NCBI RefSeq assembly: GCF_001678665.1
Contig: NZ_LZRP01000001.1
Coordinates: 558,001 to 622,000, forward strand
Direction: 5' to 3'
From: Erythrobacter sp. QSSC1-22B
GTDB taxonomy: Bacteria > Pseudomonadota > Alphaproteobacteria > Sphingomonadales > Sphingomonadaceae
Length of the DNA: 64,000 nucleotides
Shown here piece after piece: positions 1-64,000 of this stretch. A program made the position numbers and the translations under genes. The notes under the pieces were generated by a model. That model was not told the origin of the DNA, searched no databases, and was given only the letters and a program-made list of their open reading frames with translations. Position 1 is the first letter of the stretch, and the number at the start of each line of letters is the position of its first letter.

Positions 1-13
1 ATAGGCGCGCGCC

Positions 14-292
14 ATGCCCGAAGCCCTCACCTTCCAAGGCCGCCTGCAGCGCGCCCGTTTCCGCGCCTGGCACCGCGGCACGCGCGAAGCGGATTACATG
101 TTCGGCGGTTTTTTCGATCGCTACCACGAGCAATGGAAGCCCGATGAACTGGCCTGGTTCGAAGCGCTGCTCGAAGAAGACGATGTCGATGTAATGGCCT
201 GGGCGCTCGGCACCCAGCCCGTCCCACCGCGCTTTCAGGGCGAATTGATCGAGAGCATGATGCTGCTCGACTATGTCGACATTCCTCGCTGA
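14..292 (+). CDS. sdhE: SdhE/Sdh5-family FAD assembly factor for succinate dehydrogenase
   Basis: A 92-residue acidic protein of the SdhE (YgfY/Sdh5, DUF339) family, which helps attach FAD covalently to the succinate dehydrogenase flavoprotein. The family signature RxxxRGxxExD appears here as RAWHRGTREADYMFGGF near residues 17-33, and the rest has the usual all-helical, Asp/Glu-rich composition with the WFEALLEEDD stretch. The length is typical of the family. It lies 37 bp upstream of the preferred mfd start on the same strand, a pairing I associate with sphingomonads from memory. The few bases before it are too short to identify the upstream gene. Confidence 0.85.
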   Translation: MPEALTFQGRLQRARFRAWHRGTREADYMFGGFFDRYHEQWKPDELAWFEALLEEDDVDVMAWALGTQPVPPRFQGELIESMMLLDYVDIPR

Positions 293-329
293 CGGGAACG
301 CCACCTCCCATGCCGCGCTGATCACGACC

Positions 330-3300
330 ATGCCCGATCTCTCCCGCATTCTTGAAGCAACGACACCGCTGACGCTGGCGCAGGTGGCCCGCGGCAGCCA
401 GCCGCTGGTCATGGCCGATCTCGCGCGCGCCGGAGCGGGCCGCGCGGTGTTCATCGCCCCCGACGATGCCGCCATGCGCGCGGTCAGCGATGCTGCGCAT
501 TATTTCGCCCCCGAACTCGAGGTGATCGAGTTTCCCGCCTGGGATGCGCTGCCTTACGATCGCTCCAGCCCGGCGCTGACCGTCAGCGCCAAGCGGCTTG
601 CCGCGCTGCACCGGTTGCAGACCGGCAAGTCCGGCGCGCAATTGCTGGTCACCACCATCAACGCCGCGCTGCAGCGGGTGCTGACCCCGTTCCGCATCCG
701 CGAAGGTGTGCGCGAATTCGCCATCGGGAGCGAGATCGGCCGCGACAGCCTCGCGCGGCTGCTCCAGCGGCAGGGTTACAGCCGCACCGACACGGTCGCG
801 GACAAGGGCGAATACGCGATTCGCGGCTCGATCGTCGATGTCTTCCCCTCGGGCCTCGACGAAGGACTGCGGCTCGATTTCTTCGGCGACGAGCTGGAAA
901 GCCTGCGGCTGTTCGACCCCAACACGCAGATGACCACCGCGCGGATCGAATCGCATCTGCTGCTCCCCGCCAGCGAGGCCTTGCTCGACGAGGACAGCAT
1001 CAAGCGATTCCGCGGACGCTACCGCGAATTGTTCGGCGCCGACGCGACCCAGGACCCACTCTACGAGGCGGTCAGCGAAGGCCGCCGCCTCGCGGGGATG
1101 GAACACTGGCTGCCGCTGTTCGAGGAACGGATGGCGACGCTGTTCGACCATCTCGACGACCGCGATATCGTCGTGATCGACGGCGCGGCGATGACGGCGG
1201 CCGAGGAGCGGCTGGGCGATATCGCCGATTATTACGCTGCGCGCACGCAGGCCACCGGTCAGGCCAAGGGCAGCTACCGCCCGGTTGAACCCGCTTCGCT
1301 CTATCTCGACAAGGACGAGCTGACCCGCGCGCTCGATGCCCACCCGGTCCACCGCAGCACCGGCTTCGACGAGCCCGAAAGCGCCAAGGTCGTCGATTTC
1401 GGGTTCCGCTCGGGCCGCGATTTCGGCCCCGATCGCGCGCGCGGCGAGAATGTCTACCCGCTGCTGGTCGATCATCTCAAATCGGTCGGCAAGGCCGGGC
1501 GCAGGCCGCTGCTGGCGACCTATTCCAAGGGCAGCCGGGCGCGGATGGTCTCGATCCTCGAGGAAGCCGGAATCACCATCCAGCTGGCGAGCAGCTGGCA
1601 GGAAGCGCTCGGCCTGTCGGCCAAGGGCGTGCCCGCGGCGTTGATCGTCCCGCTCGATACCAGCTTCGCCAATGACGAACTTGAGGTCCTGACCGAGCAG
1701 GACATCCTCGGCGACCGGCTGGTGCGGCGACGCAAGAAGCGCAAGAGTTCCGACGCCTTCCTCGCCGAACTGCAGGCACTCTCGGTCGGCGATCTTGTCG
1801 TCCACACCGAGCACGGCATCGGCAAATATCTCGGGCTCGAGGCGATCGCAGTCGGCAAGAGCAAGCACGATTGCGTGATGCTGGCCTATCGCGGCGGCGA
1901 CAAGCTGTTCATCCCGGTCGAGAACATCGATGTCCTCAGCCGCTACGGTTCGTCCGAGGATGCGGTCATGCTCGACCGGCTCGGGGGCGAGGCGTGGCAG
2001 AAGCGTCGCTCGCAGCTCAAGGAGCGGATCCGCGAGATCGCGCACGAATTGCTTCGCACCGCCGCCGCGCGCGCGCTGCGCAAGGCACCGGTTTTCGAAG
2101 TCGAATCAGGGCCTTTCAACCAGTTCCTCGACCGTTTTCCATGGGAGGAAACCGAAGATCAGGAGCGCGCCATCGAGGATGTGCTGCGCGATCTGGAGAG
2201 CGGCCATCCGATGGACCGGCTGGTCTGCGGCGATGTCGGCTTCGGCAAGACCGAGGTGGCGCTGCGCGCCGCCTTCGTCGCGGCGATGAACGGGCAGCAG
2301 GTGGCGGTGATCGCCCCCACCACACTGCTTGCACGCCAGCATTACCAGGGCTTTTCCGAGCGTTTCGCCGGTTTTCCGGTCGAGGTCGGCAGGCTCAGCC
2401 GGCTGGTTCCTGCCAAGGAGATGAAGGAAACCCGCGAGCGGCTGGCGAGCGGCGCGCTCGACATCGTCGTGGGCACCCATGCGATCCTGTCGAAGAGCAC
2501 CGCTTTCAAGGACCTCGGCCTCGTGATCGTCGACGAGGAACAGCGCTTCGGGGTGACCCACAAGGAAAAGCTCAAGCAGCTGCGCGCCGATGTGCATATG
2601 CTCACCCTCACGGCCACGCCCATCCCGCGCACGCTGCAGATGGCGATGACGGGTCTGCGCGAACTCTCGACGATCCAGACTCCGCCGGTCGATCGCCTCG
2701 CGGTGCGGACCTATGTGATGGAATGGGACGAGATCGTGATGCGCGAGGCGCTGCTGCGCGAACACCATCGTGGCGGGCAGAGCTTCATCATCGTGCCGCG
2801 CATCGCCGATATGCCCGAGCTCGAGAAATGGCTGCGCGAGGCGGTGCCCGAGATCAAGGCGGTCACCGCGCACGGCCAGATGGCGCCGAACGAGGTCGAG
2901 GAGCGGATGAGCGCCTTCTACGACCGGCAGTACGACGTGCTGCTGGCGACCACCATCGTCGAGAGCGGGCTCGACATCCCCAGCGCCAACACGATCATCA
3001 TACACCGCGCGGATATCTTCGGCCTCGCGCAGCTCTACCAGCTGCGCGGGCGCGTCGGCCGGGCGAAATTGCGGGCCTATGCCTATCTCACCTACGCTCG
3101 GGATACGCAGCTTTCGGAAGTGGGCGAGAAGCGGCTCAAGGTGCTCGGCGATCTCGACAGTCTGGGCGCCGGCTTCCAGCTCGCCAGCCACGATCTCGAT
3201 ATCCGCGGCGCGGGCAATCTGCTCGGCGACGAACAGTCGGGGCATATCCGCGAGGTCGGGTTCGAATTGTACCAGTCGATGCTCGAGGACGCCATTCTGG

Positions 3301-3818
3301 CCGCCAAGGCCGGCGAGGCCGGGCTCGATGCCAAACCCGACAGCGTCAGCCCGCAGATCACCGTCGATGCGCCGATTATGATCCCCGAGGATTACGTCCC
3401 CGATCTGGCGGTGCGGATGGCGCTCTACCGCCGGCTCAACGATGCGCGCGACAAGAGCGAAATCGAGGCGATGGCCGCCGAGATGATCGACCGCTTCGGC
3501 GATCTTCCCGCAGCGACCGCAAACCTGGTTCGGCTGATCGAAATCAAGCATCAGGCGATCGAGGCGAACATCGCCAAGATCGATGTCGGCAATGCCGGCA
3601 CGCTGGTCACTTTCCACAATGACGATTTCCCCGATCCGATGGGGCTGCTCGCCTATGTCGACCGGTTGAAGGGCACGGCAAAGCTGCGTCCCGACATGAA
3701 ACTGGTGATCAGTCGTGCGTGGAATTCACCCGAGAGCCGTCTGAACGGGCTCTATCAGCTGACCAAGGGGCTCGGCGGGATCGCACGCAAGGCGCGCAAG
3801 GCTAAAAAGCCCGCCTAG
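330..3818 (+). CDS. mfd: Transcription-repair coupling factor Mfd
   Basis: An 1162-residue SF2 ATPase that removes stalled RNA polymerase at DNA lesions and recruits UvrA. In order it has UvrB-like N-terminal modules, a CarD/RID-like RNA-polymerase-interaction region (GDLVVHTEHGIGKY), Walker A GDVGFGKTE near residue 634, the DEEQ box near 734, helicase motif VI (YQLRGRVGRA) and the C-terminal TRCF domain. An in-frame ATG at 273 would add 19 residues, but that start overlaps sdhE; the ATG at 330 begins MPDLSRIL, which fits the family better. The gene ends by overlapping the convergent EAL-protein gene by 4 bp. Confidence 0.97.
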   Translation: MPDLSRILEATTPLTLAQVARGSQPLVMADLARAGAGRAVFIAPDDAAMRAVSDAAHYFAPELEVIEFPAWDALPYDRSSPALTVSAKRLAALHRLQTGKSGAQLLVTTINAALQRVLTPFRIREGVREFAIGSEIGRDSLARLLQRQGYSRTDTVADKGEYAIRGSIVDVFPSGLDEGLRLDFFGDELESLRLFDPNTQMTTARIESHLLLPASEALLDEDSIKRFRGRYRELFGADATQDPLYEAVSEGRRLAGMEHWLPLFEERMATLFDHLDDRDIVVIDGAAMTAAEERLGDIADYYAARTQATGQAKGSYRPVEPASLYLDKDELTRALDAHPVHRSTGFDEPESAKVVDFGFRSGRDFGPDRARGENVYPLLVDHLKSVGKAGRRPLLATYSKGSRARMVSILEEAGITIQLASSWQEALGLSAKGVPAALIVPLDTSFANDELEVLTEQDILGDRLVRRRKKRKSSDAFLAELQALSVGDLVVHTEHGIGKYLGLEAIAVGKSKHDCVMLAYRGGDKLFIPVENIDVLSRYGSSEDAVMLDRLGGEAWQKRRSQLKERIREIAHELLRTAAARALRKAPVFEVESGPFNQFLDRFPWEETEDQERAIEDVLRDLESGHPMDRLVCGDVGFGKTEVALRAAFVAAMNGQQVAVIAPTTLLARQHYQGFSERFAGFPVEVGRLSRLVPAKEMKETRERLASGALDIVVGTHAILSKSTAFKDLGLVIVDEEQRFGVTHKEKLKQLRADVHMLTLTATPIPRTLQMAMTGLRELSTIQTPPVDRLAVRTYVMEWDEIVMREALLREHHRGGQSFIIVPRIADMPELEKWLREAVPEIKAVTAHGQMAPNEVEERMSAFYDRQYDVLLATTIVESGLDIPSANTIIIHRADIFGLAQLYQLRGRVGRAKLRAYAYLTYARDTQLSEVGEKRLKVLGDLDSLGAGFQLASHDLDIRGAGNLLGDEQSGHIREVGFELYQSMLEDAILAAKAGEAGLDAKPDSVSPQITVDAPIMIPEDYVPDLAVRMALYRRLNDARDKSEIEAMAAEMIDRFGDLPAATANLVRLIEIKHQAIEANIAKIDVGNAGTLVTFHNDDFPDPMGLLAYVDRLKGTAKLRPDMKLVISRAWNSPESRLNGLYQLTKGLGGIARKARKAKKPA

Positions 3819-5134
3819 GGCGAAACCAGTGCCAGGAAGTCCTCAGCAAGCATCGGCTCGGCGCGCAGGAACCCCTGATAGACCTCGCACCCTTCTCGGG
3901 CGATCAGTGCGCGCTGGGCTTCGGTCTCGACCCCTTCGACGACGACCTTGAGATCGAGCGCCTTGGCCATGGCAACGATGGCGCGGAAGACCGCAAGATC
4001 GCGCCCGTCATCGAGGACTCCCTCGATCATCGAGCGATCGAGCTTGAGATGATCGATCGGCAGCACTTTCAAATATCTGAAATTGCAGAAACCCGCACCG
4101 AAATCGTCGAGCGAGAGGCTGATCCCGGTAGCCTTGAGCTGGTCGAGGACCCCGCTGACTTGCTCGAGATCGGCAAGCAGCACCTGTTCGGTGATCTCGA
4201 GCGTCAGCGAATGCGGATCGATCCCGTTAGTCTCGACCAGCGCGAGAAACTCGCGCGCAAAGCTGCCAGCAGCGAGATCGGCCGGGGTGACGTTGATCGA
4301 AAGCCGCAAATCCTTCGGCCAGGCACGTGCCGCCTCCAGCGCCTTGCCGGCGATATGGCGTGAAAGTTGCGCGGTGTGGTCTGCACGTTCGGCGATGGTG
4401 AACAAGGTCGCGGCGCCGACCCGCCCGAGCACGGGATGATCCCAGCGCGCGAGCGCTTCGGCGCCGATCAGACGGTCGGTTGCGAGCGCATATTGCGGCT
4501 GAAAGCGAATCGAGATTTCATCGTGATCGATCGCCGCAAGCAGATCGGCCTCGAGCTGCTGGCTCGAGCGGCCGTCCTTGGCGAGCTGGCCGCTGGTCCA
4601 CACCACGCGATGGCCGGGCAACGAGCGAATCCGCGCGGATGCCTCGGACAGGGTATCGAGCAGCGACGCGGAGGTATCGCCCTCGACCGCGCGGATCAGC
4701 GCCACCCGCGGCCACAGCCGCAAGCTGTGCCCGGTGTCGGGGTCGCTGATGGGCATGGCAATGGCATCGGCCAGCGCCTCCGCGAGCCACTGCCAGCGCT
4801 CGCGATTGCATTCCTCGCGCAGTGCCAGGAGAAAAGTGTCGCCCGAGCTGCGCGCCGCGATCCACACACCGCTCTCGAGTTCGTCGCCGGCAAAATGGCG
4901 AATCCGCTGGGCGATCTCGATCAGCGCGCCATCGCCGGCGGTCTCGCCGAAGGCGACGTTGACCCGATCGATCCGGCCCACCGAAATCAACATGACATGG
5001 ATCGGGCAACCGCCCCCGCCTGCGGGCCATTCGTGCCACCAGCGATCGAGCGTCTGTCGCGCATGGTCGAGCGTACCGAGACCGGTCAGCCGGTCGCGCG
5101 TATCGTCGTCTGTCGCTGAGGCGAGGCTGGCCAT
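3815..5134 (-). CDS. Degenerate-GGDEF / EAL cyclic-di-GMP phosphodiesterase
   Basis: A 439-residue protein with an N-terminal GGDEF-like domain and a C-terminal EAL domain and no membrane segment. The GGDEF signature is replaced by SGDTF, so diguanylate cyclase activity is unlikely. The EAL domain looks catalytically complete: E-A-L in IGAEALARWDHP, the Asn of NVTPADL, the Glu of LEITE, the DD pair in DDFGAGF, the Lys of KLDRS, the Glu of VVEGVET and the Gln of YQGF. It therefore probably hydrolyses c-di-GMP. The ATG at 5134 is preferred over longer upstream readings because a GGGGGG ribosome-binding sequence lies just before it. Confidence 0.9.
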   Translation of the reverse strand: MASLASATDDDTRDRLTGLGTLDHARQTLDRWWHEWPAGGGGCPIHVMLISVGRIDRVNVAFGETAGDGALIEIAQRIRHFAGDELESGVWIAARSSGDTFLLALREECNRERWQWLAEALADAIAMPISDPDTGHSLRLWPRVALIRAVEGDTSASLLDTLSEASARIRSLPGHRVVWTSGQLAKDGRSSQQLEADLLAAIDHDEISIRFQPQYALATDRLIGAEALARWDHPVLGRVGAATLFTIAERADHTAQLSRHIAGKALEAARAWPKDLRLSINVTPADLAAGSFAREFLALVETNGIDPHSLTLEITEQVLLADLEQVSGVLDQLKATGISLSLDDFGAGFCNFRYLKVLPIDHLKLDRSMIEGVLDDGRDLAVFRAIVAMAKALDLKVVVEGVETEAQRALIAREGCEVYQGFLRAEPMLAEDFLALVSP

Positions 5135-5295
5135 GACCCCCCATATCCGTCGGATCGGAGAAATACGCCAGTAGTTTCCCCGCGTTGCCAAATGGGACGC
5201 CCGCCCATACACACGCGTGCATCCGCACATTTCCACGACGCGGAAGCGCTGCGGCCAGGACGTCCACCCCCAAGCGATCACCACGGGAAAGCTCG

Positions 5296-6075
5296 ATGCC
5301 CAATTTCGAAAAGCTCGCCCTGATCGTCTCGGACACCGACCGCGCGCACGAGGTCGCGCCGATGTATCGCGGCCTGGCCGACTGGGTCCCGCTCGAGGAA
5401 GCCGAGGCGGTCGTGGTCATCGGCGGCGACGGTGCCATGCTGCAGACGCTCCACGCCATGCTCGATTGCGGGATCATCAAGCCGGTCTACGGGGTAAATC
5501 TGGGCACGGTCGGCTTCCTGATGAACCACAACCGCTCGCCCGAAAAGCTGCTCCGCCGGATCGAGCGCGCACGCAGCGTCGCGGTCGCCCCGCTGTGCAT
5601 GGAAGCGGTCCGACAGGACGGAAGCACGCAGGAGTTTTGCGCTATCAACGAGGTCTCGTTGCTGCGCGAAACCCGCCAGACCGCCAAGATCGAGGTCTCG
5701 GTGGACGACAAGGTGCGGATCAAGGAACTGGTCTGCGACGGCGTGCTGGTGGCTACCCCCGCCGGATCGACCGCCTACAACCTCTCGGCCAACGGACCGA
5801 TCCTGCCGCTCGATTCCAGCCTGCTTGCGCTCACCCCCATCAGTCCCTTTCGACCGCGTCGCTGGCGCGGCGCGCTCCTGCCCGACCGCAGCACGATCCG
5901 TTTCCGTGTGCTCGAATCGAACAAGCGCCCGGTCTCGGTCGTCGCCGACCAGAAGGAGGTCCGCGACATCGCCGAGGTCTCGCTTCACATCGCCCGCGAG
6001 CAGGAGCTGCAATTGCTGTTCGATCCCGGCCATGCGCTCGACGAACGCATCGTTGCGGAGCAATTTCTCGTCTGA
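5296..6075 (+). CDS. nadK: NAD kinase
   Basis: A 259-residue NAD+ kinase of the ATP/polyphosphate type, which makes NADP+. The catalytic GGDG motif appears as VVIGGDGAMLQT near residue 43, followed by NLGTVGFLMN and the substrate-binding TPAGSTAYNLSANGPI segment. The ATG at 5296 (MPNFEKLALIVSD) is chosen because the upstream in-frame extension is arginine-rich and unlike the family. It is divergent from the EAL-protein gene, with about 160 bp between them, and is the last host protein gene before tRNA-Asn and the integrated element. Confidence 0.95.
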   Translation: MPNFEKLALIVSDTDRAHEVAPMYRGLADWVPLEEAEAVVVIGGDGAMLQTLHAMLDCGIIKPVYGVNLGTVGFLMNHNRSPEKLLRRIERARSVAVAPLCMEAVRQDGSTQEFCAINEVSLLRETRQTAKIEVSVDDKVRIKELVCDGVLVATPAGSTAYNLSANGPILPLDSSLLALTPISPFRPRRWRGALLPDRSTIRFRVLESNKRPVSVVADQKEVRDIAEVSLHIAREQELQLLFDPGHALDERIVAEQFLV

Positions 6076-6160
6076 TCCCGAACGGCGCGAGAAATCGCGT
6101 CGGGGCCGCTTGCCAAACCCGGTAAGCCCCCATATAGCGCGGCCCTGCCGATCTGGCTGC

Positions 6161-6235
6161 TCCCCGATAGCTCAGCGGTAGAGTAGGTGACTGTTAATCA
6201 CTTGGTCGTTGGTTCGAATCCAACTCGGGGAGCCA
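6161..6235 (+). tRNA. tRNA-Asn (GUU)
   Basis: A 75-nt cloverleaf starting TCCCCGA and ending TCGGGGA-G-CCA, with CCA encoded. The anticodon stem-loop is GGTGA-CTGTTAA-TCACT with anticodon GTT, and the T-arm contains GTTCGAATC. Its 3' end is the left boundary of the integrated element, and the last 14 bases recur at 17220-17233. Confidence 0.95.
6222..6235 (+). repeat. attL core (tRNA-Asn 3' end)
   Basis: The 14-bp sequence AACTCGGGGAGCCA is shared exactly with 17220-17233. The match extends upstream with one mismatch (TCC here, TCA at the right end). It covers the acceptor-stem 3' strand and CCA, so the tRNA stays intact after integration. Confidence 0.85.
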
Positions 6236-6402
6236 ATCAGCACATATAAGATGTTGATTTTGCTCGATAATAGCCAGAACGCAGCCAGCTTGTCCTACAT
6301 TCGTTCCCACATCCGGACCGGGCGCTGGACCCCGCTTTCCACCGCACTAAATTGCGCGCCCTAAGGTCTAGCAGCGGTAGAGCGGAGCATAGCGAACAAG
6401 CC

Positions 6403-6431
6403 AGAGGGCCATCGCTACGCGACAGCCCTCT
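6403..6431. other. Strong stem-loop near the left end
   Basis: Arms AGAGGGC and GCCCTCT are continued inward by ATCGC and GCGAC, allowing G-U pairs, giving about 13 pairs around a three-base loop. No T-run follows on either strand, so it is not a classical intrinsic terminator. It lies downstream of the small minus-strand gene at 6460-6597 and could end that transcript. Nothing else was recognised between the tRNA and that gene. Confidence 0.4.
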
Positions 6432-6459
6432 AACCTTCTAGCTGCAGGAGCGGCTAAAA

Positions 6460-6597
6460 TTAGCTTTCTTGGTTGTTCTTGTCTTGGTTGCGGTCATTGT
6501 TCTGTCCGCTCTGCTGACCGCCCTTTTTCTGGTCGGACTGCTGGTCATCCTGTTTCATTCCGCCTTGCTTGCGGTCTGTATCGTTCTGCTGTTCCAT
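6460..6597 (-). CDS. Small Gln/Asn/Asp/Lys-rich hydrophilic protein
   Basis: A 45-residue reading frame beginning MEQQNDTDRKQGG and ending NNQES, with almost no hydrophobic residues. Its ATG is preceded by AGAGAGGAATCTATC, a convincing ribosome binding site. The composition suggests an intrinsically disordered protein; no function can be assigned. It lies between the portal-operon terminator and attL, so it would need its own promoter and may be cargo of the element. An accidental reading frame remains possible, but the good ribosome site and biased composition argue against it. Confidence 0.55.
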   Translation of the reverse strand: MEQQNDTDRKQGGMKQDDQQSDQKKGGQQSGQNNDRNQDKNNQES

Positions 6598-6791
6598 GAT
6601 AGATTCCTCTCTCTTGGTTAGCCTCCCAATTAACCAAGCGACAAGCCACGGTTTGGTTTCGCGATTTTCGGCTCCTAGGTGGAGCCCTCTGCCGAAGTGT
6701 TCTCAAAATCCGCTAAAGTGGGGCGCAGAAAAGCCGAGCGGGAATCGATCCGCGACCATATTGATAAGGCGAGGCGCTGGCACTCTCGGGC

Positions 6792-6817
6792 AAAAGAAAC
6801 CCCCGCCGAAGCGGGGG
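6792..6817 (-). terminator. Intrinsic terminator after the head-gene operon
   Basis: On the minus strand the stem CCCCCGC-TTCG-GCGGGGG is followed directly by TTTCTTTT. It lies about 100 bp beyond the portal stop codon and would end the capsid-protease-portal transcript. The rest of the 6598-6917 gap holds no gene I can support. Confidence 0.85.
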
Positions 6818-6917
6818 CCAAGGTGCGTGGAGTGACAACCGGGTCGCAAGGTTTCACTTGGCGAGACCTAGTCAGCAATTGTGACAACATCATGCCAAAC
6901 CGCACGATAGTTTAGCC

Positions 6918-8063
6918 TCAAGCCGCTGCTCGCGGGTTCCATCCCTCGATCTGGCGCACCTCGTCCGCGTCCAGCACACCCGCTTCAATCGCGATCTTAT
7001 GCGCATTCCAGCGGGTCTCAGGATCGCCGCGCAGGAAGCCGGATAGATCAAGTTCAAGCTCAAGATTGCTGCCAGCGGCGAAAACCGTCCGGGCGAACTC
7101 GCTTTCGATCCTGCGCGCCCACGGGGCGAGGCAGAAGGTCGCGAACCATAGGCCCGCCTGCGCGGCATTCGTGAATGTGTTGTTTTCGTATGCTTGAATG
7201 ATCGGCGGTGGCACCTGATACAGTCGGCAGATTTCGATCACGCCAAACTTGCGGGTTTCCAGTAGCTCGGAATCCTCCGGGCTCATGCTGATGCTCTGCC
7301 ATTTCATCCCGCTTTCAAGGATGATCGGTCGCCCTGCATTACGGGCGCCCATGAACTTTTCGGCAAGCTGACTGCGCAGGCTCGCCACGTTGGCAGGGTC
7401 GATCTTGCTATCGGACTGCAGCGCGCCGCTGGGTGCTGCGCCATTGGCGAGGAAGGACCGCGCCCATTCATCCGCCGCGCGAACGCCCGCCACAGTTTCG
7501 CCAGCACGGGCAATCCGGCTTTTGCCGACAATGCCATCATCGGTACGCTCGCGCAGGTGGAGAACTTCGCCTTCCAACAAACGCCGGGTGCGCAGGCCAT
7601 CGTTTACATCATAGGCCAGCCGCCCGCTGCGAAGCTGCGAAACAGTCACTTGCTGCCATGGAATCCAGCGAAGGCCGGTCACGCGGCCATTGGCGGCGCG
7701 CTCGATCTGCGCCAGCCCGTTGCCGGTCAGCAGCGTCGAGGCTACAAGATGCTCAAAGAACTCGGGCCACGTCATGCGGCTGTTGACGCCGCCAGCGAAC
7801 AGGGAGCGCAGCGGGTGGTTTGTCACCTCAAGCCGCGTTCCATCCGACTGCCTGCGATAGACGTACGCGGGGACGTAGGCGAGCGCCGAACTAATGGCGC
7901 CCACGCAAGCCGAAATCGCGGAAAGCTGTTCCGCCTGCCGCGCGCTGGTCGCGGTGGTCGCGCCAACGCCGGGGGATAGCGCCAGCCATGAAGCATCGGT
8001 GGGGCTTGCATCGGATCGGATTTCGAGGCCCATAAGGCCAAGGGTGCGGGTCAGGAGTCCCAC
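6918..8063 (-). CDS. Phage portal protein (HK97 family)
   Basis: A 381-residue HK97-family portal, the dodecameric ring at the capsid vertex through which DNA enters. Family features visible are the N-terminal SAISACVGAISSALAYVPAYVYRR stretch in two parts, LLTGNGLAQIER, the central substrate-like segment AAPSGALQSDSKID, and FGVIEICRLYQVPPPIIQ in the C-terminal half. The start is a GTG at 8063 with GGAG about 8 nt upstream, inside the protease gene, which it overlaps by 13 bp, implying translational coupling. It is the last gene of the head operon; in most HK97-type phages the portal comes before protease and capsid. Confidence 0.93.
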   Translation of the reverse strand: MGLLTRTLGLMGLEIRSDASPTDASWLALSPGVGATTATSARQAEQLSAISACVGAISSALAYVPAYVYRRQSDGTRLEVTNHPLRSLFAGGVNSRMTWPEFFEHLVASTLLTGNGLAQIERAANGRVTGLRWIPWQQVTVSQLRSGRLAYDVNDGLRTRRLLEGEVLHLRERTDDGIVGKSRIARAGETVAGVRAADEWARSFLANGAAPSGALQSDSKIDPANVASLRSQLAEKFMGARNAGRPIILESGMKWQSISMSPEDSELLETRKFGVIEICRLYQVPPPIIQAYENNTFTNAAQAGLWFATFCLAPWARRIESEFARTVFAAGSNLELELDLSGFLRGDPETRWNAHKIAIEAGVLDADEVRQIEGWNPRAAA

Positions 8064-8614
8064 TGGGCAGTCTCCGCTAGGATAAGGACCCGGCGCCGCC
8101 GCGCAGCTTCACAGCCGTTCTGGAAGGCGCGCAGGGCAATCTCGGTGTCAGGGTAAGCAGGCCAGGCGCTAACGACTGAAATCTCGCGCAGGCCGATTGT
8201 GGTCAGGCTGCGCTTGCGGCCCTCCCAACGCTCGCCGCCATCGGGGATATTGAAGCCAAAGCTCATACCGCCAAGGTCGTCGCGCTCTGCCAATGCCAGA
8301 ACGTCCCGGCCCGCTTGCGTGTCAGGAATTGAGAGGTCGAACGACAGACCCCGGCTATCCTCTGCCAAGCGCAGGGTGCCGGATCGGGTGCGGCCAAGGA
8401 CCTTGCCCATATCGTGATCGTAGAGGGCCAGAATATCGCCCGTTAGTGCGGCGCGGAAGGCACCCGGCTCTATCGTTTCCACGAAGGAACCTAAGTCCGC
8501 TTCCGCGCCGAACGTGGCAGCGTAACCTTCAATCCGGCGGGCGCCATAGTTGGCGCGAATCTCGGTGAAGGCCCGCCGCTCGATGGCGGCGCTAAGGGGG
8601 GCAAGCGCCGCCAT
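8051..8614 (-). CDS. HK97-family prohead protease
   Basis: A 187-residue serine protease of the HK97 prohead (S78) family, which trims the capsid scaffold before expansion. The candidate catalytic His is in ALYDHDMGKVLGR and the Ser in LGGMSFGFNIPD, with the usual RRIEGYAATF start and LREISVVSAWPAYPDTEIALR end. Length is normal. It starts 3 bp after the capsid stop and overlaps the portal start by 13 bp, so capsid, protease and portal form one coupled unit. Confidence 0.93.
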   Translation of the reverse strand: MAALAPLSAAIERRAFTEIRANYGARRIEGYAATFGAEADLGSFVETIEPGAFRAALTGDILALYDHDMGKVLGRTRSGTLRLAEDSRGLSFDLSIPDTQAGRDVLALAERDDLGGMSFGFNIPDGGERWEGRKRSLTTIGLREISVVSAWPAYPDTEIALRAFQNGCEAARRRRVLILAETAQWDS

Positions 8615-8617
8615 ATC

Positions 8618-9832
8618 CTAGACGATCACACCAGTTGCCGCAGAGAACGACGCAGGGCGCCGTACAGCGAAATCGACCGTCGCCATCGCGCGAATCAAAA
8701 GATTGCCTTTAGAGTACGCGCTTTCCGCATAGGGATTTACCAGAACGTCGAGCTGGCTCCAAACGCCGATCAAGAAATCACGCCAGTCGCCATAGATCAG
8801 CGCGTGTTCGTCGGTGCCCGCGCCAAGGTCGTTAGGCGCTTGATTGGTGAAGCGGACCGGCTCGCTATGGAACGTGTCGGCCATGCTGATCGGGCGACCA
8901 TCCAAGTCCCGCAATTTCATCGCATCGGCCTTGATGCCGTTGGTCGCGAGGAAGCTGCGCGTGTCAGCCACGTTGGCAAGGTCAGCCGCAGCGATCATGT
9001 CGGCAGTCGTGGTGAACAAGTCCGTATCGAATGCCACGGTCGGGACGCCCGGATCGTTCAGGATGCCTCGCGGCTCCGCTCCGGTCCCGCTGCCATTGAT
9101 AGCCGCCCGGTCGATTTCGAGCGCAATGTCGCGCGCGAGCATGTTCCGCAGCAGGCGTTCAATGTCCGGGCTCGACTGCATCACCATCTGGCGCGAGAAC
9201 TCGCTCAGGCCCCCAACGTGGTGCGGGCTGAGGCTCACAGTGTCGAACGAGGCATCGCTGGTCGAAAGCGCCTCATTTTCGTTCACCCATCCCACATTCG
9301 GGGAGCCGGTCTCGCGGGGCAGGATGACATCGCCGGTCAGGCCGGTCAGGACGGTCGCGCCCATCTGGCTCATCACCGTCGAATTTGTCAGCGCATTGAT
9401 GAACTGTTCCGGGCGGTAGTCATCGCTGACAATCTGCCCGTTGGAGGCGGTGGTGCCCACGCGGGTCTCAAGTGCCTCAGTCGGCACGTAGAAGCCCTCG
9501 GCAGGCTTACCAGCGCGGCGCTGAAGCTCTGCCTGCATTTCGATCTCGCGGCCCGCGTCCACGTCGAAGCCGCAGCGGTGTGCGATCATCTTGCGAATGC
9601 TGAAATCGCGGTAGGCAGCGCGAAGCTGGGGGTCGGTTTCACCGTGGATCGGCTCGCCTGCCTCAAGGCGCTCGGCATTCTCAATTGCCTGCGCCCGCTT
9701 GATCTTGGCGTCTAGGCCGCGCCATTCGGTCTCCGCAGTCGCGAAAGCGGATTGATCTTCCGCCCCGTCCGCAGTTTTCATCCGGTCGTGCGCGGCTGCG
9801 CGCTGTTCCTGCAATTCGTGAAGTTTGGTCAA
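8618..9832 (-). CDS. HK97-family major capsid protein
   Basis: A 404-residue HK97-fold capsid precursor. The N-terminal roughly 100 residues are charged and helical (TKLHELQEQRAAAHDRM onwards), like the delta scaffolding domain removed by the prohead protease. The mature part contains the family's VVPTEALETRVGTT-like region, the GDVILPRETG segment, FSRQMVMQSSPDIERLLRNML, GSGTGAEPRGILN and a C-terminal YGDWRDFLIG strand. The start is a TTG at 9832 with GGAG 7 nt upstream. It is the first gene behind the promoter at 9906-9947. Confidence 0.93.
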   Translation of the reverse strand: MTKLHELQEQRAAAHDRMKTADGAEDQSAFATAETEWRGLDAKIKRAQAIENAERLEAGEPIHGETDPQLRAAYRDFSIRKMIAHRCGFDVDAGREIEMQAELQRRAGKPAEGFYVPTEALETRVGTTASNGQIVSDDYRPEQFINALTNSTVMSQMGATVLTGLTGDVILPRETGSPNVGWVNENEALSTSDASFDTVSLSPHHVGGLSEFSRQMVMQSSPDIERLLRNMLARDIALEIDRAAINGSGTGAEPRGILNDPGVPTVAFDTDLFTTTADMIAAADLANVADTRSFLATNGIKADAMKLRDLDGRPISMADTFHSEPVRFTNQAPNDLGAGTDEHALIYGDWRDFLIGVWSQLDVLVNPYAESAYSKGNLLIRAMATVDFAVRRPASFSAATGVIV

Positions 9833-9905
9833 TTCAAGTCTCCGTTGTTGTTGCCAAGGGACTTGAAGCGAAAGGCCGCCCGTTCCCTTAATCCGGCCAA
9901 TGCGA

Positions 9906-9947
9906 ATTATACAGGAACGGACTGCCTTAATCTCAGCGCGTATTAAC
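9906..9947 (-). promoter_or_regulatory. Promoter of the head operon with shared 26-bp box
   Basis: On the minus strand a perfect -10 hexamer TATAAT (9906-9911) lies 74 bp before the capsid start. Exactly 10 bp upstream begins a 26-bp box (9922-9947) that recurs with two mismatches at 12499-12524 before the packaging genes, at the same distance from a -10. There is no good TTGACA -35; the box covers that position and contains the dyad TTAAT-N10-ATTAA, suggesting an activator site. Confidence 0.65.
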
Positions 9948-9964
9948 GGAGACGGTCGTTTGTT

Positions 9965-11560
9965 CTACAGAACGTGGATCGAGTCAGCCGTAATGTAGGA
10001 CTCTGGTTTTTGCGTAGCTGCCAAGCCGCAGGCCATTATTGCGGCGACGATCCCGTCTGTTTTGTCGAGAGACTTATTTTTCGAGGGTTTTCGGTTTCCG
10101 GCGGCATCTGTCTCGACCATCGTGTTGCCAGCCTGCCAGCGCAGGAGCGGATTGCCATTGTGGCGCAGCTTGCCGGTCAATAGCGCGGTCTCGAAGGAAT
10201 CGACCGCCGGGGCGAAGCTGCGAAACCCTTGCACAAATTCGACCATCGGCAGGTCGATGCCTTCGTCGGAAAGCATCTTTTTCAGCCGCTCGATCTGCCA
10301 GCGGTCATAGGCAATCCCGCGAATGTCAAAGCGTCCGCGAACGTCTGCGATCTTCAGCAGGATTGCCAAGTCGTCGCGCGCATTGCCGTTGGTCGCCTCG
10401 GCCCATCCCTCGGCTATCCACTGACCATAGGGCACCCGGTCCTTTTCGGCCCGCTTGGCGACGGTATCGGAAGGAATCCAGTGCCACGAAAGCAGCTTGC
10501 CCTCGCCGGGAAAATACAAGGCTAGGCTGGTTAAATCGCGGGTGCTGCCAAGGTCGAGCCCGCCGTAACATTCGCAACCTTCCAAGGTCTCAATGTCGAA
10601 GGGCTCGCCATTGGCGTCCCACTCACCCTGCTCGATGAAGCGGCCCTCGGCTGCGATCCGCTGGTTAAGCTGTAGAAGTCTGAAACTAGGCTCGAACGAA
10701 GGGGACCGGATCGCCCGCGCCGCTGCGTCGGCAAATTGATCCTCATTCAAAAAATCACCCAGCGCGGGATTGGCAGCCGCCCACGCCTCGGGGTCATCCA
10801 GTGCGCAATCGTCGGGTGCCGCGTGAAGCTGGGTGTAAACTGTAGGCGTCGGCTCGGCATCCAGCATTTCGCTGAAAAAATGGAGATCGTCCGCCGCCTG
10901 GGTGGAGATTGTCACACCTAGCGCCGATGCCCGCTTGCCCATGCCGGTGGCGAGATTGTCCCACAGGTCCCGGCTGCGCCATTGCGCAACCTCATCCGCA
11001 ATCCAAAACGAGGGTGCTAGGCCATGCGCCTTGCGCGCGTCGGCTGTCAGGGCTCGCCAGCGCGATTGCGTCTCCACGTCTGTGATCGTCTTGTTGTATT
11101 CCTTAATCTCGACGCGCGCAGCCATCCACGGGGTCGCTTCGATAAAGGCCCGCGTTTGATGATATAAAACGCTCGCTTGCTCACGGTCCAAGGCTGAAGC
11201 ATAAATTTCGCCGTAGGGCTCAGCACAAGGTCCGATTAAATGCGCGAGGGATAGACCGCTCAGAACGGCGGATTTCCCATTACCCCTTGCGCAGCTTAGC
11301 GCCGCCAATCGCACTAGGCGCTCGCCATCCTCATCGCGGGGGCCATAAACGCCCCGGACGAATTGCTTTTGAAACTCTAGCAGGCGCAGGTTTTCACCCG
11401 CCTTCAGGCCCATGACAATTGGCAGTGTTTCGAGGAAGGCGATCACCCGCTCGGCTTCGGGCATCCCGACCTTTTCCCACGGGTGGGCAGTCTGGGCCGC
11501 TTCGTCATATGATCGCGCCGCTGCGCGCAAGCGCTTATCGCCGGGACCGCGAACGCCCAT
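9965..11560 (-). CDS. Phage terminase large subunit
   Basis: A 531-residue terminase large subunit of the TerL family with an HNH partner. The N-terminal ATPase has a Walker A-like SCARGNGKSAVL and a Walker B in FWIADEVAQW. The C-terminal nuclease has the acidic motifs GGLDLGSTRDLTSL, IAYDRWQIERLKK and KTDGIVAAIMA. It would pump DNA into the element's own heads. Its ATG overlaps the stop of the HNH gene by one base (TAATG), so the two are coupled. No separate small terminase lies in the usual position just upstream. Confidence 0.95.
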   Translation of the reverse strand: MGVRGPGDKRLRAAARSYDEAAQTAHPWEKVGMPEAERVIAFLETLPIVMGLKAGENLRLLEFQKQFVRGVYGPRDEDGERLVRLAALSCARGNGKSAVLSGLSLAHLIGPCAEPYGEIYASALDREQASVLYHQTRAFIEATPWMAARVEIKEYNKTITDVETQSRWRALTADARKAHGLAPSFWIADEVAQWRSRDLWDNLATGMGKRASALGVTISTQAADDLHFFSEMLDAEPTPTVYTQLHAAPDDCALDDPEAWAAANPALGDFLNEDQFADAAARAIRSPSFEPSFRLLQLNQRIAAEGRFIEQGEWDANGEPFDIETLEGCECYGGLDLGSTRDLTSLALYFPGEGKLLSWHWIPSDTVAKRAEKDRVPYGQWIAEGWAEATNGNARDDLAILLKIADVRGRFDIRGIAYDRWQIERLKKMLSDEGIDLPMVEFVQGFRSFAPAVDSFETALLTGKLRHNGNPLLRWQAGNTMVETDAAGNRKPSKNKSLDKTDGIVAAIMACGLAATQKPESYITADSIHVL

Positions 11561-11952
11561 TAGCCAAGCCCCGGTTTAGTTACATTTGCAACAACAAACT
11601 TAGCGTGTTTATTCCCCGGCGGGCTGCGATCCCTTAGCCCTGAGCGATTTCCTGCCCACGGGTGCGACGGGTCGAGCGGATTGCCCTGCGCATCGCAGCC
11701 CTTCATCGGTCGGTCGGTCGAGACTGCGCCCGCTTCCGGGCCCCGCGCAGTCTTACGCGAGTGACAGCTAGGACAGTATGAGGCCAAGCCATCATGCGAC
11801 GGGAACGGGTCTCCGCCTTGGCTTATGGCCTGAACGTGGTCCACGTGGCTGGCAACCGTTGGCATGGGGCATCCTCGGCATAGCGGCTCGATCTGTAGAT
11901 GCACCTTACGCAGCCTGCGCCAGCGGGCGGTGTGATAGGGCCACTCACTCAC
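11560..11952 (-). CDS. HNH endonuclease, packaging-associated
   Basis: A 130-residue HNH nuclease with the layout common next to HK97-type terminases: CRGCPMP, then HVDHVQAISQGG, then YCPSCHSRKTA, giving zinc-binding cysteines and the catalytic His. Such proteins assist TerL in cutting at cos ends in several phages and satellites. The C-terminus carries KGCDAQGNPLDPSHPW, a motif echoed in the upstream 167-residue protein. The start is a GTG at 11952 overlapping that gene by 8 bp; the stop overlaps the terL ATG. Confidence 0.92.
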   Translation of the reverse strand: MSEWPYHTARWRRLRKVHLQIEPLCRGCPMPTVASHVDHVQAISQGGDPFPSHDGLASYCPSCHSRKTARGPEAGAVSTDRPMKGCDAQGNPLDPSHPWAGNRSGLRDRSPPGNKHAKFVVANVTKPGLG

Positions 11953-12448
11953 CCTTGGGATTCCTGATGGGCGGGGGAAGCGGCAGTTCGTGTCCGTCGA
12001 TCATCCGCTTTTTGCGTGTCACCTTCACCGGGTCGGAAGGTGTGCCGCGCGGGCGGAACTTCGGTGGTATATCGCTATATTCTTCTCTAGCAGCCGCAAG
12101 GTTTGCCGGGTGTAAGGGGTGGGTAGGCCAGCCGTTTACATCGCATCCGCGATAGGGGTGCAGCACAAGGTCGGGGTCGCCGCCAAGGTCCATAAAGCTT
12201 TTCTTCGCCAGTTCGGTCAGGTCATCCCTGATCCCGCGGTCAGCAAACCGGATTGCACACTGCCGGTCGGTGTAGTGATGCACAGTCGGCAGGTTGGCGC
12301 GTACTGTATGGGTCGAGGCGAAGCGCAGGAGGGTGCATCCCTCGAATACGTAACTGCCATCCTCGCAGTCAAAATAGGCCAGGACTTGCGTGTTGCTCGT
12401 GCCAACGTCCAGCAGCAGGCGCATATCGGTAATGGTCAGTTCGGGCAT
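11945..12448 (-). CDS. Unknown protein at the head of the packaging operon
   Basis: A 167-residue protein I do not recognise. It begins MPELTITDMRLLLDVG, has a mixed central part with scattered Cys (YFDCEDGSYVFEGCTLL) and a basic, proline-rich tail. Residues near 119-134 read YRGCDVNGWPTHPLHP, resembling the KGCDAQGNPLDPSHPW tail of the adjacent HNH protein. It has a clear ribosome site (AAAAGGAACGATAA) and is the first gene after the promoter at 12483-12524, followed by HNH and terL. Its position suggests a role in DNA packaging or cutting, possibly taking the place of a small terminase; that is inference from context only. Confidence 0.7.
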   Translation of the reverse strand: MPELTITDMRLLLDVGTSNTQVLAYFDCEDGSYVFEGCTLLRFASTHTVRANLPTVHHYTDRQCAIRFADRGIRDDLTELAKKSFMDLGGDPDLVLHPYRGCDVNGWPTHPLHPANLAAAREEYSDIPPKFRPRGTPSDPVKVTRKKRMIDGHELPLPPPIRNPKGE

Positions 12449-12482
12449 TTATCGTTCCTTTTATTTAATTGTTTCCACCTCT

Positions 12483-12524
12483 AGTCTAACAGCCATCGCT
12501 GCCTTAATCTTAGCGCGTATTAGC
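12483..12524 (-). promoter_or_regulatory. Promoter of the packaging operon with shared 26-bp box
   Basis: On the minus strand a -10-like TAGACT (12483-12488) is preceded, after exactly 10 bp, by a 26-bp box (12499-12524) identical at 24 of 26 positions to 9922-9947. The box overlaps the 3' end of the small HTH gene. The identical box-to-hexamer spacing in two places is the main evidence that this is a regulated promoter. Confidence 0.65.
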
Positions 12525-12723
12525 CGGTATGGTCGCCTGCGTTACGTAACTGCGCGTCAATATTGGCAAAGTGTTCGTTGAGCCCGGTCTTGCGAGCGCA
12601 TACAATTTTGCCTAGCTTGAAGGTCGGTATCTGGTCGGTATCGTGAAGGTGTTGCGCCTGCCTCGGGGTTATCTCCAAGAACTTGGCGACCCGCTTCAAT
12701 CCATACAGTAGATCGTTGTTCAT
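12520..12723 (-). CDS. Small helix-turn-helix DNA-binding protein
   Basis: A 67-residue protein with an excisionase/MerR-like helix-turn-helix: YGLKRVAKFLEITPRQAQHL then a wing-like IPTFKLGKIVCARKTGL. It has a good ribosome site (AAGGATCAACTAAG) and lies between the iteron array and the packaging operon. It could be a regulator of the two box promoters, an excisionase, or a small terminase-like DNA binder. None of these can be decided from the sequence, but its place just upstream of the late genes makes a regulatory role attractive. Confidence 0.7.
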   Translation of the reverse strand: MNNDLLYGLKRVAKFLEITPRQAQHLHDTDQIPTFKLGKIVCARKTGLNEHFANIDAQLRNAGDHTG

Positions 12724-12743
12724 CTTAGTTGATCCTTGGTTCG

Positions 12744-12892
12744 GTCAGTGTGGTCAGTGAAGTCAGTGATCTGGCATTATCTTTTCACGCCCTTTCCCGC
12801 GTGTACGCTTTGCCATTTCTAAGTTATTGGTTTTCCTTGTTTTTAGATTAGAGACGCAATGGCGGATCACTGACTTCACTGACTTCACCTAC
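12744..12892. other. Candidate replication origin: inverted iteron arrays around an AT-richer spacer
   Basis: The left array has three tandem 9-bp units, GTCAGTGTG, GTCAGTGAA and GTCAGTGAT (12744-12770). The right array has the same units in inverted orientation, GTAGGTGAA, GTCAGTGAA and GTCAGTGAT on the minus strand (12892-12866). Together they contain a perfect 19-bp inverted repeat, GTCAGTGAAGTCAGTGATC (12753-12771 and 12865-12883), separated by 93 bp that are visibly AT-richer than their surroundings. The site abuts the 3' end of the SF3 helicase gene. Paired iterons around AT-rich DNA beside a replication gene are how known phage satellite origins are organised. An operator for the HTH gene is the alternative. 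Confidence 0.6.
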
Positions 12893-14300
12893 CGACCAGC
12901 CGCTCGGCAGCGGCGATCTGGTCATGGGGGGAGAGGGTTTTGCGCGCATAGACAACGCAGCGGCGGCCACTGACCTTGTGCAAGCCATCAACGGCGTGTC
13001 GGTTGCGAACGACTGCGTATCCGCATTCCTCAAGCCGGTGCGGGATCTTCCGGCTGTTGCGCCGGTCGCAAAGCCATTCCGCGAAGCCGGGGGGAGCAAC
13101 GCTAACAATGTGGGAGATCGTGACTGCGCTGGGCCACGCGAGGGTTTCGAGCGCATCGGCAAGCTCTGCGTCCTCGGGTGCCTGATTGGCCGCAACGATA
13201 TCCCAGAAGGCTTTGGTTTTGAGCGGGGGAGACTTGGCGTCGAACTTGTCGAGCGGCAGTTCGCGCAGATAGGCCGCAACGTGCCCTAGCCCGCCCTGCC
13301 CGTACCAGCCGTACAGTTCCGACCAGTATTCAGCCGGGAAGCTTTCGCGGTCGAGATTAGACCATGCAACGTAATGGCGCCGGTCGTCCGCTGGCAGGTA
13401 GATGCCATCGGTCTTGTGATTGCTCGTGATAATCACGCCGCAAACGTTGAAAACCGAATGCTCGCGCAGGTGTTTTTCATCGACGCGCAGCACGTCCGGC
13501 GGCGCGGCGGTGTAGGTTTTCATGTGATCGTAGAAGCTGAAGCGGTCCACGTCGCCCAAGTCGCGAGCCTCGCTAACGCGAAGGATCACGGATTTGACGA
13601 AACCATTGAATCGCCCAAGCAAGTGCTGGGGGGAAACTTCGGCAAAGTTCCACGGGCCGATCGCGAGCTTCACCGGCTCTAGGATCGAGTCCTTTCCGAT
13701 GCCCTGCGCGCCGCCCATGACAATCGCGTGATTGACCTTCTCGGCAGGCTTTTGGACCCGGTGCGCCATCCACGAAATCAGGTGATCGGCGTCCTCGGGA
13801 TAGACCCTGCGAACATGCTCGACCCAGCGGCCCGCCTTCTTTGCATCGCCGGGGGTTTCGACCGGCGGGCGGTACAGATTAAAGATGTTGCAGCCCTTGC
13901 GGTCGATCCATCCGCCATCGGAAACCAGCCGGTCGGCGATCACCTGCTCTTGTCCCGGCGCCCACGTCATCTGCTCGACCGCACGGTTTTCATCCAACCA
14001 TACGCTTGCCCGCTGCTCGACCGGATTGCCCTTCTTGTCGCAAACAGGTTCACCGCGGCGATTGAGCAAGGGGATCGGCTTGATCCGGGAATTTACGCTC
14101 GTGGCGGGCCACAGTTCGCCGCTGGGTGCGAAAATGTAGTTATGGCTCGGCATGTAGGCGCGGAAGTCATCGACCCCCACGCCGCCGCTCTTGGGTGCTG
14201 AGCGGGTGTCGTCCGAACCGTCGCGTTCACGATCCAGCTTTGCCATTCGCTCGTCGTACTGGCGCTCCAAGTCTGCCATGCGCTCGTCGGGATCAAGCAT
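12885..14300 (-). CDS. SF3-type replicative helicase (DUF5906-like)
   Basis: A 471-residue protein with a superfamily-3 helicase core of the phage D5/primase-associated kind. Walker A is GGAQGIGKDSIL (residues 196-207) and the sensor-like motif is CGVIITSNHKTDG, followed by the arginine-containing PADDRRHYVAW. The N-terminal part shows no recognisable primase domain. The C-terminal roughly 80 residues look like a winged-helix DNA-binding segment and could recognise the iterons just downstream. The start overlaps the previous gene by 8 bp (ATGCTTGA). It presumably unwinds the element's origin. Confidence 0.85.
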   Translation of the reverse strand: MLDPDERMADLERQYDERMAKLDRERDGSDDTRSAPKSGGVGVDDFRAYMPSHNYIFAPSGELWPATSVNSRIKPIPLLNRRGEPVCDKKGNPVEQRASVWLDENRAVEQMTWAPGQEQVIADRLVSDGGWIDRKGCNIFNLYRPPVETPGDAKKAGRWVEHVRRVYPEDADHLISWMAHRVQKPAEKVNHAIVMGGAQGIGKDSILEPVKLAIGPWNFAEVSPQHLLGRFNGFVKSVILRVSEARDLGDVDRFSFYDHMKTYTAAPPDVLRVDEKHLREHSVFNVCGVIITSNHKTDGIYLPADDRRHYVAWSNLDRESFPAEYWSELYGWYGQGGLGHVAAYLRELPLDKFDAKSPPLKTKAFWDIVAANQAPEDAELADALETLAWPSAVTISHIVSVAPPGFAEWLCDRRNSRKIPHRLEECGYAVVRNRHAVDGLHKVSGRRCVVYARKTLSPHDQIAAAERLVGR

Positions 14301-14604
14301 CGGAGACCTCCCGCAACAGGAGGGTCATTTCTTCGGCCTGCATGGCAGTCAGCATCAGCCGCTTCGACAGCAGGTTCAGCTTATCCAGCCATTCGACCGG
14401 CGCGTCCGCGTAGAGGTTCGGGGTGGCGTACTCGACCACAAGCCAAGCAAGCTGGCGGGCCGTGTCGCATTCGGTGCTGGCGATCATGCCGCTGGCAGCG
14501 TTACGATAGGACCGCAGCTTGGCGCGGCGCTCATATTCCTCGGCGGGAATGTGGCCCATGAACGTGTAGATTTCGTCGGGTTTGATAGCGGTTTGAGCGT
14601 TCAC
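14293..14604 (-). CDS. Small unknown protein upstream of the helicase
   Basis: A 103-residue, mainly helical protein (NAQTAIKPDEIYTF, then EEYERRAKLRSYRN, then LLSKRLMLTAMQAEEMTLLLREV) without recognised motifs. The GTG at 14604 is chosen over a longer upstream reading because it overlaps the preceding stop as GTGA and has GGGAGG about 9 nt before it. The 3' end overlaps the helicase start by 8 bp. The tight coupling suggests a replication accessory, but no function can be assigned. Confidence 0.65.
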   Translation of the reverse strand: MNAQTAIKPDEIYTFMGHIPAEEYERRAKLRSYRNAASGMIASTECDTARQLAWLVVEYATPNLYADAPVEWLDKLNLLSKRLMLTAMQAEEMTLLLREVSDA

Positions 14605-14801
14605 GATTCCGGCCCTCCCACATATTCGCAGCCGTTGTAGTGCGCGAAGGTCAGGGCGAAGCGCAGCGCGTTCCACCAGTTGTCGAACTGGATGTAAGTC
14701 GCGCCGCCGGGATCATCGAGCGGCATGACAAAGGCGACCGGGCGGCCTGCCTGGGTGTAGGTCCAGCCGGTCTGGGTATCGCAGATTTCGCCCACGATCA
14801 T
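14601..14801 (-). CDS. Small unknown protein (66 aa)
   Basis: A 66-residue protein beginning MIVGEICDTQTGWTYTQAG, rich in aromatic residues (WTY, FDNWWNALRFAL, AHYNGCEY). The ATG at 14801 has GAGGTG 6 nt upstream and overlaps the stop of the preceding small gene as ATGA; its own stop overlaps the next start as GTGA. This four-gene relay supports it being translated. Function unknown. Confidence 0.6.
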   Translation of the reverse strand: MIVGEICDTQTGWTYTQAGRPVAFVMPLDDPGGATYIQFDNWWNALRFALTFAHYNGCEYVGGPES

Positions 14802-14956
14802 GCCGTCACCTCGCGGTGCGCATCGGACCACAGCAACGCCGCGAGGCGCAGGCGCATGGCCGCATTCGCTTGAATTTTGGGGCGGGTTGAGGTAGAGAAG
14901 GTGCGTTCGCCGCCAAGCAGAACAGCGCCTTCCCTTGCGGGGAGGCGTTTCTGCAT
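14798..14956 (-). CDS. Very small basic protein (52 aa)
   Basis: A 52-residue frame beginning MQKRLPAREGAVLLGGER, basic and Arg/Ala-rich toward the end (MRLRLAALLWSDAHREVTA). The start codon overlaps the alpA stop by one base (TAATG) and the stop overlaps the next ATG (ATGA). These exact overlaps on both sides are the evidence that it is a gene. No family recognised. Confidence 0.55.
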   Translation of the reverse strand: MQKRLPAREGAVLLGGERTFSTSTRPKIQANAAMRLRLAALLWSDAHREVTA

Positions 14957-15147
14957 TAGGCTTTCTCCATCCGCTCAGCGATCAGGCGGGCGATGTAGGC
15001 TTCGATTTCACTTTCGGGCCAAGTGTTAATAGCGCCGTGCTTAATGGGCCGGGGGAAATTGCCCGACGCCACTTCCTGATAGATTTTCGATTTTCTCCAG
15101 CCGACGCGATCCTCGACCGCTTCAAGCCGCAATAGACGTTCCGACAT
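14956..15147 (-). CDS. alpA: AlpA-family transcriptional regulator
   Basis: A 63-residue DNA-binding protein of the phage AlpA family (MerR-like helix-turn-helix): LLRLEAVEDRVGWRKSKIYQ, then VASGNFPRPIKHG with the conserved FPRPIK turn, and WPESEIEAYIARLIAER. The ATG at 15147 is preceded by AGGAAAGGATGG; a longer upstream reading lacks support. In enterobacterial satellites AlpA is the activator that switches on the island, and it can also act as an excisionase. Here it heads the chain of small genes leading to the helicase, consistent with an early regulator. Confidence 0.88.
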   Translation of the reverse strand: MSERLLRLEAVEDRVGWRKSKIYQEVASGNFPRPIKHGAINTWPESEIEAYIARLIAERMEKA

Positions 15148-15205
15148 TTGCCATCCTTTCCTGTATGGAATTGAATGGCAGACCATCTATAGGTAGTGCG
15201 GGTGT

Positions 15206-15886
15206 CTAATCGCTAGGTTTAGACGCCTTTTTGTAGAATGCGTTGCGAAACGTGCTTTCGCTTCCCCACTCAGGCCGACGCATGGCCGCAATACGAAACG
15301 CATCGCGGTTGCCCTTGCCCCGCTCGGTTTTGATTTCCTCAATCAGAGCGAGACGATCTGCATCATCAGCCTTGCGCGTCGAGACTGCGCTTTCACTCCA
15401 TTTGCGACCCCGTAGCGCATCGGCTTCCCAATTCTGCTTTAGGTTCCGCTTCGCCCATTTGTTTCCTAGGTGAAACCCGTGAAGGGCAACTTCGGTTGTA
15501 TTTCCGTCCTGCATATGGCGTCTCAGCCAAATCAGGTCGCAGAGCATCCCAGCGGCGAAACCCACTGTGCTATCGTATTCATACCCCCGCCTTTTCACGA
15601 CAGTAGAGACATCGTTGCAAACGCTCCAACCTCGTGGGATTCCAAAGATACCGTAGGGCGGTGGCGGTCGCTCAAATGACCAATTTCCCGACTCGTCGCA
15701 GAAATAAGAACAATGCCGGTCCGGGAGGTCATTGGCGCTCATTATGGCAAAGCATTCTCGCTCAATTTGAGCGCAAAGCCCTTCGATTGTTAGCCGCTCG
15801 ACAGCCTCGGCAGCATCAGGATCGTCGTAATTATAGACCCGCTCGCGCGTGATCCCCGAACCTAGATATTTTGGGCCGCTATCCAT
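15206..15886 (-). CDS. Unknown protein between integrase and alpA
   Basis: A 226-residue soluble protein beginning MDSGPKYLGSG, with a central Cys/Trp-containing region (RHCSYFCDESGNWSFERPPPP, shown in part) and a basic C-terminal third (EEIKTERGKGNRDAFRIAAMRR in part) that could bind nucleic acid. The ATG at 15886 overlaps the integrase stop region by 8 bp. I recognise no family. It may be an accessory or defence-type cargo gene, or an unusual regulator. Confidence 0.65.
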   Translation of the reverse strand: MDSGPKYLGSGITRERVYNYDDPDAAEAVERLTIEGLCAQIERECFAIMSANDLPDRHCSYFCDESGNWSFERPPPPYGIFGIPRGWSVCNDVSTVVKRRGYEYDSTVGFAAGMLCDLIWLRRHMQDGNTTEVALHGFHLGNKWAKRNLKQNWEADALRGRKWSESAVSTRKADDADRLALIEEIKTERGKGNRDAFRIAAMRRPEWGSESTFRNAFYKKASKPSD

Positions 15887-17060
15887 GGAGCGCCACCACG
15901 TTATCAACGCCGCTCGACAGGGCCGGTGCCGCGTATGCGGTCCACGCATCCATCAGCGCCCGCCTATGGGCGCGCAGGTCGGTTCGCAGATAGGCCCGCT
16001 CGGTCGCATCGCCCACGGTGTGCGCCAGCGCCATCTCTGCCACGGCATAGGGAACATTTGGCATCCGCTCTGCCGCCCAATCGCGAAACGTCGAGCGGAA
16101 ACCATGCACGGTTTCGGTCCGCCCGCTATCGCGCAGCATTTTGCCCAGCGCCGCATTCGACAGCACCTTGCCGCGCAGGCTGGGGAATATCAGGCCCTCG
16201 GTTCCGAACAGCGCCGCCGCCCGGTCCAATATCGCCAGCGCCGCATCATTGAGGGTAATGGTGTGGGGCTTGCCGTTTTTCATAATCTCGCCGGGCCGCT
16301 TCCACTCGCGATCCTCGCGGTCGATCTGCCGCCACTCAGCAAACCGAACCTCGCCCGATCTAGCCGCCGTGAATATCGTGAACAGCACCGCTAGGCGCGC
16401 AGGTGAATCCGCTTTGGCCAATTCGGCTGCGATATAAGCAGGAAGTTCCTTATAGGGCATTGCTCGAAAGCCTTTGCTCTCCGGCTGCTTGGCCAGCCCG
16501 TCCGTGATCTCTTTTGCCAGCGGCACTGGCGATGTCCGCCACCCGCGCGATTTTGAGAACGCCAGCACCTGATTTATCCGGTGCCGCACCTTGCGCGCGA
16601 TCTGGGGTTTCTCGTTCCAAATCCTCGCCAGCGCGGCAGTGACGTGTTCCGTCTCGATCATGTCCACCTTGTGCTTACCCAGCGTTGGCAGGGCATGGGT
16701 TGTCAGGCTCGACAGGAATTGAGCGCCGGTCTTGTCTCCCCAGCCCTTGCCCAGCTCGTCATGGGTGCGCTGCATTGCCTCAGCGAAGGTCGGCACCTTA
16801 GTCTTGTTCTTGTCCCGCTCGGCTATCGGGTCGCCACCCGTCAGTGCGACCTTACGAAGCGCAGCGGATTTCTCGCGCGCCTCCGCCAATGTGAGGATAT
16901 CGGTGGACCCTAAGCCGATGTCGCGCCGCCGCCCGTCATATTGGACGCGCAAAACCCAGGATTTCGCGTTGTCGTTTTTGACCCTCAGCAGCAGCCCCTT
17001 GCCGTCGATATAGACGCCCGGTTTTGCCCGTTGAACTTCTTTTGCAGTTAGCTTGCCCAA
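15879..17060 (-). CDS. int: Tyrosine-type integrase (P4-like, DUF4102 N-terminus)
   Basis: A 393-residue site-specific recombinase. The N-terminal domain KLTAKEVQRAKPGVYIDGKG is the arm-binding DUF4102 module. The catalytic domain shows Arg in TAARSGEVR, HxxR in VHGFRSTFRDW, a His in LAHTVGD and the nucleophile Tyr in ERAYLRTD. The reading starts at a TTG (17060) preceded by GGAAAGATGG; no in-frame ATG lies nearby. It is about 160 bp from the attR repeat, the normal place for an integrase using a tRNA 3' end. Confidence 0.95.
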   Translation of the reverse strand: MGKLTAKEVQRAKPGVYIDGKGLLLRVKNDNAKSWVLRVQYDGRRRDIGLGSTDILTLAEAREKSAALRKVALTGGDPIAERDKNKTKVPTFAEAMQRTHDELGKGWGDKTGAQFLSSLTTHALPTLGKHKVDMIETEHVTAALARIWNEKPQIARKVRHRINQVLAFSKSRGWRTSPVPLAKEITDGLAKQPESKGFRAMPYKELPAYIAAELAKADSPARLAVLFTIFTAARSGEVRFAEWRQIDREDREWKRPGEIMKNGKPHTITLNDAALAILDRAAALFGTEGLIFPSLRGKVLSNAALGKMLRDSGRTETVHGFRSTFRDWAAERMPNVPYAVAEMALAHTVGDATERAYLRTDLRAHRRALMDAWTAYAAPALSSGVDNVVALHG

Positions 17061-17219
17061 TGTGGAGCCATCTTTCCGTTACAACACTATTTCCCACACT
17101 TAGACGTGGATTTGGACGGTTGTCAATGGAACAGTATGGATAAGGTATCAGACCTAAGCCTTAGTGAAGCCTAGCGTTTTTGGACATTTATGGAAGGGTG
17201 TGGAAAGGCCCCAGTTTCA

Positions 17220-17233
17220 AACTCGGGGAGCCA
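17220..17233 (+). repeat. attR core
   Basis: AACTCGGGGAGCCA, an exact copy of the tRNA-Asn 3' end at 6222-6235. It marks where the element stops and host DNA resumes. The 17061-17315 gap otherwise holds only the integrase upstream region, with no further gene seen. Confidence 0.85.
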
Positions 17234-17315
17234 TTTTCCGCAACAGCCAGACCGCCGAGAGCGCCGCATTTCGATGCGGCGCACCCGTGCGCAGTCCGGC
17301 CGGGCCGACATATCT

Positions 17316-18056
17316 TCACGAACCCCATAGCAGCCGCAGCCCCACCCAGAGAGTGAGCGCGGCGGTCAGCCACCTGATCCAGTGCTTGGGCAGCAGGCGG
17401 ACTGCCAGCAGGCTGCCGATCTGTCCGCCGATCGCCACGGCCAGCATCAGCGGCAGTCCGAATGCGATCGCGGCTTCGAGCCGTCCCGTCCCGCCCTTGA
17501 GCAATTGTCCGGCCAGCCCGAACAGCGAGTTGACCAATATGAACAGGCTCGCGCTGGCAGCGATGGCGCGCGCGTCGCGCCAGCGGACGAGGTGGAGCAG
17601 CGGCGCGAGGAAGATTCCTCCGCCGATGCCGACAAGTCCGGCAAGATAGCCCAGCGGGACCGCGACAATCGGCATGAGACGCGCCAGTGCAGTCGGCTCG
17701 CCCGCCCTTGTACCGCGGACCGGGATCAGCAGGGTGAGGCCAGTCAGAACCAGACTGGCGCCCAGCAGCAGCAGGAAGCTGCGTTCGCCGATCGGCGTCA
17801 GGCCACCCAGAAAGGCGGCAGGCGCGGCCAGCGCGGTCAGCGTGAGCGCGCCGCGCCATGGCGTGATCCGCGCCTGACCGTAGCGCACACTGCTGCCCGC
17901 CACGACCACGATGTTGCACGCCAGCGCGATCAGCGGGAGAATGCGATAGTCGGCCCCGGCCAGTGCCAGCAGCGCGCTATAGGTCGAGCCACCGCCGAAG
18001 CCCACCGAGGCATAAAGCAGCGCGGTCGCGAGGAAGGCGGCGGCCAGCCAGAGCAT
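17316..18056 (-). CDS. TauE/SafE-family permease
   Basis: A 246-residue integral membrane protein with about eight hydrophobic segments. It shows the two diagnostic TauE/SafE repeats, SVGFGGGSTYSALLAL near the N-terminus and LVGIGGGIFLAPLLHL in the second half. The family exports sulfite or sulfoacetate and related organosulfonates; the substrate here cannot be told. It is the first host gene right of the element and ends about 80 bp from attR, so in the uninserted chromosome it would lie just behind tRNA-Asn. Confidence 0.85.
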   Translation of the reverse strand: MLWLAAAFLATALLYASVGFGGGSTYSALLALAGADYRILPLIALACNIVVVAGSSVRYGQARITPWRGALTLTALAAPAAFLGGLTPIGERSFLLLLGASLVLTGLTLLIPVRGTRAGEPTALARLMPIVAVPLGYLAGLVGIGGGIFLAPLLHLVRWRDARAIAASASLFILVNSLFGLAGQLLKGGTGRLEAAIAFGLPLMLAVAIGGQIGSLLAVRLLPKHWIRWLTAALTLWVGLRLLWGS

Positions 18057-18085
18057 GTCGCCGCCCTATCGCGCTCGCGGCCGCG

Positions 18086-20845
<2,760 letters not shown>

Positions 20846-20949
20846 GGGCGCGATCTCGCGATGGAATTTTGAGGAAAACGCCCGGGCGCTTCATACAGGC
20901 CGGGCCGGATACAAGGGGTAAGGCCGGGGGTCTGGCCCCCGAACCGAAC

Positions 20950-21222
20950 CTATTCGTACGCGCGATCGGCGCCGAAGTGCACGGTCGGAATGTAAATCCG
21001 GAGCGGAGTGGCGGTGCGGCAGGGCGCGGGCTTTTCGCCGCGGGCGCGCTGCTGACGGTGCCGTTCGATGCAGGCGCATTCTTCGCTGCGGTCCTTCTCA
21101 CAGGCCCTTTGGGACTGCTCGATCTGGGACTCCAGCGCGCCGATTACCGACGCCTGCGCAGGTGCCGAAGCCGCGACGAGACCGGTCGCGATGGCGAGAC
21201 AGGTGAGAAGGCGGCGGAGCAT
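20950..21222 (-). CDS. Small secreted protein, unknown function
   Basis: A 90-residue protein with a clear Sec signal peptide (MLRRLLTCLAIATGLVAASAPAQA) and a short mature part with several Cys (QRACEKDRSEECACIERHR), which could form disulfides in the periplasm. The ATG at 21222 is preferred because the longer reading is arginine/glycine-rich and overlaps the argJ promoter region. The ribosome binding site is weak. No family recognised. Confidence 0.6.
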   Translation of the reverse strand: MLRRLLTCLAIATGLVAASAPAQASVIGALESQIEQSQRACEKDRSEECACIERHRQQRARGEKPAPCRTATPLRIYIPTVHFGADRAYE

Positions 21223-21308
21223 CGTGCAGCATAAATAGGTTTTCCGGCCCGGCACGTCCACCCCCGAAGCGCGTTTACCCGCCCGCGCTTCCTTCCTAAG
21301 GGGCAAAG

Positions 21309-22535
21309 ATGGACCTCGAACGCTCCCCCCTCGCCCGCCCCTTCCCCGCACTGCCCGCCATCGCCGGCGTGACGTTGCGCACCGTGCGCGCGGGTTACAA
21401 GGCGTGGGATCGCGCCGATCTGACGCTCGTCGAGCTCGCGGAGGGTACAGCGGTGGCCGGGGTCTTCACCAAGAGCGCCTGCGCCTCGAGCGAGGTCGAG
21501 ATGGGTCGCGAACAACTCCGCCACGGCTCGGCGCGCGCACTGGTGGTCAACGCAGGCAATTCCAACGCCTTCACCGGATATCGCGGGCGCGAGGCGGTCG
21601 AGCAGATCGTGGCGCAGGTCGCCAAGGGGCTCGGTTGCGCAACCGACGCGGTGTTCGTCTCGTCGACCGGGGTCATCGGCGTGCCGCTGCCCCGCGACAT
21701 CGCACGCGCGGGCGTGGCGGCGGCATTGCAGGCGCAGCCCTGTTCCTGGGAGCAAGCGGCAGCGGCGATCGGCACGACCGACACTTTCACCAAGGGCGCC
21801 GGTGCCAGCGCGATGGTGGGAGAGACGCGGGTCGAATTCGCCGGGATCGTCAAGGGCAGCGGCATGATCGCGCCCGACATGGCCACCATGCTGGGCTATG
21901 TCTTCACCGATGCGCGGATCGCGCCCGCACTGCTGCAGGACATGCTCGCAAAGGCGAATACCGCAACCTTCTCCTCCATCACCGTCGATGGCGACACTTC
22001 GACCAGCGACACGGTGCTGGCCTTCGCGACCGGCAAGGCGGATCATCCGGACATCCGCTCCTGGGACGATGTCGGCGCCGATGCGGTCTATGCAGCGCTG
22101 CTCTCGGTCTGCCGCGAGCTGGCGCAGCTGGTGGTCCGCGACGGCGAAGGCGCAAGCAAGTTCATCGCAGTCAGCGTGTCGGGCGCGCAGAGCGACGACA
22201 GCGCGCGCCGGGTCGGATTGTCGATCGCCAATTCGCCATTGGTGAAAACTGCGATCGCGGGCGGCGATGCGAATTGGGGCCGGGTCGTGATGGCGGTCGG
22301 CAAGGCCGGCGAACCCGCCGACCGCGACCGGCTGTCGATCGGTTTCGGCGGGGTCTGGGCCGCGCGCGAAGGCCAGCCGCTGGCCGATTACGACGAAACA
22401 CCGGTTGCCCGGCACCTCGCAGGCGAAGAGATCACCATCGAGGTCGACCTCGGGCTGGGCGATGGCCGCGCGACCGTGTGGACCTGCGACCTCACCCATG
22501 GCTACATTGCCATCAACGCGGATTACCGTTCGTGA
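21309..22535 (+). CDS. argJ: Bifunctional glutamate N-acetyltransferase / amino-acid acetyltransferase ArgJ
   Basis: A 408-residue ornithine acetyltransferase that transfers acetyl between N-acetylornithine and glutamate in arginine synthesis. The precursor self-cleaves before the nucleophilic Thr in the KGSGMIAPDMATMLGYVFTD region, seen intact here, giving alpha and beta chains. GNSNAFTG and SSTGVIGVPLP are further family motifs. Whether it also makes N-acetylglutamate from acetyl-CoA cannot be told. Its stop overlaps the next gene's GTG (GTGA). Confidence 0.96.
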   Translation: MDLERSPLARPFPALPAIAGVTLRTVRAGYKAWDRADLTLVELAEGTAVAGVFTKSACASSEVEMGREQLRHGSARALVVNAGNSNAFTGYRGREAVEQIVAQVAKGLGCATDAVFVSSTGVIGVPLPRDIARAGVAAALQAQPCSWEQAAAAIGTTDTFTKGAGASAMVGETRVEFAGIVKGSGMIAPDMATMLGYVFTDARIAPALLQDMLAKANTATFSSITVDGDTSTSDTVLAFATGKADHPDIRSWDDVGADAVYAALLSVCRELAQLVVRDGEGASKFIAVSVSGAQSDDSARRVGLSIANSPLVKTAIAGGDANWGRVVMAVGKAGEPADRDRLSIGFGGVWAAREGQPLADYDETPVARHLAGEEITIEVDLGLGDGRATVWTCDLTHGYIAINADYRS

Positions 22536-23332
22536 ACGCGCTCGACCGCGCGATCCAGGCGCTGATGCGCAGCGTCACCCAAACCGCGATCCTGCCACGC
22601 TATCGCAATCTGTCGCCCGAACAGATCATCGAGAAGGCCGTGGACGATCTGGTAACCATCGCCGATCGCGAGGCCGAGGTCCTGCTGACCGAGGGACTCG
22701 CTGGCATCGACGCATCGCTTGCCGTCGTCGGAGAGGAAGCGGCGCATGCCGATCCGGCGGTGCTCGAGGGTCTTGCGGGCGACTGCTGGGTGATCGACCC
22801 GATCGACGGGACTCACAATTTTGCGCATGGCCGCGGGCCCTTCGGGATCCTGCTGGCGCGCTGCGCCGAGGGGATTTGCCAATCGGGCTGGATCTACGAT
22901 TGTCTTTCGGGCCGTTTCTGCTCTGCGCATGCGGGACAGGGTGCCTGGGTCGATGGCGAGCGCTTCACGGCGCGGCCTACCGGCACGACTCCCCCGGTGG
23001 CCGCGATTTCGACGCTCTTTCTCGATCCGGCACGACGCAAGGCGGTGCGCGACCATATCGCGCCCGCCTACATGCTGGTCGACACGCCGCGCTGCGCCGC
23101 CGAGCAGTATCCGCGGTTGGCGCTGGGCGAGAACGATGTCTCGCTATTCGAGCGCACATTGGCATGGGACCACGCCGCGGGAGTGCTGTGGCTCAACGAG
23201 GCGGGTGGCAGGGCCGCGCGGCCCGACGGCTCACCTTATCGCGTCGACGAACCCCAGCGCAGCGGCCTGATTGGCGCGGCGAGCCCGGCCCTGTGGGACG
23301 ACCTCGCCGCGCTTTACGCCAGAATGGCCTAG
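22532..23332 (+). CDS. Inositol monophosphatase-family phosphatase
   Basis: A 266-residue Mg2+-dependent phosphatase of the IMPase/FBPase superfamily. Metal ligands are in VVGEEAAH, in WVIDPIDGTHNFAHG and in LAWDHAAGVLWLNEAGG. Relatives include SuhB, CysQ and the histidinol-phosphatase HisN; the sequence alone does not decide the substrate. Adjacency to argJ makes an amino-acid role such as histidinol-phosphatase possible. The start is a GTG at 22532 that overlaps the argJ stop. It overlaps the convergent trxA by 4 bp. Confidence 0.88.
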   Translation: MNALDRAIQALMRSVTQTAILPRYRNLSPEQIIEKAVDDLVTIADREAEVLLTEGLAGIDASLAVVGEEAAHADPAVLEGLAGDCWVIDPIDGTHNFAHGRGPFGILLARCAEGICQSGWIYDCLSGRFCSAHAGQGAWVDGERFTARPTGTTPPVAAISTLFLDPARRKAVRDHIAPAYMLVDTPRCAAEQYPRLALGENDVSLFERTLAWDHAAGVLWLNEAGGRAARPDGSPYRVDEPQRSGLIGAASPALWDDLAALYARMA

Positions 23333-23649
23333 AGTTCGCCTTCGAGCCAGCTCTTGAGCTGGCCTTTCGGCGCCGCACCGCGCATCTGCGCCGCAGGCTT
23401 GCCGTCCTTGAATAGCACCAGATAGGGGATCGACTGGACGCCCATCTGTCCGGGAACGCCGGTGTTCTCCATGATATCCATCTTGGCGATGGTGACCTGA
23501 TCGCCCATCTCGTCGCTCAATTCCTCGAGCGCGGGCGCGATCATCTTGCACGGACCGCACCATTCGGCCCAGAAATCGACCAGCACCGGCTTGTCCGACT
23601 CAAGGACATCGGTCTGGAAACTGGCATCGGTTACGGCGAGGGTCGGCAT
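23329..23649 (-). CDS. trxA: Thioredoxin
   Basis: A 106-residue thioredoxin with the redox site WAEWCGPCKM near residues 28-37 and the cis-proline loop VQSIPYLVLFKDG. It reduces protein disulfides in the cytoplasm with thioredoxin reductase. It has a strong ribosome site (AGGAGAATTATC). It follows addA by 57 bp on the same strand and may be cotranscribed with the long divL-to-addA operon, though the gap leaves room for its own promoter. Confidence 0.97.
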   Translation of the reverse strand: MPTLAVTDASFQTDVLESDKPVLVDFWAEWCGPCKMIAPALEELSDEMGDQVTIAKMDIMENTGVPGQMGVQSIPYLVLFKDGKPAAQMRGAAPKGQLKSWLEGEL

Positions 23650-23706
23650 GATAATTCTCCTGTGGGGTTCGGCCCCTGTAGAGCCACATGTAAGGCTGTG
23701 CTGCGG

Positions 23707-26700
23707 TTACTCAACGGGCGATGCGGCAAAGCTTTCCTGCGGATCGGAAAGCCGGGCTTTGTGGGTAGCGAGGACATCGCCGGGAAGCGCGATCAGCTGC
23801 GGGGTCTGGGTGTAGAGCAGCGCGGCGCGCACTACGCGACCGGGATAGATGACCTCCAGTGCGGCGACATAGGCGGCCATCTGGCGCAAACTATGGTCGG
23901 GCACCTGCTCCAGCGATGCGGGCGGGCGACGCGCGGTCTTGAAATCCACCACCGTCACGCGCTCGGGGGTTACCAGCAACCGGTCGGCCACGCCCACCAC
24001 CACTTCGCCGCCGACCACGGCAGCCAGCGGAACTTCGGCCAGTGCGCCCGCCGCGAAGATATCGCGGAAATCCTCGTTGTCGAGCACGGCAAGCGCGCGC
24101 TCGAGCATCTCGCTGCGAACTTGCCCGTCGAGCTCGGGCGCCTGACGCGCAAGCCATCGCTCGGCCCGCTCAGTACGCTCGGCAGCCGGCACTTCGGGCA
24201 ACCGCTCGAGCAGCGCGTGGATCAGCACCCCGCGCTGCGCGGCGATGGCCGAATGTTCGGGCGGCAGCGGCGGATCGCTGCCCTCTGGCTCGCCCAGCCC
24301 CGATGGCGAGAGCGGCCGCGGCGGCCGCGCCTCGGCGGGCGGGAGTGTCGCGGTCCAGGCGGGCAGTTCAGTTGTCGCACGATCGGTCGCATCGGGCATG
24401 CGCGGCACGATCGTGCTGGTCGCCCCCCATTCGCGCCGTGCGCCCCAGATCGCGTCCTCGACCGGATCGCCCTCGAACAGCGGGGCGAGCCGGGCGTACC
24501 AGCTGTCCTCATGCGGCGTGCCGCGCTTCGCCTCGCGCGGGCCCAGCGAGCCGCCGACGAACAGCGCCTCCTCGGCGCGGGTCATCGCAACATAGAGCAG
24601 CCGCCAGTGCTCCTCCATCTCGGTCCGCGCCGCAACCTCGTGCGCGGTGGCGATCGGGCCGACGCGTTGCTCGGCCGAAAGCCCGGGAAGTGGTACCTTG
24701 TTCCGCTCGTCCGCGGGATCGACCAGCGCAAGCTCGCCCGGCGCGTCCGGCCCGATCGCGGCATCCGCGAGGATCACGATCGGCGCCTGCAGCCCCTTGG
24801 AGCCGTGGACGGTCATCACCCGCACCTGATCGCGATTGGCGCCCGCCTCGCGTTTCAGCTCGCCATCGCCGGCATCGAACCAGCGGATGAAACCCTGCAG
24901 GCTGGCGGTGTGCGCGCTGGCATAGGCATTGGCAGCGTTGAGCAATTCGTCGATCGGGTCGTTGGCCTCCGCGCCGAGCCGGGCCACCAGTCTGCGGCGT
25001 CCGTCGAACGGGCCGACCAGCAGCCAGTGCAACAGCGCCTGCGGGCTGTCGAAATCGGCGCGGCGGAGGATTTCGCGCAAACTGGCAATGGTGCGCGCCA
25101 CCGCCGGGGCTTGCGACTGGCGCAGATGCTCCCACAGCCGTTGTTGGCGGGGACGATAGCCGTGTTCGAGCAGCTCCTCCTGCGTCCAGCCCCCCAGCGG
25201 CGAGACCAGCAGGTTTGCGAGGTTGAGATCGTCGAGCGGCTGCGCGGCAAAGCGCAGCGCCGCCATCAGATCCTTGACCGCGAGCGGCGCGCCCAGCCGC
25301 AACCGGTCCACCCCAGCAACCGGCACGCCATGCGTATAAAGCCGCGCGACGATCAGCGACGCCAGCTCGCGGCGTTTGCGGACGAGGATCATCACATCGC
25401 CAGCGGTCGCGCGCCGCGCCTGACCGGGCTTCTCGCCCTTCACCAGCGGGAAGCCGGGGCCCTCGGGGTCCATCCAGGCGCAAATCTGCTGCGCGATGCG
25501 ATCGGCCATCCGCCGGTCGTGCCGCGCGAGCCATCCTTCGGCGCCGTCCTCGTCGCCATCGCGGATATCGGCCACGGTGTTCCACAGCGTCACCAGCCCG
25601 GGGCGATCCTGCCCGACATGTGGTTCGGGCGGGCGCTTGAGCCCGAAGGATGCCGGACCGATCGCGGCGATGGCCTTGTCGACAAATTGCAGGATCGGGT
25701 CGGCGGTGCGGAACGACTGGCCCAGATCGAGATCGCGCAACAGCCGCGCTTCGGGCGCATCGGTCATGGTGTCCGCGCCCGGCCCCAGCCGCGCCATGTC
25801 CTCGGAAACACGGCGCTGGGCGGAAGCGAAATTCTCCGGGCTGGTGCCCTGAAAACCGAAGATCGCCTGCTTGTAGTCGCCCACGGTAAAGATCGTGCGG
25901 ATCGCATCGCCCTGCGCGCCCAGCCCCGAGAAGAAATCGTCGGTCAGCGCGAAGATGATCGCCCATTGGTCGGCATTGGTGTCCTGCGCCTCGTCGATCA
26001 GGATATGGTCGAAGCGGCGGTCGAGCTTGTAGCGGATCCAGTCGCCCATCGCGCTGTCGGCAAGCAGCGCGGCGGCGCGGCGGATCTGGTCGTCGAAATC
26101 CACCAGCCTCTCGCGCGCCTTGGCATCGTCCCACATCAGCGCGAACTGGCGGCCGACCTCGAGCTGCGGCGCGAGGAAAGCGGCCAGTTCAACCAGTGTG
26201 CGCCGTTCGGCGACAAGCGCGATCGCCTCGATCACCTCGGCGACGCGTCCGCCATAATCGGAATCGAGCTTCTCAAGGTTCTTGAGACTCTTGGGTTCGC
26301 CCGTCTTGGTCAGCAGAGTGCCGTAAAATCCGTCAAGCAGCGCCGCGCGTTCGACCGGCCCTGCTGCGAGCCAGCTGTCGACGAACTCAACGCAAGCCAG
26401 ACCGGTCTTGGTGCCCCATTGCGCATTGCCCTCGCGGCAGGCGCGCAGCAGCGCGACCGGGAAAGACTCATCTGCGCAGGCGCTTGCGACCCATTCCTCG
26501 CCAGCATCCGCAGGAATACCGAGCAACCCGCAGACGCGCGCGTGCATCGGCGCCTGCCAACCGCTCGGGCCGGTCCACAGTTGGATCGCCCCGGCGCAGC
26601 GCATCAGCCAGCGGCGCACCCCGTCGGGTCCCTTGATGCGGCTCATCGCCGCGATCGCGTCGAGCGTGCGGCGGTCGTTGCTGGCCTCGGCACCCGTCAG

Positions 26701-27195
26701 CAGATCGCCGAGCACCTCCTCGCTGAGCAATTCGCGCTCGCGATCCTCCATCGGCCGGGAGCCGGGTGCGATCCGCGCTTCCTCGGGGAAGGCGGCGAGC
26801 AGATATTGCGCGAAGGCGTGGATGGTGTCGACCCGCAGGCCCCCGCCGGGGCTGTCGAGCACGCTGGCAAACAGCGAGCGCGCGTGCGACCGGGTCGCGG
26901 CGTCGACCGGGGCGCCGAGATGGGTCAGCTCCTCGGCCAGCCTGGTATCGGGTAGCCGCACCCAGCGCGCGAGCACCTCGTTGACCCGCACCGCCATTTC
27001 GGCGGCGCCCGCCTTGGTAAAGGTCAGGCAGAGGATATCGGAAGGCTCGACGTCCTGCTGCAGCAACAGCCGCAGGACGCGCGCCGAAAGCACCTGTGTC
27101 TTGCCCGTCCCCGCCGAGGCCGACAGCCAGACGCTTTCGCGCGGATCGACCGCGTCGCGCTGCGCTCCGGCGAGCGGATAGACCGCGCCGCTCAT
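23707..27195 (-). CDS. addA: Double-strand-break repair helicase-nuclease AddA
   Basis: A 1162-residue UvrD/Rep-like helicase plus RecB-family nuclease. With AddB it processes DNA ends for RecA loading. Visible motifs are Walker A SASAGTGKTQVLSARVL near residue 25, LCLTFTKAGAAEM, the DEAQDTNADQW box, late helicase motifs VRVMTVHGSKGLQAPIVIL and YVAMTRAEEALFV, and the C-terminal nuclease VTVVDFKTARRPP with QMAAYVAAL. The ATG at 27195 overlaps the addB stop as ATGA and is preferred over the ORF's longer upstream reading. Confidence 0.96.
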   Translation of the reverse strand: MSGAVYPLAGAQRDAVDPRESVWLSASAGTGKTQVLSARVLRLLLQQDVEPSDILCLTFTKAGAAEMAVRVNEVLARWVRLPDTRLAEELTHLGAPVDAATRSHARSLFASVLDSPGGGLRVDTIHAFAQYLLAAFPEEARIAPGSRPMEDRERELLSEEVLGDLLTGAEASNDRRTLDAIAAMSRIKGPDGVRRWLMRCAGAIQLWTGPSGWQAPMHARVCGLLGIPADAGEEWVASACADESFPVALLRACREGNAQWGTKTGLACVEFVDSWLAAGPVERAALLDGFYGTLLTKTGEPKSLKNLEKLDSDYGGRVAEVIEAIALVAERRTLVELAAFLAPQLEVGRQFALMWDDAKARERLVDFDDQIRRAAALLADSAMGDWIRYKLDRRFDHILIDEAQDTNADQWAIIFALTDDFFSGLGAQGDAIRTIFTVGDYKQAIFGFQGTSPENFASAQRRVSEDMARLGPGADTMTDAPEARLLRDLDLGQSFRTADPILQFVDKAIAAIGPASFGLKRPPEPHVGQDRPGLVTLWNTVADIRDGDEDGAEGWLARHDRRMADRIAQQICAWMDPEGPGFPLVKGEKPGQARRATAGDVMILVRKRRELASLIVARLYTHGVPVAGVDRLRLGAPLAVKDLMAALRFAAQPLDDLNLANLLVSPLGGWTQEELLEHGYRPRQQRLWEHLRQSQAPAVARTIASLREILRRADFDSPQALLHWLLVGPFDGRRRLVARLGAEANDPIDELLNAANAYASAHTASLQGFIRWFDAGDGELKREAGANRDQVRVMTVHGSKGLQAPIVILADAAIGPDAPGELALVDPADERNKVPLPGLSAEQRVGPIATAHEVAARTEMEEHWRLLYVAMTRAEEALFVGGSLGPREAKRGTPHEDSWYARLAPLFEGDPVEDAIWGARREWGATSTIVPRMPDATDRATTELPAWTATLPPAEARPPRPLSPSGLGEPEGSDPPLPPEHSAIAAQRGVLIHALLERLPEVPAAERTERAERWLARQAPELDGQVRSEMLERALAVLDNEDFRDIFAAGALAEVPLAAVVGGEVVVGVADRLLVTPERVTVVDFKTARRPPASLEQVPDHSLRQMAAYVAALEVIYPGRVVRAALLYTQTPQLIALPGDVLATHKARLSDPQESFAASPVE

Positions 27196-30100
27196 GCGCT
27201 CTCCTCCGTTTCGTCGTCGGCGAGCCGCGGCAGCCATTCCTCGAGCCGCATCAGCTGATCGTAATCCGAATAGCCCGCATAATCGGGATTGAACTTCGCG
27301 GTGAAAGGCTGCTCGCCCTTGATCCAGTCGGCGATTGCGCCCTTGAGGTAGCGTTCGGTCTCGGGGAGGAAATCCTCGGGCGCGAGGCCGCTGCGCTTTT
27401 TGCCCTGCTTGAGCGGGGTTTCGACATAGCCGAAGCCGAAGCGGTTATCCTCGTCCTTCGATTTGCCGAGCGACCAGTATTCGAAAGCGCCGGGTTCGCC
27501 CGACACGGTGCCGAAACCGCCGGCGCGCGCAATCATCCCGAGCAGACCGAGCTGGAGCGCGAAGCCCTGCTCGACCATGCTGGCCGAAGGCGGCGAGCCG
27601 GTCTTGTAGTCGACGATAACAAGCGTGCCGTCCGACAGCCGGTCGATCCGGTCGGCGCGGCCGTGCAGCTTGACTCCGTCGACCTGCATATCACCCTTGC
27701 GCTCCCAGCCGACAACGCTGCGATCCTCGTAGCTTGTGACACTTTCTTCGATCCATTCGAGCGCGGCTAGCAACCTGGGCTGCCACAATCCGCGCATCAG
27801 CGGATGGGCGTTTTTCTCGATCATGACTGCGTCCATAATCGGGGCCAGCTTCGCCCCCTGGTCGCTCTCGCGCGCAGCGTGCCAGCGTTCGAGAATGGCA
27901 TGAGCGACCTCGCCCTGCCACGCCGGCGAGGGTGCCGCCTCGAGCGCGTCGAGCGTGCGCAGTCCGAGAATCGAAGCGGCGTAGAACTGGAAGGGATCGC
28001 CGCGCAGCCGGTCGAGCGCGGTGACCGCGATCGGCACATCGCGCTGCGCCGCGCTGGGCATGGGTTTGGGCCGCGGATAGGGTACTGGCAGCGACTGCGG
28101 CCGCCCCATCGCGCGCGCCAGTTCGATCGCGCCTGTCTCCTGGTGGCGCGGCAGCAATTCGCCCAGCAACGCCTGGACCCGCAGCAGGAAGCGCGAGGGG
28201 ATCGCCGGCCCCGCCTCATCGCGCGCGGCGCGGCTGAGCACCACCTCGGGTGCGCCGAGCGCGCCGGCAAGGTCATGCGCCGAGAGCCCGCTGCGGAACT
28301 CTGCTCCGGGCACGCCGAGTGCGCGCAGCACGGTCGGCGCCAGCAATGCATCGACCCCGCCGCGCGGCGGCCAGACGCCCTCGTTGAGGCCCGCGCAGAT
28401 CACCAGTTCGGCGCGGCTCATCCGCGATTCGAGCAGGCCGTAGATCGCCACGCGCGGATGGCCGCCATAGGGCGGGCGCACCGCGACATCGTCCATTGCA
28501 TCGCGCAGCACGATATCGAGATCGCCGGCATCGGCCTGCGTTTCGGCCGCTCGGGCATGGAAGCGCAGATCCTCGACGAAGCGCGCCAGCGCGCGCCCGT
28601 CCTCGCGCGCCCACAGGCTCTCGCCGCACAGTGCCTCGCCAGCCGCGGCGAGCAAATCGAGCAAATCGGCGAGCGGCTGCGCGCCTTGACTTTCGACCAG
28701 CGGCACCAGTGCCGAGCGCAGCGCCGCCCACCATTCCGCCACACCGGGATCGTGCTTCGCCAACCGCGCAACCAGATCGTCGAGCGGCTCCAGCCCTTCG
28801 CGCGGTCGCGGTCCGCGCAATTCGCGCTCGACGATCCGCGCCTGCGCCAGCCATTCGCGCCGGTCCATCCCGCCGTGAACCAGCGGGTGCATGGCCAGCG
28901 CCATCAGCGCGACCGGCGCGGCGCCATTGGCGGCGACTTCGGCCAGCAGCAACATCAGCCGACCCGCCGCGGTGTCCGACAGCGGGCGACCGGCGGAATC
29001 ATCCGCCACGATCTCCCACCGCGCCAGATGATGGACCACACGCCTCGCCAGCGCACGGTCGGGGGTGATCACCGCGATCCGCTTTTCCGGGGTCTCCAGC
29101 GCCTCTCGCACCAGCAGCGCGATGGCCTGCGCTTCTTCTTCGGGATTGGCGGCCTGCATGATCCGGACGTTCGAGAGGCGGCGTTTTTCGGCGGGCAGGT
29201 CGACCCATTCGCGGCTCGCGATGGGCGGCAGGAAGAGGTTGGAGATCGCATGGCTGCGCTCGGGCGGCGCGGCGGCGGCGCCCTTGCGGTGCCATTGCTG
29301 CACCTCCTCGCGCGCGACGCCCATCCGGTTGAGCAGCAGCTTGAGGTGGTATTGCGGATGCGCCACGGCATCCTGGCGCGCGAAGGGCTCCGCTCCCGGC
29401 TCGGGCGCCGCGCCGGCACGGCCCAGCTCATCCCAGACCGCATCGGACAGCGACAGGTCGAGATCGGGCAGCACCACCGCGCCCTCGGGCAATTCGCTAA
29501 CGACGCGCAACAGGCCCGCGAGCGCGGGCGCCGCACTGGTTACCCCGGCAGCGACGATGGGGGTTGCGGGCGGGTTCTCGCGCCAGCGCCGCGCGGCGTG
29601 TTCGAACAATCGGTTGCGCCGCGCCGCGCTATCTACCGCGCCCTGCTCGCCCAGCCAGGCCAACCACCGCGCCTGTACCCGCGCGAAGGTTCGCAGCGAG
29701 GCCTGCCAATGCGCCGAGAGCTCTCCGACAAGCTCCAGCACATTCGCGCCAACCAGTTCCTCGGGGCCGATGTCCTCGACCAGCAGCCGGTCCATCGTGG
29801 CACCGGTCTCGCGCGCCAGCCGCAGCAGGGTCGCACCCTTGGGCGCATCGCTGCCCATTTCCTCGCCGATCAGCCGCGCCAGCGCCAGCCAGCGGCGGGT
29901 CGGGTCGATGGCGCGAGGGATATCCGGCGCGCCCAGCGGATCGAGCAGCGCGCCCAGCGCCTCGTCGAGATCGAGATCGCCGACCACCGCCATCCGCGGC
30001 ATCAGCAGCCCGGCCCGATCTTCCTCGCCGGCGTGGCGGATAAAGGCTGCGGTGACGATCCGCTGCGCGCGCGAACTCGGCAGCAGCAGCGTAAGTTTTG

Positions 30101-30212
30101 CGAGCCCGAATTCGGGATCCCGGTAGCGCGGCACCAGCCCCGCCACCAGCGCATCGGCAAAACCGCGATGCGCAGCAATCGAATAGATCCGCGGGTGGTG
30201 CGCTTCAGCCAC
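27192..30212 (-). CDS. addB: Double-strand-break repair protein AddB (alphaproteobacterial type)
   Basis: A 1006-residue partner of AddA. It begins AEAHHPRIYSIAAHRGFADALVAG, has a central inactive helicase-like region (FSRAELVICAGLNEGVWPP-like segment) and ends with a PD-(D/E)XK nuclease, TLVIVDYKTGSPP followed by LQLGLLGMIA. A longer reading reaches 30329, but it runs through the murU gene; the GTG at 30212 overlaps the murU stop by 8 bp and gives the family's usual beginning. Order addB then addA in an overlapping operon is typical. Confidence 0.93.
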   Translation of the reverse strand: MAEAHHPRIYSIAAHRGFADALVAGLVPRYRDPEFGLAKLTLLLPSSRAQRIVTAAFIRHAGEEDRAGLLMPRMAVVGDLDLDEALGALLDPLGAPDIPRAIDPTRRWLALARLIGEEMGSDAPKGATLLRLARETGATMDRLLVEDIGPEELVGANVLELVGELSAHWQASLRTFARVQARWLAWLGEQGAVDSAARRNRLFEHAARRWRENPPATPIVAAGVTSAAPALAGLLRVVSELPEGAVVLPDLDLSLSDAVWDELGRAGAAPEPGAEPFARQDAVAHPQYHLKLLLNRMGVAREEVQQWHRKGAAAAPPERSHAISNLFLPPIASREWVDLPAEKRRLSNVRIMQAANPEEEAQAIALLVREALETPEKRIAVITPDRALARRVVHHLARWEIVADDSAGRPLSDTAAGRLMLLLAEVAANGAAPVALMALAMHPLVHGGMDRREWLAQARIVERELRGPRPREGLEPLDDLVARLAKHDPGVAEWWAALRSALVPLVESQGAQPLADLLDLLAAAGEALCGESLWAREDGRALARFVEDLRFHARAAETQADAGDLDIVLRDAMDDVAVRPPYGGHPRVAIYGLLESRMSRAELVICAGLNEGVWPPRGGVDALLAPTVLRALGVPGAEFRSGLSAHDLAGALGAPEVVLSRAARDEAGPAIPSRFLLRVQALLGELLPRHQETGAIELARAMGRPQSLPVPYPRPKPMPSAAQRDVPIAVTALDRLRGDPFQFYAASILGLRTLDALEAAPSPAWQGEVAHAILERWHAARESDQGAKLAPIMDAVMIEKNAHPLMRGLWQPRLLAALEWIEESVTSYEDRSVVGWERKGDMQVDGVKLHGRADRIDRLSDGTLVIVDYKTGSPPSASMVEQGFALQLGLLGMIARAGGFGTVSGEPGAFEYWSLGKSKDEDNRFGFGYVETPLKQGKKRSGLAPEDFLPETERYLKGAIADWIKGEQPFTAKFNPDYAGYSDYDQLMRLEEWLPRLADDETEESA

Positions 30213-30927
30213 CCCGAAGGACTTCGGCGGCGGTTTTGAGGTGCTCGGGCCGCCCGACTTCGATCCACCGACCGGTGAAGGCCGCGCCGTAAAGCCGCCC
30301 CTCCCCGATGGCGCGATCCCACAACACATTGGTCGAGAACTTGCCCTCGGGCGGGTCGCGCAGCAGGCGGTGCGAGAGCAGCTGTATGCCGGTGAAGATG
30401 AAGGGCGCGATCCGCGACGGCAGCTTGCGGCTCAACCGCCCGCCGCCGTCCATATAGAAATCGCCCGGCCCGGTGAAATTGTGCGTCTGGCTGTGCGACA
30501 CCAGCAGCAGCAGCGCGTCCATCCGCTCCGGGTCCCACACCGCCGAAAGATCGGCGAAGGCATTGCGCGGGCCTTCAAGCCAGATGCTGTCGGCGTTGGA
30601 GCAGAACACCGGATCGGGGAGCAGCCCCGCATCGCGCGCCTTGACCAGCCCGCCGCCGGTTTCGAGCAGCGCCTCGCGCTCATCGGAAATTACAACTTCG
30701 GGCGATTGGCGATCCCGCACGTGCGCCTCGAGCGCATCGGCGAGATAGTGCACATTGACCACCGCGCGCGCGACACCCGCATCTGCCAGCCGGTCGAGCG
30801 TATAGTCGATCAGCGCCTTGCCCGCGACCCGCACCAGCGGCTTGGGCTGGCTGGCGGTAAGCGGTCGCATCCGCTTGCCCAGCCCTGCGGCCATGACCAT
30901 GGCGGTGTCGGATACGAGACCGGTCAT
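30205..30927 (-). CDS. murU: Sugar-phosphate nucleotidyltransferase, MurU-like
   Basis: A 240-residue nucleotidyltransferase with the signature VMAAGLGKRMRPLTASQPKPLVRVAGK at the N-terminus (first part VMAAGLGKRMRPLT) and metal-binding FCSNADSIW. Next to the AmgK-like kinase it fits MurU, which turns MurNAc-1-phosphate into UDP-MurNAc in peptidoglycan recycling, bypassing de novo synthesis and the fosfomycin target. The start at 30927 overlaps the kinase stop as ATGA. A generic mannose-1-phosphate-type transferase is the alternative. Confidence 0.85.
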   Translation of the reverse strand: MTGLVSDTAMVMAAGLGKRMRPLTASQPKPLVRVAGKALIDYTLDRLADAGVARAVVNVHYLADALEAHVRDRQSPEVVISDEREALLETGGGLVKARDAGLLPDPVFCSNADSIWLEGPRNAFADLSAVWDPERMDALLLLVSHSQTHNFTGPGDFYMDGGGRLSRKLPSRIAPFIFTGIQLLSHRLLRDPPEGKFSTNVLWDRAIGEGRLYGAAFTGRWIEVGRPEHLKTAAEVLRGG

Positions 30928-31898
30928 GCGATCGTCCCGCCGCTGCGGTCGCGCAAATCCTGCGGGATATTGGCGTCGAACCAGCGGGCGACGGGGGCGA
31001 GCGCGGGGTGGCGCAGGTCGCGCTCCATCGCGTTCCACACCCGCGGGATCAGGTCGAGATAGCGCGGCTTGCCATCGCGTTTCGCAAGGCGCGTAAATAT
31101 GCCGACGATCTTGGCGTTGCGCTGCGCGCCGAGCCGCGCGTAATCGGCCTCGAACTCGGCGTCCGCTTCGACGGCGGTGCGATAGCGGTCGAGCATCGCT
31201 CGTTCCAACTCCACAGAGACCTCGCGCCGGGCATCCTGCAGCAGCGAGACCAGATCATAGGCGCGATGGCCCACAAGCGCGTCCTGGAAATCGATCAGCC
31301 CCTGCGTACCATCGGGTGGCAGCATGATGTTCTCGGCGTGATAATCGCGCAGCACGGTCACGCCGGGTCGCTGGCGCGGGAGCAGCGGTTCGAGCACCGC
31401 TCGCCACGCGGCGGTATAGCCTGCCGCGTCGACCGACAGGTCTGCCGCCGGACAGTACCATTCGGTCAGCAGGTCTGCCTCGCGCTGGTAGACCGACATG
31501 TCGTAAGGATCGAACGCGCCGGGCGGTTTGCGATGCAGTTCGACCAGCGCATCCACCGCCGCCGCGTAGATCGACTGCTCCTGCTGGGGATATTCGTCGA
31601 GCCATTCGCGCATCCGCTGCTCGCCGAAATCCTCGGTCAGCACCCAGCCATCCTGCGCACGCTCGGCGATGATCCGCGGCGAGCGCATGCCATGCTCGTC
31701 CAGCCAGCGCGCAACATAGAGAAACGGACGCGGGTCTTCCTCGGGCGGCGGCGCATGCATCAGCATCGCCGTCTCGCCACCGCGATGGAGACGGAAATAG
31801 CGGCGGAACGAGGCATCGCCGGGCAGCGGCGCGATCGTCGCCCCGCTCCAGCCGGCATATTCGATAAAGGACTCAAGCCCATGGGGAAATTCGCTCAT
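30924..31898 (-). CDS. amgK: Aminoglycoside-phosphotransferase-fold sugar kinase, AmgK-like
   Basis: A 324-residue APH-fold kinase. Catalytic features are the Brenner-type loop VLRDYHAENIMLPP and the metal-binding GLIDFQDALVGHRAYDLVSLL. With MurU next door it fits AmgK, the anomeric kinase that phosphorylates MurNAc and GlcNAc at C1 during cell-wall recycling. The start at 31898 overlaps the tsaE stop as ATGA and yields the N-terminus MSEFPHGLESFIEYAGW. Both ends overlap their neighbours, so it is translated as part of the divL-to-addA operon. Confidence 0.87.
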   Translation of the reverse strand: MSEFPHGLESFIEYAGWSGATIAPLPGDASFRRYFRLHRGGETAMLMHAPPPEEDPRPFLYVARWLDEHGMRSPRIIAERAQDGWVLTEDFGEQRMREWLDEYPQQEQSIYAAAVDALVELHRKPPGAFDPYDMSVYQREADLLTEWYCPAADLSVDAAGYTAAWRAVLEPLLPRQRPGVTVLRDYHAENIMLPPDGTQGLIDFQDALVGHRAYDLVSLLQDARREVSVELERAMLDRYRTAVEADAEFEADYARLGAQRNAKIVGIFTRLAKRDGKPRYLDLIPRVWNAMERDLRHPALAPVARWFDANIPQDLRDRSGGTIA

Positions 31899-32332
31899 GG
31901 CATGCGGCCTTGCCAAGCTCCGCCGCCTTCCACAATGGCGCGCCGCCCCTCGCCCACCTTTTCCAGCGTTAAAGACAGGCAGCCAGGCTCCTGCGTGAAG
32001 CCGCCGGCACGTTCGGGCCATTCGGCCAGCAGCGCCGCACCCTCGCGGTAATCCTCGAGCCCGAGCTCCTCCGCCTCACGCGGGTGATCGAGGCGATAGA
32101 AATCGGCGTGGACCATCGGAGGGTCGAGCGCGTCGTAGCTCTCGACGATGGTGAAGGTCGGCGACGGCACCTCGCCGCGATGCCCCAGCGCAGCGAGCAC
32201 GGCACGCGCCAGCGTGGTCTTGCCCGCACCCAGATCGCCCGACAGCGCCACGACATCGCCTGCGCGCAGCTTGATGGCGATGCGCTGGCCAAGGCCTTCC
32301 ATCGCCGCGAGATCGGGAAGATCGATCATCAT
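31895..32332 (-). CDS. tsaE: tRNA threonylcarbamoyladenosine biosynthesis ATPase TsaE
   Basis: A 145-residue P-loop protein needed for the t6A37 modification of ANN-decoding tRNAs, working with TsaB and TsaD. Walker A is SGDLGAGKTTLARAVL, followed by the family motif VPSPTFTIVESYD and HADFYRLDHPREAEELGLEDY. Length is typical. Two adjacent ATGs (32332 and 32329) are possible; the first overlaps the kinase stop as ATGA. Confidence 0.95.
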   Translation of the reverse strand: MMIDLPDLAAMEGLGQRIAIKLRAGDVVALSGDLGAGKTTLARAVLAALGHRGEVPSPTFTIVESYDALDPPMVHADFYRLDHPREAEELGLEDYREGAALLAEWPERAGGFTQEPGCLSLTLEKVGEGRRAIVEGGGAWQGRMP

Positions 32333-34671
32333 GACAGCGTGATCGTCGCGCTGGTGCCAACACCCTTGCGGGTATGAATCTCGAGCGTGCCGCCATGCGC
32401 CTCGATCAGATGCCGCGCGAGCGGGATGCCCAGCCCCTGCCGCCGTTCGATCCCCTTGCCATCCTGCGTCGGCCGGATGCCTTCCAGCGCGCGCGCCAGC
32501 TCGTGCTGGGTCATGCCGCGACCATTGTCCGAAATGGTGATCTTCGTGACGCCCTTGTTCTGCCGCAGCTCGACGGAAATCTTGCCGTCGCGCTGGGTGG
32601 CGGTGATCGCGTTGTCGAGCAGGTGGGCAATCGCCCGGCGAATCTGCTGGGGATCGGCATCGACCTGCTTGCCCGGGTCGCCGCGCAGGTCGAGCGTCAG
32701 CCCCGCATCGACGATCGCCGCTTCGCGCTTGCGCACCACCTGGGTGATCAGCGGCAGCAATTCGAGCTTCTGCTTGGACAGCGGCATCAGCCCTGCCTCG
32801 CTCTGCGACAGGTCGAGGACGTTCTCGACCTGCTCGGTCAGCTTACCGACCGACAGCGAGATCGCTTCGGCGTAGTCGCGTGCCTGCGGGGTCAGTTCGC
32901 CCGCCACTCCGCTGGTGAGCAATTCGGCAAAGCCGCCGATCGAGGTCAGCGGAGTGCGGAATTCATAGCTCATATTGGCGAGGAAGCGCGTCATCACCGC
33001 GTCTGCTTCCTCGAGCGCGCGGTTGCGTTCGCGCAAGGCTTCCTCGGCCTGGCGCGAGGCGGTGACGTCGAGCACGGTAAGCAGGCCATTGCCGTCGGGC
33101 AGCGGCACCCCGGCGAACTCGAGCGTCCGACCGTCGTTGAGCTGGACATTGCTCTGCTTCTTCTTGCGGTCGAGCGTGGCCGAGCGGATGACAAGGTTGA
33201 TCGTGCCGACTTCCTTGGGATCGGCGAGTTGCAGGGTGATCGCCTCGAGCAGATCCTCCGCCATCGGGTGCCCGTCGAGCGCTTCGGGATTGAGCCCCCA
33301 GACCCCAGCGAAACTGCGGTTCCACAATTCGAGATGACCGTCGGGCGCGAACACGGCCAGCGCCTCGAACAGATTGTCGAAGGTCGCGGTCCGGGTGCGC
33401 AGCAGCGTGTCGCGCGTCGCCGACAGCGCCAGTTGCTCGGTGCGATCTTCCGCGATCATCACCAGCCCGCCATCGGGCATGGGCTGCGCGACGATCCGCA
33501 AATGGGTGGAATCACTCAATGGCCAGGCTTCGTCCTGGGTCTCGTCGGACAGAAACCACTCGCCGAGCTCGGCGCGCCAGGCGGGAAAGTCGCGAACCTC
33601 TGGGATGCGCCCGTTCTCGCGGGCGACCATGAGCATCTGTTCGAAGCCCGTCCTGTCGTTGACGATCCCCGGGGGGAGCGCGAAAACCCGGTGGAACGGC
33701 TGGTTCGCAAAAGTCATCCGCCGGCGGGCATCGAACTGGGCGACGCCGATCGAGAGCTGGTCGAGCATTGAGCGTTGCGCCTCGCGAAAAGCGCGGAACT
33801 CGCGTGCCTGCTCCTCCATCTCCTCGATATCGACCGCATAGCCGGCGATCCCCTCGCCGATCAACGGCAGGTCGGTGACGCGCATGGTCCGGCGCGCGCC
33901 CTTGATGGTGGCGCTCACGATACGCTCGATCGGCTTGCGCCGCTCGCCCGCCTGGCTCGCGACTTCGGCGGCGCTGGCTCCGTCGACTCTCTCGATCAGC
34001 TCGATCTGCTTGGCGACGACTTCGTCGGGGCTCTGCGCACCGACCGCAGCCACATAGGCGGTGTTGACCAGGCGCAGCTGCATCTGGGGGCTGCGAAACC
34101 ACATCGGCATCGGAGCGGCTTCGATCAGCCCGACCAGCGCGCCAAAATCTTCGCGCGCGCGCGCAGCCTCTTCGCGCAACACGCCGACCTCGTCCTCGCT
34201 TTCGGTAAAGTCGAACACCCAGACCAGCGCCGCGCCGCTGGGCGAGACATTGGGGTCGGCGAGCGATCCGCGCAGCGCCAGGGCACGCTTCGAGCCCTTG
34301 GGCTTGATCGACATCTGGAACGGCGCTGCGGTTTTCTGCGTGCGCCGGACATGGTTGGTCAGCTCCTCGAGCTGGTCCTCGTCCAGGCCGCCGGGACCCG
34401 AAGGCGAAAGTTCGCTGAGATATTGCGGCACCGCGGCCAGCCCAAACCAGCCGGCAAGCCGGTCGGGCGCCTCGATCCGCCCATCGGCACGCACCAGTAA
34501 GGGAATTGCGGGCGATTCCTCGATCATCCGCGACAGCCGCCGCACCGCGCGCTTGGTGCCCTCGGCGGCCTCGACCCTTATGCTGGCGCGGATCATGATC
34601 CAGCCCGCCGCGACGGTCCACAGCGCAAGCAGCAGACCGATCAGCGTCAGCAGAAGGGGCGAGGAATCCAT
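32329..34671 (-). CDS. divL: DivL-like sensor kinase with Tyr in place of the phospho-accepting His
   Basis: A 780-residue protein with one N-terminal membrane segment (LLLTLIGLLLALWTVAAGWI), several PAS-like domains, a dimerisation helix pair and a HATPase domain (N box RRAIAHLLDNAITA, ITISDNGRGM, QGLGIPLARHLIEAHGG). The H box reads ANMSYEFRTPLTSIGG: codon TAT (Tyr, residue 569) replaces the His that normally accepts phosphate. This is the established hallmark of Caulobacter DivL (Tyr550, similar length), which modulates the CckA kinase and binds DivK in cell-cycle control. The ATG at 34671 is chosen because the membrane segment follows directly. Confidence 0.87.
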   Translation of the reverse strand: MDSSPLLLTLIGLLLALWTVAAGWIMIRASIRVEAAEGTKRAVRRLSRMIEESPAIPLLVRADGRIEAPDRLAGWFGLAAVPQYLSELSPSGPGGLDEDQLEELTNHVRRTQKTAAPFQMSIKPKGSKRALALRGSLADPNVSPSGAALVWVFDFTESEDEVGVLREEAARAREDFGALVGLIEAAPMPMWFRSPQMQLRLVNTAYVAAVGAQSPDEVVAKQIELIERVDGASAAEVASQAGERRKPIERIVSATIKGARRTMRVTDLPLIGEGIAGYAVDIEEMEEQAREFRAFREAQRSMLDQLSIGVAQFDARRRMTFANQPFHRVFALPPGIVNDRTGFEQMLMVARENGRIPEVRDFPAWRAELGEWFLSDETQDEAWPLSDSTHLRIVAQPMPDGGLVMIAEDRTEQLALSATRDTLLRTRTATFDNLFEALAVFAPDGHLELWNRSFAGVWGLNPEALDGHPMAEDLLEAITLQLADPKEVGTINLVIRSATLDRKKKQSNVQLNDGRTLEFAGVPLPDGNGLLTVLDVTASRQAEEALRERNRALEEADAVMTRFLANMSYEFRTPLTSIGGFAELLTSGVAGELTPQARDYAEAISLSVGKLTEQVENVLDLSQSEAGLMPLSKQKLELLPLITQVVRKREAAIVDAGLTLDLRGDPGKQVDADPQQIRRAIAHLLDNAITATQRDGKISVELRQNKGVTKITISDNGRGMTQHELARALEGIRPTQDGKGIERRQGLGIPLARHLIEAHGGTLEIHTRKGVGTSATITLS

Positions 34672-34794
34672 CGCCGTCCAGCTATGCGCGAGTGGGCGGC
34701 GATGCAATGGGTTAGGGCCGCACCACCCCCCGGTCAGCTGCGGGGAGTAACGGTCCGGGGAGCGCCTTAGAGCGCAACCCCGGACCTTCGTGCC

Positions 34795-36204
34795 TCAGTA
34801 GCGGTAGTGCTCGGGCTTGAACGGACCCTCGACCGGAACGCCGATATAGTCGGCCTGGACCTTGCTCAGCTTGGTCAGCTTGACCCCGAGCTTGTCGAGA
34901 TGCAGCGCGGCGACCTTCTCGTCGAGATGCTTGGGCAGTACGTAGACGTCGTTCTCGTACTTGTCCTCGTTCTCCCACAGCTCGATCTGCGCCAGCACCT
35001 GATTGGTGAAGGAGCAGCTCATCACGAAGCTGGGGTGCCCGGTGGCGCAGGCGAGGTTCACCAGCCGTCCCTTGGCGAGAATGATGATCTCCTTGCCATC
35101 GGGGAACTTGACCAGATCGGTGCCGGGCTTGAGCTCGGTCCATTCGTAATTGTCGAGCGCCGAGATCTGGATCTCGCTGTCGAAATGGCCAATGTTGCAG
35201 ACGATCGCCATCGGCTTCATCGCCTTCATGTGCTCGGCGGTGATGACGTCCTCATTGCCGGTGGTGGTGCAGAAGATGTCGGCGCGGGTCACCGCATCCT
35301 CCATCGTCGTCACCTCGAAACCCTCCATCGCCGCCTGCAGCGCGCAGATCGGATCGATCTCGGTCACCAGCACGCGCGCGCCGCCGTTGCGCAGGCTCTG
35401 CGCCGAGCCCTTGCCGACATCGCCATAGCCCGCGACGCAGGCGACCTTGCCCGAGAGCATGACATCGGTGGCGCGGCGGATCGCATCGACCAGCGACTCG
35501 CGGCAGCCATAGAGATTGTCGAATTTCGACTTGGTGACACTGTCGTTCACATTGATCGCCGGGAACGGCAGCTTGTCCTGCTTGGCAAGATGATAGAGGC
35601 GATGGACCCCGGTGGTGGTCTCTTCCGAGACACCCTTGATTGCCTTGACGCTTTTGGTCAGATAGCCTGGCTTGCGCTTGAGGAAATCCTTGAGCGCGCG
35701 CTGCATCTCGATCTCTTCGGCGTTCTGCGGCTCGGGCATGGTCTCGCCCGCCTCGATCCGCGCGCCCCACAACGCGAACATGGTCGCATCGCCGCCATCG
35801 TCGAGGATCAGATTGGTGGTGAGGTCATGGTCGTCCTCGGTCGACCAGTCGAAGATCCGCCCGACATAGTCCCAGTAATCGGCCAGGCTCTCGCCCTTGA
35901 TCGCGAAGACCGGGATATCCTGAGCCGCGATCGCGGCGGCGGCGTGGTCCTGCGTCGAATAGATGTTGCAGGTCGCCCAGCGCACTTCGGCACCCAGTTC
36001 GACCAGCGTCTCGATCAGCACCGCGGTCTGGATCGTCATGTGCAGCGAGCCGGTGATCCGCGCGCCCTTGAGCGGCTTGGCGGCGCCGTATTCCTCGCGC
36101 GTGGCCATCAGCCCGGGCATTTCGGTTTCGGCGATGTTGATTTCCGCGCGGCCGTAATCGGCAAGCGCAATGTCCTTGATGACGTAGTCGGTGAAGTCGG
36201 TCAT
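34795..36204 (-). CDS. ahcY: Adenosylhomocysteinase
   Basis: A 469-residue S-adenosylhomocysteine hydrolase that splits SAH to adenosine and homocysteine, relieving inhibition of methyltransferases. Motifs are [16 protein letters not shown], the active-site [13 protein letters not shown] and the NAD-binding [14 protein letters not shown]; the C-terminus ends with the family's FKPEHYRY. The length includes the bacterial insertion seen in proteobacteria. The ATG at 36204 ([11 protein letters not shown]) fits the family; a longer open frame upstream is not supported. I looked for an SAH riboswitch in the leader and did not see one I could defend. Confidence 0.97.
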
Positions 36205-36421
36205 GGGCGGTCCTTGGATTGTTATCGGGGCAAACTTGGGCACCGGGCATGGGAGCCGCAGCGGTGCGATTTTGTCGCTGCCTCTAACCTCTCGCCCGCC
36301 ACAGGGCAACTGGTGGGGAAGCGCTCGCTTGCCAAGGGGGCGGCATGAAAAGCGGTTGCACGGAACTGGCGCTGGGCTAAGCCGCGTCGGGACGGATAAC
36401 CACACAACAGGAGACGCGATC

Positions 36422-36901
36422 ATGACGATTTCGGTGGGCGACAAACTGCCCGATGTGAAACTGGTCAAGGCGACCCAGAACGGGCCCGAGCAGATCGCTG
36501 CCAGCGACTTCTTCGCGGGTCGCAAGGTGGCGCTGTTCTCGGTACCCGGCGCGTTCACCCCGACCTGTTCGGCAAAGCACCTGCCCGGCTATGTCGAGAA
36601 GGCGGACGAACTGCGCGCCAAAGGCGTCGACGAGATCGCCTGCACCGCGGTGAACGATGCCTTTGTCATGGGTGCGTGGAAGGACTCCGCCGGTTCGGAC
36701 GAGGTCACCATGCTCGCCGACGGCAATGGCGATTTCGCGCAAGCGATCGGCCTGACGATGGACGGGTCGGGCTTCGGAATGGGCCAGCGCGCCCAGCGCT
36801 ACTCGATGATCGTCGATGACGGCGTAGTGAAGGAACTCAATGTCGAGCAGCCGGGCGATTTCTCGGTTTCGAGTGCCGAGCATATGCTCAAGCAGCTCTA
36901 G
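36422..36901 (+). CDS. Peroxiredoxin (Prx5/AhpC-TSA type)
   Basis: A 159-residue thiol peroxidase of the Prx5 group. The peroxidatic site is [16 protein letters not shown], and a second Cys occurs in [14 protein letters not shown]. It reduces hydrogen peroxide and alkyl peroxides using glutaredoxin or thioredoxin. AGGAGACGCGATC precedes the ATG at 36422. It is divergent from ahcY and is followed by a clear bidirectional terminator. Confidence 0.94.
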
Positions 36902-36934
36902 ACAGCTCTTCGGGCATTACCCCCGATACGCAAT

Positions 36935-36964
36935 AAAAAAGGGGCGCCCGAGAGGCGCCCCTTT
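36935..36964. terminator. Bidirectional intrinsic terminator
   Basis: An 8-bp stem GGGGCGCC-cgaga-GGCGCCCC is flanked by AAAAAA on the left and TTT on the right. It separates the convergent peroxiredoxin gene and the DUF2383 gene and can serve both. Confidence 0.88.
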
Positions 36965-37009
36965 CGATTCCATGACAATTCCATGAAACCGGTTGTTGAT
37001 CGATCCGGA

Positions 37010-37459
37010 TCAGACGGTCGCGTGCTTGATCCCGCTGACCCTGTCATGACCTGCGCGAACCGACTGATAAGCGCGCTCGACAACCAGCCGACAATCCGGC
37101 GACAGTTTGTCGTCCTTCAGCGCTGTCTCGTACTTGTCCTTGATGTGGTCCTCGCCCCGCTCGACCTCGGCGATAACCGCCTTGTCGTCGGTACCGGTGA
37201 CGGCATCCTTCAAATTCATAAAGCCACGGTGAAGCGCGCCGGAGATGGAACTGTCATCCTCGGGCTCGCCGCCATGCGTGCGGACATGCGCCTGTAGATC
37301 GGCGGTGACCCGGCTGCGCTCGTCGGCCATCCCGGCGAACAGCTCGCTGTAGGTTCCCTTGGTATCCTCGCAGGCGTCGCGATAGCCCTTCATGCTGTCG
37401 AGCGTGGTAGCGATCAGGCCGTTGAGGACTTCGATGTCGTGTTTGTGGTCATGGTGCAT
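37010..37459 (-). CDS. PA2169-type four-helix-bundle protein (DUF2383)
   Basis: A 149-residue ferritin-like helical protein: DIEVLNGLIATTLDSMKGYRDA, SELFAGMADERSRVTADLQAHV and the GALHRGFMNLKDAVTGTDDKAVIAEVERGEDHIKDKY segment (each in part) are characteristic of the DUF2383/PA2169 family. Function is not established; such proteins accompany general stress genes in alphaproteobacteria. The His-rich N-terminus MHHDHKHD is notable. The ATG at 37459 has AAAGGAACGAGCA upstream. Confidence 0.85.
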   Translation of the reverse strand: MHHDHKHDIEVLNGLIATTLDSMKGYRDACEDTKGTYSELFAGMADERSRVTADLQAHVRTHGGEPEDDSSISGALHRGFMNLKDAVTGTDDKAVIAEVERGEDHIKDKYETALKDDKLSPDCRLVVERAYQSVRAGHDRVSGIKHATV

Positions 37460-37561
37460 TGCTCGTTCCTTTGGTTGGAGAATGGTTTCATCCAATCAAT
37501 TCAACGGGTAAAGCATCGTTCCTGTGCTGCGCCAATCCGTTCCGGGCGCGAGACGACCGGC

Positions 37562-38170
37562 TCAATAGCCCATCAGTTTGAGAACTTCCTCGCGACTGCG
37601 CGGATCTTTGAGGAAGGTACCCATCATGCGACTGGTGGTCATGGCGACACCGGGCGTGCGCACGCCGCGAGCGGTCATGCAGCTGTGCGAGGCCTCGATC
37701 ACGACCGCCACACCTTTTGGCTGAAGATGCAGCCAGATGCAGTCCGCGACTTCCGCGGTCAGCCGCTCCTGCACCTGCAACCGCCGGGCGAAACCGTGGA
37801 GCACCCGCGCCAGCTTCGATATCCCAACGACCCGATCATTGGGCATATAGGCGATCGCCGCTTTGCCGATGATGGGCGCCATGTGATGCTCGCAATGGCT
37901 CTGGAACGGTACGTCCTTGAGCAGGACGATCTCGTTGTAGCCACCGACTTCCTCGAAAACCCTTCTCAGATGATAGGCCGGGTCTTCATCGTAGCCCTGG
38001 CAATATTCTTTCCATGCGCGCGCGACGCGTGCCGGCGTGTCGAGCAAACCTTCTCGCGAGGGGTCGTCGCCGGCCCAGCGAATCAGTGTCCGTATCGCGT
38101 CCTGGATTTCCTCCGGAACGGGCGGCTTGCCGTGGGGATCGTCTTCATCGGGTCCAACCAGGCTGCTCAT
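37562..38170 (-). CDS. folE: GTP cyclohydrolase I
   Basis: A 202-residue FolE, which converts GTP to dihydroneopterin triphosphate at the start of folate synthesis. Zinc ligands are in FQSHCEHHMAPI and in EASHSCMTARGV; GISKLARVLHGFARRLQVQE and the C-terminal MTTSRMMGTF match the family. Its start overlaps the stop of the phospholipase D-family gene as ATGA, an unusual partner for a folate gene. Confidence 0.96.
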   Translation of the reverse strand: MSSLVGPDEDDPHGKPPVPEEIQDAIRTLIRWAGDDPSREGLLDTPARVARAWKEYCQGYDEDPAYHLRRVFEEVGGYNEIVLLKDVPFQSHCEHHMAPIIGKAAIAYMPNDRVVGISKLARVLHGFARRLQVQERLTAEVADCIWLHLQPKGVAVVIEASHSCMTARGVRTPGVAMTTSRMMGTFLKDPRSREEVLKLMGY

Positions 38171-39702
38171 TGCTTCTGTTTCCTCCGGAGCCTGGCGCGA
38201 ATGCGGCCAAGCCGAGTGCCCTTACGAAAAAGTCCGCCTTCGGCAAAGGGCTCGAACATCGCCTCGGGATTCTCGGGATCGAGCAGTTGGGACCGCGCGA
38301 TGGTCTCCTGAACAGCTTCGAGTTCGGGTGCGACATACCGCTTCAGCTTGCGGGCTCCGCCGTCGCTCGCCTCGATCAGGGCCGCCATCGACCCGTGGTG
38401 ATCGAGCAATTCGGGCATCGCTTCTTCTTCCAGACCGCAATGTTCTGCGAGCAGCGACAGCCTGATCCGCCTGATCTCGTCGGCGGCATGGCCGTTGCCC
38501 TCGCGGGTGGAGTCGATGAAAACGTCGCATTCGCTGTCGAGCCCCAGCGAGCGATTGTTCAGATTGGCCGAGCCGATGCGCAGGATCTGGTCGTCGACGA
38601 TCATGATCTTGGCATGGACGTAGATGGGGGTTTCGCCGGTCTGGGGGCACCAGATCGTGAACCGATCCCCGTTGGGCGCCGCCTCGACGCAACGCACCAG
38701 CTCGGCACGCGCATGGTCCATCGCCTGCTTTTCGAGCCAGCCGTCGGCGTGCTCCGGATGGACGATGACGATCTCTGGCGGATCGTCTTCGTCCAGCCGC
38801 GCCATGATCGCTTCGGTTACCACGCGCGAAGCGAAATACTGGCTCTCGGCATAGATGTGATGCTGCGCGCGCTTGATGTGGTTCACGAACAATTCGGCGA
38901 TCTCGGTCACCTCGTCCCAGTCGCGATAGGCCGAACAGGTCCGAGCGATGCCGATCTCGACATTCTCGAACCCGGCCCGCAACCCCTCGGGCCACAGCGA
39001 GTCCTCCCGCGGCTTCAGCGGCAGCAGCGGCACACCGCCCGCCTTGATCCAGCGGTCGCGACCCAATTCGCTCAGGGCTTCGGCGATTTCGCCTTCCATC
39101 ATCATCGAGGCGTCATGCCACGGTCCGTATTGCTCGCCTCGCGGGGTCGTACGGCGCTCATCGACCTCCTTGTGTTCGCGTGTGTCCCAGCGCTTGACGG
39201 TCATGTCGATCCCGCCGCAGACCGCCAGCCGGTTGTCGAGCACCGCAATCTTCTGGTGGTGGCAGCACCCCACCGCATGGGCGCTGTCGAACTTGAAATC
39301 GATCCGCCGATGCGGGGCCCAGCGCACCAGGTCCATCCACATCGATCCGCGCATCGCGAATTTGAAGACCCCGAAACTCCACTTGAGGATGCGAATTTCC
39401 ATCGTCGGGCGGTTGCGGCTGAGCCAGGCAATGAAACTGCCGAGACGCGATGGATGCTTGGAAGAGTAGGCCCGTTGCCACCATCGCCGTCCGTCCGCGA
39501 GATGGATCCTTGTGTCGAAATCCCAACCGACCAGAAATATCCGATGGCGCGCCTCGAGCATGGCCGCCTGCATCGCAGCGAAATAGTCCGCCGCATCGAT
39601 CATCACCGTTGCGCGCTCCGCCCTTGCATAACGCCAGACACCCGGCTCGACGCCTTCGTCGAGCCGGGTGATGTTTTTTGGGTCGACCGGTTCGTCGCTC
39701 AC
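38167..39702 (-). CDS. Phospholipase D-family protein with two HKD motifs
   Basis: A 511-residue protein with both phospholipase D signatures: CHHQKIAVLDNRLAVCGGID in the N-terminal half and VHAKIMIVDDQILRIGSANL in the C-terminal half. No signal peptide or clear membrane helix is seen, unlike classical cardiolipin synthases, so it may be a cytoplasmic or membrane-associated phosphatidyl transferase or phospholipase. It overlaps folE by 4 bp. Confidence 0.9.
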   Translation of the reverse strand: MSDEPVDPKNITRLDEGVEPGVWRYARAERATVMIDAADYFAAMQAAMLEARHRIFLVGWDFDTRIHLADGRRWWQRAYSSKHPSRLGSFIAWLSRNRPTMEIRILKWSFGVFKFAMRGSMWMDLVRWAPHRRIDFKFDSAHAVGCCHHQKIAVLDNRLAVCGGIDMTVKRWDTREHKEVDERRTTPRGEQYGPWHDASMMMEGEIAEALSELGRDRWIKAGGVPLLPLKPREDSLWPEGLRAGFENVEIGIARTCSAYRDWDEVTEIAELFVNHIKRAQHHIYAESQYFASRVVTEAIMARLDEDDPPEIVIVHPEHADGWLEKQAMDHARAELVRCVEAAPNGDRFTIWCPQTGETPIYVHAKIMIVDDQILRIGSANLNNRSLGLDSECDVFIDSTREGNGHAADEIRRIRLSLLAEHCGLEEEAMPELLDHHGSMAALIEASDGGARKLKRYVAPELEAVQETIARSQLLDPENPEAMFEPFAEGGLFRKGTRLGRIRARLRRKQKQ

Positions 39703-39724
39703 GCTGTCCCTCCGCGGCTCACCG

Positions 39725-40216
39725 CTACTCCTTGGCGTCTTCCTTCTTTTTCGGTGTCACATCGGCGTCGGACTTTTCCTCCCGCTTGCGGCGTTCGAAG
39801 ACCCCGCGCATGTGCTCGCGATCCTTGTCGTCGAGATATTTCTCGAAATCGGGGAAGTGATCTTCCTCTTCCTCGTTGATGTGATGGCGATAATCGTGAT
39901 CGAGTTCCTTGAACTTCTGCAGCCACGCGCCGCTCGCCATATCCGTGGCGGCCAGATCGTTGAGCGCCTCTTCGATCTCGTGATGCTCGGCAACAGAATG
40001 GCGAGTCTCGTCGGTGGTCGGCGGCTTGCGCAGCATGGTCGAATAAAGCGCCTGCTCCTCGGCGGCAGCATGGCCCTTCAATTCGCGGGTCAACTCTTCG
40101 AACAGCGATTGGCGCTCCGCTGTGTCGCCGTGGGTCTCCAGCAGGCGATCGAGCAACGCGCGATGCTTGTCGTGATCCTGCTTGAGCCGGGCGAAAATTT
40201 CGTCGTTCTTGGACAT
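39725..40216 (-). CDS. Hemerythrin-like HHE-domain protein
   Basis: A 163-residue helical protein with a hemerythrin (HHE) iron-binding arrangement: QDHDKHRALLDRL, ELKGHAAAEEQALY, SVAEHHEIEEAL and DYRHHINEEEEDHFPDF supply the expected His and acidic ligands. The C-terminus is highly charged and disordered-looking. Such proteins bind diiron and sense or store oxygen, NO or iron. It lies 22 bp upstream of the phospholipase D-family gene. Confidence 0.9.
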   Translation of the reverse strand: MSKNDEIFARLKQDHDKHRALLDRLLETHGDTAERQSLFEELTRELKGHAAAEEQALYSTMLRKPPTTDETRHSVAEHHEIEEALNDLAATDMASGAWLQKFKELDHDYRHHINEEEEDHFPDFEKYLDDKDREHMRGVFERRKREEKSDADVTPKKKEDAKE

Positions 40217-40323
40217 CGCTTGGATCCTTCGATAAATTTGTGAATGCGACAGTCAAACAGGCCAGACCCACCCTTGTTCCACCGGTTGCGCACCTGATGC
40301 GTCATATCCATATCCCGCGTTGG

Positions 40324-40716
40324 ATGACCGAAGTCTTCGTACCCAGCAAAGAAGAAATGCAGCGCCTTGCCGAGCAGGTGTTGCGCACGCTTCCCGAACA
40401 GTTCCGCAGCGAGCTCGACCGTGCGGTGATGCGGGTGGTCGATTTCGCCACGCCCGATCAGCTCGCCTCGGTCGACCTCGACAATAAATGGCATTTAAGC
40501 GGGCTCTACGAAGGCCATCCGATTTCCGAAGCCTCGATCTGGGAGAGCGGCCAACTGCCGCCCCGGATTTGGCTGTTCCGCCAGCCGCTGCTCGCCGAGA
40601 TGCGAGAGACCGGGGTTGGACTGGAGGAGCTTGTCCGTCACGTGGTGATCCACGAGGCCGGACATCACTTCGGCTTTTCCGACGAGGACATGCATCGGCT
40701 CGAGGACGAAGCCTAG
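40324..40716 (+). CDS. Zincin-fold metallopeptidase-family protein
   Basis: A 130-residue minimal zincin (PF06262-type). The zinc site VIHEAGHHFGFSDEDMHRLE contains HExxH followed by an Asp two residues after Gly-Phe-Ser. The start is uncertain: the frame is open from a GTG at 40240 and from an ATG at 40297, none with a good ribosome site. The ATG at 40324 (MTEVFVPSKEEMQRLAE) gives the length I expect for the family. Physiological substrate unknown. Confidence 0.83.
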   Translation: MTEVFVPSKEEMQRLAEQVLRTLPEQFRSELDRAVMRVVDFATPDQLASVDLDNKWHLSGLYEGHPISEASIWESGQLPPRIWLFRQPLLAEMRETGVGLEELVRHVVIHEAGHHFGFSDEDMHRLEDEA

Positions 40717-40772
40717 GCCTGTTGGCCCCAAAGCTGCACTTTCCGACGCCATAACCTAACGACACCAGAACC

Positions 40773-40809
40773 ATAAAAGGCCACCCTTCGCAGGAAGGAT
40801 GGCCTTTTA
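40773..40809. terminator. Bidirectional intrinsic terminator beside tRNA-Arg
   Basis: ATAAAAGGCCA and TGGCCTTTTAT are perfect inverted arms, extended inward by CCTTC/GAAGG around a GCAG loop. It lies directly downstream of tRNA-Arg on the minus strand and at the end of the convergent metallopeptidase gene. Confidence 0.85.
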
Positions 40810-40886
40810 TGGTGCGCCCGGAAGGATTCGAACCTCCGGCCACCTGATTCGTAGTCAGGTACTCTATCCAGCTGAGCTACGGGCGC
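40810..40886 (-). tRNA. tRNA-Arg (ACG)
   Basis: A 77-nt cloverleaf beginning GCGCCCGTAGCTCAGC and ending CGGGCGC-A-CCA, with CCA encoded. The anticodon loop is CTACGAA (anticodon ACG, read as ICG), and the T-arm has GGTTCGAATCC. Confidence 0.95.
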
Positions 40887-41008
40887 ACTCGAGGTGGGCC
40901 ACATAGGCAGGTGGTTTCGGCTTGGCAATCCCAATCGGGGTCCGGCCCGGGATTTATTCCGCGCTCAGTCGGGCGCTGCTTGTGAGCCCTTCCTTACCTG
41001 CCCCTCCA

Positions 41009-41458
41009 TCAGGACTGCCTGTCACCCGGAGGGCCCGCCAACAGCGCGGACAATTGCCCGAGCAACGCATGATCGAGCGGCGGCTTGTCCAGCCCGGCCG
41101 CTTCCTCCGGCGCGAACCAGCCGATTTCTCCTCCTTCCAGAGCCCGCGGCTGCCCCGACCAGTCCCGGCAGGTGTAAAGCAGGATGACAATCGCGCATTC
41201 GGCGCCATTCCCGCCGTTCTGCGCGAAACCGGAAGGCTCGAGAGACCCGGGCGCAAGCGCCAGTCCCAATTCCTCGGCGATCTCGCGAACCAGCGCATTT
41301 GCGGGCGTTTCGCCGCTTTCGACCTTGCCACCGGGAAACTCCCACAGCCCGGCGTGATGCTTCCCCGCTGGCCGCTTGTGCATCAGCCAGCGACCGCGCT
41401 CGTCGACCAGCGCGAGCGCGACGACCAGCATCCATGTCGGATTTTCTTCCACTTCCAT
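41009..41458 (-). CDS. mutT: Nudix hydrolase, MutT-like
   Basis: A 149-residue (deoxy)nucleoside triphosphate pyrophosphohydrolase with a complete Nudix box, GGKVESGETPANALVREIAEELG (in part), preceded by KHHAGLWEFP as in 8-oxo-dGTP diphosphatases. It likely cleans the nucleotide pool of oxidised dGTP. The ATG at 41458 (MEVEENPTWM) is preferred to a TTG at 41470, though the latter has a better ribosome site. Confidence 0.9.
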   Translation of the reverse strand: MEVEENPTWMLVVALALVDERGRWLMHKRPAGKHHAGLWEFPGGKVESGETPANALVREIAEELGLALAPGSLEPSGFAQNGGNGAECAIVILLYTCRDWSGQPRALEGGEIGWFAPEEAAGLDKPPLDHALLGQLSALLAGPPGDRQS

Positions 41459-41541
41459 CGCCCGGTTCAACCCTTTCTTAACGCCCAGCGCCTACATCCG
41501 CAGCCATCAGCTCCCGTGGTTGCGAGTGGGGAAACACCGGA

Positions 41542-41721
41542 ATGCGCCAGTTCCTGCAAATGCTCGGTCGCGAGACCGATGGTGCCACCGCGGTCGAATA
41601 CGGACTGATTCTTGCCCTCATCTTCCTGGCAATGGTCGGCGCCATCCAGTCCTTCGGGATCACCGCGATCTCGTTCTGGACCATGGTTGCCGACAACGTC
41701 ACTGGCGCAGGCGGCGGGTAA
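41542..41721 (+). CDS. Flp/Fap-type pilin-like protein (59 aa)
   Basis: A 59-residue protein: short charged leader MRQFLQMLGRETDG, then the Flp signature ATAVEYGLILALIFLAMVGAIQ, with Gly before the cleavage point and Glu-Tyr at mature positions 5-6. The remainder is hydrophobic, ending GAGGG. It sits 125 bp before a canonical Flp pilin gene on the same strand. It may be a minor pilin. No tad secretion genes are in the window. Confidence 0.85.
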   Translation: MRQFLQMLGRETDGATAVEYGLILALIFLAMVGAIQSFGITAISFWTMVADNVTGAGGG

Positions 41722-41846
41722 AAATTCGGCTTCTCGGTTTGCGTTAGCAATTTCTCAACCTGTGACGCCGAAACTGCAAAGTGCTCGCTCCCGGTACGAA
41801 TTTCCGGGTGGGGGTCGGGAAACGAAGACCAACCAGGAGACGACCA

Positions 41847-42047
41847 ATGAAATTTCTCAAGAAACTCCGCAAGAACGAAGAAGGCGCCACCGCCATCGAG
41901 TACGGCCTGATCGCCGCGCTGATCGCAGTCGCAGCCATCACCGCGATGCAGAGCCTCGGTGGCGAACTGAGTGATACCTTCAATGCAGTTGACTCTCAAC
42001 TCGACACTGCAAACAAGACGACCGGACCTGCCGTCGCTCCTGATTGA
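41847..42047 (+). CDS. Flp-family type IVb pilin
   Basis: A 66-residue prepilin with leader MKFLKKLRKNEEG and mature start ATAIEYGLIAALIAVAAITA, the standard Flp pattern processed by a TadV-type prepilin peptidase. AGGAGACGACCA precedes the ATG at 41847. A strong terminator follows immediately, so it is probably highly expressed as its own transcript, as is usual for the major Flp pilin. Confidence 0.93.
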   Translation: MKFLKKLRKNEEGATAIEYGLIAALIAVAAITAMQSLGGELSDTFNAVDSQLDTANKTTGPAVAPD

Positions 42048-42071
42048 TCCGAGAAGAGGTAAACTAGCTGA

Positions 42072-42106
42072 AGAGGGCGGCGATTAATTTCGCCGCCCTC
42101 TTTTTT
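42072..42106 (+). terminator. Intrinsic terminator after the Flp pilin gene
   Basis: A perfect 12-bp stem AGAGGGCGGCGA-ttaatt-TCGCCGCCCTCT followed by a run of six T. Confidence 0.95.
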
Positions 42107-42134
42107 AATCCGAAACTGGCGCTTCAGTGAGCCC

Positions 42135-43604
42135 TCACCGCCCCCTGACCACCAGCTTGACCTTGTCCCCGGTCCGCAGCGTGGCGTTCGCGTCGAGCGA
42201 GTTGAGCACCAGGAACCGTTCGAGCTGGCCGTCGGTATAGGCCATCCGGTTCGCCAGCGTCCGGATCGTGTCGCCGCTGCGCACGGTCGCCACCTCGAGA
42301 TGGCGAGGGACCACATTGGCGGCTTCCGTCGCACTGATCCGGCGCATCGAGTTGAACATCGGCGTGAACGCGCTCGCGCCGCCCGGCTGGGTGATCACCT
42401 GGAAGTGATAGGCGCGATCGTTGGCGAATTCATAGGCGAACACCACCACATCGACTTCGCCCTGCCCGCTGTTGACCCGGGCGGTACCGTAGGCCGCTGA
42501 AAGACCGTTGACCGTGGTGCGCTGGATTGATTGCGGGCGCAGCTGTTGCTGATTGCCACCCAACCCCGAAAACACGCTCGCAACGTAATTCTCGAGATTG
42601 CCGCTGTAGGGCGCCAACGTCAGCTGTGCCTGCCCGCTCTGGCCATTGATGCTGACCGCACGCGTACCGTTGATCATGTAATAACCCTGCGGCGCGGTGA
42701 ACGACAATCGCATATCGGGATGGATGAACTGCCGCCCCTCGATCACGCCCTGCTGCGGATCATCGCCGTAAAGCAAACCGTCGATGCGTGTCAGGAAGGT
42801 GTCGCGATTGGTGACCCCGGTAGCGCCTTGCGCCATGGTCAGCGCTTCCTGAACGCGGCTGGCGGGATCGGGGTGGGTCGAGGCCCATTCGGGAAGGCTG
42901 GCGTTGTCGCGGCCCTGTAGCCGCGCATCGAGCGAGTTTTGCGCCGCAAGGCTGGCGAGCACCGTGCCCATCGCACTGGGATCGTAGCCCGCCTGGGTGA
43001 GATAGCGGATCCCCAGCGCATCGGCTTCGAGTTCCTGACTGCGCGAGAAGCTGAGCGTCAGCAATTGCGAGCCCTGCATCGCGGCCTGGCCGATCTGCTG
43101 ACCGAGTCCACTGTTGCCGAGCAGGATGCCCGAGAGGATTGCCGCGCCCGCGCCAAGCAGCGTGTTGCGCTGCTGGTTGGCCTGGCGGCGCTGCGAATGG
43201 CGGGCGGCGACATGGCCGACCTCGTGGCCCAGAACCGCAGCCAGTTCTGCTTCGTTGTCCATCAGCGTGACCAGTTGGCGGGTCGTGTAGACGAAGCCGC
43301 CAGGGATCGCGAAAGCGTTGTTGACCGGACTGTTGAGCATCGAAACGGTGAAGGACTCGCGCGCATTGCCCAGCCCCGACTGGACCGCAATGTTCTGGCC
43401 GACCTGCTGGACATATTGCGCCTGCGGGCCCGACATCGCGCCGCCGAACTCGGCCAGCAGCTGCGGATGCGCCTCGGCGCCGATCTGCGCTTCGTTCTGG
43501 GTGATGGGCGCGGTGGAGCCGGGAATGTTGGCAGTGGTGCAGCCGCTCAGGGCGAGCGCGAGCGCGGCGGTGGAACTGGCGGCAAGCGCCTTGATGGTGG
43601 ACAT
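42135..43604 (-). CDS. M48-family periplasmic lipoprotein metalloprotease with C-terminal LysM-like domain
   Basis: A 489-residue lipoprotein. The signal peptide ends in a lipobox, ALALSGC. The M48 zinc site is VLGHEVGHVAARHS, with the third ligand in SQELEADALGIRYL. The last roughly 50 residues (TVRSGDTIRTLANRM, then FLVLNSLDANATLRTGDKVKLVV) resemble LysM, suggesting peptidoglycan anchoring. It resembles BepA/YfgC-type outer-membrane quality-control proteases. GGGGAGAGATCC precedes the ATG at 43604. Confidence 0.92.
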   Translation of the reverse strand: MSTIKALAASSTAALALALSGCTTANIPGSTAPITQNEAQIGAEAHPQLLAEFGGAMSGPQAQYVQQVGQNIAVQSGLGNARESFTVSMLNSPVNNAFAIPGGFVYTTRQLVTLMDNEAELAAVLGHEVGHVAARHSQRRQANQQRNTLLGAGAAILSGILLGNSGLGQQIGQAAMQGSQLLTLSFSRSQELEADALGIRYLTQAGYDPSAMGTVLASLAAQNSLDARLQGRDNASLPEWASTHPDPASRVQEALTMAQGATGVTNRDTFLTRIDGLLYGDDPQQGVIEGRQFIHPDMRLSFTAPQGYYMINGTRAVSINGQSGQAQLTLAPYSGNLENYVASVFSGLGGNQQQLRPQSIQRTTVNGLSAAYGTARVNSGQGEVDVVVFAYEFANDRAYHFQVITQPGGASAFTPMFNSMRRISATEAANVVPRHLEVATVRSGDTIRTLANRMAYTDGQLERFLVLNSLDANATLRTGDKVKLVVRGR

Positions 43605-43721
43605 GGATCTCTCCCCAAAACTCGCGCGCTGGCCCGTTCGCCCGCGCATCGGATTACGGGTTGGAAATCCTGCGGTGCGGTGGTTGGTTCCCGACAGAAT
43701 TTTGCGTCCGTTCGGACGCGG

Positions 43722-44666
43722 TTAACCCGCCATCGAAAGAAAGCGCTCTTCACGCATCCGCCGCAGCTCGGCCTCGGGCTTGGTCCCAAGCGTGTCGAGC
43801 TCGTCGGCCAGCGCCGCGCCGAGCGCTTCTGCCGCCGCGCGCGGATCGCGATGCGCGCCCCCGACAGGTTCGGGCACGATCCGGTCGATCACGCCGAGCG
43901 CCTCAAGATGCTGGGCCGTCACTTTCATCGCTTCCGCCGCGTCGGGTGCCCGTTCCGCAGTGCGCCACAGGATCGAAGCGCAGCCTTCGGGCGAGATCAC
44001 CGAATAGACCGCGTGCTGGAACATCAGCACCCGCTCGGCGCTCGCCAGCGCCACCGCGCCGCCCGAACCGCCCTCGCCGACGATCGCCGCGATCATCGGC
44101 ACCGGCAGCGCGATACAGGCCTCGGTCGCGCGAGCGATGGCCTCGGCCTGGCCGCGCTCCTCGGCCTCGATGCCGGGAAAGGCGCCCGAGGTATCCACCA
44201 GCGTCACCACCGGGAGGCCGAAACGGCCCGCCAGTTCCATCAGCCGGATCGCCTTGCGGTAGCCTTCGGGCTTGCCCATGCCGAAATTGTGCTTGATCCG
44301 GCTGGCGGTGTCGTTGCCCTTCTCGTGCCCGATCAGCATGATCTTGCGCCCGTCGAGCTTGGCGAACCCGCCGAGGATGGCGGAATCGTCAGCAAAGCTG
44401 CGGTCGCCGCTCAGCGGCACGAATTCGTCGAAGGCATGTTCGACATAGTCTCGGAAGTGGGGCCGCGAAGGATGGCGGGCCACCTGGGTCTTCTGCCACG
44501 GGGTCAGCGACTGGTAGATCGTCCGCAGCAGTTCCGCGCTCTTGCGCTCGAGGCGCTTGAGCTCGGTGCCGATATCGACATCGTCGCCATCGGCGGCAGC
44601 GCGCAGCTCGGCGATCTGGGTCTCCAGTTCGGCGACCGGCTTTTCGAATTCGAGGTAGGAAATCAT
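43722..44666 (-). CDS. accA: Acetyl-CoA carboxylase carboxyltransferase subunit alpha
   Basis: A 314-residue AccA, which with AccD transfers carboxyl from biotin to acetyl-CoA at the entry to fatty-acid synthesis. It begins ISYLEFEKPVAELETQIAEL as in the family and contains RPHFRDYVEHAFDEFVPLSGDR, LVDTSGAFPGIEAEERGQAEAIA and GEGGSGGAVALA (the longer ones in part). The ATG at 44666 is chosen over an upstream reading that runs into xerD. It is 10 bp behind xerD. Confidence 0.96.
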   Translation of the reverse strand: MISYLEFEKPVAELETQIAELRAAADGDDVDIGTELKRLERKSAELLRTIYQSLTPWQKTQVARHPSRPHFRDYVEHAFDEFVPLSGDRSFADDSAILGGFAKLDGRKIMLIGHEKGNDTASRIKHNFGMGKPEGYRKAIRLMELAGRFGLPVVTLVDTSGAFPGIEAEERGQAEAIARATEACIALPVPMIAAIVGEGGSGGAVALASAERVLMFQHAVYSVISPEGCASILWRTAERAPDAAEAMKVTAQHLEALGVIDRIVPEPVGGAHRDPRAAAEALGAALADELDTLGTKPEAELRRMREERFLSMAG

Positions 44667-44676
44667 CGCTGGCGGG

Positions 44677-45564
44677 CTAGTCGCTGTTGCGCGGCCGCGC
44701 AAGCGGGTGACGTTCGTTGACCAGCTTGACCAGCCGCGCGGCATCGACATGGGTGTATATCTGCGTGGTGGCGATATCGGCATGGCCGAGCAGCAGCTGC
44801 AGCGCACGCAGATCGGCCCCGCCCTCGAGCAGATGGGTGGCGAAAGCGTGGCGCAGCACATGCGGGCTCAGCTTCGCGGGGTCGAGATCGGCGCGTACCG
44901 CAAGCTGCCTGAGGATCTGGAACAGCCGCACCCGGCTGATATGCCCGGTCCGCGAGGGGAAAAGGTATTTTGCGCCCGCCCTGGGACCTTCCGGCCGGAC
45001 CGCCAGCCAGCGGCCGAGCGCGGTCTTCGCGCGACCGCTCACGGGGACCATCCGCGCCGCGCCACCCTTCCCCGTAACGGTGAGGAACGGCGCGTCGCGC
45101 GGCATCGCGGAGAGCGGCAGCGACACCAGCTCGGTGGCGCGCAGGCCCGAGCCGTAGAGCATCTCCAGCAGCGCAAGCTGCCTCACGGCGAGCGGCGCAT
45201 CGCCAGCCGCCTCGAGCTCAGCGCGGGCGAACAGCGCCTCGACTTCTGGATGCGAGAGAATTTTAGGCAAGGGGCGCCGCGCGACGGGGCGCGGGAGCGC
45301 GTGGCTGGGATCGTCGCTGCGCAGTCCCTCCTCGGCGAGGAAGCCGTAGAACTGGCGCAGCGCCGAAGCCTTGCGCGCCAGCGAGGACGGCGCAAGCTGC
45401 GACCAGGCCTGACCCAGCTTCGCCAGATCGGAAGCTTGGGCGCCCGCCAGATCACCCACCAGTCCCTCGGCCTGCTCGAGATCGCGGCGATAGGCCAGCA
45501 GCGTGTTGCGCGCCGCGCCGCGCTCGGCGGCGAGCATGGCGAGGAAATCGGCGATGGCGGTCAT
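44677..45564 (-). CDS. xerD: Tyrosine recombinase XerD
   Basis: A 295-residue chromosome-dimer resolution recombinase. The N-terminal SAM-like domain (FLAMLAAERGAARNTLLAYRRDL) is followed by catalytic residues Arg in YGSGLRATELVSLPLS, HxxR in SPHVLRHAFATHLLEGGAD, His in LLLGHADIATTQIYTHV and the nucleophile Tyr in IYTHV. The position upstream of accA is one I know for xerD in related bacteria. It lies outside the mobile element and is a housekeeping gene. Confidence 0.94.
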   Translation of the reverse strand: MTAIADFLAMLAAERGAARNTLLAYRRDLEQAEGLVGDLAGAQASDLAKLGQAWSQLAPSSLARKASALRQFYGFLAEEGLRSDDPSHALPRPVARRPLPKILSHPEVEALFARAELEAAGDAPLAVRQLALLEMLYGSGLRATELVSLPLSAMPRDAPFLTVTGKGGAARMVPVSGRAKTALGRWLAVRPEGPRAGAKYLFPSRTGHISRVRLFQILRQLAVRADLDPAKLSPHVLRHAFATHLLEGGADLRALQLLLGHADIATTQIYTHVDAARLVKLVNERHPLARPRNSD

Positions 45565-45583
45565 GGTCGTGGCGTCGGTGCGC

Positions 45584-47431
45584 TCAGGCGCGGGACACGG
45601 CCTCGGCCGCGATCATCCGCGCTTCGGAGTTCATACCTACCGCATCGAGTGCGCGCACGATGTGATAGAGATGCAGCGCAGTCATCCGCTCCCAGCCGTC
45701 GCCCTGCATCCCGAGTCCGGCAAGCAAGGCCACCAGCGCCTGATTGTCGGCCTGGGCCGCCTGGCTGATGCGATTGGTCCAGACGCTCCGGCGTTCGAGA
45801 TTGATCCCCAGATCATAGCTGCGCGCATCGGACGGATCGATCCGCCCCAGCCCGGCAAGCCCGGCCAGCAACAACCGCGACTTGTGCTGGCCTGCGCTGG
45901 TATCGTTGCCGAGGAAACTCGACAGATCGCCACCGCTGACGCTGGCGGAAGCGCCCGGCATGGCAACCGCGAGGATGCCCCAGGCAAGACTGCCGTCGTC
46001 CACAACGGGACCCCAGCGCTGTGCATCGCGGTCAAGCCCCGCGGCGAGCATCGAGGTGATCAGCGCAGCCGCATCCTCGGCAAAGGCCTCATCCGGCAGC
46101 ATCCGCGCCGCGGCATAGGCTGTGAGCACAAAGGGTCCGAAATCCTCACCCCGCGCGTCGCCCCAGATCGCGCGAAGGGCGGCGAGCCGAGCGGCGGGAT
46201 CACTGTCCACATACGCATTGCGCAGTTGAATGGCCGTGGTGCGGGCCACACCCTCGCCATCGTCGAGCGCGTAGATCTGAGAATAGAGATCGATCATGGC
46301 TTCGGACGAAAGGATTCCTGCCTCGGCGGCCATGCCCGCGCCATCGATGCGTTGCGCCAGCGGCAGCATCGGCGCGGTCGCGGTCTGGCGCTGCAGCGCG
46401 GGCGACAGCGATCCGGCAAGCTCATCGGGGATTTCCACGCCCAGCGCATTCGCCAGGGCGAAACGCCACGGAGTGACCTCCTCGACATCGTTCCACTCGA
46501 TATTGACCGCACGCCTCCCGGCGCCTGCGGCCCCGGCGAAGCGTTGCGCCAGCAGCGAATCGATGCGCGGTACCGCGCCCGAATTCATCAGCCGCCGCAG
46601 ATCATTGCCCGCGCGAGTTTCCTCGCCGGCATAGGCGTTGCAGATCGCCTGCAGCATCCGCCATTCGCCGCCCTCGCGGTCTTCGCGCGAGAGCCGCACC
46701 GCCGGACAGGCGCCGACGATATCGGTGCTCCCGATGTATGCGTCGAGCGCCGCACTGGTGAGACTGGCGGTATAATCGGCGGTGTCGACGTCCTGCACCA
46801 GCGTCCGCGCGGCGGTGTGTTCGCCCATGCGGTTGAGCAGGGCGGCGCGCAGCGCAGCGAATTCGACCGGGTTCATCCCGGCGGGCGTGGCCAACCGGCT
46901 GGCAAGCGCGCGGCGCAGCAGGATATGCCCCCACCGCGACACCAGCCGGCCATCGGTCCCGGCGAGCGCTGCGCGCACCAGCGCGGCGGGCTGGTTGGCG
47001 AGCGAGCCGACCGGCATCCCGCCTTCCTGCGGACCGATGATGCCGACACGTTCGGTAGAACGGCGGGCAGCGGGGGGGATGTCGAAACGCGGCTTCAGCC
47101 CGAGCAGTTCGTCGAGCTCGTCGGTGGACATGTTCTCCAGTTCGCGCAGCGTCGGGAGGTCGTCGAGATCGGCGGCGGAAGAACTCTCCGCGGGCGCGAA
47201 AGGGATCGGCTGCACCACCTCGCCGGGCTGCGTTACCGGCGCGGGCGCCGAAGTCGCCGTGGGCCGCGGGGCGGGAGCCGGAGCCGGAGCTGGAGTCGGT
47301 GCGGGAGTGGGCGTGGGCGCCGGCGTGTCGAAGCCGGGCGGGAGCAGGTCTGTGGGCTGCCCTTGCGCCAGCGCGAGCGTCGAGCCCAGCGCCATGACCG
47401 CGACGCCGCCGGCCAGCCAGCCGCGGGTCAT
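45584..47431 (-). CDS. Large exported protein of unknown function, Pro/Ala/Thr-rich N-terminus
   Basis: A 615-residue protein with a signal peptide (WLAGGVAVMALGSTLALAQG), a Pro/Ala/Thr-rich linker of repeated TPAP/APAP units near residues 37-70, and a long Ala-rich helical remainder that looks repeat-like (TPR/Sel1-type solenoids possible but not provable). Two Cys occur in IVGACPAVRL and LQAICNAYAG. It probably works in the periplasm. It is translationally coupled (ATGA) to a 44-residue membrane protein upstream and sits 19 bp before xerD, but no function can be inferred. Confidence 0.75.
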   Translation of the reverse strand: MTRGWLAGGVAVMALGSTLALAQGQPTDLLPPGFDTPAPTPTPAPTPAPAPAPAPRPTATSAPAPVTQPGEVVQPIPFAPAESSSAADLDDLPTLRELENMSTDELDELLGLKPRFDIPPAARRSTERVGIIGPQEGGMPVGSLANQPAALVRAALAGTDGRLVSRWGHILLRRALASRLATPAGMNPVEFAALRAALLNRMGEHTAARTLVQDVDTADYTASLTSAALDAYIGSTDIVGACPAVRLSREDREGGEWRMLQAICNAYAGEETRAGNDLRRLMNSGAVPRIDSLLAQRFAGAAGAGRRAVNIEWNDVEEVTPWRFALANALGVEIPDELAGSLSPALQRQTATAPMLPLAQRIDGAGMAAEAGILSSEAMIDLYSQIYALDDGEGVARTTAIQLRNAYVDSDPAARLAALRAIWGDARGEDFGPFVLTAYAAARMLPDEAFAEDAAALITSMLAAGLDRDAQRWGPVVDDGSLAWGILAVAMPGASASVSGGDLSSFLGNDTSAGQHKSRLLLAGLAGLGRIDPSDARSYDLGINLERRSVWTNRISQAAQADNQALVALLAGLGMQGDGWERMTALHLYHIVRALDAVGMNSEARMIAAEAVSRA

Positions 47432-47562
47432 CGTACGCCCTCGGGCAGCGGGACGGCCTGCTCGATCGGGCGCATCGCCTCTTCGCCGCCGTCGTACCAG
47501 GCGAGCAAGAGGATCGACAGGAGGATGAACGCGGCGATCATGCCGATACGCTGTCCCTTCAT
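47428..47562 (-). CDS. Small single-pass membrane protein (44 aa)
   Basis: A 44-residue protein, MKGQRIGMIAAFILLSILLLAWYDGGEEAMRPIEQ (in parts), with one membrane helix near residues 7-22 and a short charged tail. Its stop overlaps the ATG of the large exported protein (ATGA), strong evidence that both are real and act together at the envelope. The ribosome binding site is weak. It is divergent from aroK. Confidence 0.65.
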   Translation of the reverse strand: MKGQRIGMIAAFILLSILLLAWYDGGEEAMRPIEQAVPLPEGVR

Positions 47563-47634
47563 TATCTGTGCTTTAGTCCGTGCAATATGTGCCATGCTTG
47601 CCTGCCCGATAGCCCATCTCTAGGCCATCCAGCA

Positions 47635-48204
47635 ATGACCCAGACGGCGCCAAGCCTTACCCCGCAGGATATTGCGCAGATTGCGCACCGGATCGACCGG
47701 CCGATCGTGCTCGTCGGGCTGATGGGCGTGGGCAAATCCACCGTCGGGCGGCGGCTCGCCAATTTGATTGGAGTGGATTTCGTCGATGTCGACGAGGAAA
47801 TCGAGCGCGCGGCGGACCGATCGGTCGCGGAAATTTTCGAGGAATTCGGCGAACCCTATTTCCGCGACGGCGAGCGGCGGGTGATCGCGCGGCTGATGGG
47901 CGAGACGCATGGCGTCATCGCCACCGGCGGCGGCGCCTTCGTCGATCCGGAGACCCGCGCGCTGATCCGCGACAAGGCAATCTCGGTCTGGCTCGACTGC
48001 GATATCGAGACGCTGGTCGAACGCACCGCGAGGCGCGATTCGCGCCCTTTGCTGCGCGGCGGCGATCCGCACGCCATTCTGCTCGACTTGAAAGAGAAAC
48101 GCAGCGATTCCTACGCGCAGGCCGATTGCCATGTCGTGACAGACGATGGCCCGCACAATGCCACGGCGCTGCGCATTCTCGAGGCGATCGACTCATGGCT
48201 GTAA
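47635..48204 (+). CDS. aroK: Shikimate kinase
   Basis: A 189-residue P-loop kinase of the aromatic amino-acid pathway. Walker A is GLMGVGKSTVGRRLA, the shikimate-binding DVDEEIE and the GGGAFVDPETR motif are present, and the lid contains RRDSRPLL. The ATG at 47635 is preferred over an open upstream stretch. It overlaps aroB by 10 bp, the usual aroKB arrangement. Confidence 0.96.
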   Translation: MTQTAPSLTPQDIAQIAHRIDRPIVLVGLMGVGKSTVGRRLANLIGVDFVDVDEEIERAADRSVAEIFEEFGEPYFRDGERRVIARLMGETHGVIATGGGAFVDPETRALIRDKAISVWLDCDIETLVERTARRDSRPLLRGGDPHAILLDLKEKRSDSYAQADCHVVTDDGPHNATALRILEAIDSWL

Positions 48205-49304
48205 TCCCCGTCGCGCTCGCCGGTCGCTCCTACGAAGTCCACGTCGGCTCTGGCCTGCTAGCGCGGCTTCCCGAGCTCGCCGGGGCCCTGCTGCGCAAAT
48301 CCGCAGTGCCGATCGTCGCCGATGCCAATGCGCGGCAGCACTGCGGCACGACGCTCGAGCAGACGCTGCAGGCGATCGGGAAGACGGCGCTGTGGTACGA
48401 TGTCGCGCCCGGCGAGCGCTCCAAATCCTGGTCCGAGCTCGAACGGTTGACGAACTGGCTGCTGGCCCAAGGCGTGGAGCGCGGCGATCATGTCCTCGCG
48501 CTCGGCGGCGGCGTGGTGGGCGATCTCACCGGTTTCGCCTGCGCTATCCTCAAGCGGGGCTGCGGCTTTATCCAACTGCCCACTACGCTGCTTGCGCAGG
48601 TCGACAGTTCGGTTGGCGGCAAGACGGCGATCAACACCGCGGCGGGTAAGAACCTCGTCGGCGCCTTCCATCAGCCCACGCTGGTGCTCGCCGATCTCGC
48701 CACCCTCGCCACGCTGCCCCCGCGCGAATTGCGGGCGGGCTATGCCGAGGTGCTGAAATACGGCGTGCTCGGCGATTCCGCGTTCTTCGACTGGTTGGCA
48801 GAAAATTGCGCCAAGGTGCTGGCACTGGAGGAAGAGCCGCTACAGTACGCGGTCGCAACCAGCGTGGCCGCCAAGGCACGGATCGTCGCCGAGGATGAGC
48901 GCGAGACCTCGGGCGCGCGCGCGCTGCTCAATCTGGGCCACACCTTCGGCCATGCGCTCGAGGCCGAAGCAGGGTTCTCCGATCGCCTGCTGCATGGCGA
49001 GGCGGTCGCGCTCGGAATGGTGCTGGCGGGACGCTATTCGGCACGGCTCGGGCGGCTCACGCTGGATGAAGCCGGACGCATAACTGCTGCTGTGGACGCC
49101 GCAGGCCTGCCCGCCGAGATCGCGGCGCTGGGGTTCGATTGCGATGGCGCGCGGCTGGTGGAGCATATGATGCACGACAAGAAAATGGATGCGGGCACCC
49201 TGCCCTTCGTCCTGCTGCGCGGGATCGGAGAAGCCTATCTCGATCGCGAGGTGGCGCTGGAGGACGTTTCGCTGTTCCTCGACGAACAGCTGCGCGCGCA
49301 CTGA
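48195..49304 (+). CDS. aroB: 3-dehydroquinate synthase
   Basis: A 369-residue NAD+- and metal-dependent enzyme making dehydroquinate from DAHP. Visible are ALGGGVVGDLTGFAC, QLPTTLLAQVDSSVGGKTAIN, the GYAEVLKYGVLGD segment and metal-ligand His in NLGHTFGHALE and LLHGEAVALGM. Length is normal. The start overlaps aroK. Confidence 0.97.
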   Translation: MAVIPVALAGRSYEVHVGSGLLARLPELAGALLRKSAVPIVADANARQHCGTTLEQTLQAIGKTALWYDVAPGERSKSWSELERLTNWLLAQGVERGDHVLALGGGVVGDLTGFACAILKRGCGFIQLPTTLLAQVDSSVGGKTAINTAAGKNLVGAFHQPTLVLADLATLATLPPRELRAGYAEVLKYGVLGDSAFFDWLAENCAKVLALEEEPLQYAVATSVAAKARIVAEDERETSGARALLNLGHTFGHALEAEAGFSDRLLHGEAVALGMVLAGRYSARLGRLTLDEAGRITAAVDAAGLPAEIAALGFDCDGARLVEHMMHDKKMDAGTLPFVLLRGIGEAYLDREVALEDVSLFLDEQLRAH

Positions 49305-49307
49305 AGT

Positions 49308-49679
49308 TCAGAACAGTCGCGAGCCGTTGGGCACCGGCGCATCGGGGGCGAACAGTACCACCTCGCCCGCCGCATCGGCAAAGCCGAGCACCAGCACTTC
49401 GGACATCGTCGGTCCGATCTGGCGCGGCGGTAAATTGACCACCGCAGCGACCTGCCGCCCGGGCAGCTCTTCCAGAGCGTAATTGGCCGCGATCTGCGCG
49501 CAGCTCTTCCTGGTCCCGATTGCCGGACCGAAATCCACTACCAGCCGATAGGACGGCTTGCGCGCTTCGGGGAAGGCTTGCGCTGAAACGATCGTCCCAA
49601 CGCGGATATCGACCGCGAGAAAGCTTGCGAAATCGGTCTCCGGCTCAGCAGGCTGGTCTGGCGCGTGGTGGAGATGCAT
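49308..49679 (-). CDS. csaA: tRNA-binding-domain protein, CsaA-like
   Basis: A 123-residue OB-fold tRNA-binding protein of the CsaA group, related to the C-terminal domain of methionyl-tRNA synthetase: FLAVDIRVGTIVSAQAFPEARKPSYRL, then SCAQIAANY and the VVNLPPRQIGPTMSEVLVLGFAD strand region (longer ones in part). CsaA has chaperone-like activity with preproteins in Bacillus. It lies 15 bp downstream of pccA on the same strand, with no obvious functional link. Confidence 0.9.
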   Translation of the reverse strand: MHLHHAPDQPAEPETDFASFLAVDIRVGTIVSAQAFPEARKPSYRLVVDFGPAIGTRKSCAQIAANYALEELPGRQVAAVVNLPPRQIGPTMSEVLVLGFADAAGEVVLFAPDAPVPNGSRLF

Positions 49680-49694
49680 GCCGCGCCCGCCCGC

Positions 49695-51716
49695 TCATTC
49701 CAGCTCGAGGATCACTTGATCCACTGCGAGGCTGTCGCCTTCCGCAGCGTTGATCTTTGCCACCGTCGCTTCCTTCTCGGCGCGTAGGATGTTCTCCATC
49801 TTCATCGCCTCGACCGTGGCGAGCGGCTGACCCGCCTGGACCGCGTCGCCTTCGGCAACGTGCAGTTTCACCAGCAGGCCGGGCATGGGGCAGATCAGCA
49901 GCTTCGACAGATCCGGCGGGATCTTCTCGATCATGTGCTCGGCAAGTGGCGCAACGCGGGTCTGGAGTATGCGCAGGCTGTGCTTGGCGCCGCGCGTCGT
50001 CACCATATAGCCACCGCGGGTGGGCGCGAGCTGGAGCGTCAACAACTCTTCCTCGAGTTCGACTTCCACGACCCGCTCTCCGGGGGTGTACTCCATCTCC
50101 ACCGCGACCGGCTCGCCATCGACCGTGATTGCGTCTTCCTCGAGTTGAACGGCGTAGTCAGTTCCGGCGATCCGCACAGTCCATTCGCCCGGCGCATAGG
50201 GAGAGCCGTTGAGCTGCTGGTCGATCCTTCCCGCGCGATCGGCATCGGCGGTGGCGATGATGCCGCCCACTGCGGCGAGCCCGCGCTTGAGTTCTTCGGA
50301 TGTCGCGGCGCCATCGAAGCCATCGGGATATTCCTCGGCGATGAAGCCGGTGGTGAGCTCGCCCGCGCGGAAACGCGGATGCTGCATGATCGCGCTGAGG
50401 AAATCGACATTGTGCCCCAGCCCCTCGATGCGGAAGGCGTCGAGCGCGCGCACCTGCAGGTCGGCTGCGATATCGCGGGTTTCGCCCCAGGTCACCAGTT
50501 TGGCGATCATCGGGTCGTAGAACATCGAGACCTCGCCGCCTTCAAACACCCCGTCGTCGACGCGGACGCCGGCGACCCCGCGGCGCCCGTTGGCGGCGCC
50601 GTCGTCGCTCCAGGGCTCCACCGGAGGCTGGTAATGGACCAACCGGCCGATCGAGGGCAGGAAGCCGCGATACGGGTCCTCGGCATAGACGCGGTTCTCG
50701 ATCGCCCAGCCGTCGATCCCGATGTCGTCCTGCGTCATCGCCAGCTTTTCACCCGCGGCGACGCGGATCATCTGCTCGACGAGGTCGATCCCGGTGATCG
50801 CCTCGGTGACCGGATGCTCGACCTGAAGCCGGGTGTTCATCTCGAGAAAGTAGAAGCTCTCGCCGGTGGTGTCCGCGCCGCTGACGATCAGCTCGACGGT
50901 GCCCGCCGAATGGTAGTCCACCGCCCGCGCCAGCGCGACGCTCTGCTCGCCCATCGCCTGGCGCATCTTCGGGGTGACGAAAGGCGACGGCGCTTCCTCG
51001 ACGACCTTTTGATGGCGGCGCTGGATCGAGCATTCGCGCTCGTTGAGATAGAGGATAGTGCCGTGCTGATCGCCGAGGATCTGGACCTCGATATGGCGCG
51101 GATCCTCGATGAATTTCTCGATGAACACCCGTTCGTCGCCGAAGCTGTTGAGCCCCTCGCGCTGCGTGGCCTCGAAACCTTCCTCGACATCCTTGTCGTT
51201 CCAGGCGAGCCGCATCCCTTTGCCGCCGCCGCCGGCACTGGCCTTCATCATCACCGGATAGCCGATCCGGTTGGCCCATTCGAGCGCCTCGGCGGTATCG
51301 GCGATCGCGCCTTCGGAGCCGGGCACCGTGTTGACCCCCGCCGCGCGCGCCAGCTTCTTGCTCTCGATCTTGTCGCCCATCGCGGCGATCGCGCTGGCGG
51401 GCGGGCCGATGAAGGCGATCCCCGCGGCGTCGAGCGCCTCGACGAAGCTCGCGCGTTCGGAGAGGAAACCATAACCCGGATGGACCGCATCGGCACCGGT
51501 CGCCTTGCAGACCTCGATGATCTTCTCGGCGATCAGATAGCTTTCGGACGCCGGAGCCGGCCCGATCCGCACCGCTTCGTCGGCCATGCGGACGAAAGGC
51601 GCGCGCGCATCGGCATCGGAATAAACCGCTACCGTGGCGATACCCATCCGGCGGGCGGTTGTGATCACGCGGCAGGCGATCTCGCCGCGGTTGGCGATGA
51701 GGATCTTTTTGAACAC
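49695..51716 (-). CDS. pccA: Propionyl-CoA carboxylase alpha subunit (biotin carboxylase plus biotin carrier)
   Basis: A 673-residue protein with an N-terminal biotin carboxylase (FKKILIANRGEIACRV, HPGYGFLSE, ATP-binding KASAGGGGKGMRLAW, YFLEMNTRLQVEHPVTE), a BT-type linker and a C-terminal biotin carrier with the attachment Lys in VEAMKMENILRAE. The size and the genomic partners pccB, mce and scpA favour propionyl-CoA over acetyl- or methylcrotonyl-CoA carboxylase. The start is a GTG at 51716 with GGAG 8 nt upstream. Confidence 0.93.
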   Translation of the reverse strand: MFKKILIANRGEIACRVITTARRMGIATVAVYSDADARAPFVRMADEAVRIGPAPASESYLIAEKIIEVCKATGADAVHPGYGFLSERASFVEALDAAGIAFIGPPASAIAAMGDKIESKKLARAAGVNTVPGSEGAIADTAEALEWANRIGYPVMMKASAGGGGKGMRLAWNDKDVEEGFEATQREGLNSFGDERVFIEKFIEDPRHIEVQILGDQHGTILYLNERECSIQRRHQKVVEEAPSPFVTPKMRQAMGEQSVALARAVDYHSAGTVELIVSGADTTGESFYFLEMNTRLQVEHPVTEAITGIDLVEQMIRVAAGEKLAMTQDDIGIDGWAIENRVYAEDPYRGFLPSIGRLVHYQPPVEPWSDDGAANGRRGVAGVRVDDGVFEGGEVSMFYDPMIAKLVTWGETRDIAADLQVRALDAFRIEGLGHNVDFLSAIMQHPRFRAGELTTGFIAEEYPDGFDGAATSEELKRGLAAVGGIIATADADRAGRIDQQLNGSPYAPGEWTVRIAGTDYAVQLEEDAITVDGEPVAVEMEYTPGERVVEVELEEELLTLQLAPTRGGYMVTTRGAKHSLRILQTRVAPLAEHMIEKIPPDLSKLLICPMPGLLVKLHVAEGDAVQAGQPLATVEAMKMENILRAEKEATVAKINAAEGDSLAVDQVILELE

Positions 51717-51718
51717 GA

Positions 51719-52231
51719 TTATTTCTCCGTCCCGGCCCTGGTTTCGCCGGACACCTGATTGGTAAGCAATGCGCGCATGCTCCGCGTGCGCTCGCGGGTC
51801 AACTCGGCCTTGCAGGCAGAAACGAGCATTGGCTCCAGCGAACCGCCGCGCGCGTCGTAGCCCACGAGGCGGCAATGCGCGTCGCGATAGGCGAGCCAGG
51901 CGCGCTGCGCCTCGAGCAGGCTCGCCCAATGGCCGGGCTGGTTGTCGTCATGGGGATAGTCGTCGGCGGCCTTCGCCACACCGCGCAGCTCGCGCCAGAC
52001 CTCGTTCAATTCGGCATCGGCGCGGGCAAAGGCCTGACCGGCGCAGATATTCATCGCAGTCTGGGTCAGAGGCTCGCCGCAATCGGAGGCCTCGGGTGAC
52101 GGGCCCGCAGCCTGCAGTGCGAGCGCCAGCGCCGATGTCAGGGCGAGCGCGATCACGCCGCGCGTCCGTTCATGCCGCAGTGAAATCGAGCGTGCATCAT
52201 GATCCCCTCTCCAAGCCTCGGCGGCTCGCAT
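51719..52231 (-). CDS. LprI/DUF1311-family secreted protein
   Basis: A protein of up to 170 residues with a hydrophobic export segment (VIALALTSALALALQAAG) and a DUF1311 (LprI) domain: DCGEPLTQTAMNICAGQAFARADAELNEVW, then SLLEAQRAWLAYRDAHC (the first in part), with the expected Cys pairs. Some members inhibit lysozyme. The start is uncertain: the ATG at 52231 gives a long N-terminus before the signal, and a GTG at 52156 would give a more compact signal peptide. It overlaps the upstream gene by 35 bp if the longer form is right. Confidence 0.78.
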   Translation of the reverse strand: MRAAEAWRGDHDARSISLRHERTRGVIALALTSALALALQAAGPSPEASDCGEPLTQTAMNICAGQAFARADAELNEVWRELRGVAKAADDYPHDDNQPGHWASLLEAQRAWLAYRDAHCRLVGYDARGGSLEPMLVSACKAELTRERTRSMRALLTNQVSGETRAGTEK

Positions 52232-52997
52232 AGCCGATCAGTGCCGCTGCGTAAGCCCCCGCGCCGCGCCGGTCGCCCTCGCCCTCGACCAGCGAGCGCA
52301 CTGCGCGCGCCAGCATCGCGACATTGCCGTCCGCCAGCGCGCCGAGCGGTTCGACATAAATCCCGATGGTGAAGAGGATGGCACCGGTCTCGGGCAATCG
52401 CCGCAGCGTCTGGCGCTCGGAGCGCACGAACAGCGTCTCGCCGACGTTCTCGGGTCCGACATGCGCGAAGGCCAGTTCAGGCGGCTCGGCCGCCCAGCGC
52501 CGCGCCCCGGTCGGCGCGATGAACCAGTTGCAGCGCCCGTAGACCGGTCCTGCCGCCAGCCGGTCCATGAAATGATCGACACCGCTCGCCAGCTGCTCCT
52601 CATAGCCCTGGATCGGCGCGTGCAGCGCGGTCAGCGCCAGCCCGAGCTTCTCGGCGGGCAACCAGTCCGATGGCCAGGCCACCGCCGCACCGACGAGGCG
52701 ATAGACCGCCTCGCTCCCGCCCCGGGTAAGCAGACACATGTCCTCGTGATGCGCGGCTGCCGCGTGCGGAAGACCGCCAGCGAGGCCAAGCATCGCCGCC
52801 AACTCCGCCCCCGCAGCCTCGCTTTCGGGCGCAAGCTGGATGCCCTCGGAAAAATCCGCAAACCCCTCGGCCCGCGCCGCGCGGTCGGGATCGGTTTGCA
52901 GCCACTCGCTTTCGTCCAGCCTGGTAAGCCCCATCCGCAACTGCCCGCCCCCGCGCGCCTTGGGAAGGAGTTCATCGACGGAAAAGCCGAGGGTCAC
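52197..52997 (-). CDS. DUF3445 (heme-dependent oxidative N-demethylase-like) protein
   Basis: A 266-residue protein matching the DUF3445/HDOD alpha family: WPSDWLPAEKLGLALTALHAPIQGYEEQL (in part), GRCNWFIAP, and FVRSERQTLRRLPETGAILFTI. The family includes the heme-binding subunit of the dimethylamine monooxygenase-type N-demethylases. No partner subunits for such an enzyme are nearby, so the reaction here is open. It sits between bioB and pccA in the same direction. Confidence 0.82.
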   Translation of the reverse strand: MTLGFSVDELLPKARGGGQLRMGLTRLDESEWLQTDPDRAARAEGFADFSEGIQLAPESEAAGAELAAMLGLAGGLPHAAAAHHEDMCLLTRGGSEAVYRLVGAAVAWPSDWLPAEKLGLALTALHAPIQGYEEQLASGVDHFMDRLAAGPVYGRCNWFIAPTGARRWAAEPPELAFAHVGPENVGETLFVRSERQTLRRLPETGAILFTIGIYVEPLGALADGNVAMLARAVRSLVEGEGDRRGAGAYAAALIGYASRRGLERGS

Positions 52998-53043
52998 GCT
53001 CTGCCGCCCTTCGACAGGCTCAGGGCGAACGGCGCGGGGTCCA

Positions 53044-54054
53044 TCACTCAGCCGGTTCGCGCACCCGCTCCGCGCGCAGCGGCTCCTCGCCCTGCAGCGG
53101 GGTCAGCCCCAGCTTGGCGAACAGCGCGGCGTCGCTGGCGTCGCCGGCGTTGGCGGCGGTGAGCAGCTTGTCGCCGGTGAAGATCGAATTCGCGCCTGCA
53201 AGGAAGCATAGCGCCTGCGTCGCCTCAGACATCGACTCGCGCCCGGCGGAGAGCCGCACCATGCTCAGCGGCATGCAGATCCGCGCCACCGCAACGGTGC
53301 GGACGAATTCGATATCGTCGATCTTGGCCAGCGGCGTGTCGGCGAGCATGTCACCCAGCACCGTGCCCTTGACCGGCACCAGCGCGTTGACCGGTACGCT
53401 TTCGGGATGTCGTTCCAGCGTGGCGAGCGTGTGGACGAAGCCGACCCGGTCGGCGCGCGTTTCGCCCATTCCCACGATCCCGCCGCTGCACACGTTGATC
53501 CCTGCATCGCGCACGTTCTGGAGCGTATCGAGCCGGTCCTCGTATTTGCGGCTGGAGATCACCCGCTCGTAATATTCCGGCCCGGTGTCGACATTGTGGT
53601 TGTAATAATCGAGCCCCGCCTCGTTGAGCATCTCCGCCTGTTTGGGCGTCAGCATCCCCAGCGTCATGCAGGTCTCGAGCCCCATCTCCCGCACGCCCTT
53701 CACGATTTCCACAATCGCGGGCATGTCGCGGTCCTTGGGGTTGCGCCAGGCAGCGCCCATGCAGAACCGCTGGCTGCCATGATCCTTGGCCTGCGCCGCC
53801 GATTGCAGCACCGCCTGCACGTCCATCAGCTTGGTCGCCTCGACGCCGCTGTCGGCCTTCACCGATTGCGAGCAATAGCCGCAATCCTCGGGACAGCCGC
53901 CGGTCTTAATGCTCAGCAGCGTGCAGAGCTGGACCTGCTCGGGCGGATGGTTCGCGCGGTGGACGCTGGCGGCCTGGAACAGCAGCTCGGTGAAGGGCAG
54001 CTCGAACAGCGCGGCGATCTCGTCGCGGGTCCAGTCGGTGCGGATTTGTGTCAT
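53044..54054 (-). CDS. bioB: Biotin synthase
   Basis: A 336-residue radical SAM enzyme that inserts sulfur into dethiobiotin. The [4Fe-4S] site is [14 protein letters not shown], with the second-cluster residues in [24 protein letters not shown] and [14 protein letters not shown]. Its placement among genes for a biotin-dependent carboxylase pathway makes sense because PccA needs biotin. No other bio genes are in the window. Confidence 0.97.
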
Positions 54055-54073
54055 GAGTTTCCTGATGGGGTTT

Positions 54074-54376
54074 CTATTCTTCCGGAGCGTTCCGAGGCCG
54101 AGCGAGTGTAGAGATGGCTTCCCAGGCGGTAATCTCTTTCCCAGTTATGCCATCCGTCCATTTCGCGTCGTTACCAATGTAGTCGGAGAGATGAGCTATG
54201 AATCGTTCGAACTCAGTCTCCCAAATATCGGGGCGTGCGAGTGCTCCGGCTTTGAAACCGTCGCTCTTCCACGCACGAATGACGGGGCTCGTAAGTCCAT
54301 CATCTTGAGAAAGGTGAATGTAGTCGACATCTGGTCGGTTGACCCAAACCTTGAAGAATGGATGGTTTGCACTCAC
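54074..54376 (-). CDS. Unknown small protein inserted between scpA and bioB
   Basis: A 100-residue soluble protein beginning [23 protein letters not shown], with several Trp ([27 protein letters not shown]). The start is a GTG overlapping the scpA stop as GTGA. Its composition is less GC-rich than the neighbouring enzymes, and I see no relation to propionate metabolism. It looks like a lodged passenger gene; function unknown. Confidence 0.65.
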
Positions 54377-56553
54377 TCAGCCGCCTCGTCCAGATCCTCG
54401 CCCGCCGGTGGCATGTTGTGACCAAGCAGCCGCAGCACATCCGCAGCGCATTCGACCACGTTCGAGCCTGGACCGTAGATGCCCTGCACCCCCGCTTCGC
54501 GCAGGAACTCGTAATCCTTCTGAGGGATCACCCCGCCCACGATCACCTTGATGTCCGCGCGACCTGCGTCTTTGAGCAGCCCGATCAGCTCGGGGACGAG
54601 CGTCTTGTGGCCCGCCGCAAGGCTGCTCGCGCCGATGGCATCGACCTCGGCTTCCAGCGCCATCGCCAGCGCTTCCTTAGGTGTCTGGAAAAGTGGCCCC
54701 GATACGACCTCGAAACCCATATCGGCAAAGGCGGATGCGATCACATTGGCGCCGCGATCGTGGCCGTCCTGACCCATCTTCGCGACCATCATCCGCGGTG
54801 CATGGCCCAGCCGGCGTTCGACCGCCTTCACGCCTTCCATGACCTGTTCGTAGCGGTCGTCCCCGGCATAGGCCTCAGTGTAGACCCCGCGCACCGGCAC
54901 CGGCCGCGTGTCGTAGCGGCCATAGGCGTCTTCCATCGCCTGGCTGATCTCGCCCAGCGTCGCATTGTGGCGCGCCGCCTCGACCGCGAGTTCGAGCAGA
55001 TTGCCCTCGCGCTGCGCCGCGCCGCGCGCGAGCGCGTCGAGCGCCGCCCTGCAGCCCATGTCGTCGCGGGTCGCACGGACTTTCTCGAGCCGTTCGATCT
55101 GGCTCTGCCGCACCGCGACATTATCGATGTCGAGCGTCTCGATCGGGTCTTCCTGATCGCGGCGATATTTGTTCACGCCCACAACCACCGTCTCGCCGCG
55201 ATCCACGCTCGCCTGCTTGACCGCGGCGGCGCGTTCGATCGCCGCCTTGGGCTTGCCGCTGGCGACATAGCGGGTCATCCCGCCAGCCTCCTCGACCTCG
55301 TCGAGCAACGCCCGGGCCTGCTCGATCAGCGCCGCGGTCAGGCTCTCGACGTAATAGCTGCCGCCCAGCGGATCGGCGACATTGGTGATGCCGCTTTCTT
55401 CCTGGATCACCAGCTGGGTGTTGCGCGCGATGCGGGCGGAGAATTCGGTCGGCAGCGCGATCGCCTCGTCGAGCGCATTGGTGTGGAGCGATTGCGTGCC
55501 ACCCAGCACCGCCGCCATCGCCTCCATCGTGGTGCGGATGACGTTGTTGTAGGGGTCTTGTTCCTGCAGGCTGACCCCGCTGGTCTGGCAATGGGTGCGC
55601 AGCATCTTGGATTTTTCGGATTGCGCGCCGAGGTCTTCCATCACCTCGTGCCACAGCGCGCGGGCGGCGCGCATCTTGGCGATCTCCATGAAGAAATTCA
55701 TGCCGATGCCCCAGAAGAACGACAGGCGCGGCGCGAAGGCGTCGATGTCAAGCCCGGTCTCCATCGCCCGCTTGGCGTATTCCTTGCCGTCGGCGATGGT
55801 GAAGGCCAGCTCCTGCACCGCGGTCGCCCCGGCCTCGTGCATGTGATAGCCCGAGATCGAAATACTGTTGAATTTCGGCATGTTGGCGGATGTATATGCG
55901 ATGATGTCGGAGACGATCCGCATGCTCGGCTCGGGCGGGTAGATATAGGTGTTGCGGACCATGAACTCCTTGAGGATGTCGTTCTGGATGGTCCCCGAGA
56001 GCTTGGCCTGCGGCACGCCCTGGCGCTCGCCCGCGACGATGTAGAAGGCCATGATCGGGATCACCGCGCCGTTCATCGTCATCGACACGCTCATCTCGTC
56101 GAGCGGGATCGAATCGAACAGGATCTCCATGTCGCGCACCGTGTCGATCGCGACCCCGGCCTTGCCGACATCGCCGCGCACGCGGGGGTGGTCTGAATCG
56201 TAACCGCGGTGGGTCGCGAGATCGAAAGCGACCGACAGCCCTTTCTGCCCCGCAGCGAGATTGCGGCGATAGAAGGCGTTGCTCTCCTCGGCGGTGGAGA
56301 AGCCCGCATATTGGCGGATCGTCCACGGGCGCCCGGTGTACATCGAGGCATAGGGCCCGCGCGTATAGGGCGCTATTCCTGGTACGCCCGGATCGAGCGT
56401 GGAACCCTCGGCCCCGACATCGGCAGATGTGTAGAGCGGCTTGATCGCGATGCCTTCCGGCGTCTGCCAGGTCAGGTCGCGGCCCTTGACCTCCTTTTCG
56501 GCGAGGGTCTTCCAGTCGGCGTAACTCGGGGTAGGGTTGGATTTGTCAGTCAT
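54373..56553 (-). CDS. scpA: Methylmalonyl-CoA mutase
   Basis: A 726-residue B12-dependent mutase that converts (R)-methylmalonyl-CoA to succinyl-CoA. The N-terminal TIM-barrel has [20 protein letters not shown] (in part), [18 protein letters not shown] and the [12 protein letters not shown] segment. The C-terminal cobalamin domain has [14 protein letters not shown], with the His of the DxHxxG motif, and [14 protein letters not shown]. It is a single-chain form. The ATG at 56553 is preferred to an arginine-rich upstream extension. Confidence 0.96.
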
Positions 56554-56589
56554 GCCGGGACGCCTAGCGCGCCGATCCGCGCTTGCCAA

Positions 56590-57201
56590 TCAGGCGGAAG
56601 CGCTCGGTCGTGCGGAAACCCGGTTGTGCCATGCCCGAAGATTGGCGCAATCGTCCGGCATTTCCAGCCCGACGAATTGCGCGAAGTCCAATGTCGTCAC
56701 CAGGAGAATATCGGCGGCCGTGAAAGCTTTGCCCGCCAGAAATTCGCGCCCGTCTAGCGATGTGTCGAAGAACCGCATCGCTTCCTCCACCCGCGGGCGA
56801 TTGGCTTCGCCCCATTCGGTGTTGCGACCGGGGAGTGCGGCGGTGAAGGGATGGGTGTGGACCCAGACCGCGCCGATCGGCAGCATCAGGATCAATTCGA
56901 CGCGGCGGTTCCACATCTCGATCTCGGCGATTTCGAGCGGGCTGGTGCCGAACAATGGCGGCTCGGGGGTCAGCGCTTCGAGATAGCGCATGATCGCGAC
57001 GCTCTCCGCGATCACCGTGCCATCGTCCAACTCGAGGATGGGCGTCTGCCCGCGAGAATTTTTATCGACGAAATCGGCTGCTTTTTGCTCGCGCTTGGGG
57101 ATCGAGACCTCCTGCGATGGCAGGTCGATACCCTTTTCCGCCGCGAAGATGCGCACCCGGCGCGGATTGGGGGCAGGATTGGGGCTGTCGTAGAATAGCA
57201 T
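56590..57201 (-). CDS. Glutathione S-transferase-family protein
   Basis: A 203-residue GST with thioredoxin-fold N-terminal domain (FYDSPNPAPNPRRVRIFAAEKGIDL, in part; GQTPILELDDGTVIAESVAIMRYLE, in part) and an all-helical C-terminal domain containing FTAADILLVTTLDF. The catalytic residue is not clear; a Ser in YDSPNP is a candidate. It lies between scpA and mce in the same direction; its substrate is unknown. Confidence 0.9.
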   Translation of the reverse strand: MLFYDSPNPAPNPRRVRIFAAEKGIDLPSQEVSIPKREQKAADFVDKNSRGQTPILELDDGTVIAESVAIMRYLEALTPEPPLFGTSPLEIAEIEMWNRRVELILMLPIGAVWVHTHPFTAALPGRNTEWGEANRPRVEEAMRFFDTSLDGREFLAGKAFTAADILLVTTLDFAQFVGLEMPDDCANLRAWHNRVSARPSASA

Positions 57202-57235
57202 GGTATTTTGTCCCTTGTTGATCAGTGCCAGTCGG

Positions 57236-57685
57236 TCAGTTCGACCAGTGCGTGGCGTCCTTGGGCGTTTCCATGATCTCGGTCAGCTGGCCCATCATGT
57301 CCTTGGGATGCAGAAAGAAGATCGGCGTGCCATGCGCCCCGATCCGCGTCGGCCCGAGGATGCGCTTGCCCAGCCCCTCGAACCACGCGCGAGCTTCCTC
57401 GATATCCGCAACCTCGTAGCAGACATGGTGCTGCGCCCCGGCGGGGTTCTTCTCGATGAACTTGGCGATGGGACTGTCGGGACCGAGCGGCTCGATCAGC
57501 TCGATCTGGGTGCCATGGGTCCCGTTCTCGCCGGGCGTATCGACGAAGCAGACCTTCACACCCTGCTCTTCGAGATCGAAGGGCTTGTGGAAGTTGTTCG
57601 CCCCCATCACCTCGCGATAATAGCGGATCGATTCCTCGATTGAGGGCGTCGCGACGCCGATATGATTGAGACGGCCGAGTTTCAT
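57236..57685 (-). CDS. mce: Methylmalonyl-CoA epimerase
   Basis: A 149-residue vicinal-oxygen-chelate enzyme that interconverts the (S)- and (R)-forms of methylmalonyl-CoA, linking the carboxylase to the mutase. Metal ligands are the His in LGRLNHIGVATPSIEES, the Gln in GTQIELIEPLG, the His in QHHVCYEVADIEEA and the Glu in GQLTEIME. Its start overlaps the stop of the low-GC orphan gene upstream (ATGA). Confidence 0.95.
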   Translation of the reverse strand: MKLGRLNHIGVATPSIEESIRYYREVMGANNFHKPFDLEEQGVKVCFVDTPGENGTHGTQIELIEPLGPDSPIAKFIEKNPAGAQHHVCYEVADIEEARAWFEGLGKRILGPTRIGAHGTPIFFLHPKDMMGQLTEIMETPKDATHWSN

Positions 57686-58245
57686 TTAGTTTTCTTCCGA
57701 ATTAACTTATATCCATCAAATGCATCTAGGGCTTGATCAGTAAGATTCTTTATTGTTAGCAAGTATGCTGCTTTTTTGGAAATATATTCATCGTTTTCTA
57801 AAAGTTCTTTATCCAACTTTATGGACTTTGGATCTATTCCACTCAGATGAATATTTGCCTGACTGACCCTCAAGTCATCGAATTCTTGATTGTCTGCATA
57901 CCTCTTTAAGCGTTCAACTTGAATCCGTGTAGACTCTAAAGAAAAGGCGTGGACGTCTTTGCCCGTCAATTCTTTAGCTGACATAGCGAGAAATTGACAT
58001 GATTGCTCAAGCAACGACCGAAAGTGAACCTCTCGCTTTTTTTGAACGTCACGTTCGCGTAAATAATAGAGTGAGGCGGCACCGCCAACCGCGAAAATTG
58101 ATCCTGCAAACGCGCCCATGAAACGCGCTGAGGCCTCATCATCGAACGCAAATCCCGTTGACATCAATAGACCAACGAGGATCCCGCAGCCGAGACCAAT
58201 GATCCAACTCCAAAACGTAAGATTCCTCAACATCTCATTTTTCAA
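57682..58245 (-). CDS. AT-rich orphan gene encoding a two-helix membrane protein
   Basis: A 187-residue protein beginning MKNEMLRNLTFWSWIIGLG, with two adjacent membrane segments (residues about 9-30 and 43-60) and a charged, helical cytoplasmic tail rich in Lys and Glu (LRERDVQKKREVHFRSLL onwards). Its codons are strikingly AT-rich compared with pccB and mce on either side, a sign of recent transfer. It fits exactly between them: 2 bp after the pccB stop and an ATGA overlap with mce. No family recognised; such two-helix proteins with long tails can be phage-defence or stress effectors, but nothing here proves that. Confidence 0.75.
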   Translation of the reverse strand: MKNEMLRNLTFWSWIIGLGCGILVGLLMSTGFAFDDEASARFMGAFAGSIFAVGGAASLYYLRERDVQKKREVHFRSLLEQSCQFLAMSAKELTGKDVHAFSLESTRIQVERLKRYADNQEFDDLRVSQANIHLSGIDPKSIKLDKELLENDEYISKKAAYLLTIKNLTDQALDAFDGYKLIRKKTK

Positions 58246-58247
58246 AC

Positions 58248-59778
58248 CTAAAGCGGAATGTTGTCATGTTTCTTCCACGGATTCTCCAACACCTTCCCGC
58301 GTAGCTTCCTCAACCCGAGCGCGATCCGCCGCCGGGTGGCGCGCGGGTGGATCACCTCGTCGATATAGCCGCGTGAGGCCGCGACGAAGGGGTTGGCGAA
58401 GCGCTCCTCGTATTCGGCGGTCTTCTCGGCGATCTTGCCCGGATCGTCGCGGTCCTGCCGGAAGATGATCTCGACCGCGCCCTTGGCGCCCATCACCGCA
58501 ATCTCGGCGGTCGGCCAGGCGTAGTTGAAATCGCCGCGCAGATGCTTGGACGCCATGACGTCGTAGGCACCGCCATAGGCCTTGCGGGTGATCACGGTGA
58601 TCTTGGGCACGGTCGCCTCGGCATAGGCGAACAACAGCTTGGCGCCGTGCTTGATGATGCCATTGTGCTCCTGCGCGGTGCCGGGCAGGAAGCCGGGGAC
58701 ATCGACGAAGGTCACGATCGGGATCGAGAAGGCGTCGCAGTAGCGCACGAAGCGCGCGGCCTTCTTGGACGAGTTGATATCGAGCACCCCGGCGAGCACC
58801 ATCGGCTGGTTGGCGACGACGCCCACGGTGCGCCCCTCGATCCGCCCGAAGCCGCACAGGATGTTACCAGCGTGCGGGCTGGATCTCGAAGAAATCGCCT
58901 TCGTCGAGCACCTTGGCGAGGACTTCGTGCATGTCGTAGGGCTGGTAGGCGCTGTCGGGGATCAGCGTGTCGAGGCTGGTTTCCTCGCGGTCCCAGGCAT
59001 CGGCGGTCGGCCGCTCGGGCACTTCGAGCCGGTTGGAGAGCGGCATGAAGTCGAAGAAATCGCGCGTCGCGAGCAGCGTCTCGATATCGTTCTCGAAGGC
59101 GAGATCGGCGACGCTGGTCTTGGTGGTGTGGGTCACCGCCCCGCCCAGTTCCTCCTGAGTCACCACCTCGTTTGTGACCGTCTTGACCACCTCGGGCCCG
59201 GTGACGAACATATATGAGCTGTCCTTCACCATGAAGATGAAGTCGGTCATTGCGGGGGAATAGACCGCCCCGCCGGCGCACGGGCCCATGATCAGGCTGA
59301 TCTGCGGAACGACGCCGCTGGCAAGCACGTTGCGCTGGAACACCTCGGCATAGCCGCCGAGCGACGCCACGCCTTCCTGAATCCGCGCGCCCCCGCTATC
59401 GTTGATCCCGATCACCGGCGCGCCGACTTTCAGCGCCATATCCATCACCTTGCAGATTTTCTCAGCATGGCGCTTGGAAAGAGAGCCGCCGAAGACGGTG
59501 AAATCTTGGCTGAAAACGAACACCAGCCGGCCGTTGATCGTGCCCGACCCGGTGACCACGCCATCGCCGGGGATTTTCTGGTCCTGCATCCCGAAATCGG
59601 TGCAATCGTGTTCGACATAGGTGTCGACTTCCTCGAATGAGTCCTCGTCGAGCAGCACTTCGAGCCGTTCGCGCGCCGTCAGCTTGCCCTTGGCGTGCTG
59701 CGCGTCGATCCGCTTCTGCCCGCCTCCCATCTGCGCGGCCTCGCGGCGACGTTCCATTTCGGCGATATTGGCGGACAT
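58248..59778 (-). pseudogene. pccB: Propionyl-CoA carboxylase beta subunit, interrupted by a one-base frameshift
   Basis: Two frames together encode a full PccB carboxyltransferase. The N-terminal 304 residues (59778 down to 58864; [25 protein letters not shown] in part, [12 protein letters not shown]) run to FFEIQPARW and a TAA. The C-terminal part ([42 protein letters not shown] in part, to [11 protein letters not shown]) continues in another frame. Restoring one base near 58871-58879 would read [21 protein letters not shown] and join them. Everything else is intact. Either a recent mutation or a sequence error; the complete pathway around it favours the latter. Confidence 0.85.
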
Positions 59779-59865
59779 CGGATTCCCCTGAAAACTTCTG
59801 CGCCCTGCGGTTAGCCAGCGCAGCCGCTTCGCACAATACCGCGACCCGTCAATCGCAAGGCCGGT

Positions 59866-60606
59866 CTATGCGTCGCGCAGCGCGGAAATCAGGAACTCGA
59901 CATTGCCCTCCGGCCCGGTGATCGGGCTTTCGACCACCCCCTGCACCGCGAAGCCCAGCCCCGCGATCCACCCCCGGACCTCGTCGCAGACCCGCGCGTG
60001 CAGGAGGGGATCGCGCACCACCCCGCCCTTGCCGACCTCTTCACGACCCACTTCGAACTGCGGCTTGATCAGCGCCACCAGCCGGCATTGCGGCGCCGCC
60101 AGCTCAAGCGGGCGCTCGAGCACCTTGGCCAGCGATATGAAGCTCGCATCGCAGACCACCCAGCTGCAGGGGCGGTCGATCAGTGCAGGCGTGAGGATGC
60201 GCGCGCTGGTCTGTTCGAGCACGGTGACGCGCGGGTCCTGCCGCAGCTTCCACGCCAGCTGGTTGGTGCCGCTGTCGACCGCGAAGACATGGCTCGCGCC
60301 GTGATGCAGCAGCACATCGGTGAAGCCCCCGGTCGAGCTGCCGATATCCATCGCATTTGCGCCAGCGGGATCGAGATCGAAATGGGCGAGCGCATGCGCC
60401 AGCTTGATCCCGCCGCGGCTGACCCAGGGATGGTCGCGCCCGCGCACCTCGAGCGGTGCATCCTCGGGCAATTGCTGGCCCGGCTTGGCGAGCTTGGTCT
60501 CGTTGGAAAACACCAGCCCGGCCATCACCAGCGCCTGCGCGCGGGTGCGGCTTTCCACCAGCCCGCGCTCGACGAGCAGCTGATCGATCCGGCGTTTCTT
60601 GCTCAT
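59866..60606 (-). CDS. tlyA: TlyA-family 2'-O-rRNA methyltransferase / hemolysin-like protein
   Basis: A 246-residue protein with an N-terminal S4 RNA-binding domain (RIDQLLVERGLVESRTRAQALV in part) and a C-terminal FtsJ-like methyltransferase fold (AMDIGSSTGGFTDVLLHHGA, VFAVDSGTNQL, KPQFEVGREEVGKGG). In mycobacteria TlyA methylates ribosomal RNA; family members were also called hemolysins. It lies 87 bp upstream of pccB on the same strand, with room for a separate promoter. Confidence 0.92.
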   Translation of the reverse strand: MSKKRRIDQLLVERGLVESRTRAQALVMAGLVFSNETKLAKPGQQLPEDAPLEVRGRDHPWVSRGGIKLAHALAHFDLDPAGANAMDIGSSTGGFTDVLLHHGASHVFAVDSGTNQLAWKLRQDPRVTVLEQTSARILTPALIDRPCSWVVCDASFISLAKVLERPLELAAPQCRLVALIKPQFEVGREEVGKGGVVRDPLLHARVCDEVRGWIAGLGFAVQGVVESPITGPEGNVEFLISALRDA

Positions 60607-60670
60607 GGTTCTTGCTCATGGTTTGCGATGTTCCATTGGAAACAAGCGGCCTAGCGCGCATTGTTGGCAT

Positions 60671-61222
60671 ATGAAACCGATCTACAGCCATATGGCCGCC
60701 GCCCTGGGTCTCACCTTTGCGCTCGCCGCCTGTATCCCGGCGCCGCGCCCCGAGCCCGCTCCGACGCCTCCGCCAGTGCAGACTTCTCCACCCCCGCCCC
60801 CTCCTGCCGCGCCAGCGCAACCGACCTATTCAAACTGGATGGACGCGCCGCGCACCGCGGGCGACTGGAGCTACCGGACGCAGGCCGGCGGTTCGCTGGC
60901 GCAGTTCGGCACGCCCGGAGCCGGGGCGGGTTTTGCGATGCGTTGCAACGCCGCGCAGCGCGAGATCGTGCTGACCCGCGAATCGGGATCGGGGCAGCCG
61001 GTGCCGATGCGGATCCGCACCGAAACCGCAGAACGCGTGGTGACGGCGCAGCCGGTCGCAGGGCAGGTCTCTTCGGTGGCGGTGGCGATCCCGGCGCGCG
61101 ATCCGATCCTCGATGCCATGGCGCTGACCAAGGGGCGCTTCGCGATCGAGGCGCAGGGCTCGCAGACGCTTTATCTGCCTGCCTGGGCCGAAGTGACCCG
61201 GGTGATCGAGGACTGTCGCTGA
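60671..61222 (+). CDS. Proline-rich lipoprotein of unknown function
   Basis: A 183-residue lipoprotein. The signal peptide ends in a lipobox FALAAC, followed by a Pro-rich linker (PAPRPEPAPTPPP and a run of prolines) and a globular domain beginning NWMDAPRTAGDWSY, with two Cys (MRCNAAQREIV and VIEDCR) that could form a disulfide. The ATG at 60671 gives the signal peptide directly. It is divergent from tlyA. The fold is not recognised. Confidence 0.8.
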   Translation: MKPIYSHMAAALGLTFALAACIPAPRPEPAPTPPPVQTSPPPPPPAAPAQPTYSNWMDAPRTAGDWSYRTQAGGSLAQFGTPGAGAGFAMRCNAAQREIVLTRESGSGQPVPMRIRTETAERVVTAQPVAGQVSSVAVAIPARDPILDAMALTKGRFAIEAQGSQTLYLPAWAEVTRVIEDCR

Positions 61223-61411
61223 ATTGCAATGAAACCCCGGCGCGGATCGCGCGAACCGGAAAGATCAATACTGACGTGGGAAAACTTTATTACAAGCCTT
61301 GTTTTAAAACCGCGTCCGAACCAGATTGCGACTCAAGATCAGCGGCGAAACGCGGTCTTGTCCCCGGAGACGGGGTACTTTGGCTCTAACAGCGCGAAAG
61401 GAGGTGATCCG

Positions 61412-61468
61412 ATGTCTCATGGTTCAGCAGAGAGGTCGGCAAGTTTCCGCGCGGAGCACTATCGGTAA
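61412..61468 (+). CDS. 18-residue leader peptide behind a full anti-Shine-Dalgarno complement
   Basis: MSHGSAERSASFRAEHYR and a stop, starting one base after AAAGGAGGTGATCC (61397-61410), which is the exact 14-nt complement of the 3' tail of 16S rRNA. Such a perfect match is far stronger than normal. The short basic peptide is followed by two strong RNA stem-loops. This looks like a regulatory leader or small-RNA-encoded peptide, not a protein gene; what it controls is unknown. The open reading frame extends upstream, but only this start has a ribosome site. Confidence 0.5.
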   Translation: MSHGSAERSASFRAEHYR

Positions 61469-61492
61469 AACCAACCCTTAGAGGCTCCGTGA

Positions 61493-61568
61493 AGCGGCGC
61501 TTCCCGCCGCTGACCATGCGAAGGGCAGTTCCATCCCTGGCACTTGTGCCGGGCCGGGGCTGCCCTTC
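61493..61568 (+). other. Structured RNA region: two stem-loops between leader peptide and ilvE
   Basis: The first hairpin is AGCGGCG-cttcc-CGCCGCT (61493-61511). The second has outer arms GAAGGGCAG and CTGCCCTTC (61520-61528 and 61560-61568) enclosing an inner hairpin of CTGGCAC with GTGCCGG. No T-run follows, so they are not plain terminators. The remaining bases to ilvE at 61705 show nothing else. The arrangement suggests a small stable RNA or a leader regulating ilvE. Confidence 0.45.
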
Positions 61569-61704
61569 ACATATTTGCGGCATTTGTTGTTGGCCGTAGC
61601 AACATAATTTCTTTTTGCGCTATTTTCACCCATTCGGGGATCTCCGGTCGGTTCGGATATGCACACCGCTTGCTCTGGCGCGGCGGTCGCATTACCCGCT
61701 CGTC

Positions 61705-62784
61705 ATGGACTTCGAACAGATCGCCCACCCCGCTCCCGTCCCCGGCGCGACCCGCAGCCAAGCGCTCGCCGATCCCGGATTCGGCAAGTTGTTCACCGAT
61801 CACATGGTCGAGATCGACTATGATGCGGACAAGGGCGGCTGGTTCGCCGCTCGGATCGGCCCCCGCCAGCCGATCACGCTCGATCCGGCGGCGGCGGTGC
61901 TGCATTATGCCCAGGAAATCTTCGAAGGAATGAAGGCCTATCGTCACGAGGACGATAGCCTCGCGCTGTTCCGTCCCGAGGCCAATGCGCGCCGCTTCAA
62001 CGATTCGGCGCGGCGGATGGCGATGCCCGAACTCCCCGAGGAGCTGTTTCTCGAATCGATCCGCCAGCTCGTGCTCAAGGATCGCGACTGGTATCCCGAG
62101 ATCGAGGGCGGCGCGCTGTATTTGCGGCCCTTCATGTTCGCCAGCGAGGCGTTCCTCGGCGTTCGCCCCGCGCGGCAGTACAAATATATCGTCATCGCCA
62201 GCCCGGTGGGCGGCTATTTCAAATCAGGCGCCCCGGCGGTCAAGATCTGGGTCAGCCGCAATTACACCCGCGCCGCGCCCGGCGGCACGGGCTTCGCCAA
62301 GACCGGAGGCAATTACGCCGCCAGCCTCGTCCCCCAGGCCGAAGCCACCGCGCAAGGCTGCGACCAGGTCGTGTTCCTCGATGCGGTCGACAAGAAATGG
62401 ATCGAGGAGCTGGGCGGCATGAACCTGTTCTTCGTCTTCGACGATGGCAGCGTTATCACCCCGCCGCTGACCGGGACGATCCTGCCCGGCATCACCCGCG
62501 ACAGCCTGATCGCGCTGCTACGCGACGAGGGGCTGACCGTGCGCGAGGAACCCTACAGTATCGACCAGTGGCGGATCGACGCCGGCACCGGGCACCTGCT
62601 CGAGACGATGGCCTGCGGCACCGCGGCGGTGGTCACCCCGGTTGGTACAGTCGCCGGACCCGACGGCGAGTTCACGATCGGCTCGGGTGGTCCCGGCCAG
62701 CTGACCAGCAAGCTTCGCGACCGGTTGGTGGGAATTCAGCGCGGCACCGTCGCCGACGACCGCGGCTGGGTCACCAAGCTTTAG
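61705..62784 (+). CDS. ilvE: Branched-chain amino acid aminotransferase
   Basis: A 359-residue PLP-dependent class IV aminotransferase of the long (BCAT type II) form. It contains LHYAQEIFEGMKAYR, RRMAMPELPEELFLESI, ALYLRPFMFASEAFLGVRP, the GGTGFAKTGGNYAASL segment and LPGITRDSLIALLRDEG. It transfers the amino group in the last step of leucine, isoleucine and valine synthesis. The ATG at 61705 (MDFEQIAHPAPVPG) is chosen over an upstream extension lacking family features. Confidence 0.95.
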   Translation: MDFEQIAHPAPVPGATRSQALADPGFGKLFTDHMVEIDYDADKGGWFAARIGPRQPITLDPAAAVLHYAQEIFEGMKAYRHEDDSLALFRPEANARRFNDSARRMAMPELPEELFLESIRQLVLKDRDWYPEIEGGALYLRPFMFASEAFLGVRPARQYKYIVIASPVGGYFKSGAPAVKIWVSRNYTRAAPGGTGFAKTGGNYAASLVPQAEATAQGCDQVVFLDAVDKKWIEELGGMNLFFVFDDGSVITPPLTGTILPGITRDSLIALLRDEGLTVREEPYSIDQWRIDAGTGHLLETMACGTAAVVTPVGTVAGPDGEFTIGSGGPGQLTSKLRDRLVGIQRGTVADDRGWVTKL

Positions 62785-62793
62785 GCGCAGACT

Positions 62794-63897
62794 TTAGGCG
62801 GCAATCCGGCTGAGCCGCATCGCCAGCCGTGCCGCCGGAGCCACGCTCCGGGCAATTTGCGTCAGCGCGTGGCCGCCCAATTCGCGTTCGGCGAGCTGCC
62901 AGATTGCTTCCGCAACTCGGACGGGGCGCCGCGCGCGGCGGGCGAACGTCTGCTGATAGGCCGGCGCCGCCCCGCCCCCGCCTTGCTGCCAGGCCTGCGC
63001 CGCAGCCATCCCGCTGGCGATGGCGATACTCATCCCCTCGCCAGCAAGGCTCGGGATCACCGCCGCCTGATCGCCCAGCCGGAACAGACCGGGCGCGGTA
63101 TCCTGCGCGATCCAGCCATAGGGGACCGCGGCGATCGTATCGACGCGCGGGTTGGCGGGCGCGAATTGCAACCGCGCTGCGAAGGATTCGGATTCCCCGG
63201 CCAGCAGGTCGAGCAATTGCGCGGGATCATTGCCCGCGCGGGCGAGCAGCGATTTGCGCAGGGCGAGGCAGATATTGGCGCTGCCGTCCTCCTGCAGCAC
63301 GATCCCGGCATAGCCGCCCGCGAACAGATGCAGCTCGATCGTCTCGCCGATCAGCGCGGTCAGCTGCGGGTCGGGCGCGATCCGCAGCCGCAGCCCGAGC
63401 GCGGGATCGCGCGCGCCGCGCGGACGGGTGGCCCCGCGCAGATCGTGCTTGCCACTGGCGAGGAACAGCGAATCGGAACGGTACTCGCGGCTCTCGCCGC
63501 TGGCACAGCCCGGCGCGAGGGCGCGGATCGTGTCGACTTCGAGCCGCGCGCCCGCCGCAACTGCGGTGCGGCGCAGCGCGCTGTCGAATCCGCGGCGCGA
63601 AAGGCCATAGGCGGGTTCGGGCAACGCACTCTGCGCAAACCGACGACCGGCGAACAGCCGCAGCGCGGTTACCCGCTGCGCCCCGAGTTGCTCGAGGTCG
63701 ATGCCAAGCTTCCTGGTGGTCGCAGCCGTGCGCCAGCTCATGAAACCGCCGCACAGCGCGTCGCCGACCTCGGCGTCGCGGTCGATCAGAAGGGGTTCGG
63801 CCCCGCTCCGGGCCAGCACGATTGCAGCGGCGCAGCCGGCAGGCCCCGCCCCCAGAACCACCGGCGCGGTCGCTGGCATAGTCGCTGGCGCGGTCAC
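62794..63897 (-). CDS. FAD-dependent oxidoreductase (geranylgeranyl-reductase-like)
   Basis: A 367-residue flavoprotein. The FAD-binding motif VVLGAGPAGCAAAIVLARSG is at the N-terminus, and the second FAD site LFRLGDQAAVIPSLAGEGMSIAIASG is in the C-terminal half (in part). Such oxidoreductases in this position usually follow a methyltransferase and a type III polyketide synthase making alkylresorcinol- or isoprenoid-type compounds; only part of that set is in the window. The GTG at 63897 overlaps the methyltransferase stop as GTGA. It is convergent with ilvE. Confidence 0.87.
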   Translation of the reverse strand: MTAPATMPATAPVVLGAGPAGCAAAIVLARSGAEPLLIDRDAEVGDALCGGFMSWRTAATTRKLGIDLEQLGAQRVTALRLFAGRRFAQSALPEPAYGLSRRGFDSALRRTAVAAGARLEVDTIRALAPGCASGESREYRSDSLFLASGKHDLRGATRPRGARDPALGLRLRIAPDPQLTALIGETIELHLFAGGYAGIVLQEDGSANICLALRKSLLARAGNDPAQLLDLLAGESESFAARLQFAPANPRVDTIAAVPYGWIAQDTAPGLFRLGDQAAVIPSLAGEGMSIAIASGMAAAQAWQQGGGGAAPAYQQTFARRARRPVRVAEAIWQLAERELGGHALTQIARSVAPAARLAMRLSRIAA

Positions 63898-64000
63898 TTC
63901 CGCTTCTCCACGCAGAGGCGGAAGGGAAACACGCGGCGGACACGGGCATCCGCGATCCCTGCCTCGGACAGGATCGATTTCCACTCCGCCGGGCGATAGG
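63894..64000 (-). CDS. C-terminus of an upstream gene, probably a SAM methyltransferase (cut by window edge)
   Basis: The last 35 residues, YRPAEWKSILSEAGI and then RVFPFRLCVEKRK, end in a TGA that overlaps the FAD-oxidoreductase start. The ending resembles class I methyltransferases found beside type III polyketide synthases. Too little is present to be certain. Confidence 0.55.
   Translation of the reverse strand, partial: YRPAEWKSILSEAGIADARVRRVFPFRLCVEKRK

Follow-up and report, generated by a model that had tools for sequence, protein, structure and literature searches.

An 11.0-kb candidate phage satellite with its own head genes and no recognised tail genes in Erythrobacter sp. QSSC1-22B

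An island of 11.0 kb occupies positions 6222-17233 of the window (the whole 64,000-nucleotide stretch that was analysed) and is inserted in the 3' end of a tRNA-Asn gene. Its borders carry a 14-bp att core, AACTCGGGGAGCCA, found at 6222-6235 within the tRNA-Asn 3' end and again at 17220-17233, and the integrase gene is located at the island end distal to the tRNA. The distance from tRNA-Asn to a TauE-like gene is 15-58 bp in 10 of the 16 same-genus genomes that have this flanking gene, whereas it is 11,081 bp here. The empty site in these ten genomes shows that the island is an insertion. The att repeats claimed in the first-pass annotation are present. That annotation had also placed integrase, AlpA, helicase, HNH, TerL, capsid, protease and portal genes here on one strand, and all eight were found as long open frames on the minus strand with Pfam, PHROG or TIGR profile matches.

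Features of the island and its insertion site (window positions)
Feature	Position	Strand	Basis or remark
tRNA-Asn (GTT), integration target	6161..6235	+	ARAGORN; Rfam tRNA
attL core AACTCGGGGAGCCA	6222..6235	.	14-bp repeat
Possible Gln/Asn/Lys-rich ORF, about 45 aa	6460..6597	-	read from minus-frame translation
120-bp element, no recognised gene, downstream of portal	6798..6915	-	93% identical to site after island 2 capsid gene
Portal protein, HK97 type	6918..8063	-	phrog_12 E 2.4e-91; TIGR01537
Prohead protease	8051..8614	-	phrog_80 E 5.1e-51; TIGR01543
Major capsid protein, HK97 fold, TTG start	8618..9832	-	phrog_617 E 4.6e-68; TIGR01554
TerL, ATPase + nuclease	9965..11560	-	PF20441 E 1.2e-37; PF03354 E 4.9e-14; phrog_9 E 7e-121
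HNH endonuclease, abuts TerL	11560..11952	-	PF01844 E 7.2e-6
SpoVG-like domain protein	11945..12448	-	AlphaFold model + Foldseek
Small excisionase/HTH-like protein	12520..12723	-	phrog_18541 (unknown-function family)
SF3-type (DUF5906) helicase	12885..14300	-	Pfam E 9.4e-10
Conserved small protein	14293..14604 (longest frame 14293-14676)	-	64% identical to an island 2 protein
Small orphan protein	14601..14831	-	no family match, no homologue in fetched loci
AlpA regulator	14956..15186	-	PF05930 E 1.9e-7
Orphan protein, up to 247 aa, start uncertain	15206..15949	-	no match; frame overlaps integrase
Tyrosine integrase, TTG start	15879..17060	-	PF00589/PF13356/PF22022
attR core	17220..17233	.	14-bp repeat

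The integrase is 66% identical to an integrase that likewise adjoins tRNA-Asn, at locus L271. In the case of the helicase, homologues at L272 and L280 align to the island protein only from about their residues 265-273 onward. The AlphaFold model of the SpoVG-like protein is of low confidence (mean pLDDT 66), and its top three Foldseek matches are all SpoVG (best E 0.028, probability 1.00); from this weak match the product is a probable nucleic-acid-binding regulator. The small protein that follows it in the table, which by our own reading may be HTH-like, recurs at five loci (L051, L052, L054, L056 and L067). No PADLOC match to a defence function was obtained among 10 proteins drawn from this island and from another one elsewhere in the genome (island 2, below).

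The claimed absence of tail and lysis genes held when the island proteins were searched. Ten of them (capsid, protease and portal excluded) gave no Pfam match to tail, lysis or TerS families, tail families were absent from the island by both Pfam and PHROGs, and the tail and lysis modules of a complete HK97-type prophage are missing. As regards a resident helper, the genome held no match to any of three tail families (phrog_8462, PF13550 and PF04865). TerS was not found by Pfam, PHROGs or NCBIfam (not every island protein was run against every library), and the HNH and TerL genes abut, with no TerS between them. Head-tail connectors gave no signal in any of six frames across 6236-6960, where the best profile E was 0.1. 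These two absences, like the position of the integrase, go beyond the first-pass annotation. There is no gene between TerL and capsid in the window, at the place where relatives carry HTH genes. Those genes were considered as TerS substitutes and dropped; 16 of them were aligned, with a mean column identity of 19%, and one gave a sub-threshold MerR match only.

A capsid-profile scan returned 74 genomic loci, 73 of which could be scored (L082 lies at a contig end and has no capsid ORF call). Some contigs, judged by their length, occur under two names, for example L036/L062 and L047/L080, and the architecture counts are drawn from the named set only. The capsid gene is upstream of the portal gene in 72 of the 73 loci. 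An integrase lies within 4 kb downstream of the portal in 40 loci, the other 33 having none in that interval; among the 40, the portal-integrase gap is at most 615 bp in 32 and at most 313 bp in 18, which leaves too little room there for a tail module. Where TerL precedes the capsid, the HNH-TerL gap is 121 bp or less in 34 of 36 loci, with no TerS between. Where TerL follows the capsid, the gap is 209-523 bp in all 19 loci; two such gaps from beta- and gammaproteobacteria were inspected, and L095 holds a 153-aa gene in it, while L106 (209 bp, the smallest) holds none on that strand. TerL was not seen within 8 kb of the capsid in 15 of the 73 loci, in some of them owing to a contig end.

A tail module running on from these genes, which by the first-pass annotation would refute the satellite reading, was sought in the relatives and was not found as a rule. 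The exception is L080: its tape measure gene, next to the head module, is the sole clear tail gene among the head-module neighbourhoods inspected. PHROG scans of non-core ORFs covered 61 of 104 large ORFs, mainly from alphaproteobacterial loci, and 103 of 158 medium ORFs; the 25 commonest families in each (of 121 and 95, respectively) were replication proteins or unknowns. The L080 tape measure is in both PHROG sets and absent from the 25 families listed, so a lone tail gene can escape these listings. Behind the portal, L051, which is the nearest relative, and L052, a near copy of it, have connectors (PF05135 and PF05521 in L052) and a DUF6950 gene. Both contigs end soon afterwards, so a tail module may lie beyond in these two; phage CRP-823 has DUF6950 in its tail region. 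Strong capsid relatives (49-70% identity) were present in 12 of 297 other family genomes. The best 80 viral contigs have a median length of 10.2 kb, and one exceeds 15.5 kb.

A quick tree of 86 capsids places that of the window in a clade of 53 that includes none of six phages hand-picked from the hit lists (SH-aLRT 92, below the program's mark of 95). L120, which has a satellite-like gene order, clusters with phages in this tree. A capsid match was obtained for 204 phage records, all of them below 60% identity, and identity is at most 34% among the 25 matches listed. The NG86 dN/dS ratios of HNH, TerL, capsid, protease and portal against L051, L061 and L062 range from 0.08 to 0.39, rough values given a dS of 0.8-2.2. 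The head genes of the island are members of a tail-less lineage that is distinct from the phages used for comparison.

Among the closest known systems is EcCIEDL933, a capsid-forming PICI (cf-PICI) of E. coli, which we take to be NZ_CP008957 1680329-1694760 on the strength of position and gene content; the record gives no such name. Like the island, it has int, an AlpA-like HTH gene, a replication gene, the order capsid-protease-portal, HNH, TerL and no tail genes, with identities of 31% (portal), 42% (protease) and 29% (TerL). The capsids are weakly related (profile E 2e-6), and that of EDL933 sits on a long branch in the 86-capsid tree. Unlike the island, EcCIEDL933 has TerS (P27), head closure and head-tail connector genes, and its terminase follows the head genes instead of preceding them. 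HK97-type phages such as HK022 are complete phages with the order TerS-TerL-portal-protease-capsid, which differs from that of the island; HK022 identities are 38% for TerL, 29% for portal and 30% for protease. The unusual order pointed out in the first-pass annotation is also that of the EDL933 locus, and capsid ahead of portal is the rule among the relatives. EcCIEDL933 is reportedly mobilised by HK106/HK446 (PMC11389934).

Three other systems invite comparison. The cf-PISP TG54 of Vibrio crassostreae, assigned as a satellite via capsid phylogeny, resembles the island in its tail-less head and packaging set; it differs in being plasmid-like, in having no integrase but a tyrosine recombinase that lies between the portal and adapter genes, and in having head-tail adapter and closure genes (PMC13230959). 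MulchRoom and MiniFlayer, satellites of Streptomyces phages, also carry their own capsid and packaging genes, and use of a helper's tail has been inferred for MulchRoom; their helpers are virulent, and no significant homology to cf-PICIs is reported (PMC10690885). PICMI is described as integrase, AlpA, primase (DUF3987 and DUF5906) and a Fis regulator, integrated at fis; the island shares integrase, AlpA and DUF5906, but ten of its proteins gave no Fis or DUF3987 match and its site is tRNA-Asn (PMC10803314).

Judged from its genes alone, the island is very probably a phage satellite that makes its own head, packs DNA into it and obtains the rest from a helper phage. The gene order shared with EDL933 and the relatives, together with the rarity of tail genes beside their head modules, supports the cf-PICI-like reading first proposed. 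The cf-PICI pair of large terminase and HNH endonuclease is present, and the island would work like a cf-PICI in reduced form. We retain the suffix "-like" and do not assign strict cf-PICI membership because two listed parts, TerS and head-tail connectors, are missing. Tails, and here the head-to-tail neck, are probably borrowed from the helper. In the proposed cycle, an active helper tailed phage would lead, through AlpA-linked expression and the integrase, to excision of a circle of about 11.0 kb, which the SF3 helicase would replicate with host or helper enzymes. Capsid, protease and portal would assemble procapsids, TerL with HNH would cut and pack the DNA by a cos-like route, and the helper would provide neck connectors, tail, lysis and possibly TerS.

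A variant of this reading, compatible with it, is that the satellite has all cf-PICI parts and that TerS or connectors lie undetected among its orphan genes. Three small or orphan genes and the SpoVG-like gene are without assignment and leave room for this, but we consider it unlikely: no TerS family was matched by ten proteins in Pfam or by the small proteins in PHROGs, the six-frame search beyond the portal was blank for connectors, and the HNH-TerL gap is short in nearly all TerL-first relatives. Decay of a prophage through loss of tail, lysis and repressor genes would account for the genes not found, for a helicase without the N-terminal part of its homologues and for the lack of any known activity of the island, and the missing TerS and connectors could reflect loss of function instead of deeper parasitism. 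This is improbable, however, given that the head module recurs in many taxa in one non-phage order, often directly followed by an integrase, that the window's capsid clade contains none of the six phages in the tree and that the island's frames are open and show conservation. A head cassette serving the host, domesticated or gene-transfer-agent-like, would fit head genes without lysis genes, but is scarcely credible for an element that has an integrase, att cores lying in a tRNA, an empty site in relatives, strong capsid relatives in so few family genomes and a host genome without PF13550, which we take to be a GTA-type tail marker.

cf-PICIs are said to require the helper's tail alone. The lineage of the island suggests a graded series, in which elements lack TerS beside TerL, some lack connectors too and certain loci have no TerL in view, along which the helper's contribution could be resolved part by part. 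As a satellite, the island would offer an 11-kb system for asking whether TerL and HNH select DNA without their own TerS, and whether a satellite portal accepts a foreign neck. It would also extend head-making satellites to Alphaproteobacteria, outside the host list in the accessible text of PMC10803314. No report of satellites in Sphingomonas or other sphingomonads was found in the openly licensed PMC literature.

Island 2 is 9.2 kb long, with a 49-bp att repeat in tRNA-Arg. Its recognised head genes are protease and capsid only, with no terminase or portal detected; the sole portal and terminase that searches of the genome returned (PF04860, PF20441) are those of the first island, and PF03237 had no match. 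The core of the 120-bp element had no exact match in viral contigs, and the element matched no Rfam family at the gathering threshold. We make no claim for it as a structured RNA, its fold z-score of -2.76 owing partly to the terminator hairpin. Across 298 family genomes, the full-length matches are the two copies in this genome only, and seven other genomes match 21-32 bp at the terminator end. Both islands carry the element right after the last head gene, and a common role in packaging or regulation is conceivable. The fuller picture, of two satellites of falling self-sufficiency in one genome that share such a site, with island 2 partly a satellite of a satellite, is very doubtful. By our own reading, the element at 6798-6915 appears to end in a terminator-like hairpin.

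The island integrated in tRNA-Asn (island 1) is flanked by that tRNA on one side and a TauE-like gene on the other, and a 14-bp core corresponding to the 3' end of the tRNA is present at both borders. Its genes lie on the minus strand and read, in transcription order, integrase, orphan gene, AlpA, two small genes, DUF5906 helicase, small excisionase-like gene, SpoVG-like gene, HNH, large terminase subunit (TerL), capsid, protease and portal. Predicted coding density is 87%, and G+C content is 59.6% as compared to 65.4% in the remainder of the window. Tail, lysis, repressor and small terminase subunit (TerS) families gave no match among the island 1 proteins, and no connector signal was found in six frames across the ~680 bp from portal to tRNA-Asn. 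Eighteen same-genus genomes were searched for the empty site. The TauE-like gene was present in 16, and in 10 of these tRNA-Asn directly adjoins it (15–58 bp) with no island between. The att core, the empty sites and the lack of any matched tail, lysis or repressor family confirm the satellite-like island without tail, lysis or repressor gene described in the first-pass annotation. The helicase is aligned by its L272 and L280 homologues only from about their residues 265–273; the N-terminal part missing from island 1 holds, in our reading of those homologues, a Toprim-like motif.

Coordinates of islands and features in the window and in compared loci
Feature	Sequence	Coordinates	Length
Island 1	window	6222-17233	11,012 bp
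tRNA-Asn	window	6161-6235	
120-bp element, island 1	window	6798-6915	
120-bp element, island 2	L035 (own genome)	13920-14033	
Island 2	G000 (own genome), contig 1	155818-165002 (L035 5818-15002)	9.2 kb
HK97-type head genes	L262 (G306)	1276-6327	
Island at tRNA-Asn	L271 (G259)	6909-16124	
Tape measure gene	L268	6617-9262	
Tape measure gene	L269	5712-7727	
Tape measure gene	L270	5399-7246	
Tape measure gene	L080	6281-8059	
Tape measure gene	L050	13668-16289	

In the remaining six of the 16 genomes, tRNA-Asn lies 10–19 kb from the TauE-like gene (four) or was not found within 20 kb (two), and three of the six carry a related integrase or integrase fragment between the TauE-like gene and the tRNA-Asn side. 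These arrangements make the site look like a hot spot for integration. Within 20 kb of the TauE-like gene, same-genus locus L262 carries head genes in the phage order TerL-portal-protease-capsid; an AlpA-like gene adjoins TauE there, and tRNA-Asn was not found within 20 kb. In another genus, the L271 island is flanked by NAD-kinase-like and SecA-like genes. Its integrase and AlpA are 66% and 63% identical to those of island 1, and its capsid is of the type found in the second island of our genome (island 2).

The first-pass annotation had considered the head-gene order odd. It does differ from phage order, and capsid precedes portal in 72 of the 73 genomic loci in which a capsid was called, the sole exception being L123, a Chloroflexi MAG with phage order. 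The oddness itself did not hold, because the E. coli EDL933 locus (NZ_CP008957 1680329-1694760) also reads capsid, protease, portal. We take this locus, by position and gene set, to be EcCIEDL933; the record does not carry that name. Its full order is int, HTH, DUF927 replication gene, capsid, protease, portal, head closure, connector, HNH, TerS, TerL. One published wording of the cf-PICI family includes connectors and both terminase subunits (PMC10690885), whereas island 1 has neither connectors nor TerS. A mean cf-PICI size of 14 kb has been given, in an account whose list of primary hosts does not name Alphaproteobacteria (PMC10803314).

Among 86 capsids compared in a quick maximum-likelihood tree, that of island 1 falls in a clade of 53 rows (SH-aLRT 92, under the program's mark of 95) to which no phage of the six included belongs. 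Beta/gamma elements are found in a second clade (23 rows, support 99). L120 and L123 cluster with five of the phage capsids; the sixth, that of HK022, clusters with the island 2 capsid. No capsid of at least 60% identity was found in 50,697 phage records, and identity was at most 34% in the 25 listed of 204 phage matches. With six phages in the tree, these data suggest that the island 1 capsid is not phage-like by descent; reasoning of the same kind has been applied in print to a Vibrio element (PMC13230959). The cf-PICI-like reading is sound in gene set, in head-gene order as at the EDL933 locus and in a capsid clade without any of the six phages, with TerS and connectors missing. Very probably, island 1 is a cf-PICI-like satellite with a reduced set of packaging and neck genes, and it belongs to a broad lineage that is mostly alphaproteobacterial. 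A search with three tail families gave no helper candidate in its own genome.

When 298 family genomes were searched with the capsid, 12 of the 297 others held 13 further loci at 49–70% identity, and another 26 genomes gave weaker matches. Scanning one genome per species with a capsid profile gave 74 loci. Record titles place most of them in Alphaproteobacteria and others in beta- and gammaproteobacteria; a few are MAGs with other labels. Viral contigs yielded 313 relatives; the best 80 of the 313 have a median of 10.2 kb, with one above 15.5 kb. Modules are mosaic: island 1 TerL is 78% identical to that of L051 and 47% to that of L061, the capsids being 74% and 73% identical. Estimates of dN/dS (0.08–0.39, at dS of 0.8–2.2, near or beyond saturation) are compatible with purifying selection.

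In relatives, a search for a tail module after the same genes generally came up empty. Portal-integrase gaps could be compared in the 40 of 73 loci where an integrase follows portal within 4 kb, the other 33 lying outside this test. The gap is at most 615 bp in 32 of the 40 and therefore leaves no room for a tail module. However, connectors and DUF6950 continue beyond portal in the nearest relatives, L051 and L052, to near the contig end, and a tape measure gene adjoins the head genes in L080, where TerL was not found within 8 kb of capsid. L080 is in both PHROG-scanned ORF sets, yet this gene is not among the 25 families listed. Tape measure genes stand beside the capsid gene in five sphingomonad loci (see table). 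BLAST with a few TerL and portal proteins gave no match in the fetched 18–20 kb of L268-L270. Putative tmp genes have been reported in some cf-PICIs and PLE-like elements (PMC12987554).

TerL lies before capsid in 38 of 73 loci (L123 among them) and after it in 20; in the remaining 15, the 8-kb range searched gave no TerL. Three Lysobacteraceae loci (L111, L113, L127) carry integrase, a large ORF, capsid, protease and portal, the large ORF being helicase-like by profile in L111 alone. No TerL turned up within 8 kb in any of the three, which suggests that they may borrow terminase as well. Between HNH and TerL, 34 of 36 TerL-first loci have a gap of 121 bp or less (exceptions: 412 bp in L107, 528 bp in L123), and all 19 TerL-last loci have one of 209–523 bp. 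Gene content of the latter gaps was inspected in two loci. L095 has a 153-aa gene there, which by position we read as TerS; L106, with the smallest such gap, has no gene on that strand. Judged by gene spacing, this pattern across loci makes the lack of a TerS next to TerL a characteristic of TerL-first loci, which are mainly alphaproteobacterial, and not a defect of island 1 alone. TerL-first elements may choose their DNA with TerS from a helper, with a TerS that went unrecognised, or through HNH and TerL.

Island 2 lies outside the window and is bounded by a 49-bp perfect repeat with the 3' part of tRNA-Arg (CCT). It encodes integrase, an AlpA-like protein, primase-helicase, protease and capsid; no terminase or portal was recognised in it. 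Genome-wide, the only PF04860 (portal) and PF20441 (TerL nuclease) matches are in island 1, and PF03237 has no match. The two islands share a 120-bp element, 93% identical and without a recognised gene, although their capsids fall in different groups. A search of the 297 other genomes of the family gave no full-length copy. Located directly after the last head gene in each island, the element may represent a site for packaging, a region with a terminator, or the trace of a recombination event.
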